Below, piece by piece: positions 1 to 64,000 of a stretch of DNA of 64,000 nt (the first letter of the stretch is position 1; each line of letters starts with the position of its first letter). This stretch comes from Marinobacterium arenosum (GTDB lineage Bacteria > Pseudomonadota > Gammaproteobacteria > Pseudomonadales > Balneatricaceae). Both the position numbers and the translations under genes were made by a program. The notes under the pieces were generated by a model. It was not told where the DNA came from and ran no database searches. It was given only the letters and a program-made list of their open reading frames with translations. The stretch covers positions 62,001 to 126,000 of the forward strand of contig NZ_JAILYN010000003.1 in assembly GCF_019795155.1 (NCBI RefSeq), in the 5' to 3' direction.

Positions 1-1143
1 ATAATCTTCCAGGTCGTCGACCAGCTCCGGGTAGAGCTCCAGCAGGATCGATACCAGCATCTCCTGGCCCTGCAGCGAGCAGTGCTGCTCGCTCCATTTG
101 AGCAGGTTGTCCCAGTTGCCGATGCCGTCTTCGGTATGGGTTTTCAGTTTGACCAGGTCCTGCAGCACCATCTGGTTGTTATCGGTCTGCCAGTCGTCCT
201 CGGTGACGGTTTCGGCGGTGTGGCGTTCGCAGCGCTCGAGCAGTTCGGCGAAGCGCTGGCGGATCATGCCGTTGATGTTGCCGAGCACCCGGATGCGGGC
301 CAGCGCCAGTTCGCGCATCTCGACCCACTGGTTGATCAGCAGAGGATGGTTGACCAGGAACGGTGCCATGCCGAGGCCGGTGGAATTGCCGATACCGAAG
401 TAGCGTTTGATCTCCGGCTTCATCGGCTGGAAGCTGTCTGGTGCGCGGTGTTTGGCGATATGCTCCGCCTGCAGCAAGCTGAAGTTGCGCAGCATCAGGC
501 AGACGAACATTTCTGCCGAGAACGGGCGCGCGAAGTCAGCGTGCTTGTCGCGAACCTTCTCCCAGTCCGCCATGCCCAGCTTGCCGCTACCGTACACCGC
601 CGTTGTGCGGTACAGATAGCCCACTTTGGCGATCTGCTCGACATCCGGCTGGCGGCCGTTGGCCAGTTGGTCGACCACGTAGTCGAAATTGCGGGCGCTA
701 CGGTTGGCGCGGGACAGCACGAACACCCGGGCGTCGACCCGGCCGGCTTCCTGTTTGGGAACGTTCTGGCGCAGCTTCTCCAGGTAGATATCGTCCACCT
801 TGTCTTCGACCAGCGCCATGGTCAGGTCCCACTTGGTCGCGATTACCCGGTCGTTGCGCTCTTCCGGCGCCAGGTAATCGGAGAACAGTACGAAACTGAA
901 CAGGCCGTGCGGTGCGTGGATCTCGTAGATCACGGTGCCGTAGCCGTCGTTGTCCAGTTCGAAGCGAGCCGGCTCGATCTGCCAGCGCTCTCGCATAATC
1001 TTGCGCACCAGGGTACGCATGAAACTCAGTCGGCTCTGATGCAACGCGCCCAGCCGTTCCAGGTCCATTACCTGGTTGGCGGGCCGCAGTGGCAGTGCAT
1101 TGTCGCCCCGCAGTGAGGCTTGAATGGCTGCTGGCGTGGTCAT
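1..1143 (-). CDS. Unrecognised protein, N-terminal 381 residues, cut by window start
   Basis: An open minus-strand frame runs from an ATG at 1143 to the left edge with no stop, so at least 381 residues are present and the C-terminus lies outside. The deduced N-terminus reads MTTPAAIQASLRG; later parts include FSFVLFSDYLAPEERNDRV and FGIGNSTGLGMAPFLVN, a soluble, mixed alpha/beta-looking protein with no signal peptide or membrane segment. I do not recognise a family. A palindrome resembling a FadR-type GntR operator lies about 310 bases upstream of the start. It faces away from the LysR-aldehyde dehydrogenase group but may belong to the same catabolic region. The reading frame is judged real from its uninterrupted length and protein-like composition; function is unknown. 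Confidence 0.8.
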   Translation of the reverse strand, partial: MTTPAAIQASLRGDNALPLRPANQVMDLERLGALHQSRLSFMRTLVRKIMRERWQIEPARFELDNDGYGTVIYEIHAPHGLFSFVLFSDYLAPEERNDRVIATKWDLTMALVEDKVDDIYLEKLRQNVPKQEAGRVDARVFVLSRANRSARNFDYVVDQLANGRQPDVEQIAKVGYLYRTTAVYGSGKLGMADWEKVRDKHADFARPFSAEMFVCLMLRNFSLLQAEHIAKHRAPDSFQPMKPEIKRYFGIGNSTGLGMAPFLVNHPLLINQWVEMRELALARIRVLGNINGMIRQRFAELLERCERHTAETVTEDDWQTDNNQMVLQDLVKLKTHTEDGIGNWDNLLKWSEQHCSLQGQEMLVSILLELYPELVDDLEDY

Positions 1144-1451
1144 TGTTGTTATCCTCGTTTTAGACACATCCGGAATTTCGAGATGCCGGCCTCATTCGCC
1201 GGCGGCAGCATAGATGTGTTGGAAACCTTCTCGCCCATCGGCCCCTGCCGGTTTTCCTTATCTTTAATTGTATGCAGGGAGGCGTATCTGCCGGGTTCCA
1301 TCGCAGATAGTTGACCGTGCGGCTCCTGCCATATGCGGAAACGGCACTCGGCCTTTCGGATTGCCGGCCTTGCCTGGCCGTCTCCACCCGGAAGACCGTT
1401 TCATATTGGGGGAATTGAGCGCTAACCGACAAATCAAAAGGTTATATCGTC

Positions 1452-1470
1452 TGATAAGTCGGACTTATCA
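1452..1470. promoter_or_regulatory. Palindrome resembling a FadR/GntR-family operator
   Basis: TGATAAGTCGGACTTATCA is a perfect 9-base inverted repeat around one central G. The core GTCGGAC has the GT-N3-AC form typical of FadR-subfamily GntR operators (FadR core TGGTCNGACCA). No GntR gene is in the window, so the regulator would be encoded outside. The nearest gene start it could control is the minus-strand gene beginning at 1143. The operator role is inferred from symmetry and the core motif only. Confidence 0.55.
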
Positions 1471-1575
1471 AACCTGCGGAAGATATTATTTTTTCTATGG
1501 TTTGGGTGGGATAACGCATGGGTTTCGGCTAAAGCTGCTTGGCCGGAGCCTCTTCTACAACAGAGCGTGCAGGCC

Positions 1576-1600
1576 CTTGTAGGAGCGGATTTATCCGCGA
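1576..1600. repeat. REP-like element (Pseudomonas-type)
   Basis: The sequence CTTGTAGGAGCGGATTTATC continuing CGCGA contains the hairpin GCGGAT-TT-ATCCGC and closely resembles the short extragenic palindromes beginning GTAGGAGCGG found in Pseudomonas genomes. It sits just downstream of the stop codon of the minus-strand LysR gene, a usual place for such elements. Only one copy of this form is visible in the window. Confidence 0.6.
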
Positions 1601-1615
1601 CCGACCGAGGGCGGG

Positions 1616-2515
1616 TTAATCTTCGGTGCTGCTGTTGTCGATAATGAAATTAATCAACGCCTCGGCGGCCGGGGTCAGCGATTTGTTGCTCAGCCGGACG
1701 ATACCGATATGGCGCACCACCGCCGGTTGGGTCAGCGGGATGAAGCGCAGTGTGGCGCTGTCCTGCGGGAAGGCGAACCAGGGCAGGGTGGTGATGCCGA
1801 TGCCCGCTTCCAGCATCGCGATCAGCGAGATCATGTTGGAGATATAGAACTGGGAGTCGGCCAGCAGCGGCTCCGCCTCGCTCTCTTCCAGCAGCCGCGA
1901 GGTGCCATTGGCGATCAGCCGGTACTGGCGCAGCTCCTTCCAGTGCAGTGCCTCTTTTTCCGCCAGCGGGTGGTCGTTGCGGCAGACCACGCCGATCTGG
2001 TCCTGCCAGATCGGGGTGAAGTTCTTGTCGCTGTGTTCCTGCGCCTGCCACAGGCTGGCGATGCCGAAGTCGACCTGCTGGTTTTCCACCATCCTTAATA
2101 CAGCATCGGAGTTATCGTCGTAGAAGCTGATATGCAGGTTCGGGCTGTCGGCGACGAACCGCGACAGCAGTTGCGGCAGTATCCGGCTGGCGATCGACGG
2201 TACCGAGGCCAGCCGTAGGTGGCCGGTCTTGTGCTCCGCCAGCAGGGTCATGTCCTGGGCGATGCGGTCGTGATGGGCGATCAGCTCCTTGGCCTGCGGC
2301 AGGAAATGGCGGCCGAACGGGGTCAGCTCGGTCTTGGCGGCCTTGGATTTGCGCTTCTCGAACAACGGCTCGCCCAACTTGTTTTCCAGATCACGGATCG
2401 ACAGCGAAATGGCCGGCTGGGTGCGGTGGGCTTTCTCGGCGGCGGCGTGGAAGCCCTTGAGCTCGGCGACCCAGACGAAGTGGCGTAGCTGAGTGATCTT
2501 CAGTTCCGGCAGCAT
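1616..2515 (-). CDS. LysR-family transcriptional regulator
   Basis: A 299-residue LysR-type regulator of normal length. The N-terminal winged helix-turn-helix (about residues 6-65) contains the typical AAEKAHRTQPAISLSIRDLE recognition region, followed by a linker helix and a substrate-binding domain (about 90-295). It is transcribed divergently from the aldehyde dehydrogenase gene, with 92 bases between starts holding a short dyad (2517-2531), the arrangement of a local activator with its target operon. The inducer is not evident; by context it would be the substrate or an intermediate of the dehydrogenase-dipeptidase-BCCT module. Family assignment is secure, target assignment is inferred from position. 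Confidence 0.93.
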   Translation of the reverse strand: MLPELKITQLRHFVWVAELKGFHAAAEKAHRTQPAISLSIRDLENKLGEPLFEKRKSKAAKTELTPFGRHFLPQAKELIAHHDRIAQDMTLLAEHKTGHLRLASVPSIASRILPQLLSRFVADSPNLHISFYDDNSDAVLRMVENQQVDFGIASLWQAQEHSDKNFTPIWQDQIGVVCRNDHPLAEKEALHWKELRQYRLIANGTSRLLEESEAEPLLADSQFYISNMISLIAMLEAGIGITTLPWFAFPQDSATLRFIPLTQPAVVRHIGIVRLSNKSLTPAAEALINFIIDNSSTED

Positions 2516-2516
2516 G

Positions 2517-2531
2517 ATAAGGAAACCTTAT
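2517..2531. promoter_or_regulatory. Candidate LysR-regulator binding site
   Basis: ATAAGG-AAA-CCTTAT is a perfect 6-base inverted repeat in the divergent promoter region between the LysR gene and the aldehyde dehydrogenase gene. It has the T-rich, interrupted-dyad look of LysR boxes and abuts the LysR start, as expected for autoregulation. The AT-rich run after it (2535-2565) probably contains promoter elements, but no clear -35/-10 pair could be fixed. Confidence 0.5.
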
Positions 2532-2607
2532 TGAGGAATATTATTAATTAATTTTTGTTATTAAAGCACGCGGCCTAAGATGCTTCCAACACTATCAGGA
2601 GGTGACT

Positions 2608-4053
2608 ATGTCTGATTCAGTTTTTCGTAACTACATCGCGGGTGAGTGGGTAGAAGGCAACAACGGCAGCGTGGCGAATATCAGCCCGGCCGATACCAGC
2701 GATCTGATCGGTTACTACGCCCAGGCCGACAAGGCGCAGACCGAAGCGGCGATCGCCGCGGCAGCCAAAGGCCAGATCGAATGGGCCAAGAGCGGCCTGG
2801 AACAGCGTTACGCGGTGCTGATGGCGATCGGTGACGAGCTGATCGCCCGTAAAGACGAGCTGGGCGCGATCCTGGCCCGCGAAGAGGGCAAGACCCTGGC
2901 GGAAGGCGTTGGCGAGACCTACCGTTCCGGCCAGTTCTTCCACTACTACGCGGCCGAGGTGCTGCGCCAGATGGGCGAGACCGCCGATTCCGTACGACCG
3001 GGTGTCGAGATCGAAACCCGCCGCGAGCCGGTCGGCGTGGTCGGCATCATCACCCCCTGGAACTTCCCGACCGCCACCGGCGCCTGGAAGATCGCCCCGG
3101 CACTGGCGTTCGGCAACGCCATCGTCTGGAAGCCGGCCAACCAGGTTCCGGCCAGCGCCTGGGCACTGACCGAGATCATCTCCCGCCAGGGGCTGCCGGC
3201 CGGCACCTTCAACCTGGTGATGGGGCCGGGTTCCCAGGTCGGCGACGTGCTGATCAACTCCCGCGACATCAACGCGCTGACTTTCACCGGCTCGCTGGAG
3301 ACCGGCCGCAAGGTGGCCGCTGCCACCGCCGTCAACCTGGTCAAGTGCCAGCTGGAGATGGGCAGCAAGAATGCGCTGGTGGTGCTGGATGACGCCGACC
3401 TGGACAACGCCGTCGAGTGCGCGGTCAACGGCGCCTTCGGCGGTACCGGCCAGAAGTGCACCGCGTCCTCCCGTCTGATCGTCACCGAAGGTATCCATGA
3501 CCGCTTTGTCGAGGCGGTGGTCGAGCGGATGAAGAAGCTGGTGATCGGTCACCCGCTGAAAGAGGGTGTGCACATCGGTGCGGTGGCGGACGCCCGCCAG
3601 ATGGAACAGAACCTGGCCTATCTGGAACTGGCCAAGGCTGAGGGCGGCAAGCTGGTCTGGGGCGGCGAGGTACTGAAGGAGGAGACCGAAGGTTACTACC
3701 TGCAGCCGGCGCTGTTCACCGAAACCACCAACGATATGCGCATCAACCGCGAAGAGGCGTTCGCGCCGATCGCCTGCGTGATCAAGGTGAAGGATTACGA
3801 CGAGGCACTGGCCACTCTGAACGATACCAACTTCGGCCTGACCGGCGGCATCTGCACCCAGTCGCTGAAGTACGCCAGCGACTTCAAGCGCAACGCCAAG
3901 ACCGGCTGCGTGATGGTCAACCTGCCGACCGCCGGCACCGACTACCACGTACCGTTCGGCGGCCGCAAGGATTCCAGCTTCGGACCGCGCGAACAGGGCA
4001 CTTACGCCAAGGAGTTCTACACCGTCGTAAAAACCACCTACATCCGCGCCTAA
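2608..4053 (+). CDS. Aldehyde dehydrogenase, 2-oxoglutarate-semialdehyde (2,5-dioxovalerate) type
   Basis: A 481-residue NAD(P)-dependent aldehyde dehydrogenase. Visible active-site features are PWNFP (oxyanion Asn152), the general base Glu250 in QLEMGSKN and catalytic Cys284 in GQKCTASS. The C-terminal VMVNLPTAGTDYHVPFGGRK segment resembles alpha-ketoglutaric-semialdehyde dehydrogenases of glucarate and hydroxyproline pathways, so it probably oxidises 2,5-dioxopentanoate to 2-oxoglutarate; this substrate is inferred from similarity, not certain. Start is the ATG six bases after a GTG extension, because AGGAGGT lies at optimal spacing. It is first in an apparent operon with the M19-like gene 15 bases downstream and the BCCT carrier, opposite a LysR gene. 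Confidence 0.88.
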   Translation: MSDSVFRNYIAGEWVEGNNGSVANISPADTSDLIGYYAQADKAQTEAAIAAAAKGQIEWAKSGLEQRYAVLMAIGDELIARKDELGAILAREEGKTLAEGVGETYRSGQFFHYYAAEVLRQMGETADSVRPGVEIETRREPVGVVGIITPWNFPTATGAWKIAPALAFGNAIVWKPANQVPASAWALTEIISRQGLPAGTFNLVMGPGSQVGDVLINSRDINALTFTGSLETGRKVAAATAVNLVKCQLEMGSKNALVVLDDADLDNAVECAVNGAFGGTGQKCTASSRLIVTEGIHDRFVEAVVERMKKLVIGHPLKEGVHIGAVADARQMEQNLAYLELAKAEGGKLVWGGEVLKEETEGYYLQPALFTETTNDMRINREEAFAPIACVIKVKDYDEALATLNDTNFGLTGGICTQSLKYASDFKRNAKTGCVMVNLPTAGTDYHVPFGGRKDSSFGPREQGTYAKEFYTVVKTTYIRA

Positions 4054-4068
4054 CACGGGGACCGGTCT

Positions 4069-5085
4069 ATGAACAAAGCGCTGCATAACGAGCTGATCGT
4101 CATCGACGGCCTGCAGTACTCCAATTGGAGTCGTGAGATCTTCGAGCAGTTGCGCGAAGGCGGTGTGACCATGGTGCACGCCACCATCGTCTACCACGAG
4201 CAGATCCGCGAAACCCTGCTGCGGATCGCCGAGTGGAACCGGCTGTTCGAACTGCACGGCGACCTGATCATGCCGGTCAAGAGCGCGGCGGATATCCGCC
4301 GCGCCAAGCAGCTCGGCAAGGTTGGCATCCTGTTCGGCGCGCAGAACTGCTCGCCGATCGAAGACGACATCGGCATGGTCGAGGTGATGCGCGAGCTGAA
4401 CCTGATGATCATGCAGTTGACCTACAACAACCAGAGCCTGCTGGCCTGCGGCTGCTACGAAGCCGAAGACAGCGGCGTGACCCGCTTCGGTCGCCAGGTG
4501 ATCCGCGAGATGAACCGGGTCGGCATGGTGGTCGATATGAGCCACAGCGGCGAACGCAGCACGCTGGAGGCGATCGAGCTGTCTGAGCGGCCGATCGTGA
4601 TCTCGCACGCCAACCCGGCCAGCTTCCACCCGGCCAAGCGCAACAAGTCCGATACCGTACTGAAGGCGCTGGGCCAGTCGGGCGGCCTGCTGGGCTTCAG
4701 CCTCTACCCGTTCCACCTGAAGAACGGTTCCGCCTGCACGCTGGATGAGTTTTGCGACATGGTGGCCAGCACCGCCGACCTGATGGGTATCGAGCGGATC
4801 GGCATCGGCACCGACCTGTGCCAGCAGCAGCCGCTGTCGGTGCTGGAGTGGATGCGCAATGGTCGCTGGTCGAAGGAGATGGATTACGGCGAAGGCTCCA
4901 AGGCGAACGCCGACTGGCCGGCACCGCTGAGCTGGTTCCGCGACAGCCGCGACTTCCCGAACCTCACCGCCGGCCTGCAGGCGCGCGGTTTCAGTGACGA
5001 CGAGGTAGCCCGAATCATGGGGCAGAACTGGCTCGAGTTCCTGGATGACGCGTTGCAGCCGCAGCCTGGCGCGGCCTTCCGCTAA
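4069..5085 (+). CDS. M19 (membrane/renal dipeptidase) family protein with altered metal site
   Basis: A 338-residue TIM-barrel amidohydrolase-fold protein of peptidase family M19. It resembles the subgroup including P. aeruginosa PA5396, which lies next to dimethylglycine demethylation genes. The second-half ligands are recognisable: His159 (VDMSHS), His180 (ISHANP), Arg191 and Asp249 (GIGTDL). The first-half ligands are not: the usual HxD of the N-terminal strand is replaced in VIDGLQYSN (13-17), and the bridging Glu position reads FGAQN (90-93). A one-metal enzyme or a different chemistry is therefore possible, and dipeptidase activity should not be assumed. It is 15 bases after the dehydrogenase gene and followed by a hairpin before the BCCT gene. 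Confidence 0.85.
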   Translation: MNKALHNELIVIDGLQYSNWSREIFEQLREGGVTMVHATIVYHEQIRETLLRIAEWNRLFELHGDLIMPVKSAADIRRAKQLGKVGILFGAQNCSPIEDDIGMVEVMRELNLMIMQLTYNNQSLLACGCYEAEDSGVTRFGRQVIREMNRVGMVVDMSHSGERSTLEAIELSERPIVISHANPASFHPAKRNKSDTVLKALGQSGGLLGFSLYPFHLKNGSACTLDEFCDMVASTADLMGIERIGIGTDLCQQQPLSVLEWMRNGRWSKEMDYGEGSKANADWPAPLSWFRDSRDFPNLTAGLQARGFSDDEVARIMGQNWLEFLDDALQPQPGAAFR

Positions 5086-5092
5086 CGGATTT

Positions 5093-5123
5093 CGGCTGCC
5101 GCTGCGTAGCGGCGGCCGATTTT
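5093..5123 (+). terminator. Intercistronic hairpin, possible partial terminator
   Basis: CGGCTGCCGCT-GCGT-AGCGGCGGCCG forms an 11-base stem with one wobble pair and a 4-base loop, followed by ATTTTA. It starts eight bases after the M19-like stop codon and lies 48 bases before the BCCT start, so it may attenuate read-through or set relative transcript levels within the operon. Confidence 0.6.
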
Positions 5124-5170
5124 ACTCCCTGATCTTCAAATAAATATAAGAGACCTGTCAGGAGACTAAA

Positions 5171-6745
5171 ATGAACGATACTTCTCAGGCCACGCTGTCT
5201 GCACGTGAGGCAGATATGGCAAAGAACCCGGTATTGGCGGGCGTCGACCTGCCGGTATTCCTGATCAGCGGCGGCGTGCTGGTGCTGTTCGCGGCATTTG
5301 CGCTCTACGATATCGACATGGTGTCCGGCTGGGTGAACAGCGCGTTCGCGGCGTCCACCAAGGCATTCGGCGCCTACTGGCAGGTACTGCTGCTGCTGAC
5401 TTTCGTGATCGGCCTGTTCATGGCGATCGGCCGTACCGGCGCGGTAGTGCTCGGCGGCATCAAGGTGCCGGAGATCTCCACCTTCAAGTGGATCTCGATC
5501 ATCATGTGCACCCTGCTCGCCGGCGGTGGCGTGTTCTGGGCCGCCGCCGAGCCGATGGCACACTTCACCTCGCCGCCGCCGCTTTTTTCAAGCATGGCCG
5601 GTGGTGAGACCGGTACCGCCCAGGCGGCCTACAACGCGCTGGCGCAGAGCTTCATGCATTGGGGTTTCCTGGCCTGGGCGATCCTCGGCAGCCTGACCGG
5701 CGTGGTATTCATGTACCTGCACTACGAGAAGGGCCTGCCGCTGAAACCGCGTACGCTGCTCTACCCGGTGTTCGGTGATCGGGTGATGAAAGGCGCCTTC
5801 GGTGCGCTGGTCGATGCCAGCTGCGTGCTGGCGGTGGTCGCAGGCACCGTCGGGCCGATCGGCTTCCTCGGCCTGCAGGTCAGCTTCGGCCTGGAAAAAC
5901 TGTTCGGCATCCCCAATACCTACGCCACCCAGGTGACCATCCTGGTGGGGCTGATCGTGCTCTATACCCTGTCTGCGGTCAGCGGCGTGACCCGAGGCAT
6001 CCAGCTGCTCAGCCGCGCCAACGTGATCCTGGCGGTGCTGCTGATGGCGTTCATCCTGCTGTTCGGCCCGACCGCGTTCATCATCGACAGCTACCTGCAC
6101 TCGTTCGGTATTTACCTGGATCAGTTCATCCCGATGGCGACCTTCCGTGCCAGCCCGGGCTGGCTGGACTGGTGGACGGTGTTCTTCTGGGGCTGGTTCC
6201 TGGGCTACGGCCCGCTGATGGCGATGTTCGTGGCGCGTATCTCCCGTGGCCGCACTATCCGTGAAATGGTACTGCTGATCTCGGTGGTGGCGCCGGTGAT
6301 CACCTGCTTCTGGTTCACCATCGTCGGTGGCAGCGGGCTGGCGTTTGAACTGGCCAACCCGGGCGTGATCTCCGAACCGTTCACCGGTTTCAATCTGCCG
6401 GCGGCACTGCTGGCGATCACCGAACAGCTGCCTATGGGCTTCCTGATCTCGCTGCTGTTCCTGGTGCTGACCACCATCTTCGTGGCCACCACCGGTGACT
6501 CCATGACCTACGCGGTATCGATGGTGATGACCGGCACCGATCATCCGCGCACCGAAGTGCGGGTGTTCTGGGGGATCATGATGGGGGTGATGGCGGCGCT
6601 GCTGATCTCGATCGGCTCCGGCGGTATCTCGGCGCTGCAGTCGTTCATCGTGGTCACTGCCGTGCCGGTGTCGCTGGTGCTGCTGCCGTCGCTGTGGACC
6701 GCACCCAAGATCGCCTCTCAGATGGCTGACGAACAGGGGCTCTGA
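5171..6745 (+). CDS. BCCT-family transporter (betaine/carnitine/choline type)
   Basis: A 524-residue inner-membrane carrier with about twelve hydrophobic segments. The BCCT signature is clear: the Trp-rich segment WWTVFFWGWFLGYGP followed by MFVARISRGRTIREM, and an upstream AAAEPMAHF. Family members take up quaternary ammonium or related zwitterionic solutes by Na+ or H+ symport; the exact ligand cannot be read from the sequence. The N-terminal tail is short and there is no long C-terminal osmosensory extension, which suits a nutrient-uptake rather than an osmostress carrier. AGGAG lies seven bases before the ATG. It follows the M19-like gene and is closed by a strong terminator. Confidence 0.93.
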   Translation: MNDTSQATLSAREADMAKNPVLAGVDLPVFLISGGVLVLFAAFALYDIDMVSGWVNSAFAASTKAFGAYWQVLLLLTFVIGLFMAIGRTGAVVLGGIKVPEISTFKWISIIMCTLLAGGGVFWAAAEPMAHFTSPPPLFSSMAGGETGTAQAAYNALAQSFMHWGFLAWAILGSLTGVVFMYLHYEKGLPLKPRTLLYPVFGDRVMKGAFGALVDASCVLAVVAGTVGPIGFLGLQVSFGLEKLFGIPNTYATQVTILVGLIVLYTLSAVSGVTRGIQLLSRANVILAVLLMAFILLFGPTAFIIDSYLHSFGIYLDQFIPMATFRASPGWLDWWTVFFWGWFLGYGPLMAMFVARISRGRTIREMVLLISVVAPVITCFWFTIVGGSGLAFELANPGVISEPFTGFNLPAALLAITEQLPMGFLISLLFLVLTTIFVATTGDSMTYAVSMVMTGTDHPRTEVRVFWGIMMGVMAALLISIGSGGISALQSFIVVTAVPVSLVLLPSLWTAPKIASQMADEQGL

Positions 6746-6830
6746 TAGTCCGATCGAAAGAGCTTCAGCCTGATAAACAGCGCTTCAGCCAATCGAAAGA
6801 GTTTCAACGCAAGCATTGCGCTCTCGTCCT

Positions 6831-6854
6831 GGGCGGCTTCGGCCGCCTTTTTTT
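6831..6854 (+). terminator. Rho-independent terminator after BCCT gene
   Basis: GGCGGC-TTCG-GCCGCC with a UUCG tetraloop is followed by seven T residues. It separates the BCCT operon from the RidA gene, so the latter probably has its own promoter in the 47 bases that follow or depends on read-through. Confidence 0.9.
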
Positions 6855-6901
6855 ATGAATTCCTTTTTATTCGAACCATTCAATTCACCGGAGACCGGCT
6901 A

Positions 6902-7282
6902 ATGAAACAAGCAGTCAAAACCGACCTGTTCGCCTCCAAGGCGCCGCTGGAGTGGGCGATCATCGCCAACGGCACCCTGTCCACCGCGCAGATCCCAATC
7001 GACGCAGAAGGCAAGGTGGTCGAGGGTGGCATCGAGGCCCAGGCCCGCCAGACCATGGAGAACTTCAAGCACACCATCGAGGCGGCCGGGCTGACCATGG
7101 ACGCGGTCACCCAGGTGCTGATCTACGTCACCGACCGCGACCAGCTGCCGGTATTCAACAAGGTCTACGCCGAATACTTCCAGCCGCCGTACCCGAACCG
7201 CGCAGCAATGATCGTCGCCGGCCTGGCCCGCGAAGAGATGCTCTGTGAGATCGTGGCGTATGCGGCGGTTGAAGAGCAGTAA
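6902..7282 (+). CDS. RidA/YjgF-family protein
   Basis: A 126-residue RidA-fold protein. The conserved Arg100 (PYPNRAAM) and Glu116 (MLCEIVAYA) used by imine/enamine deaminases are present, so hydrolysis of a reactive imine is plausible. The family forms cytosolic trimers and commonly protects PLP enzymes or completes catabolic steps that release imines. GGAG lies about nine bases before the ATG. It lies behind the terminator of the BCCT operon on the same strand, and cyclic imines are expected products of the hydroxyproline-type enzymes encoded at 9-11 kb, so a role in that pathway is attractive but unproven. Confidence 0.9.
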   Translation: MKQAVKTDLFASKAPLEWAIIANGTLSTAQIPIDAEGKVVEGGIEAQARQTMENFKHTIEAAGLTMDAVTQVLIYVTDRDQLPVFNKVYAEYFQPPYPNRAAMIVAGLAREEMLCEIVAYAAVEEQ

Positions 7283-7836
7283 TTGGTGGTTCAGCAGACA
7301 GTGCTGAGTTGACAGTTGCCAGCTGGGAAACCCGGCTGGCTCCGTAAAGACATTCTGCTTTCTTCGCCGTCTATGGCGGCGGGCTCCTATCCACTTATTC
7401 ATTTTTTGTATTTGTATTTATTGGTGGTATCCGTTGTGTCCAGCTAATCTGGACAACGAGCTTTTATCCTATATTGTTGGCGGATTATAACGCTCTTATT
7501 GATAGCGCCACTCTTCTTCCCTATTGCAACCATATCCTCCTTCCTCCTCTATAGCGCTTGGATTGCAGATTAGCTTAGCTGGGCTAGACTTGTTTTATTA
7601 ACTTGGATGATTATGGGGTCTGTTGAGTTATTCAGATACGGATCTTCTATGATTTTTCTGTATTAGGTTTTTTTTGTTGGGTTTTTGAGTGCTTTGCAAG
7701 GTTTTAAAATATTAGGGCTTTAGGTTGTTTTAAAGAGTATGGATATAGGCGTAAGTCATCATAATGATTGATTTTTTGATAAGCCGGATCTGTTGCGTAT
7801 AGTGTTCTGTAATCATGGCTTCTATATGAGGCGGAT
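7283..7836. other. AT-rich non-coding left part of islet
   Basis: No supported gene. Base composition shifts sharply from the GC-rich flanks to AT-rich DNA with long T runs. A dyad TGTCCAG-CTAAT-CTGGACA at 7437-7455 is the only structured element noticed. It could be a hairpin or the remnant of a mobile-element end, but no transposase remains. A minus-strand frame across 7704-8036 was rejected. Confidence 0.6.
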
Positions 7837-8097
7837 ATGAGCGAAGACTTACTGGTTGTTCTTAGACTTATATGGTTTATTGGTTTGTTCGGTATAGCAC
7901 TTCCGGCGACATCCTGTTGGAATATTGCGAAAAGGAACTGCAAAAAAGAGCATAAATGGATTATGTATACATTCATTTGGATGTTCATGTTTTCATACTT
8001 TAATAATGCTGGGGTTGTGGCTTGCAAAAAGGCCATTGTGTTTTTTGTGGTGTTTTTGATTTATGCTTGGTTAGGTATGATTATTGGGGCTGTTTGA
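7837..8097 (+). CDS. Small orphan membrane protein
   Basis: An 86-residue protein with probably two or three membrane segments (about residues 5-25, 41-56 and 65-84) separated by a short basic loop NIAKRNCKKEHK. GAGG lies six bases before the ATG. I recognise no family. It sits in AT-rich DNA with codon use unlike the GC-rich neighbours, pointing to horizontal acquisition. The start, the hydrophobic periodicity and the ribosome site support it as a real gene, but a chance frame in AT-rich DNA cannot be excluded. Confidence 0.5.
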   Translation: MSEDLLVVLRLIWFIGLFGIALPATSCWNIAKRNCKKEHKWIMYTFIWMFMFSYFNNAGVVACKKAIVFFVVFLIYAWLGMIIGAV

Positions 8098-8201
8098 ATT
8101 TTCATCGGTTTGTTTGGGTGGCCCTGTGAGCGTTTTCTAATGGCACTTGTGGATAATGTTGGTTCTTTTAATGTTGCCTATGAACTACGTTGAGGTTCAT
8201 C

Positions 8202-8678
8202 ATGAAAATAACTAAATGTTTGTTTTTATTCTGTGTCATCGGTATTGGCATCTGGATCGGACACAGTGGGAGATATCTGTTTGATCAATATAATAAAATA
8301 AAAAATGGTGCTGATATATTATTTGATGGGCTTTGCTTAAGTGTTTCCAATGATTGGGTCGTTATAAATGTGGAGGGTAAGGTGGGCGGAGAGGTTTATA
8401 CGCTTCAGAAGTCCATTGGTGATGGAGAATATAGGCATGCGATTTTCAGTTTTGTTGGTGGTGAGAGTGTTTTTTTAAGAGACAGGGTTATTGTTGATGA
8501 TGTTGTTTGGAATGATGAAAAATTAAATATTTATGAACTGAGTTTTCTGCCAAATGGTATTAGTGTAAGGTATTTTATGTTCTTTTCTAGCGGTCGCTAT
8601 TTATTGGCGAGTGATCATAAAGATTACATTAGGGATGTGACTAAAAGTTTGGTAGGCCCCAACAAGTGTGATAACTGA
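8202..8678 (+). CDS. Orphan exported or membrane-anchored hypothetical protein
   Basis: A 158-residue protein that begins MKITKCLFLFCVIGIGIWIG, an uncleaved signal or N-terminal anchor, followed by a periplasmic-looking domain rich in beta-type segments (for example RVIVDDVVW and GISVRYFMFFSS). The ATG is preferred over a TTG twelve bases upstream because TTGAGG lies at good spacing before it. No family is recognised. Codon use is strongly AT-biased, like the small membrane gene 104 bases upstream, so both likely arrived together. No terminator was found after it. Confidence 0.65.
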   Translation: MKITKCLFLFCVIGIGIWIGHSGRYLFDQYNKIKNGADILFDGLCLSVSNDWVVINVEGKVGGEVYTLQKSIGDGEYRHAIFSFVGGESVFLRDRVIVDDVVWNDEKLNIYELSFLPNGISVRYFMFFSSGRYLLASDHKDYIRDVTKSLVGPNKCDN

Positions 8679-9017
8679 GTAGTGGAGAAGAGGGCAGTGA
8701 TTTTAGTCGTCTTTTTGTAGTGTTGTTACCAATGTAATCCCTTTATATAAACAAACCGGTTCGAACCAGATCCCTTCGGCATACCTCACTCGAGCCAACG
8801 GGAGCGCGACATACCTGGCTAAGATTCACAGAGTCCCAGATCGTTTAGCCATTTTCTCTCACTCTCTTCCTGACATCCGTCCGCCACATTGGCCTAAAGA
8901 ATGACGCATCACGGGCTGTACTATTCGACACAATTGTATATTGTATGCAATAGTTCTGACGCCACGTTTCGTGGGCTATGACGAATAACAACAATCAAGC
9001 TTGATGAGGAAGATGCG
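8679..9017. other. 339-base promoter region of the dehydratase-reductase pair
   Basis: No gene seen. The left half is AT-rich like the islet; the right half returns to neighbour-like composition. A palindrome at 8940-8951, described separately, lies about 66 bases before the downstream start codon. Islet-type composition ends roughly at 8750. Confidence 0.55.
8940..8951. promoter_or_regulatory. Palindrome resembling a GntR-type operator
   Basis: ATTGTATGCAAT is a near-perfect dyad that resembles the TTGTATACAA operators of some FadR-subfamily GntR regulators, which often control proline-racemase-superfamily clusters. It overlaps the likely promoter of the gene starting at 9018. No cognate regulator is encoded nearby, so the assignment rests on motif resemblance alone. 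Confidence 0.35.
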
Positions 9018-10058
9018 ATGCAGGCGAGCAAGGTGATCCATGTGGTCAGTTGTCATGCGGAAGGCGAGGTCGGCGATGTGATCGTCGGTGGCGTGGCGCC
9101 ACCGCCGGGGGAGACGGTTTGGCAGCAGTCGCGCTGGATTGCCGAGGATCAGACGCTGCGTAATTTCGTGCTGAACGAGCCGCGTGGCGGGGTGTTCCGC
9201 CATGTGAACCTGTTGGTGCCGGCCAAGGATCCGCGTGCCCAGATGGGCTGGATCATCATGGAGCCGGAGGATACCCCGCCGATGTCCGGTTCCAACAGCA
9301 TCTGTGTCTCCACGGTGTTGCTGGAGACCGGCATCATCCCGATGCAGGAGCCGGAGACCCGCATGACGCTGGAGCCGCCGGCCGGTCTGATCGACGTGGT
9401 GGCGCAGTGCGAGAACGGCAAGGTGAAACAGGTGACAGTACGCAACGTGCCCTCGTTCGTCGACCGGATGGACGCGGTGATCGAGGTGGAGGGGCTGGGT
9501 ACGCTGACTGTCGATACCGCCTATGGCGGCGACAGCTTCGTGATCGTCGATGCGCATAAGCTGGGTTTCGCGATCACTCCGGACGAGGCTCGCGAGATCG
9601 CCGAGACCGGTATCCGCATCACCAACGCCGCCAACGAGCAGCTCGGTTTCCACCACCCGGCCAACCCCGAGTGGCGCCATATCTCGTTCTGCCAGATCGC
9701 CGCGCCGCTGGTACAGGAGCAGGGCAGCTGGCTGGGCCGCAACGCGGTGGCGATCCAGCCCGGTAAATTGGACCGTTCGCCGACCGGCACCGGCTGCTCG
9801 GCGCGGATGGCACTGTTACACGCCAAGGGGCTGCTGAAGGCGGGTGACCGTTTCATCGGCGAGTCGGTGATCGGTTCGCGCTTCCACTGCAGCATCGACG
9901 CCACCACCAAGGTGGGCGACCGTGATGCGATCTATCCGCTGATCTCCGGACGCGCCTGGATCACCGGCACCCACCAGCATATGCTGGACCCGACCGACCC
10001 CTGGCCGGAAGGCTACAAGGTGGCCGATACCTGGCCGATGCCGAGAAACCAGAAGTAA
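9018..10058 (+). CDS. Proline racemase superfamily, probable trans-3-hydroxy-L-proline dehydratase
   Basis: A 346-residue cytosolic enzyme of the proline racemase/hydroxyproline epimerase superfamily. The first catalytic position, usually Cys in MCGH, is Ser90 in MSGSNSICV. The second, usually Cys in DRSPCGTGTSA, is Thr255 in [11 protein letters not shown], with a cysteine four residues later (Cys259). Loss of the Cys/Cys pair argues against racemase and for the dehydratase branch, which turns trans-3-hydroxyproline into delta-1-pyrroline-2-carboxylate. The next gene encodes the matching reductase type, nine bases downstream. TGAGGA precedes the ATG at good spacing. Exact substrate remains an inference. 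Confidence 0.82.
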
Positions 10059-10067
10059 GGAAACGAG

Positions 10068-11012
10068 ATGCAGTTTATATCCGCCGACGAGGTGCGCCTT
10101 TACCTCGATTGGGACAGTGTGATCGAGGCGCTCGAGCAGATGTTCCGCGAGGGCTGCGAAGCGCCGGTGCGTCACCACCACACCATGCAGATTCCCGGCC
10201 AGGCCGACGCCACCATGCTGCTGATGCCGGCCTGGACGCCGGGCAAGTACGCCGGCCTGAAACTGGTCAATGTCTACCCGGACAACGCCAGCAAGCAGTT
10301 GCCGTCGATCATGGGCGGCTACCTGCTGATGGACGGCGACAGCGGCGCGCCGCTGGCCTACCTGGAGGCGGGCGAATTGACCGCCCGCCGCACCGCCGGC
10401 GCCTCGGCATTGGCGGCCAAGTACCTGGCCCGTGAAGATGCCAGCAAGCTGCTGATCGTCGGCAGTGGCCGGATCGCGATGAATATCGGCTTCGCCCATG
10501 CGGCGGTACGGCCGATCCGTCAGATCCGGGTCTGGGCACGCAGCCTGGAGAAAGCCGAGGCGGTGGCCGAGCATTATCGCAGCCATGGCTTCGAGGCCGA
10601 GCCGGTCGAACAGCTGGAGCAGGGTGTGCGCTGGGCGGATATCGTCAGCTGCGGCACCATGTCCAGCGAACCGCTGGTGTTGGGCGACTGGGTGCAGCCG
10701 GGCACTCATATCGATCTGGTCGGCGCCTTCAAGCCGACCATGCGCGAAACCGACGATGCGCTGGTCAGCAAGGCGGCGGTCTATGCCGATACCCGCGACG
10801 GGGTGCTGGCGGAGGCGGGCGACCTGTTGATCCCGATCGCCAACGGCAACTTCAAGCCGGAGCAGATCGTCGCCGATCTGCAGCAGCTGGCGCGCGGCGA
10901 AGGGGCGGGGCGAAGCTCCACCGAGCAGGTCACCCTGTTCAAGTCGGTCGGCGCCTCGCTGGAGGATCTGGCGGCGGCGATCCGCTGCTATGAGAACGCC
11001 CGTAACGGTTGA
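10068..11012 (+). CDS. Ornithine cyclodeaminase/mu-crystallin family, probable delta-1-pyrroline-2-carboxylate reductase
   Basis: A 314-residue protein of the OCD/mu-crystallin family with an NAD(P)-binding Rossmann centre (LLIVGSGRIAMNIG, about residues 127-140), Lys69 in AGLKLVN and Arg108-Arg109 in TARRTAGAS. Next to a 3-hydroxyproline-dehydratase-type gene, the most economical role is reduction of delta-1-pyrroline-2-carboxylate to L-proline rather than true ornithine cyclisation. AAGGA lies seven bases before the ATG, and the nine-base spacing indicates co-transcription with the dehydratase gene. Closed by a REPIN-like inverted pair. Confidence 0.85.
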   Translation: MQFISADEVRLYLDWDSVIEALEQMFREGCEAPVRHHHTMQIPGQADATMLLMPAWTPGKYAGLKLVNVYPDNASKQLPSIMGGYLLMDGDSGAPLAYLEAGELTARRTAGASALAAKYLAREDASKLLIVGSGRIAMNIGFAHAAVRPIRQIRVWARSLEKAEAVAEHYRSHGFEAEPVEQLEQGVRWADIVSCGTMSSEPLVLGDWVQPGTHIDLVGAFKPTMRETDDALVSKAAVYADTRDGVLAEAGDLLIPIANGNFKPEQIVADLQQLARGEGAGRSSTEQVTLFKSVGASLEDLAAAIRCYENARNG

Positions 11013-11025
11013 TTCCGTTCGGGCC

Positions 11026-11108
11026 TGTAGGGCGCCGCCCGGAACGCCATCGCGTTGGGTCGGCCGGTGTTGGCCGGTCGATAGCGGCTGCCCGGCTGCG
11101 GCCCTACA
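11026..11108. repeat. REPIN-like inverted pair between convergent genes
   Basis: TGTAGGGCGCCGCCCGG at 11026-11042 is matched in inverted orientation by CCCGGCTGCGGCCCTACA at 11091-11108, enclosing about 48 bases that include a second dyad (GGCCGGTGTTGGCCGG). Two inverted GTAGGG-type arms are the layout of a REP doublet. It lies between convergent stop codons and may also act as a two-way terminator or RNA-stabilising hairpin. Confidence 0.6.
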
Positions 11109-11117
11109 ATCGGATTC

Positions 11118-12110
11118 TCAAGCGGCATTAATCCTTTCACGGCCGTGCGGGCTGTCGAAATCCAGCTCCGGGCCGACCGGCACGATGCGGGTCGGGTTGA
11201 TGGTGTCGTGGCTGTAATAGTAGTGCCGCTTGATATGCTCCAGGTTGAACGTTTCCGCGACTCCCGGCTGCTGGTAGAGCTCGCGCAGGTAGCCGGACAG
11301 GTTCGGATAGTCGGCGATGCGGCGCAGGTTGCATTTGAAGTGGCCGACATAGACCGCGTCGAAGCGGATCAGCGTGGTGAACAGCCGCCAGTCCGCCTCG
11401 GTGATCCGATCCCCGGCCAGGTAACGCTGGCCGGCCAGGTGCGCTTCCAGGGTATCCAATGCCGAGAACAGTGACTGTAACGCTTCCTCGTAGGCGTCCT
11501 GTTCGGTGGCGAAGCCGGCCCGGTAGACGCCGTTGTTGATGTTCGGGTAGATATAGTTGTTCCAGCGCTCGATCTCATCGCGCAGCTCCGCTGGGTAGAG
11601 GTCCAGCGTATTGCCGGTCAGCTCGTTAAAGGCGCAGTTCAGCATCCGGATGATCTCGGATGACTCGTTGTTGACGATAGTCTGCTGCTGCTTGTCCCAG
11701 AGCACCGGCACGGTCACCCGGCCGGTATAGTCCGGCTTGGCGCGGCTGTAGATCTGGTGCATGAACTCGCTCTGGTAGAGGGCATCGCCGCTGGCGCCGG
11801 CGCTCTGGTCGAAGGTCCAGCCGTTGTCCAGCATATCGGGGCTGACCACCGACACCGAGATATGATCCTCCAGCCCCTTCAGTTTGCGGAAGATCAGCGT
11901 GCGGTGTGCCCAGGGGCAGGCCAGCGAAACGTAAAGATGGTAACGGCCGGATTCGGCCGGGAAACGCTTGGCGTCTGCCGGTAGTTCGAAGCCGTAATTG
12001 TCACTATCGATCCAGTTACGGAACTGCGCGCCTGCGCGGACGAACTTTCCGCCGGACGTCTTGGTGTCGTACCACTGGTCGTGCCACTGGCCATTGATCA
12101 GCAAACCCAT
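11118..12110 (-). CDS. yqjG: S-glutathionyl-hydroquinone reductase (YqjG/PcpF type)
   Basis: A 330-residue omega/Xi-class glutathione transferase, the usual length for the family. The thioredoxin-fold domain carries the catalytic Cys65 in SLACPWAHR; the helical domain follows from about residue 165. Enzymes of this type remove glutathione from glutathionyl-(chloro)hydroquinones using a second glutathione, in the cytosol. It is transcribed divergently from a pirin gene, and the two may share the 245-base promoter region and a response to electrophiles or quinones; that link is inferred from position. Confidence 0.93.
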   Translation of the reverse strand: MGLLINGQWHDQWYDTKTSGGKFVRAGAQFRNWIDSDNYGFELPADAKRFPAESGRYHLYVSLACPWAHRTLIFRKLKGLEDHISVSVVSPDMLDNGWTFDQSAGASGDALYQSEFMHQIYSRAKPDYTGRVTVPVLWDKQQQTIVNNESSEIIRMLNCAFNELTGNTLDLYPAELRDEIERWNNYIYPNINNGVYRAGFATEQDAYEEALQSLFSALDTLEAHLAGQRYLAGDRITEADWRLFTTLIRFDAVYVGHFKCNLRRIADYPNLSGYLRELYQQPGVAETFNLEHIKRHYYYSHDTINPTRIVPVGPELDFDSPHGRERINAA

Positions 12111-12355
12111 CTGTTACTCTCCTGGCTGAATTCTGTTCGGTTCTCTTAAGTGATGGGACCAGCTTAACGGCTGGAATCTTGAGAAAAAATGGTAAAAAAC
12201 TGCGCTAAACGTTCGGTTTATCTGAAAGGTTGTTGAATATGGCGATGAATCTGCGAGCTTTCGGATTTGTCGATCAAACCGTACAGAAAAGTGCGATTTT
12301 TTTCCCCGCCCTGCGCGCTAGCATGATCGCCATACTGATTAAAGGAGATCTGCTT

Positions 12356-13186
12356 ATGTCGATTGTACGCTTACAAAGTCAGCCCTCGTCCGATGGCGCC
12401 GGGGTGCGCATTCAGCGAGTGCACGGCTTTCAGGATAACGCTCTGGACCCGTTCCTGATGCTCGACGAGATCCATTCCGACGATCCGAACGACTACCTGG
12501 CTGGCTTTCCACCCCATCCGCACCGTGGCATGGAGACCCTGACCTATATCCGCCACGGCGGCTTCGAACACGAAGACCATATGGGCAACCGCGGCGCGAT
12601 CCAGGGCGGCGGTGCCCAGTGGATGTCGGCCGGTCGCGGCGTGATTCACTCCGAGATGCCGCTGCAGCAGGATGGTCTGCTGCACGGCTTCCAGCTGTGG
12701 ATCAACCTGCCCGACGCCGACAAGATGAAGCCGGCCCAGTGGCAGGATTACCAGGCGGATCAGCTGCCCTGGCAGCCGTTGGCCGATAGCAGCGAGATCA
12801 AGCTGATTGCCGGTGCGTTCGAGCTGCAGGGGCAGCACCTGACCGGCCCGATCGACCAGTTGCCGGCCCGGGCGTCGGTGGCCGACTTGCGCCTTGCCGC
12901 CGGTGGCTCGCTGACAGTGTCCGCCCTGAGCGGCCAGCGTTTGCTGGGCTACCTCTATGAGGGCGAGCTGACGGTCGACGGTCAGCGCTTCGTCCGTCGC
13001 CAGATGCTCAAGGCCGACGATCTGGCATCGCTGCAGCTGAGTTCCGACAGCGGCGCCGGCATTCTGTTGTTGAAAGGTGAGCCTATAAACGAGCCGGTGG
13101 CTCACTACGGTCCCTTCGTGATGAATACCGAAGCGGAACTGCGCCAGGCGATCGAGGACTACCAGCGCGGCGTGCTGACCGATTGA
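12356..13186 (+). CDS. Pirin-family cupin protein
   Basis: A 276-residue bicupin. The N-terminal cupin shows the pirin metal-binding pattern: FPPHPHRGMETLTY, then HEDHMGN and HSEMP. Bacterial pirins such as E. coli YhaK and YhhW are redox-sensing proteins or quercetinases. The start is set at the ATG preceded by AAAGGAGA; an in-frame extension back to 12230 has no ribosome site and a non-pirin-like sequence. It is divergent from the yqjG-type gene, both fitting quinone or electrophile stress. Cytosolic; the substrate is unknown. Confidence 0.9.
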   Translation: MSIVRLQSQPSSDGAGVRIQRVHGFQDNALDPFLMLDEIHSDDPNDYLAGFPPHPHRGMETLTYIRHGGFEHEDHMGNRGAIQGGGAQWMSAGRGVIHSEMPLQQDGLLHGFQLWINLPDADKMKPAQWQDYQADQLPWQPLADSSEIKLIAGAFELQGQHLTGPIDQLPARASVADLRLAAGGSLTVSALSGQRLLGYLYEGELTVDGQRFVRRQMLKADDLASLQLSSDSGAGILLLKGEPINEPVAHYGPFVMNTEAELRQAIEDYQRGVLTD

Positions 13187-13288
13187 GCCATGCTGTTCAG
13201 GGATGCTGGCGCTGGGTAGAATGCCGGGTCTGATAATTGGCCGTTGATGCCTTGTGATTTATGGGCTTTTTCGGTGCTGGCGGCGCTT

Positions 13289-13320
13289 TGGTAAGCGGTC
13301 GAAAGCTCGACCGCTTACCA
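13289..13320. repeat. Perfect 14-base inverted repeat
   Basis: TGGTAAGCGGTCGA-AAGC-TCGACCGCTTACCA forms a perfect 14-base-pair stem with a four-base loop, 44 bases before the GAF gene start. No T run follows on either strand. It may terminate the pirin transcript without a U tract or be an operator-like element. Confidence 0.7.
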
Positions 13321-13363
13321 TACGGGGCCGCCTTAAATAGCAAAAGAAGCGACAGGAGTTGTC

Positions 13364-14068
13364 ATGCGCGCATCCCACTACCTGGCCCTGGCAGGCCTTG
13401 AACTCGACCAGCCGGAACGGGCGGACCAGCAGGCGGAGGCACTGAATGCTCTACGGGGCGAGGTGCCGGCCGAGCGGGACGCTCTGTACCGTTTCCAGGT
13501 GCCGGAGCTGGGCGAGGGCGGCGCCTGTTCGCTGTTCGGTCAGTTGGCGGAGGAGCCGTACGATCTGCGGCCGATCCTCGGCGGCGAGTCGGCGGCCAAC
13601 GATCAGCTGCTGGCTGACTTGAATGCGGCGGCCGAGCAACTGACCGGCCAGACCGGGGTCGACTGGCTCGGGCTCTATGCCCGCCGCACTAATCCGCAGG
13701 GCGAGGAGGTGCTGGTCAAGCTGGCCTACCGGGGGGCTCCGAGCCGGGCGGAGTTTCCGCTGAATCCGGAATTCGCCACCATCTCCAATAACAGTACCGT
13801 CGGGCTCAGCGGCAAGGGACGGCTGATCCAGAGTGTGGCCGATTACCTGGCGCAGGGCGGCGAGTACTACACCTGCGATCCCAAGGTGCAGGCGGAACTC
13901 TGCATCCCGTTGTTCGACAAGCAGGATCGGGTGATCGGTATCCTCGATGCCGAAGCCTTCACCGCGAACTTTTTCGACCCGTCGCGCCTGGCGGCTTTGG
14001 TCGGTCTGGCCCTGTGGACCCAGCAGCGCCTCTCTAATCCTTCTACTTCTACTGATACGGCTGACTGA
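13364..14068 (+). CDS. GAF-domain protein
   Basis: A 234-residue protein with one GAF domain (about residues 85-225) containing the typical LCIPLFDKQDRVIGILDAEA strand-helix pattern. It resembles free-methionine-sulfoxide-reductase-like GAF proteins but lacks the three-cysteine set of that enzyme, so I do not assign that activity. Two cysteines, in YYTCDP and ELCIP, lie near the presumed ligand pocket. The N-terminal 80 residues form an acidic helical region. The leader GACAGGAGTTGTC before the ATG is identical to the one before the hydrolase gene at 14536. Ligand unknown. Confidence 0.75.
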   Translation: MRASHYLALAGLELDQPERADQQAEALNALRGEVPAERDALYRFQVPELGEGGACSLFGQLAEEPYDLRPILGGESAANDQLLADLNAAAEQLTGQTGVDWLGLYARRTNPQGEEVLVKLAYRGAPSRAEFPLNPEFATISNNSTVGLSGKGRLIQSVADYLAQGGEYYTCDPKVQAELCIPLFDKQDRVIGILDAEAFTANFFDPSRLAALVGLALWTQQRLSNPSTSTDTAD

Positions 14069-14075
14069 GCCGGTA

Positions 14076-14119
14076 AACCGGTGGCCTCTGTCGGCGTCCT
14101 TCCGACTTGGCCACCGGTT
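14076..14119 (+). terminator. Composite hairpin after GAF gene
   Basis: AACCGGTGGCC (14076-14086) pairs with GGCCACCGGTT (14109-14119), and an inner GTCGG/CCGAC stem closes a seven-base loop. It begins eight bases after the stop codon, so it probably marks the 3-prime end. No U tract follows, so it may act as an atypical terminator or an RNA-stabilising structure. Confidence 0.6.
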
Positions 14120-14427
14120 ACTCAATGGCAGGGCCGGCGGACCGCCGGACCGGTCTTTCACGCGAACTAGCGATACTTCAATACTTGCCTCAATCCCGAT
14201 CCGATTCCGTTACGCTGGGAATCTTCTCTATTTTCCTGATCATTCGCGATTCTGCGCAAATTTCGGCTGTCTTTGCGCTCTTCTTGCTGGATCTGACAGC
14301 AACTTAGCCTTTCTGAGCCACGGGTATTTACGCTGGCCATAAAAAACACAATCAAAAAATTAGATTGAGTTGGGCAAAATATTAATCTTTTTTCGGGTCT
14401 TTCTTGCAGGCAACATGGGCTTCAATC

Positions 14428-14441
14428 TTGATACAGATCAA
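14428..14441. promoter_or_regulatory. FNR/ANR-type binding site
   Basis: TTGATACAGATCAA matches the FNR consensus TTGAT-N4-ATCAA exactly. It lies about 95 bases before the fumarylacetoacetate-hydrolase-family start. If the TATCAG at 14463-14468 is the -10 box, the site lies near -41, the class II activating position. This predicts activation under low oxygen. Confidence 0.65.
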
Positions 14442-14535
14442 GTCTTTTACTTTGTCTTTCTGTATCAGCCCGCTCTGGTAGCCCAACAATAACAAGAGGC
14501 CAGATGCTCACTGGCCTGCCTGGACAGGAGTTGTC

Positions 14536-15549
14536 ATGAAGTTTGCTAGCCTGAAATCGGGTCGCGACGGCCAGCTGGTGGTGGTCTCCCGTGACCTTAG
14601 CCGTGCCGCCAGTGTTCCCGAGATCGCCGCCACGCTACAGCAGGCGTTGGATCACTGGAGCGACTGTGCGCCCCGTCTGCAGCTGGTCTACGACGCTCTC
14701 AATGCCGGCCAGTTAAACAACAGCTTTCCGTTCAACCCTGCCGAATGCGCCTCGCCGTTGCCACGTGCCTACCAGTGGCTGGATGGCAGTGCCTATGTGA
14801 ACCATGTCGAACTGGTGCGCAAGGCGCGTAACGCCGAGATGCCGCCGAGCTTCTGGACCGATCCGCTGATGTACCAGGGCGGTTCCGACAGCTTTATCGG
14901 GCCGCAGGACGATATCCCGCTGGCCAGCGAAGCCTGGGGCATCGACTTCGAGGCCGAGATCGCGGTGGTCACCGACGACGTGCCGATGGGCACCGGGGTC
15001 GAGCAGGCCGGCCAGCACATCAAGCTGCTGATGCTGGTCAACGATGTGTCACTGCGCGGCCTGATTCCGGCCGAGCTGGCGAAGGGCTTCGGCTTCTTCC
15101 AGTCCAAGCCGTCCAGCGCCTTCTCGCCGGTGGCGATCACTCCGGATGAACTGGCTGACCGCTGGCAGGATCACAAGGTCCACCACCCGCTGCTGGTGAC
15201 CTACAACGGCGAGCCGTTCGGCAAGGCCGATGCCGGTATCGACATGACCTTCGACTTCGCCCAGCTGGTGGCCCATGCCGCTGCGACCCGGCCGCTCAGC
15301 AGCGGCACCATCGTCGGTTCCGGCACCGTTTCCAACAAGCAGAACACCGAATGGGGTTCGGCGATCAGCCAAGGCGGTGTCGGTTACTCCTGCATCGCCG
15401 AAGTGCGGATGATCGAGACCATCAACAACGGTCAGCCGAGCACCGCGTTCATGCGTTTTGGCGATCGGATCCGGATCGAGATGCTGGACCAGCAGGGCGA
15501 CAGCATCTTCGGCGCCATCGACCAGCGCGTCGTCAAATACCCGCACTGA
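14536..15549 (+). CDS. Fumarylacetoacetate hydrolase (FAH) family protein
   Basis: A 337-residue FAH-fold protein. The metal-binding core is recognisable: DFEAEIAVVTDD (about residues 138-149), LVNDVSLRG, and a C-terminal SGTIVGSGTVSNKQ. Family members hydrolyse or decarboxylate beta-diketo acids, as in tyrosine (fumarylacetoacetase) or homoprotocatechuate breakdown; the exact reaction is not determined. The following genes encode an amino-acid dehydrogenase and an NSS transporter, so aromatic or branched amino-acid use is plausible, but no homogentisate genes are in the window. AGGAG lies seven bases before the ATG; an FNR-type box lies upstream. Confidence 0.82.
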   Translation: MKFASLKSGRDGQLVVVSRDLSRAASVPEIAATLQQALDHWSDCAPRLQLVYDALNAGQLNNSFPFNPAECASPLPRAYQWLDGSAYVNHVELVRKARNAEMPPSFWTDPLMYQGGSDSFIGPQDDIPLASEAWGIDFEAEIAVVTDDVPMGTGVEQAGQHIKLLMLVNDVSLRGLIPAELAKGFGFFQSKPSSAFSPVAITPDELADRWQDHKVHHPLLVTYNGEPFGKADAGIDMTFDFAQLVAHAAATRPLSSGTIVGSGTVSNKQNTEWGSAISQGGVGYSCIAEVRMIETINNGQPSTAFMRFGDRIRIEMLDQQGDSIFGAIDQRVVKYPH

Positions 15550-15560
15550 TTACCCACTCC

Positions 15561-15622
15561 AGCCGAGTTTCAGCGGACCGCCTGTCAGGGCGGGCGGTCC
15601 GCTAACGCCCAACGACTCGGCT
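15561..15622. repeat. Nested inverted repeat between FAH and dehydrogenase genes
   Basis: An outer pair AGCCGAGT (15561-15568)/ACTCGGCT (15615-15622) encloses an inner perfect 11-base stem AGCGGACCGCC (15572-15582)/GGCGGTCCGCT (15593-15603) with a ten-base loop. It starts 11 bases after the FAH-family stop and ends 30 bases before the dehydrogenase ATG, with no U tract. Probably a processing, stabilising or atypical termination structure. Confidence 0.65.
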
Positions 15623-15651
15623 GAACACAACAAGAAAGAAGAGACCGCACA

Positions 15652-16893
15652 ATGAATATGAAAGAACTGCTGAACCGCTATGAGAACACGCCGCCGGAGG
15701 TGGTGTTCGAATGGCATGATTCCGAAACCGAAGCCTGTGGCTGGGTGGTGATCAACTCGCTGCGTGGCGGTGCGGCCGGTGGCGGCACCCGGATGCGCGC
15801 CGGGCTGGACCGCCACGAGGTGGAATCGCTGGCCAAGACCATGGAGGTGAAATTCACCGTCTCCGGGCCGGCTATCGGCGGTGCTAAATCCGGTATCAAT
15901 TTCGATCCGGCCGACCCGCGCAAGCACGGCGTGCTGCAGCGCTGGTACAAGGCGGTGGCACCGCTGCTGAAAGCCTACTACGGTACCGGCGGCGACCTGA
16001 ACGTCGACGAGGTGCACGAGGTGATCCCGATCACCGAGAGCCTCGGTCTCTGGCATCCGCAGGAAGGTGTGGTCAACGGCCACTTCGAGCCGTCGGTCAG
16101 CGAACAGATCCAGAAAGTCGGCCAGCTGCGCATGGGTGTCTCCAAGATCGTCGAGGACCCGAAGTTCACGCCGGACCACGAGCGCAAGTACAAGGTTGCC
16201 GACCTGGTGACCGGCTGGGGTGTATCTGAATCCGTCCGCCAGTTCTACGACATCTACAAGGGCGACCTGGCCGGCAAGCGGGTGATCGTGCAGGGCTGGG
16301 GCAATGTCGGCTCCGCAGCCGCCTACTACCTGACCCAGGCGGGCGCCAAGCTGGTCGGTATTATCGATATCAACGGCGGTCTGATCGACGTTGAAGGGCT
16401 GGATGCCGAGGCGGTCAAGCAGCTGTTCATGAACAAGCAGAATAACCGCCTGGTGGCGGAAAATATGCTGTCGTTCGAAGAAGTTAACGCCAAGATCTGG
16501 GATGTTGAGGCGGATATCTTCCTGCCATGCGCGGCTTCACGGCTGGTCAGCCAGGAGCAGATCGGCCGGCTGATCGATGCCGGCCTGGAAGTGGTGTCCT
16601 GCGGCGCCAACGTACCGTTCAAGGACCCGGAGATCTTCTACGGCCCGGTCTACGAATATGCCGACGAGCGGATCAGCGTGATCCCGGACTTTATCGCCAA
16701 CTGCGGTATGGCGCGGGTGTTCGCGTTCCTGATGCAGAACGATATCGAGATCTCCGACGAGGCGATCTTCAACGATGTCACCGACACCATCCAGAAGGCA
16801 CTGATTCGCTGTCATAACCGCTCGAATGAGACTAAAGGACTAGCCCGCACCGCCTTTGAAATTTCACTGAAGGAGTTGACAGCCAACGTCTAG
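15652..16893 (+). CDS. Glu/Leu/Phe/Val dehydrogenase family protein
   Basis: A 413-residue amino-acid dehydrogenase. The catalytic region shows PAIGGAKSGINFDP (about residues 77-90) and GTGGDLNVDEV; the Rossmann centre is VIVQGWGNVGSAAAY (about 210-224). It would catalyse reversible NAD(P)-linked oxidative deamination in the cytosol. The protein is close to the length of glutamate dehydrogenases and longer than Bacillus leucine dehydrogenases, and the substrate cannot be fixed from motifs. The start at 15652 is followed by a second in-frame ATG at 15658; AAGAAAGAAGAG lies upstream. Followed by a nested hairpin and the NSS transporter gene. Confidence 0.85.
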   Translation: MNMKELLNRYENTPPEVVFEWHDSETEACGWVVINSLRGGAAGGGTRMRAGLDRHEVESLAKTMEVKFTVSGPAIGGAKSGINFDPADPRKHGVLQRWYKAVAPLLKAYYGTGGDLNVDEVHEVIPITESLGLWHPQEGVVNGHFEPSVSEQIQKVGQLRMGVSKIVEDPKFTPDHERKYKVADLVTGWGVSESVRQFYDIYKGDLAGKRVIVQGWGNVGSAAAYYLTQAGAKLVGIIDINGGLIDVEGLDAEAVKQLFMNKQNNRLVAENMLSFEEVNAKIWDVEADIFLPCAASRLVSQEQIGRLIDAGLEVVSCGANVPFKDPEIFYGPVYEYADERISVIPDFIANCGMARVFAFLMQNDIEISDEAIFNDVTDTIQKALIRCHNRSNETKGLARTAFEISLKELTANV

Positions 16894-16900
16894 CTCACGA

Positions 16901-16963
16901 TGATCCATGCCCTTCGCTGCGCCACCCCGTGATCCGGATGGCGCAGCGGTTGTATATGGATCA
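16901..16963. repeat. Nested inverted repeat after dehydrogenase gene
   Basis: Outer arms TGATCCAT (16901-16908)/ATGGATCA (16956-16963) flank an inner perfect 10-base stem CGCTGCGCCA (16915-16924)/TGGCGCAGCG (16939-16948). It begins eight bases after the stop codon. The two-level design resembles the structure on the other side of this gene, though the sequences differ. No U tract. Confidence 0.6.
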
Positions 16964-17025
16964 GGTGGCACCGCCCATAAAGCACCGCTACCCGAAAAAT
17001 ACACAAAAATAAGAAGGTATTTACC

Positions 17026-18432
17026 ATGTCGCAAGCAAGTAGCCTCGCCGCTGGTTCAGCATCCGCTGAAGCAACCTCCGCTGCCGGTCGTGTGCAGTGG
17101 TCCACCCGAATGGCCTTCATCCTGGCCGCCGCCGGCTCCGCCGTCGGTCTGGGTAACATCTGGAAGTTCCCTTACATCACTGGTGAAAACGGTGGCGGTG
17201 CTTTCGTACTCGTTTACCTGGCCTGTATCCTGATCATCGGTATTCCTGTGATGATGGCCGAAATCGCGCTCGGCCGTCGCGGCCGTCACAACCCGGCACA
17301 GGGCATCAGCTCTATCGTCAAAGAAGCGGGCGCGCACCCGTTCTGGAAAATTATCGGCGGCATGGCGTTGCTGGCCGGTTTCATGATTCTCTGCTTCTAC
17401 AGCATCATCGCCGGCTGGGCGTTCGCCTATGTGCCGAAAGCGGCCTCCGGGGCCTTCGTCGGTGCCTCCGCCGATGAGATCGGCGCGATGTTCGGCGGCA
17501 TGCTGGCCGACCCGGTCGGCCTGACCATCTGGGGTACTTTGGTACTGGCCATCACCATGTGGATCGTCAGCCGTGGTCTGCAGGGCGGTCTGGAAAAGGC
17601 GATCAACACCCTGATGCCGGGCCTGCTGGTGCTGCTGCTGGTGATGGTCGGTTATGCGATGAGCACCGATCACTTCGAGCACGGCCTGGAGTTCCTGTTC
17701 GCCGCCGACTTCAGCAAGCTGACCGCGAGCAGCGTGCTGGTCGCGCTGGGTCACGCGTTCTTCACCCTGAGCCTGGCGTCCGGCGCCATCATGACTTACG
17801 GTTCCTACCTGCCGAAGAACGTCTCCATCGTTAAAACCTCGCTGCTGATCGCCTTTATGGACACCGCCGTGGCGCTGCTGGCCGGTCTGGCGATCTTCCC
17901 GCTGGTATTTGCCAACGGTCTGGAGCCGGGCGCTGGTCCGGGTCTGATCTTCGTGACCCTGCCGATCGCCTTCGGCCAGATGCCGTTCGGTACAGCGTTC
18001 GGCGCGATCTTCTTCATTCTGCTGGCGGTGGCGGCACTGACCTCCGCTATCTCGCTGCTGGAGCCGACCGTCTCCTGGATGACCGAGAAGTTCGACATGA
18101 GCCGGGCCAAGGCCTGCGCACTGACCGGCCTGTTGCTGTGGGTTGGCGGTATCGGCGTGGTGCTGTCGCTGAATATCGGTGCCGAGTGGACGCTGTTCGG
18201 CAAGACCTTCTTCGATATGCTGGACTACCTGACCGCCAACTGGATGATGCCGCTGGGCGGCCTGATGATGGCGATCTTCTGTGGCTGGGTGCTGTCCCGA
18301 GAAACCACCATCGACGAGATGGGCATGGGCAAGGGGCTGCTGTACAAGGCCTGGTTGTTCACCCTGCGCTACGTATCGCCGATCGCCATTATCGTGGTGT
18401 TCCTGAACGCGCTGGGCGTCATCCAGCTGTAA
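17026..18432 (+). CDS. Neurotransmitter:sodium symporter (NSS) family amino-acid transporter
   Basis: A 468-residue inner-membrane transporter of the LeuT/TnaT family with about 11-12 membrane segments. The NSS hallmark is clear near the N-terminus: WSTRMAFILAAAGSAVGLGN and then IWKFPYITGENGGGAFV, which carry the unwound TM1 substrate and sodium site. Family members import hydrophobic or aromatic amino acids with Na+. The dehydrogenase gene directly upstream could act on the imported amino acid. A strong terminator follows. Substrate is not determinable from sequence. Confidence 0.93.
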   Translation: MSQASSLAAGSASAEATSAAGRVQWSTRMAFILAAAGSAVGLGNIWKFPYITGENGGGAFVLVYLACILIIGIPVMMAEIALGRRGRHNPAQGISSIVKEAGAHPFWKIIGGMALLAGFMILCFYSIIAGWAFAYVPKAASGAFVGASADEIGAMFGGMLADPVGLTIWGTLVLAITMWIVSRGLQGGLEKAINTLMPGLLVLLLVMVGYAMSTDHFEHGLEFLFAADFSKLTASSVLVALGHAFFTLSLASGAIMTYGSYLPKNVSIVKTSLLIAFMDTAVALLAGLAIFPLVFANGLEPGAGPGLIFVTLPIAFGQMPFGTAFGAIFFILLAVAALTSAISLLEPTVSWMTEKFDMSRAKACALTGLLLWVGGIGVVLSLNIGAEWTLFGKTFFDMLDYLTANWMMPLGGLMMAIFCGWVLSRETTIDEMGMGKGLLYKAWLFTLRYVSPIAIIVVFLNALGVIQL

Positions 18433-18456
18433 GTTCAGACTTATCCGTAGTTCGCA

Positions 18457-18485
18457 AAGCCCCGGCCGATGCCGGGGCTTTTTCG
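18457..18485 (+). terminator. Rho-independent terminator after NSS gene
   Basis: AAGCCCCGGC-CGAT-GCCGGGGCTT forms a perfect ten-base stem and runs into five T residues. Confidence 0.92.
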
Positions 18486-18622
18486 TGTCGGTCTAGCGGC
18501 TAGCATCGCCACCTATAGCGAATGCCGTCGCGACAGGCGCGGCGCTATAATCAGCGGGGATGTTTGCCGGGAGGCGGATAACCGGCGTGTTTTGGCTATG
18601 GAATGTTTCTGGCCGGTGCGGG

Positions 18623-19318
18623 ATGGCGCTGGAACCTGTGAGGAATAAACGGAAATTGAAAGGACTGCTTAGCTCGATCATCGAGTTTGTTACCCTGGCT
18701 GGACTGATGATACTGGTGCCGGCCGTGGTGGCTGCCGATATCTTCTTGATCGGCTATGGCACCTCGGAACAGTCGCTTACCCAGATCAGCCAGGCGCTAC
18801 TGCTGCTGCTGACCATGTGGCTGTTTGCCCGGGAGGCGGTGCGCCAGCCGGCGGCGCGCGGCATGCTGGTGCTCGGCGCGGGGTTCTTCGGTTGCATGCT
18901 GATTCGTGAGTGCGATGGCTACCTGGATGCCATCGCCCATGGTTTCTGGCAGTACCCGGCGATCGCCCTGGCATTGATGGCGATACTCTATGCCCGGCGC
19001 TGCCGCGGTACCGTGATGGCGCCGATGAGCGCGTATATGACCAGCCGGCCCTATCCCTATCTGCTGATCGGGCTGGTGGTGGTACTGGTGTTCAGCCGTA
19101 TTTTCGGTACCGGCCACCTGTGGAAAGCGGTGATGCAGGTCAGCTATGACAACGAATACAAGTCGATGATCCAGGAGGCCCTGGAGCTGCTGGGCTATGT
19201 GCTGATCGCCTACGGTGCATGCCGCGCGTTCCTGGGCCGGGCCAAACCGGTGCTGGCGCCGGTCTCTACGTCAGGCCGCGCCCACGCGGAGTCGATGATG
19301 GCTGGCCTGCCGGAGTAA
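18623..19318 (+). CDS. Hypothetical multi-pass membrane protein
   Basis: About 231 residues from the ATG beginning MALEPVRNKRKLKG; a longer frame reaches 18560 but its extra residues (GRRITGVFWLW) have no ribosome site. Roughly five hydrophobic segments are visible (about 16-40, 48-66, 77-88, 98-115, 140-160) and a basic N-terminus precedes the first. No family is recognised and no catalytic motif stands out. It is alone between the NSS terminator and the hydrolase gene on the same strand. Confidence 0.65.
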   Translation: MALEPVRNKRKLKGLLSSIIEFVTLAGLMILVPAVVAADIFLIGYGTSEQSLTQISQALLLLLTMWLFAREAVRQPAARGMLVLGAGFFGCMLIRECDGYLDAIAHGFWQYPAIALALMAILYARRCRGTVMAPMSAYMTSRPYPYLLIGLVVVLVFSRIFGTGHLWKAVMQVSYDNEYKSMIQEALELLGYVLIAYGACRAFLGRAKPVLAPVSTSGRAHAESMMAGLPE

Positions 19319-19466
19319 ACCTGCTGCGGGCCGCTCTGGCTGGTGGCTGTTTCCTATACTGAAGCGGGGCGAGCCCGATTGCCGATAGCCGCAGTGGCGG
19401 ATATCGGCCAGGTGGTGCCGACAGCATCGTCCCGCGCTTCAGCCATCAGCCATTCAGGTCGTGAGC

Positions 19467-20111
19467 ATGCCCAGCATCCGCTACAGGGAGCAGGTTGAGA
19501 TCGCCATGGAGGGTACGATCCATCTGGGAATTCAGCGTCTGCCGCCCGATCCGGTCGGCTTGGTGCTGTTCGCCCACGGTAGCGGTAGCAGCCGGCTGAG
19601 TTCGCGCAACAACTACGTGGCCGAGTTGCTGGCGGAGCGGCGGATCGGCTCGTTGCTGTTCGATCTGCTGACCGAGCGGGAAGACCGGGTCTATGCCAGC
19701 CGCTTCGATATCGATCTGCTGAGCCGGCGGCTGCTGCAGGCGACCGAGTGGGTGTGCCGGCAGCCGGCACCGGGTCCGTTGCCACTGGGCTATTTCGGCG
19801 CCAGTACCGGTGCCGCGGCGGCGCTGCAGGCCGCCGCCGGGTTGCCCGGTCAGGTCGCCGCGGTGGTGTCACGCGGCGGCCGGCCTGACTTGGCGATGCC
19901 TTACCTGGACCGGGTCAAGGCACCGACGCTGTTGCTGGTCGGCGGGCTCGACTACCAGGTGATCGAGTTGAACCGGCAGGCCGAGCAAGCGCTTAGCTGC
20001 CCGAAACAGCTCAGCATCATCCCCGGCGCCACCCATCTGTTCGAGGAGCCGGGTACCTTGGAGCAGGTTGCCCAACAGGCTGGCGACTGGTTTGCAAAAT
20101 ATCTGCACTGA
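19467..20111 (+). CDS. Alpha/beta hydrolase, dienelactone-hydrolase-like
   Basis: A 214-residue cytosolic alpha/beta hydrolase. Visible features are the oxyanion strand VLFAHGSGSSRLS, the nucleophile elbow GYFGASTGAAA, an acid region LLLVGGLDYQVIE and the catalytic His in PGATHLFEE. Enzymes of this size are often annotated as phosphoribosyltransferase-associated or DLH-type hydrolases; the substrate is unknown. The ATG is chosen over a GTG six bases upstream because AGGTC lies at usable spacing only for the ATG. Converges on the LysR gene. Confidence 0.85.
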   Translation: MPSIRYREQVEIAMEGTIHLGIQRLPPDPVGLVLFAHGSGSSRLSSRNNYVAELLAERRIGSLLFDLLTEREDRVYASRFDIDLLSRRLLQATEWVCRQPAPGPLPLGYFGASTGAAAALQAAAGLPGQVAAVVSRGGRPDLAMPYLDRVKAPTLLLVGGLDYQVIELNRQAEQALSCPKQLSIIPGATHLFEEPGTLEQVAQQAGDWFAKYLH

Positions 20112-20127
20112 CTTGCGTTGCCGTTAA

Positions 20128-21120
20128 TCAGACCGATGCCTGCAGGCGCTGGCTCGGATCGAAGCCCAGTTGCTCCAGCAGCGTAAACATCCGTTGTTCG
20201 TCCGCCGCCAGCTGCTGTCCGAGCCAGTTGCGGTAAGTATCCTGCAGGCTCTGAAACTTGCGGCCGGGCTGGCTGAGCAGCATGTAGCAAAGCCCCTCCA
20301 TGATCGGCATCCGAAACGGAATTACCAGCTGGCCGGATGCCAGCCGGTCCAATACGTAGAGTAGATCGCCGACCACCACACCAATACCGTTCTCGGCGGC
20401 AGACAGCGCCATGTCCAGGGTTTCAAATTCGTAGCCCTGTTCGGTATCCAGCGCATCCAAGCCCATCGCCTGCGCCCAGGCCTGCCAGTGGATATGGCCG
20501 TCCAGCCGGGTATGGATCAGCGTCTGGCCGATCAAATCTTCCGGTCGCTCGATCGGTCCGTGCCGCGCCAGGTAATCCGGTGACACCAGTACGCCGAGCC
20601 ACTCCCGGCGCAACAGCTCGCAGTGCAGATCGTCGAATGGGTACTGGCGACAGGCATGGATCACCAGTTCGCCCCCATCGATCTGGATGCGGTCGTTGAT
20701 GGTACGCAGCCAGGTGGTTTCGATATGCAGGTCCAGCTGCGGGTAGCTGCGCCTGAGTTGCTCCATGCGGGGGATCAGCCAGCGTGCCGCGAAGGTCGGG
20801 GGCGCCTGCAGTCGGATCCGGCCTTTCTCGCCCTGTACCTCGTTGACCGCCTGCTGCAGGCAGTCCAGCGCCTGGCTGCAGCGTTGGTAGAACAGCCGGC
20901 CGGCGTCGGTAAGGCTGATCTGGTGGCCTTCACGGACGAACAGCGAAACGCCGAGGAAGGCTTCCAGCCCCTTGATCTGTTTGCTGACGCCGCTCTGGGT
21001 CATCGCCAGCTCCTGACCCGCCAGGGTGAAGCTCAGATGGCGGGCGGCCGCCTCGAATACGCGAATCGATTGCTGGGCCGGTAGCCGTTGGTAGCGCCCA
21101 GGTGGATGACTAATGGTCAT
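20128..21120 (-). CDS. LysR-family regulator, GcvA-like
   Basis: A 330-residue LysR-type regulator. The helix-turn-helix (about residues 18-75) contains SFTLAGQELAMTQSGVSKQI, and the linker and GRIRLQAPPTFAARWLIPRM region are typical of the GcvA/AmpR-like subgroup. It is divergent from the aminotransferase-YkvI gene pair with 83 bases between starts, so it is the likely regulator of that pair, sensing an amino acid or keto acid. Family secure; target inferred. Confidence 0.92.
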   Translation of the reverse strand: MTISHPPGRYQRLPAQQSIRVFEAAARHLSFTLAGQELAMTQSGVSKQIKGLEAFLGVSLFVREGHQISLTDAGRLFYQRCSQALDCLQQAVNEVQGEKGRIRLQAPPTFAARWLIPRMEQLRRSYPQLDLHIETTWLRTINDRIQIDGGELVIHACRQYPFDDLHCELLRREWLGVLVSPDYLARHGPIERPEDLIGQTLIHTRLDGHIHWQAWAQAMGLDALDTEQGYEFETLDMALSAAENGIGVVVGDLLYVLDRLASGQLVIPFRMPIMEGLCYMLLSQPGRKFQSLQDTYRNWLGQQLAADEQRMFTLLEQLGFDPSQRLQASV

Positions 21121-21203
21121 GCTTGGATAACCAGAACTCGTTTGTTGGTGATCACTCCCTTGCTTAGGCTCAAGGTTCCTTAAACGGAACAGGGAGAAGA
21201 GTC

Positions 21204-22058
21204 ATGATAACTGAAAAATCAAGCTGTCCGGCATATTTCAACGGTCGCTACATGGCCCTCGACGAGGTTGCCATATCGCCGTTGGACCGCGGCTTTCTGC
21301 TCGGTGACAGCATCTACGAGGTCATTCCTGTTTATCATGGGGTGGGGCTGGGCGCCGAACGCCATTGGCAGCGGCTGATGGCGGGGTTGCAGGCGGTGGG
21401 AATCGAGTCGCCCTATGCACTGTCCGACTGGCCGGGAGTGGCGGCACCGCTGCTGTCGGCCGATGAACCGGCCCAGATGCTCTACGTTCAGGTGACCCGT
21501 GGCGTGGAGGGCAGCCGCAAGCATCGCTTCCCGGTACTGGCGGAACCGACCGTACTGCTGTTCTCGACATCTTTTCAGCCACCGATCGACGGCAGTTATG
21601 CCGGCTGTGCCGGCCACCTGCAGGCCGACCTGCGCTGGCAACGCTGCAACGTCAAGTCCACCAGCCTGATGGGCAACGTGCTTGCTTATCGCCAGCTATA
21701 CACGGACGGGGTAGCCGATGACGAGGCGCTGCTGGTGCGTGACGGCCGGGTGGTGGAAGCGCCGAGCAGCAACCTGTTCATTGCCTGCGATGGCGTAATC
21801 CGGACCCCGCCGCTGGACAACATCCTGCCCGGCGTCAGCCGTAGCCTGGTGATCGAGCTGGCTCGTGGCGAAGGGCTCAAGGTTATAGAGCAGGCGCCGG
21901 ATATCGCCCAGCTAACGGCGGCGGACGAGGTCTGGGTGACCAACTCCTACGAGGAGTTGAAACCGATCGTAACTGTCGATGGCGATCCGATCGGATCTGG
22001 CCGGCCGGGACCGGTTTGGCGCTGCTTGCTGGAGCGCTACCAGGCGCTTAAACGCTGA
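21204..22058 (+). CDS. Class IV PLP aminotransferase, D-amino-acid aminotransferase-like
   Basis: A 284-residue fold-type IV PLP enzyme, like D-alanine aminotransferase and branched-chain aminotransferase. PLP Lys151 lies in RCNVKSTSLMGNVLA, close to the DIKS-LNLLGNVLA form of D-amino-acid aminotransferases; the glutamate of RVVEAPSSNLF and the phosphate-binding residues of LPGVSRSLV are also present. It probably interconverts D-amino acids and 2-oxo acids in the cytosol. Fifty bases downstream is a YkvI-type membrane carrier, and a LysR gene is divergent. AGGGAG precedes the ATG. 4-amino-4-deoxychorismate lyase is an alternative but less likely. Confidence 0.85.
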   Translation: MITEKSSCPAYFNGRYMALDEVAISPLDRGFLLGDSIYEVIPVYHGVGLGAERHWQRLMAGLQAVGIESPYALSDWPGVAAPLLSADEPAQMLYVQVTRGVEGSRKHRFPVLAEPTVLLFSTSFQPPIDGSYAGCAGHLQADLRWQRCNVKSTSLMGNVLAYRQLYTDGVADDEALLVRDGRVVEAPSSNLFIACDGVIRTPPLDNILPGVSRSLVIELARGEGLKVIEQAPDIAQLTAADEVWVTNSYEELKPIVTVDGDPIGSGRPGPVWRCLLERYQALKR

Positions 22059-22108
22059 TGCTGCAAGAGATCCCCCCTAGTTTGAAAAAATAAAAATAAG
22101 AGGTCTTT

Positions 22109-23227
22109 ATGAACGCAACGCTTTTTCAAAGGATTCTGTTGCCGGGTTTTATCCTGCAATCGGTACTGATCGGTGGCGGCTATGCCACCGGACGGGAACT
22201 GGTCGAGTTTTTTCTCAGTTCCGGACCGCTCGGCGGCCTGCTGGGCATCCTGGTGGCGACGGGCGTCTTCAGCCTGATCAGCATGCTGACCTTCGAACTG
22301 GCCCGGATGACTCGTAGCTACAGCTATCGAAGCTTTTTCAACCAGCTGCTGGGGCGCGGCTGGTTTCTCTATGAGCTGGCCTATTTCGCGCTGGGTATCC
22401 TGGTGCTGGCGGTGATCGGTTCAGCGGCCGGCCAAGTGGTGGCTGATCACCTGCAGATCAGCAGCACGTCGGGTACCGTCGTTCTGATGGTGGCAATCTG
22501 CGTGCTGGTGGCCTGGGGCACCAAACTGATCGAGAAGGTGCTGGCCGGTTGGTCGTTCCTGCTTTACGCCACCTATGCGGCATTCGTCTATCTCTACCTG
22601 AGCGAGCAGGGGGATGCGCTGGGCGACAAGCTATTCGGTGGCGAGGTGACCGGTGATTGGCTGGTCAATGCGATCAAGTATGTGGGCTACAACGTTGCCG
22701 CACTGCCGCTGATCCTGTTCTGTGTACGGCATATGGCTAGCCGGCAGGATGCGATCCGGGCCGGCATGTTGGCGGGGCCGCTGGCGATGCTGCCGGCGCT
22801 GGTGTTCTACCTGGCGATGGTGTCGGGCTCTGCCGAGGTGGCCCAGGCGGCGGTGCCGTCGGATTTCATGATCGGGCAGCTGGATGCGCCCTGGCTGCAG
22901 GCGATCTTCTATGTGGTGCTGTTCGGTACCTTCGTCGAGACCGGCTCCGCCTTTATCCATGCGATGAACGAACGGATTGCCGAGGTCTATCAGGAACGGC
23001 AACGGGTGATGCCGAAAGGGCTACGGCCATTGATCGCCGCACTGGCGCTGGTGCTGTCGATCTACCTGGCGCAGGTGGTCGGACTGGTCGGCTTGATCGG
23101 CGGTGGTTACGGCACCCTGACCTGGTTGTTCGTCGCGCTGTTTGTTCTGCCGTTGCTCAGCTATGGCAGTTACCGGATATTCATCAAACCGTTACAGGCG
23201 ACCGGGGGGCAGCCTGCCTCAGGGTAA
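22109..23227 (+). CDS. YkvI-family membrane transporter
   Basis: A 372-residue polytopic protein with about ten membrane segments, resembling COG3949/YkvI proteins of the APC/LeuT-fold group. The N-terminal GFILQSVLIGGGYATGRELVEFF region has the glycine-rich unwound-helix form expected for a substrate site, and GTFVETGSAFIHAMNERI is a conserved later segment. It would sit in the inner membrane; the substrate is unknown, but pairing with a D-amino-acid-aminotransferase-like gene suggests an amino acid. AAGAGG precedes the ATG. A terminator follows. Confidence 0.82.
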   Translation: MNATLFQRILLPGFILQSVLIGGGYATGRELVEFFLSSGPLGGLLGILVATGVFSLISMLTFELARMTRSYSYRSFFNQLLGRGWFLYELAYFALGILVLAVIGSAAGQVVADHLQISSTSGTVVLMVAICVLVAWGTKLIEKVLAGWSFLLYATYAAFVYLYLSEQGDALGDKLFGGEVTGDWLVNAIKYVGYNVAALPLILFCVRHMASRQDAIRAGMLAGPLAMLPALVFYLAMVSGSAEVAQAAVPSDFMIGQLDAPWLQAIFYVVLFGTFVETGSAFIHAMNERIAEVYQERQRVMPKGLRPLIAALALVLSIYLAQVVGLVGLIGGGYGTLTWLFVALFVLPLLSYGSYRIFIKPLQATGGQPASG

Positions 23228-23258
23228 GACTGCAGCGGAATAGTTGGTTTGAAACGAG

Positions 23259-23283
23259 AAGGGGGCCGCTTTGGCCCCCTTTT
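23259..23283. terminator. Terminator after ykvI-like gene, convergent with aap operon
   Basis: AAGGGGGCC-GCTTT-GGCCCCCTT forms a nine-base stem followed by T residues on the plus strand. It lies between convergent stop codons and could also serve the minus-strand aap transcript weakly, since only short A runs precede it. Confidence 0.88.
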
Positions 23284-23305
23284 GCGTGGTCCCGCCAGAA
23301 TACCG

Positions 23306-24070
23306 TCAGTGGTTGAGGATCTGGCTCAGGAACAGCTTGGTACGTTCATGTTCCGGGTTGTTGAAGAAGGCGTGCGGTTCGTTCTCTTCGATGATCTGGC
23401 CGCTGTCCATGAAGATCACCCGGTCGGCGACGGTCTTGGCAAAACCCATCTCGTGGGTCACGCAGAGCATGGTCATCCCCTCCCGGGCCAGCTCGATCAT
23501 CACGTCCAGTACCTCCTTGATCATCTCCGGGTCGAGCGCCGAGGTCGGTTCGTCGAACAGCATCACGTCCGGGTTCATGCACAGCGAGCGAGCGATCGCC
23601 ACGCGCTGCTGCTGACCGCCGGACAACTGGCCGGGATACTTCTTCGCCTGCTCCGGGATCTTGACCCGCTCCAGGTATTTCATGGCGGTCGCTTCCGCCT
23701 CCTTGCGGGGCACCTTCTTGACCCAGATCGGCGCCAGCACGCAGTTCTCCAGTACCGTCAGGTGGGGGAACAGGTTGAAGTGCTGGAACACCATACCGAC
23801 ATCCTTGCGGACCGACTCGATCTGCTTGACGTCCTCGGTCAGGTGGCGGCCGTTGACGATGATCTCGCCCTGCTGGTGTTCCTCCAGCCGGTTGATGCAG
23901 CGGATCATGGTCGACTTGCCGGAGCCGGACGGGCCGCAGATGACGATCCGCTCGCCTTTCTTCACCTGCAGATTGATGTTTTTCAGCACATGGAACTCGC
24001 CGTACCACTTGTTGAGGTTACGCAGCTCTACCGCCAACTCATTGTCTACTCGATTCTGTGGTTCACTCAT
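23306..24070 (-). CDS. aapP: Amino-acid ABC transporter ATP-binding protein
   Basis: A 254-residue ABC ATPase of the polar amino-acid group. Walker A is GPSGSGKST, the signature is QLSGGQQQR, Walker B is DVMLFDEPT and the switch histidine lies in CVTHEMGFA. It drives the AapQM permease pair at the inner face of the membrane. Last gene of the minus-strand aapJQMP operon, 17 bases after aapM. GGAG lies upstream of the ATG. The full order J-Q-M-P identifies the general L-amino-acid importer type. Confidence 0.95.
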
Positions 24071-24087
24071 TGTCTAACTCTCCAGCT

Positions 24088-25185
24088 TCAACGGGCGCCA
24101 TGGCCTGTGTGCAAGCGTTTTTCGAGGTGTTGGCTGTAGCGCGACATGCTGAAGCAGAACACCCAGAATACCAGCGCAACGAATACGTAGCCTTCGGTGG
24201 CGAAGCCGATCCAGTTCGGATCGTTGGCTGCCGCCTGCATGATCGCCAGCAGGTCGAACAGACCGATGATCAACACCAGGCTGGTATCCTTGAACAGCGC
24301 GATGAAGGTGTTGACGATCCCCGGGATCATCAGCTTCAGCGCCTGCGGCAGGATGATCATCACCATCTTCTGCCAGTAGCCCAGCCCCAGCGCGTCGGCG
24401 GCCTCATACTGGCCTCTCGGGATCGCCTGCAGGCCACCGCGTACCACCTCTGCCATGTAGGCGGATTGGAACATGGTGATACCGATCAGTGCGCGCAGCA
24501 GTTTGTCGAAGTCCATCCCCTCGGGGAAGAACAGCGGCAGCATCACCGACGCCATGAACAGTACCGTGATCAGCGGCACGCCGCGCCAGATCTCGATATA
24601 GATCACCGACAGCGAGCGGACGATCGGCATGTGAGAGCGCCGGCCGAGCGCCAGCAACACGCCGAACGGCAACGCCGCGACGATACCGACCACCGCCAGC
24701 ACCAGGGTCAGGCTCAGGCCGCCCCATTTATGTGTATCAACCGGTTCCAGGCCGAAAAAGCCGCCGCTGAGCAGCACGAAGGCGATGAACGGGAAGATCA
24801 CCAGCGTGAATACCGCCATCGGCCCCTTGGCCGGCAGGCGGGGGATCACCAGCCAGCCGATACAGGCCATCAGGATCACGAAGCTAAGGTCCAGTCGCCA
24901 GGTTTCGGCCTCCGGATAGAAGCCGTACAGGAACTGGTCGAGCCGCTGGTTGATAAACACCCAGCAGGCGCCGTCGCCGCTGCAATCCTGCCGGGTGGTG
25001 CCGAGCCAGTCGGCGCTGATAAAGGCCCAGTCGATCAGCGGCCAGAGCCAGATCACCGCCAGGTAGCCCAGCACCAGGGTGGCAATGCTGCTGCCCGGTC
25101 CCTTGAACAGGTGTTTGCGCATCCAGCCCAGTACGCCAATGGTACTGGCCGGCGGTGGGAGTGCTTTTTGAGTTTCGTACTTCAT
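24088..25185 (-). CDS. aapM: Amino-acid ABC transporter permease AapM
   Basis: A 365-residue inner-membrane permease. The EAA-type loop near the C-terminus (EVVRGGLQAIPRGQYEAADALGLG) contacts the ATPase. Long N-terminal hydrophobic regions before the canonical permease domain are typical of AapM/BztC proteins. The start is the ATG at 25185, because AAGGAG lies eight bases before it; an in-frame upstream codon would overlap aapQ. Heterodimer partner of AapQ. Confidence 0.94.
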   Translation of the reverse strand: MKYETQKALPPPASTIGVLGWMRKHLFKGPGSSIATLVLGYLAVIWLWPLIDWAFISADWLGTTRQDCSGDGACWVFINQRLDQFLYGFYPEAETWRLDLSFVILMACIGWLVIPRLPAKGPMAVFTLVIFPFIAFVLLSGGFFGLEPVDTHKWGGLSLTLVLAVVGIVAALPFGVLLALGRRSHMPIVRSLSVIYIEIWRGVPLITVLFMASVMLPLFFPEGMDFDKLLRALIGITMFQSAYMAEVVRGGLQAIPRGQYEAADALGLGYWQKMVMIILPQALKLMIPGIVNTFIALFKDTSLVLIIGLFDLLAIMQAAANDPNWIGFATEGYVFVALVFWVFCFSMSRYSQHLEKRLHTGHGAR

Positions 25186-25195
25186 CGCAGGCTCC

Positions 25196-26395
25196 TTAAC
25201 GCTCAACCAGCGACATGCGCTTGTTGTACCAGTTCATGAAGATCGAGGTCAGAATGCTGAGGGTCAGGTAGACCGCCATGGTCATCGTGATCACCTCGAT
25301 CGCCTGGCCGGTCTGGTTCAGGGTGGTACCGGCGAACACGGCCACCAGGTCCGGATAGCCGATGGCGGTGGCCAGCGAGGAGTTTTTGGTCAGGTTCAGG
25401 TACTGGCTGGTCAGTGGCGGGATGATCACCCGCATCGCCTGCGGGATGATGATCAGCCGCAATGTGCGGGTTTTCGGCAGCCCTAGCGCTGAGGCCGCTT
25501 CCAGCTGACCGTGCGGTACCGCCAGGATACCGGCCCGCACCGTCTCGGCAATGAAGGTGCCGGTGTAGATGGTCAGTGCCAGCCACAGGGCCACCAGCTC
25601 CGGCAGCAGGGTCATGCCGCCGCGGAAGTTGAAGCCTCTCAGTTCCGGGTGATCCAGCGATAGCGGCATGCCGGCGGCGAAGAATGCCAGCAGTGGCAGG
25701 CCGATGATCAGGCCGAAGCTGATCCAGCCGGTTGGCAGGATCTGGCCGGTCTCGTCCTGACGCTTATGGCCCCAGCGACTCAGCAGCACGGACGCGACGA
25801 CGGCAATCACCAGCGCGATACCCACCAGACCGAAGCCGTCCTCCAGCACCGGTGCCGGCATCGATAGCCCGCGGATATTCAGGTAGCTGCCGAGGAACTC
25901 GATACTCTGGCGCGGTGACGGCAGGGTACGCAGCACGGCAAAGTACCAGAAGAAGATCTGCAGCAGCAGCGGGATGTTGCGGAAGATCTCGATGTACAGG
26001 CTGGACAGTTTGGCAACCAGCCAGTTATCGGACAGTCGCGCGATCCCCATGATGAAGCCGAGGATGGTGGCGGCAATAATACCGAGCACTGAAACCAGTA
26101 TGGTGTTCAGCAGACCGACGACGAAGGTACGGCCGTAGCTGGAAGCCTCGCTGTATTCGATCAGCGACATCGGGATACCGAAGCCGGCTGTTTCGGACAG
26201 GAAGCTGAAGCCGGTGGTGATACCGCGTTGTTCGAGGTTATTCAGGGTGTTTGAGATGATAAACCAGGCGAACAGCAGGATGGCTGCGACCAGCAGGCCT
26301 TGAAACAGCAGCGCCCGCTTGCCCGGATCATTCCAGAATTTTACTTCCGGTGCCGACGATGCGGCACCCTTATCTTTCTGTAGATCAGGTGGCAT
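25196..26395 (-). CDS. aapQ: Amino-acid ABC transporter permease AapQ
   Basis: A 399-residue permease with a cytosolic N-terminus, about eight membrane segments and the coupling loop ETVRAGILAVPHGQLEAASALGLP. It forms the channel with AapM. GGAG lies eight bases before the ATG. It is separated from aapJ by 108 bases containing a strong hairpin, consistent with lower expression of the membrane components than of the binding protein. Confidence 0.94.
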   Translation of the reverse strand: MPPDLQKDKGAASSAPEVKFWNDPGKRALLFQGLLVAAILLFAWFIISNTLNNLEQRGITTGFSFLSETAGFGIPMSLIEYSEASSYGRTFVVGLLNTILVSVLGIIAATILGFIMGIARLSDNWLVAKLSSLYIEIFRNIPLLLQIFFWYFAVLRTLPSPRQSIEFLGSYLNIRGLSMPAPVLEDGFGLVGIALVIAVVASVLLSRWGHKRQDETGQILPTGWISFGLIIGLPLLAFFAAGMPLSLDHPELRGFNFRGGMTLLPELVALWLALTIYTGTFIAETVRAGILAVPHGQLEAASALGLPKTRTLRLIIIPQAMRVIIPPLTSQYLNLTKNSSLATAIGYPDLVAVFAGTTLNQTGQAIEVITMTMAVYLTLSILTSIFMNWYNKRMSLVER

Positions 26396-26442
26396 CTAAC
26401 GTTCTCCGCCCCGACAGGGGAGTTACCCTTTAGAAAACAGGG

Positions 26443-26470
26443 CAACGGCCCGGCGACCGCCGGGACGTTG
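26443..26470 (-). other. Intercistronic hairpin between aapJ and aapQ
   Basis: CAACG-G-CCCGGC-GACC-GCCGGG-A-CGTTG folds into an eleven-pair stem with one mismatch and a four-base loop. No U tract follows in the direction of transcription. Such hairpins after binding-protein genes commonly protect the upstream mRNA and lower downstream expression. Confidence 0.7.
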
Positions 26471-26503
26471 CGTTTGCAGTCTTAAGCCGGTGGCTGCGGG
26501 TTA

Positions 26504-27526
26504 TCAGCGGATCGGCGGAGAGTACAGCAGGCCGCCCTGGTTCCACTGGGCGTTCAGGCCACGGTCGATCTTCAGCGGAGAGCCCATGCCGACGTTGCGG
26601 TCGAAGGATTCGCCGTAGTTACCGACCTGCTTGACGATCTGGTAGCCCCAGTCTTCGCCGATGCCCATGCCTTTAGCCAACCCTTCGGAGCCGCCCAGCA
26701 GACGCTGGACATTCGGGTTGTTGTCGGATTTTTTCTGGTCGACGTTGGCGGAGGTGACACCGAGCTCTTCCGCGGTGATCATCGCGTTCAGTGACCACTT
26801 GACGATGTTGAACCACTGGTCGTCACCCTGGCGGACCACCGGTCCGAGCGGTTCCTTGGAGATCACTTCCGGCAGTGCGACCACGGAGTCCGGATTGCTC
26901 ATGCGGGTGCGCAGGCCGTATGCCTGGGACAGGTCGGTGGTGAAGGCGTCACAGCGGCCGGTGTCGAAGCTGGTTGCCGCCTGTTCGTTGGTATCGAATA
27001 CCACCGGCGTGTGTTGCAGGCCATGGGTGCGGAAGTAGTCGGCCATGTTCAGTTCGGTGGTGGTACCGGACTGGACACAGATGGTGGCGCCGTCGAGTTC
27101 CTTAACGCTTTTCAGGCCCAGGTCCTTCTTCACCAGGAAGCCCTGGCCGTCATAGTAGGTCACCCCGGCAAAGTTGATACCCAGCTGGGTGTCGCGGCTC
27201 AGGGTCCAGGTGGTTACCCGGGACAGTACGTCGATCTCGCCGGATGCCAACGCGGTGAAACGCTCCTTCGCGGTCAGCGGGATGTATTTAACTTTGCTCG
27301 CATCACCCAAAACCGCAGCGGCCACTGCACGGCAGACATCCACATCCAGTCCTTTCCAGTTGCCTTTGTCATCGGGTACCGAGAAGCCGGGCACGCCGCT
27401 GGTGACGCCACACTGCAGGTGACCGCGTTCCTTAACGGAGTCCAGGGTGCCGGCGGCAAAAGCGGTGGTGGAGGCAAGCGCAATTGAAAGGGTTGTCGCA
27501 GTAGCCAGAAGTGATTTTTTGAACAT
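26504..27526 (-). CDS. aapJ: Periplasmic amino-acid-binding protein AapJ
   Basis: A 340-residue solute-binding protein with a Sec signal peptide (MFKKSLLATATTLSIALAST up to TAFAAG, cleavage near residue 24). The mature protein begins GTLDSVKERGHLQCGV and contains LSRVTTWTLSRDTQLG and the ICVQSGTTTELN ligand-pocket region characteristic of AapJ/BztA proteins. It delivers glutamate, aspartate and other L-amino acids to AapQMP. First gene of the operon; AGGGAACGCC precedes the ATG. Confidence 0.95.
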   Translation of the reverse strand: MFKKSLLATATTLSIALASTTAFAAGTLDSVKERGHLQCGVTSGVPGFSVPDDKGNWKGLDVDVCRAVAAAVLGDASKVKYIPLTAKERFTALASGEIDVLSRVTTWTLSRDTQLGINFAGVTYYDGQGFLVKKDLGLKSVKELDGATICVQSGTTTELNMADYFRTHGLQHTPVVFDTNEQAATSFDTGRCDAFTTDLSQAYGLRTRMSNPDSVVALPEVISKEPLGPVVRQGDDQWFNIVKWSLNAMITAEELGVTSANVDQKKSDNNPNVQRLLGGSEGLAKGMGIGEDWGYQIVKQVGNYGESFDRNVGMGSPLKIDRGLNAQWNQGGLLYSPPIR

Positions 27527-28322
27527 TAGGCGTTCCCTCAGTGAGTGTTGTTTTAGCCAAAACCAGGCATGTTTAGCCGATTATTTTTATTTTGTGGTTC
27601 CGAGTAAAAGCTGTTCCAGACCACGCCATACCATCAAAGGCGTTTAAGCCTTCGTTGTCAACTACTTGCTAGAGAATTACCGACATTCCATTTGGCAGAT
27701 ATTGCGGGTAAATCATAGCGGGGAGCAACCCTGTGAAATAAGGTTGCAGTAATGGCAAGGTCAGTTACCGGATAGTGGTGCACTCTGGCGCTAATGGTGG
27801 TGCACTTTGGCGCTGCTGCCTGATCTTTCGTTTCTCTGCGCCGGGCCCGGCTATCGGGGCGGTAAGGGGTATCGGTCCCTCAGTAAACGGCAGTGTCGTG
27901 AAGCTCGCAAAAGCTATTGCTCTGTAATAGCAGATGGGGCAGTATGGCAACCAATGATGGGCCAATATCGGAGCGATGTATCGGACGGAGCCTGACGCAT
28001 TGTGAAAATTAAAGTCTAACTTCTATTTAGCTCGTAGCGCTCTGCTGTCGGGTATTAATGAACGCTGCGCTTTAGTGATTGACGAACGGTATGGATGTCA
28101 TTATTTGGAGTCTGCGTACAGGGCTTTAATATGATGTCTGCACTCGCCTGCCTTAAAGTATTCTAATTTTCTTCCGGCTCTCCTGTTAATCAAGCGATTG
28201 CCCTATTATTCGGGCTTCCCTTTTAAAAAGTGGCCACTGTGCATTGCTGCATGCCGAATGGTAACGATGCTATTCGGGTGCTGTGGTTATCACCTGCTGA
28301 TGCCCGCTATCCCGGCTTAAGG
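27527..28322. other. Long gene-free region upstream of aapJ
   Basis: About 800 bases with no supported gene, extending to the FNR box and leader of the Spy-like gene (1,011 bases in total between coding regions). A two-copy direct repeat lies at 27775-27814. Two short overlapping frames around 27765-27995 lack ribosome sites and family resemblance. The aapJ promoter must lie in the left part, but no clear sigma-70 or sigma-54 element could be fixed. An unannotated small RNA is possible but not supported by a clear promoter-terminator pair. Confidence 0.5.
27775..27814. promoter_or_regulatory. Two-copy direct repeat upstream of aapJ
   Basis: GTGGTGCACTCTGGCGCT at 27775-27792 is repeated as GTGGTGCACTTTGGCGCT at 27797-27814, with 17 of 18 bases identical and a 22-base period, about two helical turns. 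Each copy holds the palindrome GTGCAC. It lies about 250-290 bases before the aapJ ATG and might be a tandem activator site. Confidence 0.45.
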
Positions 28323-28336
28323 TTGATTGTGATCAA
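28323..28336. promoter_or_regulatory. FNR/ANR-type binding site
   Basis: TTGATTGTGATCAA matches TTGAT-N4-ATCAA exactly. A TATTCT at 28376-28381 could be the -10 box, which would put the site near -59, a class I-like position. The start codon of the Spy-like gene is 202 bases downstream, leaving a long leader. Confidence 0.6.
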
Positions 28337-28537
28337 GTTTGGGTGTGTCGTTGTCCCCTGAGCCGATCGACAAGCTATTCTCAACAACATGCACGGCAGA
28401 TTGTCTGGCGGCCGAACTGCCATTGCGGTTTGTCTTGTGGCATTGCGTTTCATTCGGTGTGGGCCCGGCCCAGGCAACAAGGCCGGCTGTTATTGTCAGA
28501 GATGATGCTGATAATTGCGACTCGTGAGGGGGTGATT

Positions 28538-29047
28538 ATGAGACAGCGTTTATTGGCCGGGTTTTGCCGTGGGGCTTTGATCGCCGCATGGTTGGTTGCT
28601 GTGCCTGCACAGGCCCATGGTCCGGGGATGGAGGACCAGGGCATGATGGGTGGCCATGCTATGGGCGGCTTCGGCATGATGGATGGTCATGGAATGATGT
28701 GGGGCCAGGGTATGATGGGCGAAATCTCGCCCTATATGGCCGGAGCCCTGGACTTGAGTGATAAGCAGCAGGCCCAGATTGCCGATATCCAGCGCCGCCA
28801 TGCCAGGGAGCATTGGGACCTGATGCAGTCGTTACACGGCCATGGTCAGAAAATGATGGAACTGTACGGGGAAGATGATCCGGAGCCGAAAGCGTTGCGC
28901 GAAGCTTATATGGAGATGAGCGAGGTGCATGGCCGGATGATCGAGCTGATGGCGCAAATGCATCGTGAGATGCACGGTATTCTGACCGAGGAACAAAGGC
29001 AGCGTCATCATCAGATGCGCCGATACGGCGATTATTATCGTGATTGA
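28538..29047 (+). CDS. Spy/CpxP/ZraP-like periplasmic protein, Met/His-rich
   Basis: A 169-residue exported protein. A signal peptide ends at PAQA, and the mature N-terminus (about residues 25-60) is a low-complexity Met-Gly-His tract with many GMM and GHGMM units, likely to bind copper or other soft metals. The rest is a helical hairpin domain with an LTEEQRQRH (LTxxQ-type) motif, as in Spy and CpxP chaperones. It probably protects envelope proteins or buffers metal. GAGGGGG lies before the ATG; an in-frame upstream extension is rejected for lack of a signal peptide. An FNR-type box lies upstream and a hairpin follows. Confidence 0.82.
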   Translation: MRQRLLAGFCRGALIAAWLVAVPAQAHGPGMEDQGMMGGHAMGGFGMMDGHGMMWGQGMMGEISPYMAGALDLSDKQQAQIADIQRRHAREHWDLMQSLHGHGQKMMELYGEDDPEPKALREAYMEMSEVHGRMIELMAQMHREMHGILTEEQRQRHHQMRRYGDYYRD

Positions 29048-29066
29048 CGTGGCTTTGGTGCAGGAT

Positions 29067-29089
29067 TCAGGCGGTTGTTAACCGCCTGA
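29067..29089. terminator. Hairpin between convergent Spy-like and fpr genes
   Basis: TCAGGCGGTT-GTT-AACCGCCTGA is a perfect ten-base stem with a three-base loop. It lies between two convergent stop codons; no long U run follows on either strand, so it is probably a weak two-way terminator. Confidence 0.65.
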
Positions 29090-29114
29090 TCTGCATGCTG
29101 AGTCATGATTCTAC

Positions 29115-29888
29115 TTATCGTTCGACAAAGGCCCGTTCGATCACGTAGTGGCCATGATCGCCATGGCGAGCCTCGATGAAGCCCATCTCGTCCAGAATGC
29201 TGCAGGTGTCCTTGAGCATGCTGGGGCTGCCGCAGATCATGAAACGGTCCTCCTCGACGCTGAGCTCGGGCAAGCCCAGGTCACGGGTCAGTTTGCCGGA
29301 CGCCAGCAACTCGGTCAGCCGGCCCTGGGTGTGGAACGGTTCGCGGGTTACGGTCGGGTAGTAGATCAGTTTCTCGGCTACCAGATCGCCAAAATATTCG
29401 TTGTTTGGCAGGTGACTCTGGATTATCTCGGCGTAGGCCAGTTCAGAGCGGAAGCGGACGCCGTGGGTCAGGATCACCTGGTCATACTGCTCGTAGATCT
29501 CCGGGTCCTTGATGATGCTCAGAAACGGTGCCAGCCCGGTGCCGGTGCTGATCAGGTAGAGCCGCTTGCCCGGCAGCAGGTGGTCGTTGATCAGGGTGCC
29601 GGTTGGCTTGCGGCTGATCAGGATTTGGTCGCCCACCTTGATCTTCTGCAGCTTGGAGGTCAGCGGTCCGTCCGGCACCTTGATGCTGAAGAACTCCAGC
29701 TGGTCTTCATAGTTGGCGCTGGCGATGCTGTAGGCGCGCATCAGCGGTCGTCCCTCGTGCTCCAGGCCGATCATGGTGAAGTGGCCGTTCTTGAAACGGA
29801 AGCCCGGGTCGCGGCTGGTGGTGAAGCTGAACAGGGTATCGTTCCAGTGATGGACGCTGAGGACCTCTTCGCTGCCGATGCTTGCCAT
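29115..29888 (-). CDS. fpr: Ferredoxin/flavodoxin-NADP+ reductase
   Basis: A 257-residue flavoenzyme of the bacterial Fpr subgroup. FAD-binding RAYSIASANY lies near residues 51-60; the NADP domain begins LYLISTGTGLAPFLS (about 110-124), and the protein ends IERAFVER, the aromatic-near-terminus form seen in this subgroup. It moves electrons between NADPH and ferredoxin or flavodoxin for Fe-S and redox-stress functions. It is divergent from a LysR gene of FinR type, the arrangement known in Pseudomonas where FinR activates fpr. Confidence 0.95.
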   Translation of the reverse strand: MASIGSEEVLSVHHWNDTLFSFTTSRDPGFRFKNGHFTMIGLEHEGRPLMRAYSIASANYEDQLEFFSIKVPDGPLTSKLQKIKVGDQILISRKPTGTLINDHLLPGKRLYLISTGTGLAPFLSIIKDPEIYEQYDQVILTHGVRFRSELAYAEIIQSHLPNNEYFGDLVAEKLIYYPTVTREPFHTQGRLTELLASGKLTRDLGLPELSVEEDRFMICGSPSMLKDTCSILDEMGFIEARHGDHGHYVIERAFVER

Positions 29889-29953
29889 GGAACTTTCCTC
29901 TTAGGTTATTCAATTTAGTTATAAAAAAATTAAAATCTATTCCTGTGTTGAAG

Positions 29954-29973
29954 ATGCTAGCCGGGACTAGCAT
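29954..29973. promoter_or_regulatory. Dyad in the fpr-finR intergenic region
   Basis: ATGCTAG-CCGGGA-CTAGCAT is a perfect 7-base inverted repeat in the 145-base divergent promoter region and is the best candidate for a FinR binding site. The spacing fits the interrupted dyad of LysR boxes. Confidence 0.5.
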
Positions 29974-30004
29974 AGTGTTAAAGACGATAATTCAGCTAAC
30001 CCTT

Positions 30005-30030
30005 ATCGGTAAAAGCGATCGGTAAAAGCG
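30005..30030. repeat. Tandem 13-base duplication before finR
   Basis: ATCGGTAAAAGCG occurs twice head to tail, ending three bases before the finR ATG. It occupies the ribosome-binding position, where no strong Shine-Dalgarno sequence is visible. It could be a recent slippage duplication affecting translation initiation. Confidence 0.75.
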
Positions 30031-30033
30031 GAT

Positions 30034-30912
30034 ATGAAATACACCCTGCGTCAGCTTCAGGTGTTCCTGGCAGTGGCTCATTACGACAATATCACCCGCG
30101 CGGCGGAGAGCTTGTCGATGTCCCAGTCCGCCGCCAGCGGGGCGCTGCGAGAATTGGAGGAGCAGTTCGATATCCAGCTGTTTGACCGGGTTGGCAAGCG
30201 GCTGCAGATCAATGAGCTGGGCCGGCTGCTGCGACCAAGGGCCGAATCGCTGCTGGAACGGGCGCTGGCACTGGAACAGGATCTCAGCCAGCACCAGGCG
30301 GTCGGCCAGTTGAAGATCGGTGCCACGCTGACCATCGGCGATTATCTGGCGGTGGGGCTGATCGCCCGCTATATGGCCGAGTATCCCGGCGCCCGGCCGC
30401 AGCTGCAGGTGGCGAACACCTCGACCATCGCCGCCCGGGTGGCCAACTTTGACCTGGATATCGGCCTGATCGAGGGTGAGATTCAGCACCCTGAGCTTGA
30501 GATTCAGCCCTGGCGTGGCGATGAGTTGGCGGTGTTCTGCGCGCCGGACCATCCGCTGGCCGGGAAACCTCGGCTGAGCGATACCGATCTGCTGTCTGCC
30601 AATTGGATCCTGCGTGAGCCGGGCTCCGGCACCCGGCAAACCTTCGACCACGCGCTGCACGGCCTGTTGCCGGAACTGAATATTCTGCTGGAGCTGGAGC
30701 AGACTGAGGCGATCAAGCGGGCGGTGGCGGCTGGCCTGGGGATCGGTTGCCTGTCGCGGATCGCCCTGCGGGAGGAGTTTCAGCGCCAGACGCTGGTGCC
30801 GCTGTCGGTGGCGGGGCGCGACTTCAGTCGTCAGTTCTACCTGATCATGCATCGCCACAAGTATCACAGCGCCGGCATCGAGCGCTGGATCGAGCTCTGC
30901 CGGCAGGCTTGA
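30034..30912 (+). CDS. finR: LysR-family regulator FinR
   Basis: A 292-residue LysR regulator. The helix-turn-helix contains NITRAAESLSMSQSAASGAL (about residues 17-36), and the effector domain starts near LKIGATLTIGDYL. Position divergent from fpr and general resemblance point to FinR, which in Pseudomonas is needed for induction of fpr by superoxide stress. Ribosome site is weak because a tandem repeat fills the leader. The regulatory role here is inferred from conserved context. Confidence 0.85.
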   Translation: MKYTLRQLQVFLAVAHYDNITRAAESLSMSQSAASGALRELEEQFDIQLFDRVGKRLQINELGRLLRPRAESLLERALALEQDLSQHQAVGQLKIGATLTIGDYLAVGLIARYMAEYPGARPQLQVANTSTIAARVANFDLDIGLIEGEIQHPELEIQPWRGDELAVFCAPDHPLAGKPRLSDTDLLSANWILREPGSGTRQTFDHALHGLLPELNILLELEQTEAIKRAVAAGLGIGCLSRIALREEFQRQTLVPLSVAGRDFSRQFYLIMHRHKYHSAGIERWIELCRQA

Positions 30913-30950
30913 TAAGCGTCTACGCTCAATGTGCCGGCTGGGAGCGGCAG

Positions 30951-31433
30951 TTAAAGAGCGCGTATCCAGTCGATCAGCAGTACCTCGGTACCGGGGTTGT
31001 CATCGCCCAGCTCGGCATTGGAGATATGACCGATCTCCAGGCGGACTCGCTGTTGTTGATCGAGCCGATAATCGACAAACAGGCGTGACCTGAATTCCAC
31101 GTCATAGCCGAGATCGAGCTGATGATCGTTGGAATGATAGTAGCCGGCGTTGATGCCCAGGCCCCAGTCCCAGTGGTCCGACAGCGGGAATGCCTTCTGC
31201 AGCCCCAACCCCAGATAGCTGGTGCTATGCTCGCTAACCAACAGTTCGCCATAGGGCTGCACGCTCCACCATGCATCCTGAGGTTCGGCCTCATATGCCA
31301 GCTGCAGCAAGGGCTTGGCGTCATTATCCAGGTCGGCGATGGCGCCGCCGCCCAGCACCAGTGAGCCAGCCTGCAGCCAGGGGCTGAAGCCGGCCGCCAG
31401 CAATGTTGCAAAGATCGTTGCTCGCTTAATCAT
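30951..31433 (-). CDS. Acyloxyacyl hydrolase, PagL-like lipid A deacylase
   Basis: A 160-residue outer-membrane protein with a signal peptide ending near LQAG (about residue 23) and alternating beta strands, fitting the eight-stranded PagL barrel. The catalytic motif is visible: His136-x-Ser138-Asn139 in GHISNAELG and Glu150 in NPGTEVLL. It ends in a short hydrophobic strand with a C-terminal Leu. It would remove the 3-O-linked acyl chain from lipid A. Convergent with finR, 38 bases apart; CAAGGAGG precedes the start. Assignment is good at family level. Confidence 0.85.
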   Translation of the reverse strand: MIKRATIFATLLAAGFSPWLQAGSLVLGGGAIADLDNDAKPLLQLAYEAEPQDAWWSVQPYGELLVSEHSTSYLGLGLQKAFPLSDHWDWGLGINAGYYHSNDHQLDLGYDVEFRSRLFVDYRLDQQQRVRLEIGHISNAELGDDNPGTEVLLIDWIRAL

Positions 31434-31826
31434 TCAAATCCTCCTTGAGGCGCAGAGTGTCTGGCCTGCAAACTGATCGATGACGCGCCTCCGGAACCAG
31501 GTACGACGCTTTCACCCTACCCAAACCTTTATAGACCGCAAAACTGAAATGACCAGCAATAGCGCACGCCGGAAAGATACTAAGGTGTTAAGCCACGCCT
31601 GAAAAAGTTTGTAAGAAAGCGGCCGCGGGTTCGACTAACAACCGTCGGATGCCATTAATCGACAAGCATTGCTCTGCGCCAATAGGGTTGATTCATCCAA
31701 TTCCGGTCGCGGTGAGAGCAGGGTGGGAGCGGGCAGTCCGGTTGGCGGAACAAAAGTGGCCGCGCCTGGCGGAGCGGCCGAAGGGGCGCCACCGGTGCTG
31801 AGGACCGGTGGCGTTGGCTGATCGGT
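31434..31826. other. Intergenic region between pagL-like and pycB genes
   Basis: Holds the promoter side of the PagL-like gene at its left end and the 3-prime hairpin of pycB (31787-31813) at its right end. No gene is supported; a short minus-strand frame at 31655-31885 overlaps the pycB end and is Arg/Pro-rich, as expected of a shadow frame. Confidence 0.6.
31787..31813 (-). terminator. Hairpin after pycB
   Basis: CGCCACCGGT (31787-31796) pairs perfectly with ACCGGTGGCG (31804-31813) around a seven-base loop, 13 bases after the pycB stop on the minus strand. No U tract follows, so termination strength is uncertain. Confidence 0.55.
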
Positions 31827-33623
31827 TTAGCCTTCGATGTCGACCAGGATCTCGCCCGGGGTGACCCGGTCGCCCTTCTCGACATAGACCGCTTTAACGG
31901 TGCCGGCGATGGTCGCCTGCACTTCGGTTTCCATCTTCATCGCCTCGGTGACCAGTACCGGCTGGCCGGCGTTGACGGTATCGCCCTCCTTGACCAGCAC
32001 CTCGACGATATTGCCCGGCATCGCGGTGGTGATATGGCCCGGGCTGGTGGCCTTGCCGCGGCCGCTTTCGCTGGCGCCGGCAAAGCTGCCGATCGGCTCC
32101 AGTACCACCTCTTCGGGCACGCCGTCGACGGTCAGGAAGATACTGCGCTTGGCGCTGTCCTTGCCGCCGACGCCGGTGATCGCCACCTCGTAGGTTTCGC
32201 CGTGCACGTCGAGCTTGAACTCGGTCGCCACCCCTTCGTCATGCGGCCGGCCGGCTGCGGCGGGCGGCTGCAGCGGTTCCGGCTGCAGGGTGCCGGCGGC
32301 GCGCTCCTCAAGGAACTGCTTGCCGATATCCTGGAACATCGCGTAGGTCAGCACATCCTCGTCGCTCTCGGCCAGCGAGCCGATCGCTTCGCGCAGGGCG
32401 GCCATTTCCGGTTTCAGCCGGTCGGCCGGACGCTCGTCGATCACCGGTTCATTGCCGATCGCCTGGGTACGCAGCTTGGCGTCGACCTCGGCCGGCGGCT
32501 GACCGTAGCCGCCCTGCAGGTAGCGGCGCACCTCGTTGGTGATGGTCTTGTAGCGCTCGCCCGCCAGCACGTTCAGTACCGCCTGGGTGCCGACGATCTG
32601 CGAGGTCGGGGTGACCAGTGGCGGGTAGCCGAGGTCCTGGCGTACCCGCGGGATCTCGTCGAACACCTCCTGGATGCGGTTCAGTGCGTTCTGTTCCTTC
32701 AACTGGTTGGCCAGGTTGGACATCATGCCGCCCGGGACCTGGTTGATCTGTACCGACACGTCTTCGCGGGTGAACTCGCTTTCGAACTGGTGGTATTTCT
32801 TGCGTACTTCGCGGAAGTACTGGGTGATCTCGGCCAGCAGCGCCAGGTCCAGGCCGGTATCCCACTGGGTGCCTTTCAGCGCGGCGACCTGGGATTCGGT
32901 GGCCGGGTGGCTGGTGCCCCAGGCGAAGGCGGACAGCGCGGTATCGATATGCTCGGCACCGGCTTCGATCGCCTTCAGCTGGCACTGGGCGGCCAGGCCG
33001 GCGGTGGCGTGGCTGTGGATGAACAGCGGCAGGTCGACCGCATCCTTGATGGCGCGTACCAGGTCATAGGCGGCATAGGGGGTCAGCAGGCCGGCCATGT
33101 CCTTGATCGCGAGGGAGTCGGCACCCATCGCTTTCAGTTGCTGGGCCTGCTTGACGAACAGTTCGGAGGTGTGGACCGGGCTGGTGGTATAGCAGATGGT
33201 GCCCTGGGCGTGCTTGCCGGCTTTCTTGACCGCTTTCATCGCGGTTTCCAGGTTGCGCAGGTCGTTCAACGCGTCGAATACGCGGAATACGTCGATGCCG
33301 TTGTCGGCGGCTTTCTGCACGAATGCCTCGACCACATCGTCGGCGTAGTGACGGTAGCCGAGCAGGTTCTGGCCGCGCAGCAGCATCTGCAGGCGGGTGT
33401 TCGGCAGGGCTTGTTTCAGCTGGCGCAGGCGCTGCCAGGGATCTTCCTTCAGGAAGCGCACGCAGGCGTCGAAGGTGGCGCCGCCCCAGACCTCCAGCGA
33501 CCAGTAGCCGACCTGGTCGAGCTTGTCGCAGATCGGCAGCATATCCTCGGTGCGCATGCGGGTGGCGATCAGCGACTGGTGAGCGTCGCGCAGGATCACA
33601 TCGGTAACGTGGACTTTAGTCAT
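31827..33623 (-). CDS. pycB: Pyruvate carboxylase subunit B (carboxyltransferase + biotinyl domain)
   Basis: A 598-residue protein. The carboxyltransferase TIM barrel starts VTDVILRDAHQSLIATRMRT and includes YWSLEVWGGATFD and the metal-ligand region LFIHSHATAGLAAQ; the C-terminus is a biotinyl domain with Lys563 in TEAMKMETE. With PycA it carboxylates pyruvate to oxaloacetate. OadA-type decarboxylase subunits share this layout, but no membrane OadB/OadG genes are near, and the biotin carboxylase gene is adjacent. Start is the ATG at 33623: AGGAG is nine bases before it but abuts the earlier ATG at 33632. It lies 28 bases after pycA. Confidence 0.92.
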   Translation of the reverse strand: MTKVHVTDVILRDAHQSLIATRMRTEDMLPICDKLDQVGYWSLEVWGGATFDACVRFLKEDPWQRLRQLKQALPNTRLQMLLRGQNLLGYRHYADDVVEAFVQKAADNGIDVFRVFDALNDLRNLETAMKAVKKAGKHAQGTICYTTSPVHTSELFVKQAQQLKAMGADSLAIKDMAGLLTPYAAYDLVRAIKDAVDLPLFIHSHATAGLAAQCQLKAIEAGAEHIDTALSAFAWGTSHPATESQVAALKGTQWDTGLDLALLAEITQYFREVRKKYHQFESEFTREDVSVQINQVPGGMMSNLANQLKEQNALNRIQEVFDEIPRVRQDLGYPPLVTPTSQIVGTQAVLNVLAGERYKTITNEVRRYLQGGYGQPPAEVDAKLRTQAIGNEPVIDERPADRLKPEMAALREAIGSLAESDEDVLTYAMFQDIGKQFLEERAAGTLQPEPLQPPAAAGRPHDEGVATEFKLDVHGETYEVAITGVGGKDSAKRSIFLTVDGVPEEVVLEPIGSFAGASESGRGKATSPGHITTAMPGNIVEVLVKEGDTVNAGQPVLVTEAMKMETEVQATIAGTVKAVYVEKGDRVTPGEILVDIEG

Positions 33624-33651
33624 CTTATTCATCTCCTGTGGACTCTGTCGC

Positions 33652-35067
33652 TTACAGGCCGGTGTAGCCGGCCATGGCAGCCGCGATGGCCAGCGCAACT
33701 TCGCGCGGGCGACGCTTCTCGGAATAGTTCAGCAGCTCCGGATGGCTGGGCACGAAGCTGGTGTTGAAGTCACCCTTGCGGAATTGCGGATGCTGCAGGA
33801 TCTGCTCGTAGTACAGCGAGGTGTTCTTGATCCCCTGCAGTCGCATATCGGCCAGCGCCCGGCTGCCGCGGTTGAGTGCTTCCTCCCAGGTCAACGCCCA
33901 GACCACCAGTTTGAGGCACATCGAGTCGAAATAGGGCGGGATGGTGTAACCGCTGTAGATCGCGGTATCGGTACGCACGCCGGGGCCGCCCGGCGCATAG
34001 TACCGGGTGATCCGGCCGAAACTCGGCAGGAAGTCGTTCTTCGGGTCCTCGGCGTTGATACGGAACTGGATCGCAAAGCCGCGGTACTGGATATCCTCCT
34101 GGCGGTAACTCAGCGGCAGGCCGGAAGCCACCCGGATCTGTTCGCGCACGATGTCGACGCCGGTGATCTGCTCGGTGATGGTGTGCTCCACCTGCACCCG
34201 GGTGTTCATCTCCATGAAGTAGACTTCGTTGCCGGCCAGCAGGAACTCCACGGTGCCGGCGTTCTCATAACCGACCGCCTGGGCGGCCTTGACCGCCAGC
34301 TCGCCGACGTAGCCGCGTTGTTCTTCGGTCAGCTGCGGGCTGGGTGCGATCTCGATCAGCTTCTGGTTGCGCCGCTGGATCGAGCAGTCGCGCTCGAACA
34401 GGTGCACCACGTTGCCCTGACTGTCGGCCAGAATCTGCACCTCGATATGCTTCGGGTCGACGATGCATTTTTCCAGGAACACCTCGGCGGAACCGAATGC
34501 CTTGGTGGCTTCGGAGATCACCCGCGGGTACTGCTGGCGCAGGTCTTCGGCCGAATCGCAGCGGCGGATGCCGCGGCCGCCACCACCGGAGGTGGCTTTC
34601 AGCATCACCGGGTAGCCGATCTCGGCGGCCACGCTCAGCGCTTCGTCCAGGTCTTTCAGGTTGCCGTCGCTACCCGGAGTGACCGGTACACCGGCGGCGA
34701 TCATGCTGGCGCGGGCGGCGGTCTTGTCACCCATCCGGGCGATCACCTCGGCGCTCGGGCCGATGAAGGTGATGCCGCGCTCTGCGCAGATCCGCGCCAG
34801 GTCGGCGTTTTCCGACAGGAAGCCGTAGCCTGGGTGGATCGCGTCGCAGCCGGTTTCAACCGCCAGGTTGACCAGTCGGCGTGGATCCAGATAGCCGGCC
34901 AGCGGGTCGTCGCCGATAAAGTAGGCTTCATCGGCCCGCTTGACGTGCAGGCCATAGCGGTCGGGATCGGTGTAGATCGCGACCGAGCGAATCCCCATCT
35001 CGGCGCAGGCGCGCACGATGCGGACTGCAATTTCGCCACGATTGGCGATCAGGATTTTCTTTAACAT
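33652..35067 (-). CDS. pycA: Pyruvate carboxylase subunit A (biotin carboxylase)
   Basis: A 471-residue ATP-grasp biotin carboxylase. It starts MLKKILIANRGEIAVRIVRA, has the ATP-binding glycine loop SGGGGRGIRR (about 163-172), EVQILAD and the catalytic NTRVQVEHTITEQITG region. It carboxylates biotin on PycB with bicarbonate and ATP. Acetyl-CoA carboxylase AccC is closely related, but the pairing with PycB and a PycR-type LysR gene matches the Pseudomonas two-subunit pyruvate carboxylase. GGAGGAG lies six bases before the chosen ATG; the frame extends nine codons further without a ribosome site. Confidence 0.93.
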   Translation of the reverse strand: MLKKILIANRGEIAVRIVRACAEMGIRSVAIYTDPDRYGLHVKRADEAYFIGDDPLAGYLDPRRLVNLAVETGCDAIHPGYGFLSENADLARICAERGITFIGPSAEVIARMGDKTAARASMIAAGVPVTPGSDGNLKDLDEALSVAAEIGYPVMLKATSGGGGRGIRRCDSAEDLRQQYPRVISEATKAFGSAEVFLEKCIVDPKHIEVQILADSQGNVVHLFERDCSIQRRNQKLIEIAPSPQLTEEQRGYVGELAVKAAQAVGYENAGTVEFLLAGNEVYFMEMNTRVQVEHTITEQITGVDIVREQIRVASGLPLSYRQEDIQYRGFAIQFRINAEDPKNDFLPSFGRITRYYAPGGPGVRTDTAIYSGYTIPPYFDSMCLKLVVWALTWEEALNRGSRALADMRLQGIKNTSLYYEQILQHPQFRKGDFNTSFVPSHPELLNYSEKRRPREVALAIAAAMAGYTGL

Positions 35068-35163
35068 GCCGCTCCTCCGGGTAGGCGTGTACATGTCTAA
35101 AGACGTTAGTCGATTCCCTTGCGAAGCAAAAATTGATATTTGTTAGGTTTGTTATAAGTAAAA

Positions 35164-35177
35164 CGTTATAGATAACG
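35164..35177. promoter_or_regulatory. Dyad in the pycA-pycR intergenic region
   Basis: CGTTAT-AG-ATAACG is a perfect six-base inverted repeat in the divergent promoter region, 17 bases before the pycR start, and is a candidate PycR autoregulatory site. A related GTTATAAG lies a few bases to the left. Confidence 0.4.
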
Positions 35178-35194
35178 GCGGATGGCATTTTTTT

Positions 35195-36136
35195 ATGGCT
35201 TCGAAGCTTCAACCACTGCTCAACCGGCTGTCGTTTCGTCAGCTGCAGGTTTTCACGGCGGTTCACCGCCTCAACAGCTACAGCAAGGCTGCAGAGGAGC
35301 TGGGACTGACCCAACCGGCGGTCAGTGCCCAGGTCCGCCAGCTGGAGAGTGCGCTGGGTGAGCCGCTGTTCGAATATATCGGCAAGCGGCTATACCGCAC
35401 CCAGGCCGGCGACGCCCTGGCGCTGGCAACCCGCAACATCTTCAGTGAACTGGAACGGTTGCAGATGGAGATCGCCGAACTGGCCGGCCAGGTGCGGGGG
35501 GAGCTGCGACTGGCAGCGGTCAGTACCGCCCAGTATGTGGTACCCCGGCTGCTGAAGGGGTTCCTCGATCTGCATCCGCAGATCAACGTGCGGATGCGGG
35601 TGGTCAACCGGGCCCAGGCGCTGGATCGGCTGGCCGCGAATACCGACGACCTGGTGATCATGGGGATGGTGCCGCAGGACCGCTCGCTGACCTTCATGCC
35701 GTTTCTCGACAACGAGATGGTGGCGGTGGTGCCGGCGGATCACCGGTTGCTCGACGAGGCAACGCCCGATGTGAAGGCGTTCCTGGATGGTGGGCTGATC
35801 CTGCGCGAACCGGGCTCCGGTACGCGGCTGGCGCTGGAGGCATACTGTGCCGAACAACGCCTGCGGTTGCCCGATTGCATGGAGCTGGGCTCGAACGCCG
35901 CGGTGCTGCACGCGGTGCTGGCCGGTCTCGGCGTGGCGGTGCTGCCGCGGCTCAGTTGCCAGAATGAGCTGGCCCAGGGGCGGGTGCGGGTTCTACCGTT
36001 GGACGGTTTTCCGTTGCGTCGCTCCTGGTGCACGGTATACCCGAAGGGCAAGCATCCGACACCGGTGATGAATGCCTTCCTAGGCTATATCCAAGAGAAT
36101 ATCGCGCTGTTCGGCAAGATGTTTGCGCAGCCCTGA
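35195..36136 (+). CDS. pycR: LysR-family regulator, PycR-like
   Basis: A 313-residue LysR regulator. The helix-turn-helix reads SYSKAAEELGLTQPAVSAQV, and the effector domain starts near LRLAAVSTAQYVVPRLL. The protein resembles CbbR/PycR-type regulators, and its place divergent from pycA matches Pseudomonas PycR, which controls pyruvate carboxylase. The ATG at 35195 has only a weak ribosome site. Regulatory role is inferred from context. Confidence 0.85.
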   Translation: MASKLQPLLNRLSFRQLQVFTAVHRLNSYSKAAEELGLTQPAVSAQVRQLESALGEPLFEYIGKRLYRTQAGDALALATRNIFSELERLQMEIAELAGQVRGELRLAAVSTAQYVVPRLLKGFLDLHPQINVRMRVVNRAQALDRLAANTDDLVIMGMVPQDRSLTFMPFLDNEMVAVVPADHRLLDEATPDVKAFLDGGLILREPGSGTRLALEAYCAEQRLRLPDCMELGSNAAVLHAVLAGLGVAVLPRLSCQNELAQGRVRVLPLDGFPLRRSWCTVYPKGKHPTPVMNAFLGYIQENIALFGKMFAQP

Positions 36137-36169
36137 ATGCAACAGGGAGAGGGACGAAATAGGGATGGA

Positions 36170-36188
36170 GAGGGCGGAAGCCGCCCTC
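36170..36188. terminator. Hairpin between convergent pycR and GFA genes
   Basis: GAGGGCGG-AAG-CCGCCCTC is a perfect eight-base stem located between the two convergent stop codons. No U tract is present on the plus strand; it is a plausible two-way transcript end. Confidence 0.55.
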
Positions 36189-36202
36189 CGGCCGTCTTGG
36201 CG

Positions 36203-36631
36203 TTAGGTCGATGGCGGCATGTATTTGGCGAACACCTCCGCTTCGGTCATATCCTCGGTCGGGTTGGCGAAGCTGTAGTAGTCCGGCTTGCGGTCGATGA
36301 AAATCTGGTGGTCGAAATGGAGCGCCGCGTCACCGTCCAGCAGTCCTGCGGGTACGATGTACTGGCCGCTCTGCTTGAGCCGGTAGAACAGGTGGCTACC
36401 GCACTGCTTGCAGAATCCGCGTTCGGCCCAGTCTGACGATGCGTAGCAGGCGATATTCTCGCCGCCTTCCAGGCTGACCTCGGTACCGCAATCGACCGCC
36501 AACAGCGGTCCGCCAGTCCATTTGCGACACATGCCGCAGTGGCAGGCGCCGACGCTGCGGCTGGTGGCTTTGGCGGTCAATCGGGTGGCGCCGCACAGGC
36601 AGCTGCCGCTGGCTTCAAACGTATCTGACAT
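36203..36631 (-). CDS. GFA-domain zinc protein
   Basis: A 142-residue protein of the glutathione-dependent formaldehyde-activating (GFA) fold. Zinc ligands are visible as CLCG near the N-terminus, CHCGMC (about residues 31-36) and CKQCGS (about 75-80). Many members have no proven enzyme activity, so S-hydroxymethylglutathione synthase function should not be assumed. AAGGAGG lies five bases before the ATG. It stands alone between pycR and the antiporter gene. Confidence 0.85.
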   Translation of the reverse strand: MSDTFEASGSCLCGATRLTAKATSRSVGACHCGMCRKWTGGPLLAVDCGTEVSLEGGENIACYASSDWAERGFCKQCGSHLFYRLKQSGQYIVPAGLLDGDAALHFDHQIFIDRKPDYYSFANPTEDMTEAEVFAKYMPPST

Positions 36632-36751
36632 CTTAACCTCCTTGCTGGTTGTCGTTGGGGCGATTTCCGTCCCCTCAGTATATCGGAATGGTCGCCGGCG
36701 AGCGGACGGCTTCTCCGATATCGGGCCGGCAACTGCCGGCCCGGCCGGACA

Positions 36752-38377
36752 TCAGCCGGCCACCGCCTGTGCCGAGCGGGTTTCATCTTCGGCCGGCGGG
36801 TTTCGGTCCGATTGCAGGCCGATCAGTTGCAGGCTCTCCTCGGCGAAGCCGGAGCCGGCCTCGGTGTAGAAGTTGAATACCTTGTCGATACCGGCTGCCT
36901 GCAGCGCATCCCGTTCATCCTCGTAGCGGGCGATCGCGGCGATCTGGCCGTCGTATTGGCCGTTACGCAGCTGCTGGGTGATGTTGCGGCTGTCGTCGAT
37001 CGACGGCAGTGCCAGCAATACCAGCTTGATGCTGGCGGTGTCAAAGCGCTCCCAGAGATCGGCGTCCTCGCCGTCGCCGTAGAACACGTTCATCCCCTTG
37101 GCCTGCAGCCGCTTGATCCGGTTGCGATCGGCATCCATGCCGCAGACCCGCTCGTCGGCCAGCGATTGCAGCGCCTTGAACGCGCCCTTGCCGACCCGGC
37201 CCAGGCCGATCACCAGAATCTCGGCATTGGCCGGCTGTTCAAACACGTCCTCCCGCAGCCGCTGCGGGTGTTCATGGCGCTTGATCAACGCCTTGTGGGT
37301 CATGTAGACCCGGTGGGCCGAGCGGTACAGTGCGCTGGTCAGGATGAACGAGATCGACACCGCCAGCGCCAGGATCACCAGCCACTCCTTGGACAGCCAG
37401 CCGGCGTCCACGCTCAATGCGGCGACAATCAGGCCGAACTCGCTGAAGTTGCTCAATGCCAGCGCGGCCAGGTAGGAGGTGCGGCCGCGTAGCCGCAGCC
37501 GGGCGAAGGTCAGGAAGAACAGCAGGAACTTCACCAGGAGCAGGACCGCCAGCAGCAGCGCCATCGACAGCATCGACCAGTCCGGCAGCGCGGTGAAGCC
37601 GATCGACAGGAAGAAGCCGATCAGGAAGATATCCTTGAAGCTGAGCAGTGATTTGGTCAGCTCGCTGGCCTTGGGGTGGCTGCTCAGCAGCATGCCGAAG
37701 ATCAGCGCGCCCAGGTCGCCCTTGACGCCGACCAGGTTGAACAACTCATAGCCGCCCAATGCCAGGAAAAAGCCGGTCAGTGGCAGCAGTTCGCCGTGGC
37801 CGGCCCGCTGCAGCAGTGTGCCGAGCAGCGGCCGCACCAGTAGCAGCCCCAGCAGACCGAGCGCCCAGATCGACGGCACCTTGCCGGTGGCGAACACCAG
37901 GAACAGCACCGCCGCGATATCCTGCATCACCAGCACCCCGATCGCCAACTGGCCGTGGCGGGTCTTCATCTCGCCGCTCTCCTCCAGCAGCTTGACGATG
38001 CAGACGGTGCTGCTGAAGCTCAGCGCGAAGCCGAGCAGGGCGGCGGACTTGAGGTCGATGTCGGTGAAATAGGGCGCGGCCAGTGAGGCCAGCAACAGCG
38101 TCAACGAGCCAAACAGGAGTGTCCACAACGTCATATGGGACAGGGTGCTGGCCCAGACCTCACGTTTCAGCAGGTCGCCGACATGCAGTTTCAGGCCGAT
38201 GGTAAACAGCATCAGCGTGATCCCCAGGTCCGCCAGGGTGTCCAGGCTGGCGGTCGGCTCGACGCCGATGAAGTGCAGCAGAAAGCCGGCGAACAGGAAC
38301 CCGATCAGTGGCGGCAGCGCCAGCAGCTTGACGCCGAACCCGCAGATAAATGCAAACAATACCCAGATAAATTCCAT
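36752..38377 (-). CDS. Kef-type CPA2 monovalent cation:proton antiporter
   Basis: A 541-residue protein with about twelve N-terminal membrane segments and a C-terminal Rossmann TrkA-N/KTN domain (from about residue 395: AEILVIGLGRVGKGAF). The antiporter core includes ALSFSSTVCIVKLLEESGE and GVLVMQDIAAV, where the Asp is the expected ion-binding residue. Adjacent KefC-like proteins are glutathione-gated K+ efflux systems; the KTN domain here suggests nucleotide or redox gating. The start is placed at MEFIWVLF because the upstream extension encodes a separate microprotein (38481-38705) in another frame. No strong ribosome site is visible. Confidence 0.9.
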   Translation of the reverse strand: MEFIWVLFAFICGFGVKLLALPPLIGFLFAGFLLHFIGVEPTASLDTLADLGITLMLFTIGLKLHVGDLLKREVWASTLSHMTLWTLLFGSLTLLLASLAAPYFTDIDLKSAALLGFALSFSSTVCIVKLLEESGEMKTRHGQLAIGVLVMQDIAAVLFLVFATGKVPSIWALGLLGLLLVRPLLGTLLQRAGHGELLPLTGFFLALGGYELFNLVGVKGDLGALIFGMLLSSHPKASELTKSLLSFKDIFLIGFFLSIGFTALPDWSMLSMALLLAVLLLVKFLLFFLTFARLRLRGRTSYLAALALSNFSEFGLIVAALSVDAGWLSKEWLVILALAVSISFILTSALYRSAHRVYMTHKALIKRHEHPQRLREDVFEQPANAEILVIGLGRVGKGAFKALQSLADERVCGMDADRNRIKRLQAKGMNVFYGDGEDADLWERFDTASIKLVLLALPSIDDSRNITQQLRNGQYDGQIAAIARYEDERDALQAAGIDKVFNFYTEAGSGFAEESLQLIGLQSDRNPPAEDETRSAQAVAG

Positions 38378-38480
38378 AGACGATATCGATCTTTGGCCAG
38401 TACGGCTGGGCAATGTACCACAGCAACACCGTGCTGTGGGCAGGGCTTGGCGAAAGTCGATATCGGCTGGGGGCTGGGGC

Positions 38481-38705
38481 TCATTCCCGCCAGAACGGTT
38501 TCCGGCTAATCTGCTCGGCGTCATGCCGGCTGAGGCCGATATCCCGCAGCAGCCGGTCGTCCAGTTGGGCCAGCTGGTGGCGGCCATGGCTGTTTCTGCG
38601 CCAACGGCAGAGCTGGCGCCGCCAGGCCCGCCAGTAACCTTTTATCAGTGAAGCCAGGCTTAACTTGGTGGCAGGGGTTTGGCAGTTGGATACGGTGCAG
38701 GACAT
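38481..38705 (-). CDS. DUF1127 microprotein
   Basis: A 74-residue basic protein. The C-terminal half (HQLAQLDDRLLRDIGLSRHD) is the DUF1127 signature, preceded by an Arg/Trp-rich helix (WRAWRRQLCRWRRN). The ATG has an excellent AAAGGAGGAA ribosome site. Members of this family are small RNA-binding or metabolic regulators in alpha- and gammaproteobacteria, often stress-induced. It is 103 bases upstream of the antiporter start on the same strand and may be co-transcribed with it. Confidence 0.88.
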   Translation of the reverse strand: MSCTVSNCQTPATKLSLASLIKGYWRAWRRQLCRWRRNSHGRHQLAQLDDRLLRDIGLSRHDAEQISRKPFWRE

Positions 38706-38862
38706 GGCCTTTCCTCCTTTTAATGCGCTAGTCAGGAGGATGATCTGCCCTGAGGGCTGGATGGGCAAACGATATATTCTGAGAGTGAATAAGAATAACT
38801 TAACTGGCGGCCTATTGGCGTCGCTATCAAGGGGGCGGCCCGCAGCCGGGGCCGAAGAGATT

Positions 38863-38880
38863 CGCATCACCCCTGATGCG
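38863..38880 (-). terminator. Short hairpin after the diguanylate cyclase gene
   Basis: CGCATCA-CCCC-TGATGCG is a perfect seven-base stem 25 bases after the stop codon on the minus strand. U-rich sequence is lacking, so function as terminator is tentative. Confidence 0.4.
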
Positions 38881-38904
38881 GGCGTCAGCCTGTGTCTCGA
38901 CTGT

Positions 38905-39987
38905 TTAACCTGCCTGCTGGGTTAGGCTCCGAGCGAGCGTGTCGCAAATGTGGTCCTCACAAGTGTCATCGTCAAAGTGGGCAATTTTGTTTCGGCCCGC
39001 CCGCTTGGCGCGGTAAAGCGCTTGGTCCGCCTTGGCGATAATGCGGTTGCAAAGACGGGGAGCGTCGATATCCCCGCTTACCGGGTCCGGCTGCTGATGG
39101 CTGGAGACGCCTATGCTGACCGTCAGACTGGTCTGCGCCATGGCGCTCTCTTCAACGCACTGTCGTAGCCTCTCTGCGGCTTTCAGGCCGTCCTGCCGGT
39201 CCGCGTCAAACATCAATACGATGAACTCTTCCCCGCCAAAGCGGGCGAGGGTGTCACTGTCCCTGGAATTGGCTTCCAGCAGTCTGGCGAGCGTGCATAA
39301 GACTTCATCACCCTTCTGATGCCCCAGGCTGTCATTGATCTGTTTGAAGTGATCGATGTCGATAAGCGCTATGGAGATCGGCAAGCGCTCGCGAATCGAG
39401 ATACGCAGTTGGCTTTCAAAGTGTTCGTAAAAGGCCCGCCTATTGTACAGCGAGGTGAGGTAATCCTCGCGGGCGAGTTTCTCCAGTTGCCTGTTCTTTT
39501 CTCTGAGGAGTTGTTCGGTACGTTTGAGCGGAGTCAAGTCGTTATGCGCCCCCAGCATCCGGATCGGTTTGCCATTGGCATCACGTATCGCAATCCCGCG
39601 GCAGCGTACCCAGACGGTCGAGCCGTCCTTGTGGCGATAGCGCACCACTTGATCGTAGGGGTGGTGAGGGGCCTGGCAGTGTTTCTCGAAGTTTTGCAGT
39701 GCCAGCTGAAGGTCGTCCGGGTTGATAATATCCTGCCATTCCGCTGCCAAGTGCTGCTTCTCGGCGGGATCGTAGCCGAGCAGGGTCCAAAACGACGGAC
39801 TCATCCATTCGACGGCCGGGTTCTCGATATCCCAATACCACAGGCCATCCAGCGATCCCGCTTGCAGGAACTCGAATACTGCCGGCTCGAGCCGGACCAG
39901 TTCATAGAGTTCCCTCTTGAGATAATGCTCAGCGGCTGCCTGGCTGTCTGACAACGATTGGTCAACTTCTAGGTTGATCGGCTTCAA
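38905..39987 (-). CDS. PAS-GGDEF diguanylate cyclase
   Basis: A 360-residue soluble protein. A PAS/PAC sensor module spans about residues 38-155 (LDGLWYWDI ... DGSTVWVRCRG), followed by a short coiled linker and a GGDEF domain (about 172-345) with the active GGEEF motif at 251-255. An RxxD inhibitory site (Arg242, Asp245) lies five residues upstream, so product inhibition is expected. It makes cyclic di-GMP in response to an unknown signal. There is no EAL domain. Standing alone on the minus strand. Confidence 0.93.
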   Translation of the reverse strand: MKPINLEVDQSLSDSQAAAEHYLKRELYELVRLEPAVFEFLQAGSLDGLWYWDIENPAVEWMSPSFWTLLGYDPAEKQHLAAEWQDIINPDDLQLALQNFEKHCQAPHHPYDQVVRYRHKDGSTVWVRCRGIAIRDANGKPIRMLGAHNDLTPLKRTEQLLREKNRQLEKLAREDYLTSLYNRRAFYEHFESQLRISIRERLPISIALIDIDHFKQINDSLGHQKGDEVLCTLARLLEANSRDSDTLARFGGEEFIVLMFDADRQDGLKAAERLRQCVEESAMAQTSLTVSIGVSSHQQPDPVSGDIDAPRLCNRIIAKADQALYRAKRAGRNKIAHFDDDTCEDHICDTLARSLTQQAG

Positions 39988-40229
39988 CTGCCACCTCCAT
40001 GATCAGGCGAACTTCCTGTGTGCTTGCGTCAGGAGGCCGCTCGGGAAGGGATGAGCTGGCCTCCGTTGTTAACTGAGTATAGAGATCAGCGCCGCTTATG
40101 GGGAGCTGTTGCAGATGCGCGCAGTGGCCCGCCAATAACACCGTTCAACGGCTTAGTCCGCTCAGTATAGAAGATAGATCTGTTGCGAAGGATGTTTTGC
40201 CCGGGTCGATTGCGGATTGGCGTAGGGGA

Positions 40230-41309
40230 TCAGCTGCCGGCATAGGGAAATACCTCGCTTAAGGGAACCACCTCGCCGCAGCGGTCCAGCCGATAGCCGG
40301 GCAGCTGCTCGATCGCCTGCTGAAAGGCTTCGCTGCTGAGCATCGTCAGCAGCCGGCGAGTGGCTTCCTGCTGCAGCGTGCGGTTGTGGCAGACCAGCAT
40401 GTAGTGTTCGGTGGTGATCGGGATGAAATCCAGGTTGAACTGGCGGGCGGCGGCCTCGACGCCAAAGCCGACGTCGGCCATGCCGGCGGCGACGTAGGCG
40501 GCCACCGCCGAGTGGGTGAACTCCTCGTCGTCGTAGCCGTCGATCCGCGCGCTGGCGATGCCGGCGCGGCGCAGCAACTCGTCCAGCAGGGCGCGGGTGC
40601 CGGCGTTTTTCTGCCGGTTGATAAAGCGCACCCCATCCCGTTGCAGGTCATCGAGCTGGGTTATCTGCAGTGGGTTGTCCGGTTTGACTATCAGCCCCTG
40701 GCAACGGGTGATAAAGCGGATCACCCGGTGTACGCGCGGTTTCAGGTGACGGCTATAGCTGTCGATCAGCGCTTCGCTTAGCGTCTCGGTCGGCAGGTGG
40801 AAACCGGCCAGGTCGCAGGCACCCCGGTTCAATGCGGCCAGTGCCTCTTCGGCACTGCGAAACTGCAGGTCCAACTGGAAGCTGTCGGCATACTCCGGCA
40901 GCAATTCCACCGCATAGCCGTGGCTGGCGTGCAGTTTCAGCAGCGGACTGGCGCCGGCCAGGCTGCGTTGAATCTCCAGGTTCAACTCCGAGGCCAGGCT
41001 TTTCAACTGTGGTTCCAGCCGCGCCACCACCCGCTGTTCCGCCCAGCGCAGTTTCTCACCCAGCGGCGTCAGCCTGGCGCCTTTGCCTTTCTGCAGCGCC
41101 ACCAGTTCGCTGCCGAAGAACGCGGCCCAGTTGTTGAGCAGGTTCCAGCCATGGCGGTAGGAGATGCCGACCTGTTGGGCGGCCTCGGTCAGCTTGCCGT
41201 GTTGGTGGACCGCATTGAGCAGTTGGAACAGCTTGGGATCGAGCCGATTGCCGTGTTCGTCGCGGAACGACCAGGCGGGTTCTACATGGATGCGCTTGGA
41301 ACTGGACAT
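40230..41309 (-). CDS. fdsR: ModE-type HTH plus periplasmic-binding-like domain regulator of formate dehydrogenase
   Basis: About 359 residues. The N-terminal domain (about 15-80) is a LysR/ModE-type winged helix (LTEAAQQVGISYRHGWNLLN); the C-terminal two-thirds is a PBP-like substrate domain resembling molybdate or tungstate binding proteins (FINRQKNAGTRALLDELLRRAG). It is divergent from fdsG, the position of fdsR in other NAD-dependent formate dehydrogenase operons. It probably links operon expression to formate or to molybdate/tungstate supply. ATG at 41309 is preferred over a GTG two codons upstream; neither has a good ribosome site. The gene symbol is inferred from context. Confidence 0.78.
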   Translation of the reverse strand: MSSSKRIHVEPAWSFRDEHGNRLDPKLFQLLNAVHQHGKLTEAAQQVGISYRHGWNLLNNWAAFFGSELVALQKGKGARLTPLGEKLRWAEQRVVARLEPQLKSLASELNLEIQRSLAGASPLLKLHASHGYAVELLPEYADSFQLDLQFRSAEEALAALNRGACDLAGFHLPTETLSEALIDSYSRHLKPRVHRVIRFITRCQGLIVKPDNPLQITQLDDLQRDGVRFINRQKNAGTRALLDELLRRAGIASARIDGYDDEEFTHSAVAAYVAAGMADVGFGVEAAARQFNLDFIPITTEHYMLVCHNRTLQQEATRRLLTMLSSEAFQQAIEQLPGYRLDRCGEVVPLSEVFPYAGS

Positions 41310-41466
41310 ATGCACTTTTTTTCATATTTTTCGCTCGGATCACTAATGCTACCTTTAACGGCGACAAGAACCGAATTAATTCGAGTAAAAGCTCGTCAGA
41401 TATGCAATTGAGTTCATATTTGGCGGTCTTAATACAAAAATAAGTAAAACCAAAAGGTGAGCACAG

Positions 41467-41958
41467 ATGAGCGGCCTTACCGAAGCGGATCGCACGGCGG
41501 TCTCGACTATTGTCGATCAACTCAAGAGCAAACCCGGTGCCCTGCTGCCGATCCTGCACGGTATCCAGGATCGGTTGGGTTATATCCCCTCCGAGGCGGT
41601 GCCACTGATTGCCGAGGCGTTGCAGCAGACCGCTGCCGAGATCCACGGCGTGATCAGTTTCTACCACCAGTTTCGTACCAGCCCGCCGGGCCGTCATCAG
41701 CTGCAGATCTGCCGCGCCGAGGCCTGCCAGGCGCGCGGTGCCCGCGAACTGGAAGCCCATGCCAAGGCCAAGCTGGGGATCGGCTACCACCAGACCAGCC
41801 CGGATCGGGAGTTCAGCCTGGAACCGGTCTACTGCCTGGGCAACTGTGCCTGCGGGCCGTCTGTACGGGTGGGCGACGAGATCGTCGGCCGGGTCGATGC
41901 GACCCGTTTCGATCAGCTGGTCGATGAGCTGACCACTGTGCCGCTGGAGGTGAAATGA
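41467..41958 (+). CDS. fdsG: NAD-dependent formate dehydrogenase gamma subunit
   Basis: A 163-residue NuoE-like thioredoxin-fold subunit. A [2Fe-2S] cluster is bound by Cys82, Cys87, Cys123 and Cys127 (ICRAEAC and YCLGNCACGP). It passes electrons to the FMN subunit FdsB. AAGGTG lies before the ATG, and the stop codon overlaps the fdsB start, showing tight coupling. First gene of fdsGBACD. Confidence 0.94.
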   Translation: MSGLTEADRTAVSTIVDQLKSKPGALLPILHGIQDRLGYIPSEAVPLIAEALQQTAAEIHGVISFYHQFRTSPPGRHQLQICRAEACQARGARELEAHAKAKLGIGYHQTSPDREFSLEPVYCLGNCACGPSVRVGDEIVGRVDATRFDQLVDELTTVPLEVK

Positions 41959-43529
41959 TGAGCCTGAAGATTTTCGTACCTTGCGATACCACCGCGCTGG
42001 CATTGGGCGCCGATAAGGTGGCCGCTGAGATTGCGGCCGAGGCCGCTGAGCGCGGTGCGGCGGTGGAGGTTGTCCGCAACGGTTCACGCGGCCTGTTCTG
42101 GCTGGAACCGCTGGTGGAGGTGGAAACCGCCGAGGGGCGGGTCGCCTACGGCCCGGTCGCAGTGCGCGATGTCAAGGAGCTGTTCGACGCCGGCCTGCTG
42201 AGCGGCGGGCAGGAACACCCGCTCTGCCAGGGGCTGACCGAGCAGATCCCCTATCTGGCTAAGCAGCAGCGGCTGACCTTCGCCCGCGCCGGTATCACCG
42301 ATCCGCTGTCGCTGGAAGATTACCAGGCCCATGATGGCTTCAAGGGGCTGCGCAAGGCGCTGCAGTCGAGTCCGCAGGCGATCGTCGACGAGGTCAAGGC
42401 TTCCGGCCTGCGCGGTCGTGGCGGCGCCGCCTTCCCGACCGGCATCAAGTGGCAGACGGTGCTCGATGCCCAGCCGGACGGGGAGCAAACCCAGAAATAT
42501 ATCGTCTGCAACGCCGACGAAGGCGATTCCGGTACCTTTGCCGACCGGATGGTGATGGAAGCTGATCCCTACATGCTGATCGAGGGGATGACCATCGCCG
42601 GCTTGGCGGTCGGTGCCGACCAGGGCTACATCTACCTGCGCTCCGAGTACCCGGTGGCGCACCGGATTCTGGACCAGGCGATCGAAAAGGCCGAAGCGGC
42701 CGGTTTCCTTGGCGAGAATATTCTCGGCAGCGGCCGTACCTTCCGACTGGAGGTGCGGCTCGGCGCCGGCGCCTATATCTGTGGCGAGGAGACCTCGCTG
42801 CTGGAGAGCCTGGAGGGTAAGCGCGGCCTGGTGCGCGCCAAGCCGCCGCTGCCGGCACTGGTCGGTCTGTTCGGTCAGCCGACGGTGGTTAACAACGTGC
42901 TGTCGCTGGCCGCGGTGCCGTTCATCCTGGCGGAGGGCGGTCAGGCCTACGCCGACTACGGCATGGGCCGTTCGCGCGGCACTCTGCCGATGCAGCTGGC
43001 CGGCAACATCGAGCGCGGCGGGCTGATCGAATTGGCGTTCGGTATGAGCCTGCGTGAACTGATGGAAGAGTTCGGCGGCGGCACCGCCTCCGGTCGACCG
43101 ATCCGGGCGGTACAGGTGGGCGGCCCGCTCGGTGCCTACCTGCCGGAGAGCCAGTGGGATACGCCGCTCGATTACGAAGCCTTCTCGGCGGTTGGCGCGG
43201 TATTGGGGCACGGCGGGGTAGTGGTGTTCGACGATACTGTCGATATGTCCGAACAGGCCCGTTTTTCGATGGAGTTCTGCGTCGAGGAGTCCTGCGGCAA
43301 GTGTACCCCCTGTCGGATCGGCTCGACCCGCGGTGTCGAGGTGATCGACCGGATCCGCAACGGCGAGCGGCCTGAGCAGAATCTGGAGTTGCTGGGCGAT
43401 CTTTGCGACACCATGGAGTTCGGCTCGCTCTGCGCGATGGGCGGCATGACGCCGTACCCGGTGCGCTCGGCACTGACCCACTTCCCTGAAGACTTTAACC
43501 CGCAAGGCCGGGAGGCAGATCATGGTTGA
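41955..43529 (+). CDS. fdsB: NAD-dependent formate dehydrogenase beta subunit (FMN, NADH site)
   Basis: A 524-residue NuoF-like subunit. An N-terminal thioredoxin-like domain of about 115 residues precedes the NAD/FMN domain, whose glycine loop is GLRGRGGAAFPTGIKW (151-166); a [4Fe-4S] site is formed by Cys447, Cys450, Cys453 and Cys493 (ESCGKCTPCR). It reduces NAD+ with electrons from the FdsA cluster chain. ATG overlaps the fdsG stop and the end overlaps fdsA. Two adjacent ATG codons are possible starts. Confidence 0.95.
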   Translation: MMSLKIFVPCDTTALALGADKVAAEIAAEAAERGAAVEVVRNGSRGLFWLEPLVEVETAEGRVAYGPVAVRDVKELFDAGLLSGGQEHPLCQGLTEQIPYLAKQQRLTFARAGITDPLSLEDYQAHDGFKGLRKALQSSPQAIVDEVKASGLRGRGGAAFPTGIKWQTVLDAQPDGEQTQKYIVCNADEGDSGTFADRMVMEADPYMLIEGMTIAGLAVGADQGYIYLRSEYPVAHRILDQAIEKAEAAGFLGENILGSGRTFRLEVRLGAGAYICGEETSLLESLEGKRGLVRAKPPLPALVGLFGQPTVVNNVLSLAAVPFILAEGGQAYADYGMGRSRGTLPMQLAGNIERGGLIELAFGMSLRELMEEFGGGTASGRPIRAVQVGGPLGAYLPESQWDTPLDYEAFSAVGAVLGHGGVVVFDDTVDMSEQARFSMEFCVEESCGKCTPCRIGSTRGVEVIDRIRNGERPEQNLELLGDLCDTMEFGSLCAMGGMTPYPVRSALTHFPEDFNPQGREADHG

Positions 43530-46398
43530 ATACTTTAACCCCAAGGCCGACCCCAACAAGGATTACGGCACCCCGGCCAGCCTGTCGCAGACGCTGGTGA
43601 CCCTGAATATCGACGGTGTCGAGGTATCGGTGCCGGAGGGCACCTCGGTGCTGCGTGCCGCTGCACTGGCGGATATCAACATTCCGAAACTCTGTGCCTC
43701 CGACAACCTGGAAGCGTTCGGCTCCTGCCGGCTCTGTGCGGTCCAGATCGAAGGCCGGCGCGGCTATCCCGCCTCCTGCACCACGCCGGTGGAGCAGGGG
43801 ATGCAGGTGACCACCCAGAACGACAAGCTGGGCAAGCTGCGTCGCAATATCATGGAGCTCTATATCTCCGATCACCCGCTGGACTGCCTGACCTGCCCGG
43901 CCAACGGCAACTGCGAACTGCAGGATATGGCCGGTGCGGTCGGCCTGCGCGAGGTGCGCTACGGTTTCGACGGCGAGAACCACCTGTCGGCGCCGAAGGA
44001 TGAGTCCAACCCCTATTTCACCTTCGACCCCAGCAAGTGCATCGTCTGCTCCCGCTGCGTACGCGCCTGTGAGGAGGTGCAGGGCACCTTCGCACTGACC
44101 ATCCAGGGGCGTGGCTTCGACTCCAAGGTGGCGGCCGGCCAGGACCAGCCGTTCCTCGAATCAGACTGCGTTTCCTGCGGTGCCTGCGTGCAGAGTTGCC
44201 CGACCGCCACGCTGATGGAGAACAACGTGATCGAGCAGGGCCAGCCGGAGCACTCGGTGGTGACCACCTGTGCTTACTGCGGTGTCGGCTGCTCGTTCAA
44301 GGCCGAGATGAAGGGCGATCAGGTGATCCGCATGGTGCCCTATAAAGGTGGCGAGGCGAACCACGGCCACTCCTGCGTCAAGGGGCGCTTCGCGTTCGGT
44401 TACGCCACCCATAAGGACCGGATCACCGAGCCGATGATCCGCGACTCCATCGACCAGCCCTGGCGCGCCGTCTCCTGGCAGGAGGCGCTGGAGTTCGCCG
44501 CCGACCGTATCAAGGCGGTGCAGGCCAAGTACGGTCGCGAGAGTGTCGGCGGCATCACCTCGTCGCGCTGCACCAACGAAGAAACCTATCTGGTGCAGAA
44601 ACTGATCCGTGCCGGCTTCGGCAACAACAATACAGATACCTGTGCCCGGGTCTGCCACTCGCCGACCGGCTACGGTCTGAAGACCACGCTGGGCGAGTCG
44701 GCCGGCACCCAGACCTTCGACTCGGTGATGCAGGCCGATCTGATCATGGTGATCGGCGCCAACCCGACCGATGCCCATCCGGTATTCGGCTCGCTGGCCC
44801 GCCGCCGGCTGCGTCAAGGCGCCAAGCTGATCGTCGCCGACCCGCGCGACATCGACCTGCTGAATACGCCGCACCTGGGCGAGTCGCACCACCTGCCGCT
44901 GCGGCCGGGTACCAACGTGGCATTGATCAACGCCCTGGCCCACGTGGTGATTACAGAAGGGCTGGAGGATCGCGCCTTTATCGAAAGCCGTTGCGAGCCG
45001 GAAGCTTACCAGCAGTGGCGCGAGTTCATCAGCGAAGCGCGCAACTCGCCGGAAGCCAGTGAATCAATCACCGGCGTGCCGGCGGCCAAGGTGCGCGAGG
45101 CGGCGCGGCTCTATGCCTCGGTACCGAACGCGGCGATCTACTACGGCTTGGGCGTGACCGAACACAGCCAGGGCTCGACCATGGTGATGGGCATTGCCAA
45201 CCTGGCGATGGCCACCGGCAACCTCGGCCGCGAAGGTGTTGGTGTCAACCCGCTGCGTGGCCAGAACAACGTGCAGGGCTCCTGCGATATGGGCTCCTTC
45301 CCGCACGAGCTGCCGGGTTACCAGCATGTCGCCGACGATGCGGTGCGCCAGCGCTTCGAGCAGGCCTGGGGCGTCCAGCTCGACGACGAGCCGGGATTGC
45401 GCATTCCCAATATGTTCGACGCGGCGATCGAGGGCACCTTCAAGGCACTCTACGTGCAGGGCGAGGACATTGCCCAGTCCGATCCGAACACCCAGCATGT
45501 GGAAGCGGCGCTGGGGTCGCTGGAGTGCCTGGTGGTGCAGGATATCTTCCTGAACGAGACCGCCAAGTTCGCCCATGTGTTGCTGCCGGGTGCCAGCTTC
45601 TTGGAGAAGAACGGTACCTTCACCAACGCCGAGCGACGTATCAACCGGGTACGCAAGGTGATGCCGCCGCTGGCCGGCATGGAGGACTGGCAGGTGACCC
45701 AGGCGCTGTCCAACGCGCTGGGCTACCCGATGAACTACAGCCACCCGTCCGAAATCATGGACGAGATCGCCAGCCTGACGCCGACTTTCACCGGGGTCAG
45801 CTACGACAAGCTGGAGCAGCTCGGCAGTATCCAGTGGCCCTGCAACGAGCAGCACCCGGACGGCACGCCGATCATGCACGTGGAGGATTTCCCGATCGGT
45901 AAGGGGCATTTTGCGATCACCGAATATGTCGCCACCGAAGAGCGCGCCAGCCGCCGCTTCCCGCTGCTGCTGACCACCGGCCGCATTCTCAGCCAGTACA
46001 ACGTCGGCGCCCAGACCCGGCGCACCGACAACCAGGTCTGGCATGACGAGGATGTGCTGGAGATCCATCCGCACGACGCCGAGGAGCGTGGCATCAATGA
46101 TGGCGACTGGCTGGGGATCAGCAGCCGGGCCGGTGAAACGGTGATGCGGGCGCAGGTCAGCGAGCGGATGCAGCCGGGGGTTGTGTATACCACCTTCCAT
46201 CATCCGGGCAGCGGCGCCAACGTGATCACCACCGACAACTCCGACTGGGCGACCAACTGTCCGGAGTACAAGGTGACCGCGGTGCAGGTCGAGAAAGTGA
46301 CCCAGCCGTCGCACTGGCAGCAGCGCTACCGGTCCTTCAACGAACAGCAGCAAACGCTGCTGCGTGCAGGACGCCGGCGTAGTGCGGAGCCGCACTGA
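43522..46398 (+). CDS. fdsA: NAD-dependent formate dehydrogenase alpha subunit (Mo/W-bis-MGD)
   Basis: A 958-residue catalytic subunit. N-terminal cluster ligands are Cys58/69/72/86 ([2Fe-2S]), His118-Cys122/125/131, and two ferredoxin-type sets at Cys173/176/179/183 and Cys216/219/222/226. A further [4Fe-4S] set (Cys250/253/257/285) begins the molybdopterin domain. The metal ligand is Cys378 followed by His379 in RVCHSPT, so the enzyme is a cysteine rather than selenocysteine form. It oxidises formate to CO2 in the cytosol. The start overlaps fdsB by eight bases; the end touches fdsC. Confidence 0.96.
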   Translation: MVEYFNPKADPNKDYGTPASLSQTLVTLNIDGVEVSVPEGTSVLRAAALADINIPKLCASDNLEAFGSCRLCAVQIEGRRGYPASCTTPVEQGMQVTTQNDKLGKLRRNIMELYISDHPLDCLTCPANGNCELQDMAGAVGLREVRYGFDGENHLSAPKDESNPYFTFDPSKCIVCSRCVRACEEVQGTFALTIQGRGFDSKVAAGQDQPFLESDCVSCGACVQSCPTATLMENNVIEQGQPEHSVVTTCAYCGVGCSFKAEMKGDQVIRMVPYKGGEANHGHSCVKGRFAFGYATHKDRITEPMIRDSIDQPWRAVSWQEALEFAADRIKAVQAKYGRESVGGITSSRCTNEETYLVQKLIRAGFGNNNTDTCARVCHSPTGYGLKTTLGESAGTQTFDSVMQADLIMVIGANPTDAHPVFGSLARRRLRQGAKLIVADPRDIDLLNTPHLGESHHLPLRPGTNVALINALAHVVITEGLEDRAFIESRCEPEAYQQWREFISEARNSPEASESITGVPAAKVREAARLYASVPNAAIYYGLGVTEHSQGSTMVMGIANLAMATGNLGREGVGVNPLRGQNNVQGSCDMGSFPHELPGYQHVADDAVRQRFEQAWGVQLDDEPGLRIPNMFDAAIEGTFKALYVQGEDIAQSDPNTQHVEAALGSLECLVVQDIFLNETAKFAHVLLPGASFLEKNGTFTNAERRINRVRKVMPPLAGMEDWQVTQALSNALGYPMNYSHPSEIMDEIASLTPTFTGVSYDKLEQLGSIQWPCNEQHPDGTPIMHVEDFPIGKGHFAITEYVATEERASRRFPLLLTTGRILSQYNVGAQTRRTDNQVWHDEDVLEIHPHDAEERGINDGDWLGISSRAGETVMRAQVSERMQPGVVYTTFHHPGSGANVITTDNSDWATNCPEYKVTAVQVEKVTQPSHWQQRYRSFNEQQQTLLRAGRRRSAEPH

Positions 46399-47240
46399 TG
46401 GCACAGCCCTCTGTGCGGCCGCTAGCGGCCCCCGATCCCGAAGGCTGTCGCAGCGTCGAGGTACGCAGCTGGCAGCGGGGGGAGGGGACGCTCTCCGAGC
46501 GCTACGTCGATCAGGTGGCCGAGGAGTATCCGGTGGCGCTGGTCTACAACGGCATCTCCCATGTGGTGATGATGGCCAGTCCGTGCAATCTGGAGGATTT
46601 CGCGCTGGGCTTCAGCCTCAGCGAGGGGATCCTGGCCAGCCCGGCCGAGCTCTACTCGGTTGAACTGGAGCCGCATGATGAGGGTTATGAAGTCCAGTTG
46701 ACTATTGCCGCCGGCCGGATGGCGGCGCTGAAAGAGCGTCGCCGCAACCTGGCCGGCCGTACCGGCTGCGGTCTCTGTGGTACCGAATCGTTGCAGCAGG
46801 CGATCCGGCCGATCAGTCCGGTTTCGGCTCAGCCGCTGCCGTCCGATCAGGCGGTGCAGCGGGCGTTGGCCCAGCTGGCCGACTGGCAGCCGTTGCAGGC
46901 GCTGACCGGCGCCTGTCATGGCGCGGCCTGGTGTGATCTGGCCGGCGAGATCCGGCTGGTGCGTGAGGATGTCGGTCGACACAATGCGCTCGATAAACTG
47001 GTTGGGGCCTTGTATGGACAGGGGATCGACCCGTTGCAGGGCTTCGCGCTGGTTTCCAGCCGGGCCAGTTACGAGATGGTGCAGAAGTCGGCCGCGGTCG
47101 GCATTGCCACGCTGGTGGCGGTGTCGGCGCCGACCGCGCTGGCGATCCGCCAGGCAGAGCAGGCCGGTGTTAACCTGATCGGCTTCGCCCGCCAGGGGCG
47201 CCATATGATCTATAACCAGGCGCTCGGATCGAACGCTTAA
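46398..47240 (+). CDS. fdsC: Formate dehydrogenase sulfurtransferase FdhD/FdsC
   Basis: A 280-residue FdhD-family protein. The sulfur-transfer motif Cys124-x-x-Cys127 lies in RTGCGLCGTES, and the conserved HNALDKLVGAL region appears near 195-205. It passes sulfur to bis-MGD and inserts the mature cofactor into FdsA. The ATG overlaps the fdsA stop, so translation is coupled. A separate stand-alone fdhD is not in the window, so this is the chaperone for this operon. Confidence 0.94.
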   Translation: MAQPSVRPLAAPDPEGCRSVEVRSWQRGEGTLSERYVDQVAEEYPVALVYNGISHVVMMASPCNLEDFALGFSLSEGILASPAELYSVELEPHDEGYEVQLTIAAGRMAALKERRRNLAGRTGCGLCGTESLQQAIRPISPVSAQPLPSDQAVQRALAQLADWQPLQALTGACHGAAWCDLAGEIRLVREDVGRHNALDKLVGALYGQGIDPLQGFALVSSRASYEMVQKSAAVGIATLVAVSAPTALAIRQAEQAGVNLIGFARQGRHMIYNQALGSNA

Positions 47241-47274
47241 AGAATGCAAAGAATAAGTCAGGAGTGAGTCGTCG

Positions 47275-47508
47275 ATGAGCCATCCATCCCAGCAGGACCA
47301 TCTGGTCCGGATGATCAACCAGATCGCTGCCAACAACCTGCATCATGACGATGTAGAGTCCGCCGCCACCATGGTCGCCGGTCATATCCGCAAGTTCTGG
47401 GCGCGGCCAATGAAGCAGCAGATCAGTGCATACCTGCAGCAGGGCGGCGATCAGCTGTCGCCGGTCGCCCGCCGGGCGGTGGAGCTGGTCGGCGAGGCAA
47501 GCGTTTAA
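47275..47508 (+). CDS. fdsD: Formate dehydrogenase delta subunit
   Basis: A 77-residue helical protein matching the small FdsD subunit found at the end of fds operons (MINQIAANN, VAGHIRKFWARPMKQQI). It lacks cofactor motifs; in known complexes it helps assembly or stability. TCAGGAGTG precedes the ATG, 34 bases after fdsC. A hairpin follows about 75 bases downstream. Confidence 0.92.
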   Translation: MSHPSQQDHLVRMINQIAANNLHHDDVESAATMVAGHIRKFWARPMKQQISAYLQQGGDQLSPVARRAVELVGEASV

Positions 47509-47581
47509 TTTAATAAAGCAATATGAAAAGCCATAGGGCCGCCTTTGGATTAATGCTGTTCACGTAAGCGGCTGGGCTGGT

Positions 47582-47618
47582 GCCCTGTGGGTATCACTCG
47601 ACCAGGTGCCCGCAGGGC
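47582..47618 (+). terminator. Hairpin downstream of fdsD
   Basis: GCCCTGTGGG (47582-47591) pairs with CCCGCAGGGC (47609-47618) with one G-U pair and a 17-base loop. It is the only sizeable dyad between fdsD and msrC, and lacks a U tract; a role as operon end is tentative. Confidence 0.45.
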
Positions 47619-47731
47619 TCCGCAACCGCCTGCGGCGATGGCGCCCCGGGGAGGTTGCAGGGCTGGCAACTGCGGATCTCTGTTATGAGCCCGCTGCAGC
47701 CTGTGCTGAAAGAAGCGGATATCTGAAAAAA

Positions 47732-48217
47732 TCAGAGCGTGCTTTCGATAACTCGCATCAGCTGTTCCAGGTAGCGTTGGTCGACCGCATCGAAATCATC
47801 CAGCCGGTCGCTGTCCACGTCCAGGATCAGCTTTACCTCGCCATCCTTCATTGCCGGCAGCACGATCTCGGAACGTGACGCCGAGCTGCAGGCGATATGG
47901 CCCGGGAACGCATCCACGTCCGGCACCAGGATGGTTTCACCGCGTTCGAACGCGGCACCGCAGACGCCGCGCCCTTTCGGAATGCGGGTGCAGGCGATCG
48001 GCCCCTGGAACGGGCCGAGCACCAGCATGTCGTTCTTTTTCACCAGATAGAAGCCGACCCAGAAGAACCCCATCGCTTCCTTCAGCGCCGCGCTGATATT
48101 GGCCAGGTTGGCGATCAGATCGTCCTCGCCGCCAACCAGCGCCTCGATCTGCGGGATCAGGGACGCGTAGCGCTGCTCTTTGGCGGCATCGGGATCAAAA
48201 AATAGCTGTTCGGCCAT
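47732..48217 (-). CDS. msrC: Free methionine-(R)-sulfoxide reductase
   Basis: A 161-residue GAF-fold enzyme of normal fRMsr length. The three redox cysteines are visible: Cys76 (GPIACTRI), Cys86 (GRGVCGAA) and Cys110 (GHIACSSA), with SEIVLP and LILDVDS completing the substrate pocket. It reduces free methionine-(R)-sulfoxide in the cytosol using thioredoxin. It is first downstream of a GST gene on the same strand, 50 bases away, so they may be co-transcribed in oxidative defence. Confidence 0.94.
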   Translation of the reverse strand: MAEQLFFDPDAAKEQRYASLIPQIEALVGGEDDLIANLANISAALKEAMGFFWVGFYLVKKNDMLVLGPFQGPIACTRIPKGRGVCGAAFERGETILVPDVDAFPGHIACSSASRSEIVLPAMKDGEVKLILDVDSDRLDDFDAVDQRYLEQLMRVIESTL

Positions 48218-48267
48218 CGTTAAAGGTTCCTTCGTGGCAGGAGATCGGGTGTTTGCGGCGGCAGGGT

Positions 48268-48924
48268 TTAGCGGGCTTTCAGCTTGCCCAGCACCTGCTG
48301 CTCCTCCGGCAGCAGCTCGGCGAAACTTGGCCGGGCGCAGCAGCGGTTCAGGTGGCTGGCCAGTTGCGGCCAGCGGCTGTCATCCAGCGGATAGCCGGCG
48401 TAGCCCATATTGATCAACTGGCTGGCGATGGCGATATCGGCCAGGCCGAACCGGTTGTCGACCAGCCATTCCCGGTCGGTCAGCTGTTGTTCCAGGTAAT
48501 CCAGCAGTGGCGGAAGTGTGTGGTTCAAAGCCTTTTCGACGACTGCGTGATCCGTTTGTTTGCCGAGGGTTGGCGCGACCAATGTCTGGTAGAACAGCGC
48601 GAAGGTGGCGTTCTGGGCCAGTTCATAGTCGCCGAATTTTTCCAGCCACTCGCAACGGGCGCGGCCGTCGATCGCCTCCGGCATCAGCGGGTGCACGGGG
48701 TACTTGGCGTCCAGGTAGTGGGCGATAACGGCGGAATCGGCCAGTGTGGTGTCGCCATCCTGCAGTGCCGGCACCCGCCGTAGCGGGTTGATCTCGGCGT
48801 ACTCCTCGCGGGTCATATAGGGCACCACCGTTTTCATCTGGTAGGCCAGCTGTTTTTCGGCTAGCACCACCCGGACTTTACGGACGAAGGGGGATAGCGC
48901 CACGCCGTGCAGGGTCAGACTCAT
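48268..48924 (-). CDS. Glutathione S-transferase family protein
   Basis: A 218-residue GST. The N-terminal thioredoxin domain (about 1-78) starts MSLTLHGVALSPFVRKVRVV, with Ser11 at the catalytic position and VPALQDGDTTLADSAVI binding glutathione; the helical domain follows (about 88-215, including NRFGLADIAIASQ). Cytosolic detoxification is likely; the substrate is unknown. AAGGAGC lies before the ATG. Located between msrC and a membrane protein on the same strand. Confidence 0.92.
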   Translation of the reverse strand: MSLTLHGVALSPFVRKVRVVLAEKQLAYQMKTVVPYMTREEYAEINPLRRVPALQDGDTTLADSAVIAHYLDAKYPVHPLMPEAIDGRARCEWLEKFGDYELAQNATFALFYQTLVAPTLGKQTDHAVVEKALNHTLPPLLDYLEQQLTDREWLVDNRFGLADIAIASQLINMGYAGYPLDDSRWPQLASHLNRCCARPSFAELLPEEQQVLGKLKAR

Positions 48925-48958
48925 CTCAAGCTCCTTCTATCGTCTTGTTATTGGTCGA

Positions 48959-49702
48959 TCAGGAGGGGAATTTCTTGCGCTCCGCTTCCGCTTCCCGCTT
49001 GCGCTCCTCCGCCCACTGGCGGTCGGTTTCTTCCTTCATCTGGGTTAGCTTGGCGATATGGGTGCGCAGCTCGTACAGCTGGCGGTCGAGCGACTGGTCA
49101 TGGTTCAGGCGCTCCAGCTTCATGAAGCAGCCGCGCAGCTTCGGCAGCGAGGCTTCACTGCCGGTCATCCGCTCGATCTCGATCGCTTCCCAGATCTCCA
49201 ATTCGATGGACGCGCGGGTATAGGCGCGTTTGACCTGTACCAGATACCCCCGGGCCGCCTGGGCGGGGAGTTCGCCGCGCTTCTCGATATCGTTGATGAA
49301 CTGGGCCTGTTCGCGCAGCAGGCTCTGTGCCTGGGCGGCCTCGGCCGGCGACGCAAAGGCGGTCAGCGAGCCTTCCGGATGGGGGATTGGAGCGGGCTTC
49401 TGATTGCCGATATCCACCACGCGTTTTAGCTGGCGTTGATTCTCTTCGCTGTTTTCGAGTTCCAGAATGGCTTGCCATTGCTGCTGCAGATAGCGGGCCA
49501 ACAGCTTCTTCAGCTCGAAGGTCAGCAGTAGCGCCGGAAAACTGCTGAGCAGGTGGTCGGCCCGGCGTACGTTATCGCGCAGCCGCATCAGTTTCAGATG
49601 CCGTTCGCGTTTGGTGTTCTCGATGTTCTGCGCCACAAAGGCGACAACGGCCAGAATGGCGACGCCAGTAAGAATCAACAGGCCCGTTTCGGTCGGCCCC
49701 AT
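48959..49702 (-). CDS. Hypothetical single-pass coiled-coil membrane protein
   Basis: A 247-residue protein with one N-terminal membrane segment (about residues 5-25, LLILTGVAILAVVAFVA) followed by a long, charged, helical and probably coiled region, ending in EERKREAEAERKKFPS. No family is recognised. The topology suggests a cytosolic helical domain anchored to the inner membrane. It reads away from the tRNA cluster, whose first promoter begins 88 bases upstream of its start. Confidence 0.75.
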   Translation of the reverse strand: MGPTETGLLILTGVAILAVVAFVAQNIENTKRERHLKLMRLRDNVRRADHLLSSFPALLLTFELKKLLARYLQQQWQAILELENSEENQRQLKRVVDIGNQKPAPIPHPEGSLTAFASPAEAAQAQSLLREQAQFINDIEKRGELPAQAARGYLVQVKRAYTRASIELEIWEAIEIERMTGSEASLPKLRGCFMKLERLNHDQSLDRQLYELRTHIAKLTQMKEETDRQWAEERKREAEAERKKFPS

Positions 49703-49789
49703 GGCAGCTTCTTCCAGTGGATATTTTGTGCAGCTGTTACCCTAACTAAAAAGGGGCTGATTTGATAGTCGATTAACGTTAAAAAAAGC

Positions 49790-49818
49790 TTGACGAATCA
49801 ATGAGTAATCCATATTAT
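49790..49818 (+). promoter_or_regulatory. Sigma-70 promoter of first tRNA unit
   Basis: TTGACG (49790-49795) and TATTAT (49813-49818) are separated by 17 bases, with AT-rich UP-element-like DNA just upstream and a GC-containing discriminator. It drives the first tRNA-Glu/tRNA-Gly pair. Confidence 0.85.
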
Positions 49819-49848
49819 ACGCACCGCTGCTGAGGCAGTGGCTGCAGC

Positions 49849-49924
49849 GTCCCATTCGTCTAGTGGCCTAGGACACCGCCCTTTCACGGCGGTAACAGGG
49901 GTTCGAACCCCCTATGGGACGCCA
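49849..49924 (+). tRNA. tRNA-Glu (anticodon TTC), copy 1
   Basis: A 76-base cloverleaf including encoded CCA. The acceptor GTCCCAT pairs with ATGGGAC, the anticodon loop in CGCCCTTTCACGGCG carries TTC, and the T arm is AGGGGTTCGAACCCCCT. Copy 1 of three identical genes; followed after only three bases by tRNA-Gly. Confidence 0.97.
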
Positions 49925-49927
49925 TTT

Positions 49928-50003
49928 GCGGGAATAGCTCAGTTGGTAGAGCGCAACCTTGCCAAGGTTGAGGTCGCCGGTTCGAACCCGGTTTCCCGCT
50001 CCA
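49928..50003 (+). tRNA. tRNA-Gly (anticodon GCC), copy 1
   Basis: A 76-base cloverleaf with CCA encoded. The acceptor GCGGGAA pairs with TTCCCGC, the anticodon loop CTTGCCAAG carries GCC, and the T arm is GCCGGTTCGAACCCGGT. Followed eight bases later by a terminator. Confidence 0.97.
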
Positions 50004-50011
50004 AATTCCAG

Positions 50012-50039
50012 AAAAACCAGCCCTAGTGGCTGGTTTTTT
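50012..50039 (+). terminator. Terminator of first tRNA unit
   Basis: AAAAACCAGCC-CTAGT-GGCTGGTTTTTT is a strong stem ending in six T residues, placed eight bases after the first tRNA-Gly. Confidence 0.93.
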
Positions 50040-50221
50040 CGTTTCTGGCCCTGGTCATTCCCTGTTCGTCTGTAATCGCGGCGCCTGAGGGCCGGGGGTA
50101 TATCGGGAGGGATCGGGCTGGTTTTCAAGCTGATTCCTCTCGCTGGGCAGCTTGCGGCTTATCGCTTCCAGCTAATAGCTGAGTGAAAGCTATCCAGTTG
50201 ATAAAAAAGTTAAAAAAGGTG

Positions 50222-50250
50222 TTGACGGAGGCCGTTCAGGTCCTTAGTAT
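50222..50250 (+). promoter_or_regulatory. Sigma-70 promoter of second tRNA unit
   Basis: TTGACG (50222-50227) and TAGTAT (50245-50250) are separated by 17 bases and followed by the GC-rich discriminator TCGCGCC, typical of stringently controlled stable-RNA promoters. Confidence 0.82.
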
Positions 50251-50291
50251 TCGCGCCTCCTCAACGAGGAAAGCCACAAAATGGTGTTTGC

Positions 50292-50367
50292 GTCCCATTC
50301 GTCTAGTGGCCTAGGACACCGCCCTTTCACGGCGGTAACAGGGGTTCGAACCCCCTATGGGACGCCA
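50292..50367 (+). tRNA. tRNA-Glu (anticodon TTC), copy 2
   Basis: Identical in sequence to the first tRNA-Glu, 76 bases with CCA. First gene of the second transcription unit. The spacer to the next tRNA-Gly is 26 bases and contains CTCTTTAA/TTAAAGAG, able to pair. Confidence 0.97.
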
Positions 50368-50393
50368 TTCTCTTTAAGATTGATTAAAGAGTC

Positions 50394-50469
50394 GCGGGAA
50401 TAGCTCAGTTGGTAGAGCGCAACCTTGCCAAGGTTGAGGTCGCCGGTTCGAACCCGGTTTCCCGCTCCA
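50394..50469 (+). tRNA. tRNA-Gly (anticodon GCC), copy 2
   Basis: Identical to the first tRNA-Gly. Followed by a 43-base spacer and the third tRNA-Glu without terminator or promoter, so copies 2 and 3 of both tRNAs are one precursor. Confidence 0.97.
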
Positions 50470-50512
50470 ATCCCCTCAGGGGATGACAGACACGGTGAAA
50501 AGTGTCCGCAGC

Positions 50513-50588
50513 GTCCCATTCGTCTAGTGGCCTAGGACACCGCCCTTTCACGGCGGTAACAGGGGTTCGAACCCCCTATGGGACGCCA
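50513..50588 (+). tRNA. tRNA-Glu (anticodon TTC), copy 3
   Basis: Identical to the other two tRNA-Glu genes. The 39-base spacer downstream again begins with CTCTTTAA and ends with TTAAAGAG, enclosing a longer loop than in the second pair. Confidence 0.97.
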
Positions 50589-50627
50589 CTCTCTTTAAGA
50601 TATGCTTTAAGGTATCATTAAAGAGTC

Positions 50628-50703
50628 GCGGGAATAGCTCAGTTGGTAGAGCGCAACCTTGCCAAGGTTGAGGTCGCCGGTTCGAACCCGGTTTCCCGCT
50701 CCA
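50628..50703 (+). tRNA. tRNA-Gly (anticodon GCC), copy 3
   Basis: Identical to the other two tRNA-Gly genes. Last gene of the second unit, followed eight bases later by a terminator. Confidence 0.97.
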
Positions 50704-50711
50704 GATTCCGG

Positions 50712-50739
50712 AAAAAAGCAGCCTCGAGGCTGCTTTTTT
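50712..50739 (+). terminator. Terminator of second tRNA unit
   Basis: AAAAAAGCAGCC-TCGA-GGCTGCTTTTTT forms a perfect stem with a four-base loop and six terminal T residues. Confidence 0.93.
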
Positions 50740-50857
50740 CGTTTATACGCGCTTCGAACCTGGCGTCTTCATCTCTTGCTATCTGGTTTGTCCTGCCGGG
50801 GCGACTTCGTCAGCCCTTCGCGAGCGCCAGCTTTAGGCGGGTAACTCAAGGCACAAA

Positions 50858-50881
50858 AAAACCAGCCGCTTGGCTGGTTTT
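50858..50881 (-). terminator. Terminator of PA2817-like gene
   Basis: AAAACCAGCC-GCTT-GGCTGGTTTT is a symmetric stem; on the minus strand it is followed by a run of seven T residues, so it ends the transcript of the gene starting at 51305. It can also act on the plus strand. Confidence 0.85.
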
Positions 50882-50906
50882 CGCAAAGCGTTTAGCTGAT
50901 GGCTGA

Positions 50907-51305
50907 TCAATGCAGTCCCTTGATATTGGCGCGGGCTTCCTCGTAATTGAATGGCTCGCCGGCCCGCTCCGCATCGAAGCGCTGTTCGTCCAGCAGCTGG
51001 AATAGCGCGATCTCCTCGTCGGGCATGAAGTGCAGGCATTCGCCGCCGAAGAACCAGAACAGGTCGCGCGGTACCAGTGGCACATGTTCCGGGTAGCGGC
51101 GCACCAGAGTGGCGAGCAGCGCCTGGCCGCGATCGATGAAATCCGCCTGTTCAGACTGGCCCGCCTCGATCAAGTCATGCAATCCCTGCAGGAAATCGGC
51201 ATCTTCCGCGCTCATCGCATCATCGTCAAACGGATGGCTGCGCAACAGATTGTTGTAGGCGTGGGATAAAAGATTGAGGTGAAAACTGCGATAATCGAGG
51301 CTCAT
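50907..51305 (-). CDS. PA2817-family conserved hypothetical protein
   Basis: A 132-residue acidic, helical cytosolic protein resembling the PA2817 family of unknown function. Segments such as FLQGLHDLIEAGQS and RDLFWFFGGECLHFMPDEEI are visible, but no catalytic motif can be named. It is divergent from an ABC-2 exporter gene pair, as in the Pseudomonas region where PA2817 and the exporter genes PA2811/PA2812 are close. Function unknown; a terminator follows. Confidence 0.8.
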   Translation of the reverse strand: MSLDYRSFHLNLLSHAYNNLLRSHPFDDDAMSAEDADFLQGLHDLIEAGQSEQADFIDRGQALLATLVRRYPEHVPLVPRDLFWFFGGECLHFMPDEEIALFQLLDEQRFDAERAGEPFNYEEARANIKGLH

Positions 51306-51421
51306 GGTTGACTCACTTCTGCTTGGCGGCCGGCAATTTTACCTTAATCCGGCCTGTAACGCTTGAAACTGGTCGCTGCCGCCCTCAGCTGGAAAAGTTC
51401 ACTTGATAACAGGATTGCTTA

Positions 51422-52357
51422 ATGACGACAGTGCTATCCATACACGAGTTGCGCAAAGTATACGACAACGGCTTCGAGGCTCTGAAGGGGATCTCATTCG
51501 AGGTGCAGCAGGGTGATTTCATGGCCCTGCTGGGGCCGAACGGCGCCGGTAAATCCACCACCCTGGGAATCGTTTCCTCGCTGGTCAACAAGAGCTCCGG
51601 CCGGGTTAGCGTGTTCGGTCATGACCTGGACCACGACAAGATCGCCGCCAAAATGTGTCTGGGGGTGGTGCCGCAGGAGTTTAACTTCAACATGTTCGAA
51701 AAGGTTGAAGATATCCTGCTGACCCAGGCCGGTTACTACGGTATTGCGCTGGGCCAGGCCCGCGAGCGGGCCGAGTTCTATTTGAAGAAGCTTGGCTTGT
51801 GGGAGAAAAGGTCGGAGCGGGCGCGGATGCTGTCCGGTGGTATGAAGCGCCGGCTGATGATCGCCCGGGCGCTGATGCATGAACCCAAGCTGCTGATCCT
51901 CGACGAGCCGACCGCCGGGGTCGATATCGAACTGCGCCGTTCGATGTGGGAGTTTCTCAAAGAGATCAACTCCGCCGGCACCACCATCATCCTGACCACC
52001 CACTACCTGGAAGAGGCGGAGAGCCTGTGCCGTAATATCGCCATCATCGATCACGGCCGCATCGTGCAGAACACCAGCACCCGCGATCTGCTGCAGCAGC
52101 TCAATACCGAGACCTTCATCCTGGATATCGAATCCGCCCGCGAACAGCCGCCGCTGCTGTCCGGCTACGTGGTCCGGCCGTTGGGCGACGGCAGCCTGGA
52201 GGTGGATGTGGAGCGTGGCCAGGGGCTGAACCATCTGTTCCAGCAGCTGGAGCAGCAGCAGGTCCGGGTCTGCAGTATGCGTAACAAAGCCAACCGACTG
52301 GAGGAGCTGTTCGTGGCGCTGGTCGAGAAGAATCTGAGCCAACGGGAGAGTGCATGA
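51422..52357 (+). CDS. ABC-2 type exporter ATP-binding protein (YadG-like)
   Basis: A 311-residue ABC ATPase. Walker A is GPNGAGKST, the signature is MLSGGMKRR, Walker B is LLILDEPTAG and the switch His is in LTTHYLEEAE. The C-terminal extension (about 220-311) is typical of ABC-2 exporters. With the downstream permease, whose start overlaps its end by four bases, it forms a YadGH/PA2811-2812-type system of unknown substrate. The ATG follows directly after GATTGCTTA with a modest ribosome site. Confidence 0.93.
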   Translation: MTTVLSIHELRKVYDNGFEALKGISFEVQQGDFMALLGPNGAGKSTTLGIVSSLVNKSSGRVSVFGHDLDHDKIAAKMCLGVVPQEFNFNMFEKVEDILLTQAGYYGIALGQARERAEFYLKKLGLWEKRSERARMLSGGMKRRLMIARALMHEPKLLILDEPTAGVDIELRRSMWEFLKEINSAGTTIILTTHYLEEAESLCRNIAIIDHGRIVQNTSTRDLLQQLNTETFILDIESAREQPPLLSGYVVRPLGDGSLEVDVERGQGLNHLFQQLEQQQVRVCSMRNKANRLEELFVALVEKNLSQRESA

Positions 52358-53127
52358 GCCCGCAGCAACTGTTTACAGCGTTTTCCACCATCGTCCATCG
52401 TGAAGTGCGCCGCTTCCTGCGGATCTGGGGTCAGACCTTGCTGCCGCCGGCGATCACCATGACGCTGTATTTCATCATCTTTGGCAACCTGATCGGTAGT
52501 CGGATCGGCGAGATGGGCGGCTTCAACTACATGGAATACATCGTGCCGGGCTTGATCATGATGTCGGTGATCACCAACTCCTACGGTAACGTGGTGTCCT
52601 CGTTCTTCAGCACCAAGTTCCAGCGCAATATCGAAGAGCTGCTGGTGTCGCCGGTGCCCAACTGGATCATCCTGTGGGGCTACGTGTTTGGCGGTGTCGC
52701 CCGTGGTCTGGCGGTTGGCTTGATCGTCACCCTGCTGTCGATGTTCTTTACCGATCTGCAGGTGCAGAACCTCGGCTTGACCGTGCTGGTGGTGGTACTG
52801 ACCGCGGTGCTGTTCGCACTGGGCGGGTTCATCAACGCCATGTATGCCCAATCGTTCGATGACGTCTCCATCGTGCCGACCTTTATCCTGACGCCGCTGA
52901 CCTACCTGGGCGGGGTGTTTTATTCGATCCAGTTGTTGCCCGAATTCTGGCAGAATGTGTCGATGCTGAACCCGATCCTCTACATGGTGAACACCTTCCG
53001 TTACGGTATCCTCGGGGTCAGCGATATCAATGTCGGCTTTGCACTGGCCGCCATTATGGCATTCATCGTCGGGCTGGCGCTGCTGGCCGGCCATCTGCTT
53101 AACAAGGGGACGGGAATTCGAACCTGA
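52354..53127 (+). CDS. ABC-2 type exporter permease (YadH-like)
   Basis: A 257-residue inner-membrane permease with about six hydrophobic segments, typical ABC-2 length. It includes EYIVPGLIMMSVITNSYGNV and the late motif LTPLTYLGGVFYSIQLLP seen in YadH and related proteins. Partner of the ATPase immediately upstream; substrate unknown. Its stop codon overlaps the queF start (TGATG), so the three genes are probably one transcript, although queF is functionally unrelated. Confidence 0.92.
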   Translation: MSPQQLFTAFSTIVHREVRRFLRIWGQTLLPPAITMTLYFIIFGNLIGSRIGEMGGFNYMEYIVPGLIMMSVITNSYGNVVSSFFSTKFQRNIEELLVSPVPNWIILWGYVFGGVARGLAVGLIVTLLSMFFTDLQVQNLGLTVLVVVLTAVLFALGGFINAMYAQSFDDVSIVPTFILTPLTYLGGVFYSIQLLPEFWQNVSMLNPILYMVNTFRYGILGVSDINVGFALAAIMAFIVGLALLAGHLLNKGTGIRT

Positions 53128-53951
53128 TGCGTGAAAAAGAAGTCGTTGAACACTCTCCGCTGGGGCAGGAGACCCGCTACGTTAACCAGTACGATCCGTC
53201 GCTGCTGTACCCGATCAACCGCCGGCTGAACTGGGCCGAGCGCGGTATCGACCGGGACAGCCTGCCGTTTTTCGGCGTCGATATCTGGAACGCCTACGAG
53301 GTCTCCTGGCTGGATATGAAGGGCAAGCCGGTGGTGCGACTGGCGGAGTTCCACCTGCCGGCCACCAGCGCCAATATCATCGAGTCCAAGTCGTTCAAGC
53401 TGTACCTCAACTCCTACAACCTGAGCCGCTTTGCCGATCAGGCGCAGGTTCAGGCGCAGATGACGGCGGATCTCAGCTGCGCCGCCGGCGGCGAGGTCAG
53501 GGTGGTCTTGCGGCACCCGGATGAGGCGCCGGAGATCGAGCGGTTCCGGGGCGAATGCATCGACGAGCTGGAGATCGATGTCGAGCACTACCAGCCGCGG
53601 CCTGAATTGCTGAAAGCCGCGGGTGAGCCGCTCGAAGAGCGGCTGTACAGCCACCTGCTGAAATCCAACTGCCCGGTTACCGGGCAGCCGGACTGGGCCA
53701 GTATCCAGATCGACTACCGGGGCGCGCCGATCGATCGTGAAGGCTTGCTGAAGTATCTGATCTCCTACCGCGAACACGGCGATTTCCACGAGCAGTGCGT
53801 CGAGAATATCTTCATGGATATCTGGCAGCAGTGCCGGCCGCAGCGGCTCAGCGTCTACGCCCGCTACGTGCGCCGCGGCGGCCTGGATATCAACCCGTAC
53901 CGCAGCTCGGAACAACAACTGCCGGCAAACCTGCGGCTCAGCCGCCAGTGA
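53127..53951 (+). CDS. queF: NADPH-dependent 7-cyano-7-deazaguanine reductase QueF
   Basis: A 274-residue tunnelling-fold enzyme of the long, bimodular QueF subfamily. The catalytic Cys lies in LLKSNCPVTGQPDW and the QueF motif ESKSFKLYLNSY is in the N-terminal half; REHGDFHEQCVENIF carries the conserved His/Glu. It reduces preQ0 to preQ1 with NADPH in queuosine synthesis. Translation is coupled to the exporter permease through a TGATG overlap. Confidence 0.96.
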   Translation: MREKEVVEHSPLGQETRYVNQYDPSLLYPINRRLNWAERGIDRDSLPFFGVDIWNAYEVSWLDMKGKPVVRLAEFHLPATSANIIESKSFKLYLNSYNLSRFADQAQVQAQMTADLSCAAGGEVRVVLRHPDEAPEIERFRGECIDELEIDVEHYQPRPELLKAAGEPLEERLYSHLLKSNCPVTGQPDWASIQIDYRGAPIDREGLLKYLISYREHGDFHEQCVENIFMDIWQQCRPQRLSVYARYVRRGGLDINPYRSSEQQLPANLRLSRQ

Positions 53952-53984
53952 TGCCGGCCAAACACTAGAAGAATGGACCTGACC

Positions 53985-54545
53985 ATGGATGCATTAGAAG
54001 CGCTGATCGAGCGTGTTTCCTGCCCTGTATTGCAGGAGCCCGGCCCCAGTGCCGAACAGTTGGAGCTGATGTTCAAGGCGGCGCTGCGGGCGCCGGATCA
54101 CGGCGCACTGCGCCCCTGGCGTTTTCTGGTTGTCGAAGGCGATGCCCGGGCCAAGCTGGGGGAACTCTATCTGCAGGCGGCGTTGAAAGCTGATCCGGAG
54201 CTACCGCAGCCGCGCCGTGACAAGCTGCTCAATGCGCCGTTCCGCGCACCGACCCTGGTGGTGGTGATCGCCGTGACCCAGGACCATGCCAAGGTGCCGC
54301 TGCTGGAGCAGCAGGTGGCAGCCGGTTGTGCCGCGCATGGCATGCTGCTGGCGGCCCATGCCCAGGGGATTGGTGCGATGTGGCGTACTGGCGAGTTTGC
54401 CTATGACGCCGAAGTACTGGCCGGGCTGGGGCTGGCTGAAAACGAAGGGGTGATCGGCTACCTGTACCTGGGTACCGCGCCGAAAAGCCGCAAGGCGCCG
54501 CAGTTGGCGGTGGAAGATTACGTCAGCCGCTGGACCGGCGCCTGA
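53985..54545 (+). CDS. Nitroreductase family protein (YdjA-like)
   Basis: A 186-residue FMN-binding nitroreductase. The YdjA-like features are MKFKAALRAPDHGALRPWRF-type text near residues 27-45 and the C-terminal EGVIGYLYLGTAP. It probably reduces nitro- or quinone-type compounds with NAD(P)H. The ATG at 53985 (MDALEALIER) is chosen as the family-typical start; a second ATG 12 bases upstream has AGAAG too close. Followed 15 bases later by the thioesterase gene. Confidence 0.88.
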   Translation: MDALEALIERVSCPVLQEPGPSAEQLELMFKAALRAPDHGALRPWRFLVVEGDARAKLGELYLQAALKADPELPQPRRDKLLNAPFRAPTLVVVIAVTQDHAKVPLLEQQVAAGCAAHGMLLAAHAQGIGAMWRTGEFAYDAEVLAGLGLAENEGVIGYLYLGTAPKSRKAPQLAVEDYVSRWTGA

Positions 54546-54560
54546 AGGAGGAGAGCAGGG

Positions 54561-55022
54561 ATGGATTACCAGCAAGTTGCCGACCAATTTCTCAGCTGGT
54601 TGCGGACCCAGATTCCGCTGATCAACCACATGGGCTTCAAGCCGCTGCAGTACGACGGCCGCTCGCTGGTGATGGCCGCTGAGCTGGCGCCCAACGTCAA
54701 CGACAAGGGCACCGGCTTTGGCGGTTCGCTGGCCACCGTGGCGACCCTCTGCGGTTGGAGCATGGTCACCCTGTACCGCCGCGAGCAGGGCTTCGACAAC
54801 GACGTGGTGATCCGCGACAGCCACCTCGAATACCTGGCGCCGGTTACCGGCGACTTCGCCGCCCATGTGGTGCTGCCGGATGAGGCAACCTTGGCGGCCT
54901 TCGATGCCCGGATGGCGGAGAAAGGGCGCGCCCGGATCGACCTCACTATCGAGATCCGCCAGGGCGACAAGGTCGCCATGAAGCTGGCCGGCAGTTACGT
55001 GGCGATGGGGAAGGTTCGCTAG
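54561..55022 (+). CDS. Hotdog-fold thioesterase, YiiD C-terminal domain type
   Basis: A 153-residue hotdog-fold protein matching the YiiD C-terminal thioesterase domain family. The visible core is NDKGTGFGGSLATVATLCGWSM (about 49-70) and VVIRDSHLEYLAPV. It likely hydrolyses an acyl thioester; the substrate is unknown. GGAGGAGAG precedes the ATG, and the gene follows the nitroreductase gene by 15 bases. A terminator follows. Confidence 0.88.
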   Translation: MDYQQVADQFLSWLRTQIPLINHMGFKPLQYDGRSLVMAAELAPNVNDKGTGFGGSLATVATLCGWSMVTLYRREQGFDNDVVIRDSHLEYLAPVTGDFAAHVVLPDEATLAAFDARMAEKGRARIDLTIEIRQGDKVAMKLAGSYVAMGKVR

Positions 55023-55045
55023 CGGCAGATCCGTTCCGTTTTCTG

Positions 55046-55072
55046 AAAAAGGCACCGAGGGTGCCTTTTTTT
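55046..55072 (+). terminator. Rho-independent terminator after thioesterase gene
   Basis: AAAAAGGCACC-GAG-GGTGCCTTTTTTT has a perfect six-base core extended by A-T pairs and a seven-base T run. Confidence 0.93.
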
Positions 55073-55123
55073 GTTGCCTGCCGGGGCGTTTGTCGGCTGA
55101 GGTGTATCAAGATCGTTTGATGT

Positions 55124-55155
55124 TTGACTCTGTAGTTGACTTCAGGGTTTATTAT
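55124..55155 (+). promoter_or_regulatory. MerR/CueR-type promoter of the copper ATPase gene
   Basis: A -35 TTGACT (55124-55129) and -10 TATTAT (55150-55155) are separated by 20 bases, overlong as in MerR-family promoters. The spacer overlaps an imperfect dyad ACTCTGTAG-TTGA-CTTCAGGGT (55127-55148) with seven of nine matching pairs. This fits activation by a CueR-like copper sensor, which is not encoded in the window. Confidence 0.5.
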
Positions 55156-55227
55156 TGCGCGACTTATAGCCTGGTGGTCCGGGGAGGCTGCCGAAAGGAA
55201 ACGACAGGATAGGGAGGAAGCAGGCTG

Positions 55228-57486
55228 ATGACAGAAGCGCATATCCATCATCTGGCCTTGGAAGGCGTCAAGTGTGCCGGTTGTGTGCGCTCGTTGGAGC
55301 GGGCACTGGGCGAGGCCGAACAGATTAATGACTTCGCGATCAACTTCGCCGAGCGTAGCGCGGCGATACAGAGTGAAGCTCCGATTGAACGGATTGTCGA
55401 GGTAATTGCCCAGGCCGGCTACGGCGCGGTGCCGATCGACGATCAGCAGGACCAGCAACGGCTGGAGCAGGCGGCGAAACAGCAGTACCGGCAAACGCTG
55501 CGCCGCAGTTTGGTGGCGTTGGCGGTCGGGGCGCTGCTGATGGGCACAGGCCTGTTCGGCTGGATGCCGGACCTGACGGCTGGCGGAGGCCGCTTGGCCG
55601 GGCTGCTGATCGGCTTGGTGGTACTGCTGGTGATGATCTTCTGTGGCGGTGCCATCTATCGCGGTGCCTGGCAGAGCGCCAGGCACCTGCGTTTCAACAT
55701 GGACAGCCTGATCGCGATGGGTACCGGCGCGGCCTGGATCTACTCCAGCGGCCTGCTGCTGACCGCCCAACTGGCGCCGGACCAGCTGCTGGCGCAGAGC
55801 AGCCATCTCTATTACGAAGCCACGGTGATGATTCTCGGCTTTATCCTGCTCGGCCAGGCATTGGAGCACCGGGCCCGCGGGCAGACCGCCGATGCGGTGC
55901 GCGCGCTGCTGAAGCTGCAGCCGGATACCGCCTGGCGGGAGCGTGATGGTCAGCTGCAACAGGTGCCGGTGGCGCTGCTGGTACCGGGCGACCGGGTGCG
56001 GGTCAAACCGGGCGAGCGGATACCGGTGGATGGTGCGGTACTCAGTGGCGACAGCTATATCGACGAGTCGATGTTGACCGGCGAACCGCTGCCGGTCGCC
56101 AAAAGCGTCGCTGACAGCGTGGTCGGCGGCACGCTGAATGGCCAGGGTAGCCTGTTGATCGAGGTCGGCCAGACCGGCAGCCAAACGGTGCTGGCGCAGA
56201 TCATCGCCACCGTGCGGCGGGCGCAGAACAGCAAGCCGCCGCTGGGGGTGTTGGCCGACCGTATCGCGGCGGTGTTCGTGCCCGTCGTGATGGCAATCGC
56301 CGCGTTGGCGGCGCTGGTCTGGTGGTGGCTCGGTCCGCAGCCGCAGCTGAGTTATGCGGTGGTGGTGCTGATGACGGTGTTGATCGTCGCCTGCCCCTGT
56401 GCCTTGGGGCTGGCAACGCCGATGTCGGTGATGGTCGGCGTCGGTCGGGCGGCGCGACTGGGGGTGTTGATCCGCAAAGGTGAGGCGCTGCAGAGGGCGG
56501 CCGATCTGACGACGGTGGTGATGGATAAAACCGGTACCCTGACCGAGGGCAAGCCGCAGGTGGTTGATAGCCTCTGGCTCGGCGACGAGCGCCAGCAGGC
56601 GGAACTGGCGCCGATGCTGGTGGCGGTGGAAAGCCAGTCCGAGCATCCATTGGCGCAAGCGCTGGTGGCGTTTCTGATGCAGGATCTGAACCGGCAGCCG
56701 CCGCCGGCCGGGCTGCCGGCGGTGGAACAGTTCGAAGCCACCGCTGGCGCCGGGGTCAGTGCTCAGTTGGCTGGCCGTCAGCTGCTGATCGGCAACCAGG
56801 CCTGGTTGCAGCATCATCAGGTGGACTGCGGGCCGTTGCTGTCGTCGATCGAGCGTCACAGCGCTCAGGGCCATTCGTTGGTGCTGGTAGCGCTGGACGG
56901 CCAACCAGCGGCGCTGTTCGCGGTGGCCGATCCGGCCAAGGCGGATGCCGCAGCGACGGTGGCGCGGCTGCGTCAACAGGGGCTGCAGGTGATCATGCTG
57001 TCCGGCGACAACAGGGCCAGTGCCGAGGCGGTGGCCGCTCAGCTCGGTATCGACCGGGTCTATGCCGAGGTGAAGCCGGAGCAGAAACAGGAGGTTATCT
57101 GCCAGCTTCAACAGCAGGGCGAGGTGGTGGCGATGGTTGGCGACGGCATCAATGACGCGCCGGCCCTGGCGCAGGCCGATGTCGGCCTGGCGATCGGCGG
57201 TGGCACCGATGTGGCGATTGAAAGTGCTGACGTGGTGTTGATGCGCGAGTCATTGGCACCGGTCGCTGATGCGGTTGCGCTGTCGCGCGCCACGGTACGC
57301 AATATCCATCAGAACCTGTTCGGCGCCTTCATCTACAACAGCCTGGCGATCCCGGTAGCGGCCGGGGTGCTGTTCCCGTATACCGGTCTGCTGTTGAATC
57401 CGGTGATTGCCGGTGCGGCGATGGCGATGTCGTCGGTGACCGTGGTCAGCAACGCCAACCGGCTGCGCTGGACGAAGTTGGGGTAA
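55228..57486 (+). CDS. copA: Copper-translocating P1B-type ATPase
   Basis: A 752-residue heavy-metal P-type ATPase. One N-terminal HMA domain binds metal with Cys16/Cys19 (GVKCAGCV); the membrane CPC motif is Cys389-Pro-Cys391 (VACPCALGL), the phosphorylated Asp is 433 (DKTGT), and SEHPLAQAL and [10 protein letters not shown] complete the ATP domain. CPC with this layout indicates Cu(I) export from the cytosol. The signal region and a MerR-type promoter upstream agree. GGAGG lies before the ATG. An A-rich region follows, then a repeat block shared with ppiA. Confidence 0.93.
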
Positions 57487-57496
57487 AAGTCATAGG

Positions 57497-57629
57497 AGTA
57501 AACAGTTAGAAGTGAACAGATTAGAGTAAACAGTGCAGAGAAATGCGTAGTACTGTTAACTGTAAACTCAACGCTGTTCACTAGCCCCACTGTCTACTCA
57601 AAACTGTTTACTCATCTTCACTGTTTACT
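57497..57629. repeat. Block of eight 10-base repeats in both orientations
   Basis: AGTAAACAGT-type units occur at 57497-57506, 57511-57519 and 57525-57534, and their complements (ACTGTTTACT type) at 57552-57561, 57574-57582, 57589-57598, 57603-57612 and 57620-57629. Each differs by zero to two bases from the consensus. The three direct copies face five inverted ones, so the block can fold into several hairpins. It fills the gap between convergent copA and ppiA stop codons and the last unit overlaps the ppiA stop. Confidence 0.85.
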
Positions 57630-58182
57630 TCACACGCTCCGCTTTCTCGATCACCACCGGCTGCAGCGGGACATCCCGGTAGGGGCCGTGGTTGCCGGTG
57701 GCAACCTTGCCGATCTTGTCGACAACATCCATGCCTGAAACAACCTTGCCGAATACCGTATAGCCGGGTCGGCGGTCGACGCCGTCCAGGCGCAGGTTGT
57801 CGACGGTGTTGATAAAGAACTGGCTGGTGGCGCTGTGCGGATTGTTGGTACGCGCCATGGCGATGGTGCCACGGGCATTGCTCAGGCCGCCGATCGATTC
57901 GTTGACCACCGGGGCGCGGGCCGGCTTCTTGTCCATATCCGGCAGGAAGCCGCCACCCTGGATCATGAAGTTGTTGATCACCCGGTGGAAGATGGTGCCG
58001 TCGTAGAAACCATCGTCGACATACTGCAGGAAGTTTTCCACGGTCTTCGGTGCCGAGCCGGGGTACAGTTCCAGGGTGATCTCGCCGGCGCTGGTGCGCA
58101 GCAGCACCTGGCTGTTCTCGGCCAGGGCCAGTGGCGACAAAGACAGGGCTAACAACAGCAGAAAGCTACGTCTGAACATCAT
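57625..58182 (-). CDS. ppiA: Periplasmic peptidyl-prolyl cis-trans isomerase, cyclophilin type
   Basis: A 185-residue cyclophilin. A signal peptide runs to about residue 21 (MMFRRSFLLLLALSLSPLAL, then AEN). The isomerase domain shows FHRVINNFMIQGGG, with the catalytic Arg, and ATSQFFINTVDN. It assists proline isomerisation in the periplasm. The ATG at 58182 is chosen because an upstream extension does not encode a signal peptide; ATG 58179 is also possible. Its stop codon lies inside the repeat block shared with copA. Confidence 0.92.
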   Translation of the reverse strand: MMFRRSFLLLLALSLSPLALAENSQVLLRTSAGEITLELYPGSAPKTVENFLQYVDDGFYDGTIFHRVINNFMIQGGGFLPDMDKKPARAPVVNESIGGLSNARGTIAMARTNNPHSATSQFFINTVDNLRLDGVDRRPGYTVFGKVVSGMDVVDKIGKVATGNHGPYRDVPLQPVVIEKAERVK

Positions 58183-58322
58183 TGTTACTCTTGTTTGGCT
58201 TCTTGTTTCGGCCTGGCACAGGGGCTCCAGCCGGATCTGATGTGGATTGTCAGTATAGACGCCAAAATCCGACACCGAATGGAATCCTACCCGGAATGGT
58301 CACCGCGCGCCATCCGGTTGGC

Positions 58323-60605
58323 TTAGGGACTGCTGGGCAGCCACAGGGTCAGTTTTTCCGGCGCCAGACAGTGGCGTTCGCTACAGGCCTGGTAACTCAG
58401 GGTCAGCGGCTGACTGACCGGCACAGCGGCTTGATCGAAGCGGCCCCGTATCTGGATATGCCCCTGGTAGAGCTGCAGCGGCTGGTCGGAAAACGGCAGC
58501 TGTTGGCGGATCGGCGGCGGATATTCCACTGTGCTAAGGCCCTCCGCTGACAGGCAGGTACCGGCCAGCGCCGGATCCTCGGGCCGGTGGGCATTGAGGT
58601 GCCAGCCTTTTCTCAGCTGCAGATCCACCACCAGGTGTTTCGGGTCGCCCGACAGGTTGATCTTAAGCGCGCCGCCGGCACCATAGCGGATCGGGTTCAG
58701 CGGCCCCTCCGTCAACCGTCGTTGGGCGCATAGCAGGCTGCCATAGTGGGCCGGGTTGCGATTCATCTCGGCGCTATGTTGCTGCAGCGCCTGTTCTGCC
58801 AGCTGCCGGTAGCGCTGGTCGCCGCTGCGTTCGGCCAGCGCCAGCAGCAGCTCGATCGCCAATGCACTGGCGCTGGTCTGGGCGCCATCGTTGTCGATCC
58901 GTACCCGCAACGGCAACGGGCCCTCGGCCTGGTCGAGGAAGAAGCTGCCGTGCTGGCGGTCCTGGAAGCGCTTGATCATCTGGTCGGCCAACATGGTGGC
59001 GCGGTCGAGCCAGAGCGGGTCGGCGCTGGCGTCGTACAGGTCCAGCATTGCACGGGCCAGCGCGGCATAGTCCTCCAGGGTGCCCTGGGCGCCGGGTTTG
59101 CCGTCCAGGCTGTCACGCAGCAACTGGCCACTGTCCGGCTGCCAGTGATGCTGCCAGAGCTGTTCGGCCGCCTGCCAACCGGCGGACAGGTAGCGCGGAT
59201 TATGCAACTGGCCTCCAGCCTGGGTCAGGGCGCTGATCATCAAGCCGTTCCAGCCGGCAATCAGCTTACGGTCGTGTAGCGGTGGCGGTCGCTGGAGGCG
59301 GGCCTGGTAGAGACTGTCGCGGATCTGGTCGAGGTGGCGGATCAAATAGCCGGTTTCCAGGCGGTGCAGCTTGGCGAACTCCGGCAGGCTGGCGGTCAGG
59401 TGCAGTACATTGGCGCCTTCAAAGTTGCCGTCGCTGGAGGTGTCGAACAATGAACGTGCCAGTTCGGCATCTTCCGGTGTCAGGCACTGTGCCAGCTGTT
59501 GCTGTTGCCAGACGAAGAATCGGCCTTCGCCACCTTCGCTGTCGGCATCGCTGGCGGCATGAAAACCGCCCTGGGGGCTGACCATCTCGCGCAGTACGTA
59601 TTGCAGGGTCTGTTCGGCAGTGCGCCGGAACAGCGGATTGCCGGTCAGTCGCCAGCCCTGCAGATAAAGCGGCACCAGCTGGGCCTGGTTGTACAGCATC
59701 TTCTCGAAATGCGGCACCTGCCAGCCGGCATCGGTGGCGTAGCGGTGGAATCCGCCTCCCACCTGATCGTAGATGCCGCCCTGCTGCATCTGGCTCAGGG
59801 TCAGTTTGACCGCGTTCAAGGCTGACTGGTTGCCATCACGCTGGGCGCAGTCCAGCAGCAGCGCCAGTACCGCTTCCTGCGGAAACTTGGGGGCGATGCC
59901 GAAGCCGCCGTGCTGCAGATCCAGCTGATCGAGCCAGTAGCTGACCGCCTGGTTGGCCAGCGCCTTGCTGTCGACCTCCTGGTGGCGGCCTTCGCCGCTC
60001 ATCAGCCGCTGCAGCGCGGCCAGTATCCGTTCGCCTTCCTGTTGGACCGCGTTGGCCTGCTGTTGCCAGATCTGGAAGGTCTGTTCCAGCAGCTGTTGGA
60101 ACTGGGCGCTGGGGAAGTAGCTGGCGGCGAAGAACGGTTTGCCGTCCGGGGTCAGGAACACCGACAGCGGCCAACCGCTATGGCCGCTGATCAGGTTGGC
60201 GGCCAGCATATAGGCTTCATCGACCGCCGGCAGCTGTTCGCGATCCACCTTGACCGGGATGAAGTGGTCATTCAGCTGGGCGGCGATCTCCAGCGCTTCG
60301 AAGCTCTCGTGCTCCATGACATGGCACCAGTGGCAGGTGGCGTAGCCGATCGACAGGAAGATCGGCCGTTGTAGCCGGCTGGCGGCTTCGAACGCCTGTT
60401 CACCCCAAGGGTACCAGTCGACCGGGTTGTGGGCATGCTGCAGCAGGTAGGGAGAGGCTTCCCGGATCAGGCGGTTGGTGAAGCGGGGTGATCCGTCCGG
60501 CTTCAGGTGGCGGGTGCGCGGCCGGTAGTCCTCGCCCCGGGCTTTCAGCGCGGCCTCCAGTTGGCGGCGCAGCTGGGCGCTATGGTGCAGGGTGAAATCA
60601 GCCAT
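58323..60605 (-). CDS. DUF255 thioredoxin-like protein with catalytic-type barrel and DsbD-like C-terminus
   Basis: A 760-residue cytosolic-looking protein of the YyaL/spermatogenesis-associated-20 family. The thioredoxin-like DUF255 domain (about 40-190) has Cys91-His-Trp-Cys94 in [16 protein letters not shown]. An (alpha/alpha)6-type domain follows (about 215-640). The last 100 residues ([15 protein letters not shown] to [17 protein letters not shown]) resemble the N-terminal DsbD alpha domain, with a cysteine pair, an unusual extension for this family. The ATG at 60605 is preceded by GGAG; longer frames lack a ribosome site. Redox function is inferred. Confidence 0.85.
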
Positions 60606-60811
60606 CCTTTCAGTCTCCGGGTTGAACCACTGCCTTAAGCATATGCCTGCCGGGCCTACCCTGCCTGCGGAGCTGCAGGGGATTGGCTCGACGGATCGTC
60701 GATGATGAAAATGGTTATTCACGAATAGCATCAACGCGTGTACAGTTTGTGGACCGGGATCGATGGCCGAATGGGATTTGTAATCGATGCGGGGCAGTAA
60801 CAGGAAGTGAA

Positions 60812-62659
60812 ATGAGCACAGCACCGTCGCACGTAGCTGAAGGTACGGCAAAGCGTCCATTAGCCAGGGCGCTGGCCTGGTGGCTGGCCGGTTTTATCGG
60901 TCTGCTGGTGCTGTCGTTGTTGCTGCTGGCCGGTTGGCACTTGGGCGAATTTGTCAGTCATCAGCGGCAGCAGGCGCTGGATCATCGGCTGGCCGATGTG
61001 CAACAAAGTCTGAAGGTCATGCTGGATGACCGGCTCAGCGTATTGCGCGATTACGCCCGGCTCGGTTGGCTGCAGCAGCAGGTGTCAGCCACTCAATCCA
61101 CGGCTTCTTCTTCATCACTTTCCGAATTGAATCTGCTTGGCGTACCGGCACAGCTGATGTTGCTGGACCGCCAGGGCAGCATCGTGCACAGCAGTCAGCC
61201 GCTACCACAGTTTTCCTACCAGGATCAGCCGTGGGTTACCCCATTGATTGAGGGGCGGCTGTCGTCCTATATCGGTATCAACGAACAGTTCGACGAAACA
61301 TATTGGCGTCTGGCGGTGCCAGTCGAGCAGCGTGGCAGGGTGATCGGTACCCTGGTGGCGGAGCTGCCTGGCAAGACGCTACTGCAATCCTTGCAGACGC
61401 GCCAGTCGCTGGGGGATATGCGGCTGACGCTGCTTTTCGGGGGGCGGGAGCTGGGCGCCGTCGGCGAGCCGCTGGCAGCCAGCCGCGTGCTGGTGGTCGA
61501 AGGGCCGGCAGAGGGGGTGCAGTTGCAGTTTGCACTGGTGCCGGCTCCGTCCGTATTGCAGCACTGGGTAACGCATTGGCCACTTGCCGGCGGTAGTTTG
61601 CTGATCAGCCTGATGATTGGCGGTTTGGCTTACCGCTCGGCCAACCGACGGTTGGTTCAGCCGTTGCGTTCTTTGCAGTCCGGCAATCTGGTGAAAGGTC
61701 ACCCGAATACCGACGCGCTGCAGCCGCAGACCGGCCTGCAGGAGCTGGACCAGTTGGTGGATCGGATGACGCTGCTGTCGCAACAGGCCGGCGAGCAGGC
61801 GCTGGATTTGAGGCAGTGCCTGCAGACGCAGCAACAGCAGAAGCAGCAGCTGCAGTTTAGCGAGGAGAAACAGCGGCAGGCCGAACGGTTGGCCAGTGTG
61901 GGTACCCTGGTCACCGGGGTGGCCCATGAGATCAGCAACCCACTGGGTTTTATCAAAAGCAACCTGGCTACCTTGCAGGGCTATAATCGTCAGCTGGTGG
62001 CGCTGGCCGAGACCTGTCGCCTGCATCGGGACGATCCCGGTTTGGCGCAGCTGGTGAAAGAGCAGGTGCAACAGCTGGAGCGTGACAAGGACCTGGAGTT
62101 CGTATTGGCCGATATCGAGCCGCTGTTGAGCGAGTCGCTGCAGGGCACCAAACGGATCGAGCAGGTCCTGCGCGGGTTGAACAACGTTACCCGCATTGAT
62201 CTGTCCAGCCGACGCTTGGTCGACGTCAACGAGTTGCTGGAGGGCGCGGTCAGTCTGGCTCAGAGCGAGTTGCAGGGCAAGGGGCATCTGCGAACGGAGC
62301 TGCGGCCAGTGGTCCGGGTCAGTGCCAACAGCGGTCAGCTCAACCAGGTGTTCGGGCATCTGCTGCAGAATGCCGTGCAGGCGCTGGAAACCGGCGGCGA
62401 GATCCTGGTTGCCAGCTGTCAGCAGGGTGCCGAGGTGGTGGTGACCATTCGGGACAATGGTCGCGGTATGGATGAAGAGACGCAGGCCCGGCTGTTTACA
62501 CCGTTTTTCAGTACCCGGGACGGTCAGGCGGGGCTGGGGCTATCGGTTAGCCGGAGCATTATTGAGGAACATGGCGGTCGTATCGAGCTGACCAGCCAGC
62601 CGGGCAGCGGAACAACCATCCGTATCCTGCTGCCGGCAATGATGTTGGAGAAAAACTAA
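60812..62659 (+). CDS. Membrane sensor histidine kinase
   Basis: A 615-residue sensor kinase. Two membrane segments (about 21-43 and 253-275) bracket a periplasmic domain of about 200 residues with a dCache/PAS-like pattern. A glutamine-rich coiled segment (about 330-355) leads to the H box with His372 ([12 protein letters not shown]); the ATPase domain has DNGRGM and [15 protein letters not shown] lies before the ATG at 60812; longer in-frame starts lack ribosome sites. Its stop overlaps the ATG of the response-regulator gene, so the pair is coupled. Signal unknown. Confidence 0.9.
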
Positions 62660-63786
62660 TGCAGCAGGCGATGTCGATCCTGTTTGTCGACGATGACCCG
62701 GCACTTCTGAACGCGCTGCGTCGCGCTTTGCGCCAGCAGTCGCGTGACTGGCAACTGTCGTTTGCCCAATCGGCCGGCGAGGCGCTGGCCCAGATGAAGA
62801 AACAGGCGTTCGACCTGGTGGTCAGCGATCTCAGGCTATCTGATATGACCGGTGTCGCCCTGTTGCGGCGGGTGGCGCGGCTACGGCCGACCAGTTTACG
62901 GGTGGTGTTATCCGGACATGCCACCCAACGCAATGCGCTGGAAGCCGCCGGGGTAGCCCATCTCTATCTGACCAAGCCTTACGAAACCGAAGACCTGGTA
63001 GCGGTTATCCAGCGTGCCGAGGTGCTCCGCGAGATGCAGCTCGACGAGCAGTCACGTGCCCGGCTGGGGCAGCTGAGCGAGTTGCCGGTGTTGCCGTCGG
63101 TTTATGAGCGGCTCACGGCGCTGTTGCGCGAGATGGGCGACGAGGTCGGCATCAGTGATGTGGCCGAAGTGGTGTCGTCCGATCCGGCGCTGGTGGCAAA
63201 ACTGCTGCAGCTGACCAACTCGGCGTTCTTCGGCCTGGCGCGCAGCGTGGAGACCGTCGAGCAGGCGGTCACCGCATTGGGGTTGGATACCTTGCGGGCA
63301 TTGGTGCTGGCGATCGGCCTGTTCAAGCCTGATGAACGTGAACAGATCAGCCCTGAGGTGCACCAGGCGCTGCTGCAGCACAGTTGCGAGGTGGCCGCGC
63401 TGGCCAAGCGCTTCGCCCGGCGCAGCAAGGCCGGCCGGCAACAGCAGGAACAGGTGTTTCTGGCCGGTATCCTGCATGATGTCGGTTTGCTGCCATTGCT
63501 GGCCAATGGCCAGATCGATGAGAGCGAATGGACCGATCACGACAGCGATCAGCCAGCCGACAGTCAGCGCAACCATGCGTTGATCGGTGCCTATCTGCTG
63601 CGCCTGTGGGGCTTCGCGGATGGTCTGGTCGAACTGGTGCAGTACCACCATCAACCCTTGCCCTATCGTTCGGACATGCTCGACTGGGTGGCGCTGGCGG
63701 AGGTCCGGGCGCGCGGCGTCACTGAGCCCGCTCGCGGCTGGCTGGCCAAGCGCGACGACCTGAAAGAGATGTTGAACGACGCTTGA
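62659..63786 (+). CDS. Response regulator with HDOD output domain
   Basis: A 375-residue protein. The receiver domain (about 1-125) has Asp57 as phospho-acceptor (LVVSDLRLSD) and Lys in TKPYET. The HDOD domain (about 135-340) contains LPVLPSVYERL, SSDPALVAKLLQLTNSAFFG and an intact-looking GILHDVG, though HDOD proteins usually lack phosphodiesterase activity. It signals through protein contacts, with cyclic di-GMP networks a possible link. ATG overlaps the kinase stop codon (TAATG). Confidence 0.9.
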   Translation: MQQAMSILFVDDDPALLNALRRALRQQSRDWQLSFAQSAGEALAQMKKQAFDLVVSDLRLSDMTGVALLRRVARLRPTSLRVVLSGHATQRNALEAAGVAHLYLTKPYETEDLVAVIQRAEVLREMQLDEQSRARLGQLSELPVLPSVYERLTALLREMGDEVGISDVAEVVSSDPALVAKLLQLTNSAFFGLARSVETVEQAVTALGLDTLRALVLAIGLFKPDEREQISPEVHQALLQHSCEVAALAKRFARRSKAGRQQQEQVFLAGILHDVGLLPLLANGQIDESEWTDHDSDQPADSQRNHALIGAYLLRLWGFADGLVELVQYHHQPLPYRSDMLDWVALAEVRARGVTEPARGWLAKRDDLKEMLNDA

Positions 63787-63793
63787 TAGCTAC

Positions 63794-64000
63794 TCAGGCC
63801 GCCTGGTCGGCCAGATAGAATCCGCTCAGCCAGCCCTGGCGTACCATCGCCGGCAGGTGACGTTCCAGATTGGCGAAGTGTTCGGCAAGCTGACCCAGCG
63901 GGTGGCCCTGCATCATCTCGCCCAGCAGGGTAGCCACGGTCGGCGGGATCACGTCGATCGCCGGGCGGTCCTGCTGGCGGTAAATGCAGAGCCATTCGGA
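63794..64000 (-). CDS. C-terminal fragment of a possible DUF2063 (HvfC-type) protein
   Basis: A minus-strand frame enters from the right edge and ends at a TGA at 63794-63796, giving 68 residues before the stop. It reads SEWLCIYRQQDRPAIDVIPP, then TVATLLGEMMQGHPLGQLAEHFA and ends GWLSGFYLADQAA. This resembles the C-terminal winged-helix-like part of DUF2063/HvfC proteins that work with HvfB in ribosomally made copper-related products. Only the end is visible, so the family call is tentative. It converges on the response-regulator gene. Confidence 0.45.
   Translation of the reverse strand, partial: SEWLCIYRQQDRPAIDVIPPTVATLLGEMMQGHPLGQLAEHFANLERHLPAMVRQGWLSGFYLADQAA

Follow-up and report, generated by a model that had tools for sequence, protein, structure and literature searches.

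Gene content and organization

The window, a stretch of 64,000 nucleotides of Marinobacterium arenosum DNA, begins with the genes listed in Table 1. All genes named in the preliminary description of this DNA (LysR, aldehyde dehydrogenase (ALDH), M19-like, BCCT, RidA, dehydratase, and reductase) were recovered as open frames with family matches. They fall into two units. The left unit has the order DUF3726 – BIG577 – LysR, divergent from ALDH – M19-like – BCCT – RidA, and the right unit occupies positions 9018–11012. The stop end of BIG577 lies to the left of the window, which holds the N-terminal 389 amino acids.

Table 1. Features of the two units and of the adjoining contig
Feature	Position	Strand	Evidence and remarks
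TauE/SafE permease	contig C39:59569-60294 (outside window)	-	follows DUF3726
DUF3726 protein	contig C39:60673-61437 (outside window)	-	PF12525; downstream of BIG577
BIG577, 577 aa	1-1167 (window part); contig C39:61434-63167 (whole)	-	ORF/CDS; family unrecognised
LysR-family regulator	1616-2515	-	PF00126, PF03466; divergent from ALDH; position kept in conserved order
ALDH	2602-4053	+	family match; nearest 2-oxoglutarate-semialdehyde dehydrogenase model
M19-like amidohydrolase, 2i5g type	4069-5085	+	PF01244; 2i5g E 5e-73
BCCT carrier	5171-6745	+	PF02028, 504 bits
RidA-family protein	6902-7282	+	PF01042; last gene of the unit
trans-3-hydroxy-L-proline dehydratase	9018-10058	+	NF047722, 650 bits, cut-off 550 (passed)
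Pyrroline-2-carboxylate reductase	10068-11012	+	NF004793, 432 bits, cut-off 322 (passed)

The two units are separated by an AT-rich gap of about 1.7 kb (7283–8990), with a G+C content of 39.8% versus 61.5% in the left and 65.1% in the right unit. Terminator-like hairpins preceding BCCT (5092–5119) and RidA (6831–6848) showed no excess over shuffled sequences. Terminator-like sites numbered 9 versus 9.4 in shuffles, and promoter-like sites 8 versus 4.7.

The left unit is a real, conserved gene cluster that is widespread in marine bacteria. Eighty loci share its gene order; they come from Oceanospirillales, Alteromonadales, Aeromonadales, Halomonas, and Pseudomonas. The left-edge protein, suspected earlier of supplying an unassigned step, proved to be a core member: BIG577 neighbours the M19-like gene in 78 of the 80 M19-anchored loci, and is accompanied by the hydroxyproline enzymes in none. 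ALDH homologues of at least 50% identity were present in 80/80 M19-anchored and in 16/40 BIG577-anchored loci, and thus absent from more than half of the latter; without an identity threshold, 20 of these 40 loci held an ALDH homologue. A BCCT carrier of at least 50% identity was found in 75/80 M19-anchored loci, and any BCCT homologue in 78/80.

The right unit is an ordinary trans-3-hydroxy-L-proline pathway, separate from the left unit, and shows no difference from dehydratase/reductase systems of this kind. In this route, the dehydratase is followed by the reductase, which yields L-proline, and the pair is self-sufficient. The D-hydroxyproline dehydrogenase and the deaminase that had been noted as missing are unnecessary for it. 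The preliminary description had proposed that positions 1–11012 may form a single locus for a compound such as a hydroxyproline betaine or another N-modified imino acid, and had regarded sub-clusters that never co-occur as refuting this. Although both units are adjacent in this window, we consider that reading highly improbable: the G+C break and the AT-rich gap divide them, the dehydratase and the reductase pass curated models of their own, and each of the two was found in 0/80 M19-anchored loci. As far as the examined DNA reaches (at least 20.9 kb in 58 of the 80 loci; shortest 8.9 kb), the sub-clusters never occur together. Among all 120 larger loci examined, one contained a dehydratase match (45%, L203) and none the reductase.

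Proteins of the left unit

BIG577 yielded a single Pfam row at chance level (E 0.19). No NCBIfam match was obtained for the whole protein at E 1e-10, or for the window part at 0.001. Its AlphaFold model (pLDDT 82) gave unusable matches with Foldseek against the PDB (best E 0.69), with VIA-align (best Z 4.6 over 102 residues), and against a viral structure library (best E 0.21). As these searches used the undivided model and included no cellular predicted-structure library, they do not prove a new fold.

PF12525 was found at 29 places in 398 genomes, each of them no more than 100 bp away from a match to BIG577. The protein passes the PF12525 gathering score (82.8 bits, cut-off 22.1) and misses that of PF02615 (Ldh_2; 35.1 bits, cut-off 38.8). 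Its model has the LDH2 fold, with Z-scores of 17.4–19.5 over 214–224 residues for the top 14 entries. It thus shares the fold of the LDH2 family (PF02615; e.g., 1wtj and 2x06), but lacks about 97 residues of its middle, a segment that we take to be the NAD domain. A literature search found no paper on DUF3726.

We take the dinuclear metal site of M19 enzymes to consist of an HxD pair, a bridging glutamate, and two histidines. In an alignment of 100 M19-like proteins, the HxD positions were occupied by L15 (100/100) and Y17 (97/100, the remaining three also without aspartate), and the position of the bridging glutamate by Q92 (100/100), while H159 and H180 were kept. A standard membrane dipeptidase was rejected, with three expected metal ligands missing in all 100 sequences. 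The closest solved relative, the amidohydrolase PDB 2i5g, has glutamine where Q92 stands and shares both histidines in the alignment. This structure is presumably Pseudomonas aeruginosa PA5396, whose gene neighbourhood differs from that of the M19-like gene. Literature searches found no paper on PA5396 and nothing relevant on the combination of BCCT, dipeptidase, ALDH, and RidA. Through the locus, three function-unassigned proteins (BIG577, DUF3726, and the 2i5g-type M19 protein) appear to be tied to one pathway.

The earlier assignment of the ALDH to the 2-oxoglutarate-semialdehyde type holds as regards the nearest model. At 489 bits, the enzyme stays below the curated cut-off of 770, so this identity is not established.

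In TM8 of the BCCT carrier, the aromatic motif is altered (WGWFLGYGPL). All 71 orthologues recovered by gene calling had either this sequence or the similar FAWFIGYGPL. The genome encodes seven other BCCTs, and all five that were read carry WW..W. Carriers of trimethylammonium compounds, with BetP as the model, are expected to have the tryptophans of the TM8 box, a set that the left-unit carrier does not keep. The BCCTs of two Ldh_2-type loci (L063, L212) retain WW..F; the altered motif is therefore not a marker of every carrier at the locus.

Variants of the unit

Relatives of the unit were found in Vibrio, Halomonas, Rhodobacterales, rhizobia, soil bacteria, and genomes of 1.2–1.6 Mb, with betaine-type carriers alongside. 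A glycine-betaine-type ABC system adjoins the SAR11-sized locus L201, where the OpuAC and proV models were passed, and also the Aminobacter and Shinella copies. Four loci (L314, L315, L320, and L336) carry ALDH, M19, BIG577, DUF3726, Ldh, and LysR.

In most Gammaproteobacteria, RidA occupies the place that Ldh_2 takes in other lineages. Within 9 kb of BIG577, 73 of 118 loci had RidA only, 15 Ldh_2 only, two both (L201 and L202, 5–7 kb away), and 28 neither. The exclusivity is mostly a split between Gamma- and Alphaproteobacteria; within the Gammaproteobacteria it depends on five loci from about four lineages. The Ldh_2 enzymes passed no specific model, the nearest being sulfolactate dehydrogenase (178–190 of 500 bits).

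On plasmids of Ruegeria sp. TM1040, Phaeobacter gallaeciensis, and Aliiroseovarius crassostreae, the order is soxBDAG-type operon – AraC-type gene – LysR / ALDH – M19 – BIG577 – DUF3726 – Ldh. In trees, the three alpha subunits group with that of G115 (100/100), inside a clade of ten rows (100/100) that contains the alphas of G183, G226, G099, and G313. The latter are encoded 4–11 kb from N-methylglutamate-synthase-like genes, our interpretation of PF01645 matches, and are thus of the Mgd type. Mgd itself resembles sarcosine oxidase; PF01645 marks the synthase. As counter-evidence, the alpha of G319, located 14 kb from a synthase-like gene, has a long branch and is not part of the Mgd clade; a second tree left out the long-branch rows G319 and G586_358. 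An Mgd-type operon also adjoins the unit in G115. Its place ahead of the unit in the three Rhodobacterales fits the conversion of an N-methylated betaine to N-methylglutamate.

Mgd was not found in the M. arenosum genome, which confines the N-methylglutamate link to Alphaproteobacteria. Similarly, no Mgd-type alpha was recognised in 44 locus-bearing gammaproteobacterial genomes (14 candidates scored per genome). Of 36 alphas over the cut-off, 30 were compared and all 30 are of the SOX type; the other six score 1440–1465 bits. The sub-cut-off alpha of G754 is also nearest to SOX. The soxBDAG-type operon of L077 and L080 was rejected as Mgd, as trees place it in a third subfamily; the sarcosine-oxidase cut-offs were applied to the L077 operon, which fails 4/4. 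A third-subfamily gene is intact in four of the five gammaproteobacterial Ldh_2 genomes (G744, G745, L077, and L080), and the fifth (G746) has only untyped sub-cut-off fragments. This is weak evidence, since 10/39 RidA-type genomes also have the gene. The L203 operon forms a long branch and scores close to the cut-offs for sarcosine oxidase. RidA in place of Ldh_2, together with no Mgd recognised, suggests that most Gammaproteobacteria hydrolyse the imine rather than reduce it.

A formyl-THF deformylase gene adjoins the unit in L061 and L077, and FdhD with an oxidoreductase of the FdhF/YdeP family in 9/80 loci. The latter was rejected as a formate dehydrogenase (FdhF/YdeP type, 246 of the 666 bits needed), which leaves a formate step weakly supported.

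Proposed function

The uncharacterised catabolic locus announced in the preliminary description is upheld for the left unit, probably with an N-methylated osmolyte as substrate. On balance, we favour the reading that the unit represents, in its gammaproteobacterial form, a widespread locus for the uptake and breakdown of an N-methylated betaine, with homarine (N-methylpicolinate) as the most likely substrate. The substrate and the chemistry are proposed from gene content and neighbourhood, and the reactions ascribed to BIG577 and the M19-like protein are guesswork. The BCCT would import the betaine under LysR regulation of the unit. BIG577 and its DUF3726 partner might open the pyridinium ring, with ring carbon 6 left on the nitrogen as a formyl group. 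The ALDH would oxidise the freed C5 aldehyde (a C5 N-methylamino semialdehyde), and the M19-like amidohydrolase might cleave off the formyl group to give formate. The 2-(methylimino)glutarate so formed could then take one of two routes. In many Alphaproteobacteria and a few Gammaproteobacteria, Ldh_2 would reduce it to N-methylglutamate, from which Mgd would form glutamate and methylene-THF. In M. arenosum and most Gammaproteobacteria seen, RidA-aided hydrolysis of this imine, or of its enamine, would yield 2-oxoglutarate and methylamine. A tentative extension, which we think somewhat more apt to fail than to hold, is that BIG577 and its middle-less LDH2-derived partner form a pyridinium-betaine ring-cleaving enzyme of new fold and that the pathway ends in these two ways, with RidA in Gammaproteobacteria and with Ldh_2 and Mgd in Alphaproteobacteria.

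A homarine catabolism operon, homABCDER, was published in 2026 (Nat Microbiol 11:1531) and reportedly occurs in Rhodobacterales, SAR11, SAR116, and soil bacteria. With that distribution, and with a presumed five enzyme genes and one LysR, the hom genes may correspond to the genes of this locus. The Rhodobacterales copies (ALDH, M19, BIG577, DUF3726, and Ldh, plus LysR) would fit this count, and Mgd involvement and an occurrence in Rhodobacterales and in very small alphaproteobacterial genomes may be common to the operon and the locus. The left unit described here differs in having RidA for Ldh_2, a BCCT of its own, and a genome without Mgd.

The strongest competitor, though we judge it unlikely, is a different substrate that also yields N-methylglutamate or a similar amine. 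It could be an N-methylated betaine or an N-methylamino acid, e.g., trigonelline, proline betaine, or a lysine derivative with N-methylation. The transport and N-methyl evidence suits it equally well, soil and rhizobial relatives live amid abundant trigonelline and stachydrine, and soxBDAG-type or DMGDH-like enzymes of other kinds lie beside some copies. However, the routes characterised for trigonelline (tgn) and stachydrine (stc) run on other enzymes, and the presence of the unit in 1.2–1.6 Mb genomes is in keeping with a common marine metabolite. According to one report (PMC12817926), homarine is a metabolite of diatoms and is taken up by Ruegeria pomeroyi within hours.

There is little to recommend a DMSP-like osmolyte, sulfonium or sulfonate, as the substrate, in which case TauE would export sulfite. 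A TauE-type permease stands beside DUF3726 in many gammaproteobacterial loci (48 loci in one cluster), the DMSP demethylase DmdA lies above its cut-off beside L201 with a 70% relative beside L202, and the Ldh_2 enzymes are nearest to sulfolactate dehydrogenase, far under the cut-off. Yet this TauE is only about 42–56% identical where the core of the same loci is mostly 70–95%, it is absent from the listings of six plasmid loci (PLSDB gene tables being incomplete), and the Mgd-type neighbours are N-demethylases. Less plausible still is that the Mgd-type operon and the betaine carriers are mere osmolyte-island neighbours of a core with other work, such as detoxification: M19, BIG577, and DUF3726 do stand alone in L199 and L200, but a seven-gene copy on a Tritonibacter conjugative plasmid, flanked by insertion sequences, keeps BCCT and Ldh.

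If the proposed pathway is true, RidA would gain a dedicated metabolic step beyond general housekeeping. The locus also supplies a candidate carrier whose aromatic motif is distinct. Finally, the two endings predict that one marine group would release methylamine and the other would form N-methylglutamate.

Gene content and conserved gene order

The genes of the left unit form a genuine, conserved locus for betaine degradation, which is most likely the homarine locus of Gammaproteobacteria. From the reported features of the published homarine operon and from the gene count, we infer that the two match; the chemistry of each pathway step is proposed. Open frames and family matches confirmed the genes named in the preliminary description within the window, which was taken from a genome of 4.8 Mb. 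The left-edge protein (BIG577) is a 577-amino acid coding sequence on the minus strand, whose 3' part lies just beyond the window edge; so do the genes for DUF3726 and a TauE permease.

With the M19-like amidohydrolase as bait, the best 80 of 209 matches were taken as loci, 58 of which span at least 20.9 kb; among the matches listed, the two closest relatives came from Marinobacterium species. The order DUF3726 - BIG577 - LysR / ALDH - M19 - BCCT - RidA was repeated in most of these best 80 of 209. Within the same set, ALDH (at least 50% identity) was present in all 80 loci, LysR (at least 45%) in 79, BIG577 in 78 (absent from L043 and L055), BCCT (at least 50%) in 75, and RidA in 73. In the Halomonas arrangement, BIG577 and DUF3726 come downstream of the BCCT gene. 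Loci anchored on BIG577 contained M19 in 36 of 40 cases and ALDH at 50% identity or more in 16 of 40.

In the right unit, the first gene passed the curated trans-3-hydroxy-L-proline dehydratase model and the second that for pyrroline/piperideine-2-carboxylate reductase. Its proposed union with the left unit into a single locus (1-11012) was not borne out: neither enzyme was found in any of the M19-anchored loci (0/80 each, best 80 of 209), and a query of 120 larger loci gave a single dehydratase match (45%, L203) and no reductase match. The AT-rich stretch between the units was possibly acquired; a family search with its open reading frame gave no match.

Coordinates of the features discussed
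Feature	Sequence	Positions	Positions on contig C39
Window	M. arenosum		62001-126000
Gap between the units (1.7 kb, 39.8% G+C)	Window	7283-8990	
162-amino acid open reading frame in the gap	Window	8190-8678	
Hydroxyproline pair (right unit)	Window	9018-11012	
Carnitine-use-like set, ~30 kb left of the locus: BKACE-like, carnitine-dehydrogenase-like, choline-type ABC, BCCT (by eye)	L010	1473-9930	25473-33930
DMSP demethylase immediately after the locus, then MFS-, RidA- and butyrobetaine-hydroxylase-like genes (last three by eye)	L201 (SAR11-sized genome)	12315-16357	
Third soxBDAG-type subfamily, separate from sarcosine oxidase and Mgd	L077	14021-19081	
Distant BIG577 homologue (28%)	L316 (S. 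meliloti 1021 pSymB)	397144-398805	

Carriers and neighboring genes

BCCT is the carrier in most gammaproteobacterial loci. A glycine-betaine-type ABC system was found in L201, where the substrate-binding domain (PF04069) and proV (TIGR01186) models were passed, as well as in L319 (Aminobacter plasmid) and L335 (Shinella); L202 was assigned by likeness. The distant loci L169 and L316 carry a different ABC system, polyamine-like as judged by eye. FdhD and an FdhF/YdeP-family oxidoreductase adjoin the unit in 9 of the 80 M19-anchored loci (best 80 of 209); reading the latter as a formate dehydrogenase is unsupported, as model comparison places the gene in the FdhF/YdeP type. A formyl-THF deformylase gene adjoins L061 and L077, and L080 by likeness. 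The carnitine-dehydrogenase-like gene near the M. arenosum locus scored under its model's cut-off, and arginine succinyltransferase-pathway-like genes (by eye) come after that set.

Core proteins

The AlphaFold model of BIG577 (pLDDT 82, pTM 0.86) gave zero structural matches in the PDB. Across 111 sequences, with identities down to 29%, 35 of its 577 residues are invariant, ten of them arginine. The DUF3726 model (pLDDT 85) has the LDH2 fold (Z up to 19.5 over 215 residues), and the protein is ~97 residues short in the middle compared to LDH2. The M19-like protein retains two histidines and one aspartate, while three expected ligands are absent. In the locus BCCT, Phe and Tyr occupy positions that are Trp in five other BCCTs of the M. 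arenosum genome; this replacement is absent from two BCCTs of loci with the Ldh_2-family dehydrogenase.

RidA and Ldh_2

Within 9 kb of BIG577, 73 of 118 loci had RidA only, 15 Ldh_2 only, two both, and 28 neither; in some loci (L022, L042, L048) RidA lies beyond 9 kb because BIG577 is displaced. The difference mostly follows the gamma/alpha split. Ldh_2 occurs in five of the 80 gammaproteobacterial loci (best 80 of 209): RidA is absent from the locus DNA examined in L051, L061, L077, and L080, and L063 has it 8 kb from M19. In the remaining RidA-less loci (L037, L065, L081), the DNA stops shortly after the M19 or BCCT gene. Both proteins would act on the same methylimino acid, RidA by hydrolysis and Ldh_2 by reduction.

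Mgd-type operons

According to PMC13390433, N-methylglutamate dehydrogenase (Mgd) has a part in homarine catabolism, and in R. pomeroyi mgdABCD adjoins the AraC gene tmaR. Upstream of LysR, Ruegeria sp. TM1040, Phaeobacter gallaeciensis, and Aliiroseovarius crassostreae carry a soxBDAG-type operon together with an AraC-type gene. Their alpha subunits cluster with that of genome G115 (100/100), in a clade that also holds four alphas encoded near N-methylglutamate-synthase-like genes. The locus-linked alphas of the SAR11-sized genomes G580 and G663 cluster (100/100) with the G423 alpha, encoded 2-3 kb from such a gene; the G319 alpha, 14 kb from one, was placed outside the Mgd-type grouping.

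No Mgd-type alpha was recognized in 44 gammaproteobacterial genomes with the locus (14 candidates scored per genome). These gave 36 matches over the cut-off, of which 30 were compared and all 30 were of the sarcosine oxidase type; matches below it belonged mostly to another subfamily. M. arenosum has one sarcosine oxidase. An Oceanospirillaceae MAG and an Osedax symbiont carry the third soxBDAG-type subfamily next to the locus.

Distribution

Among 398 Pseudomonadota genomes, 29 matched a BIG577 profile (A1, built from 28 rows); in the class of G183, the profile matched 53 of 385. PF12525 was found in 27 of the 398, and each of its 29 occurrences lay no more than 100 bp from a BIG577 match. 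Five BIG577-positive genomes measure 1.2-1.6 Mb (three are single contigs) and are SAR11-like in size alone. Phage records gave zero matches; plasmid records gave 168, from Sinorhizobium, Phaeobacter, Aminobacter, Ruegeria, Vibrio, others, and one haloarchaeon. In the latter (L318, Natrinema versiforme plasmid pNVE500), a 29% homologue is flanked by ALDH and BCCT genes. The L316-type homologue, matched in 64 Sinorhizobium plasmid records, is accompanied in L316 by a binding-protein-dependent ABC transporter and an M19-like gene; this type of locus possibly serves another substrate.

On a conjugative plasmid of Tritonibacter scottomollicae (L336), LysR, ALDH, M19, BCCT, BIG577, DUF3726, and Ldh are bounded by IS5 and IS110 elements. 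Enclosure by insertion sequences suggests that these seven genes are the minimal unit and, as the whole unit lies between them on a conjugative plasmid, it may be transferred among bacteria.
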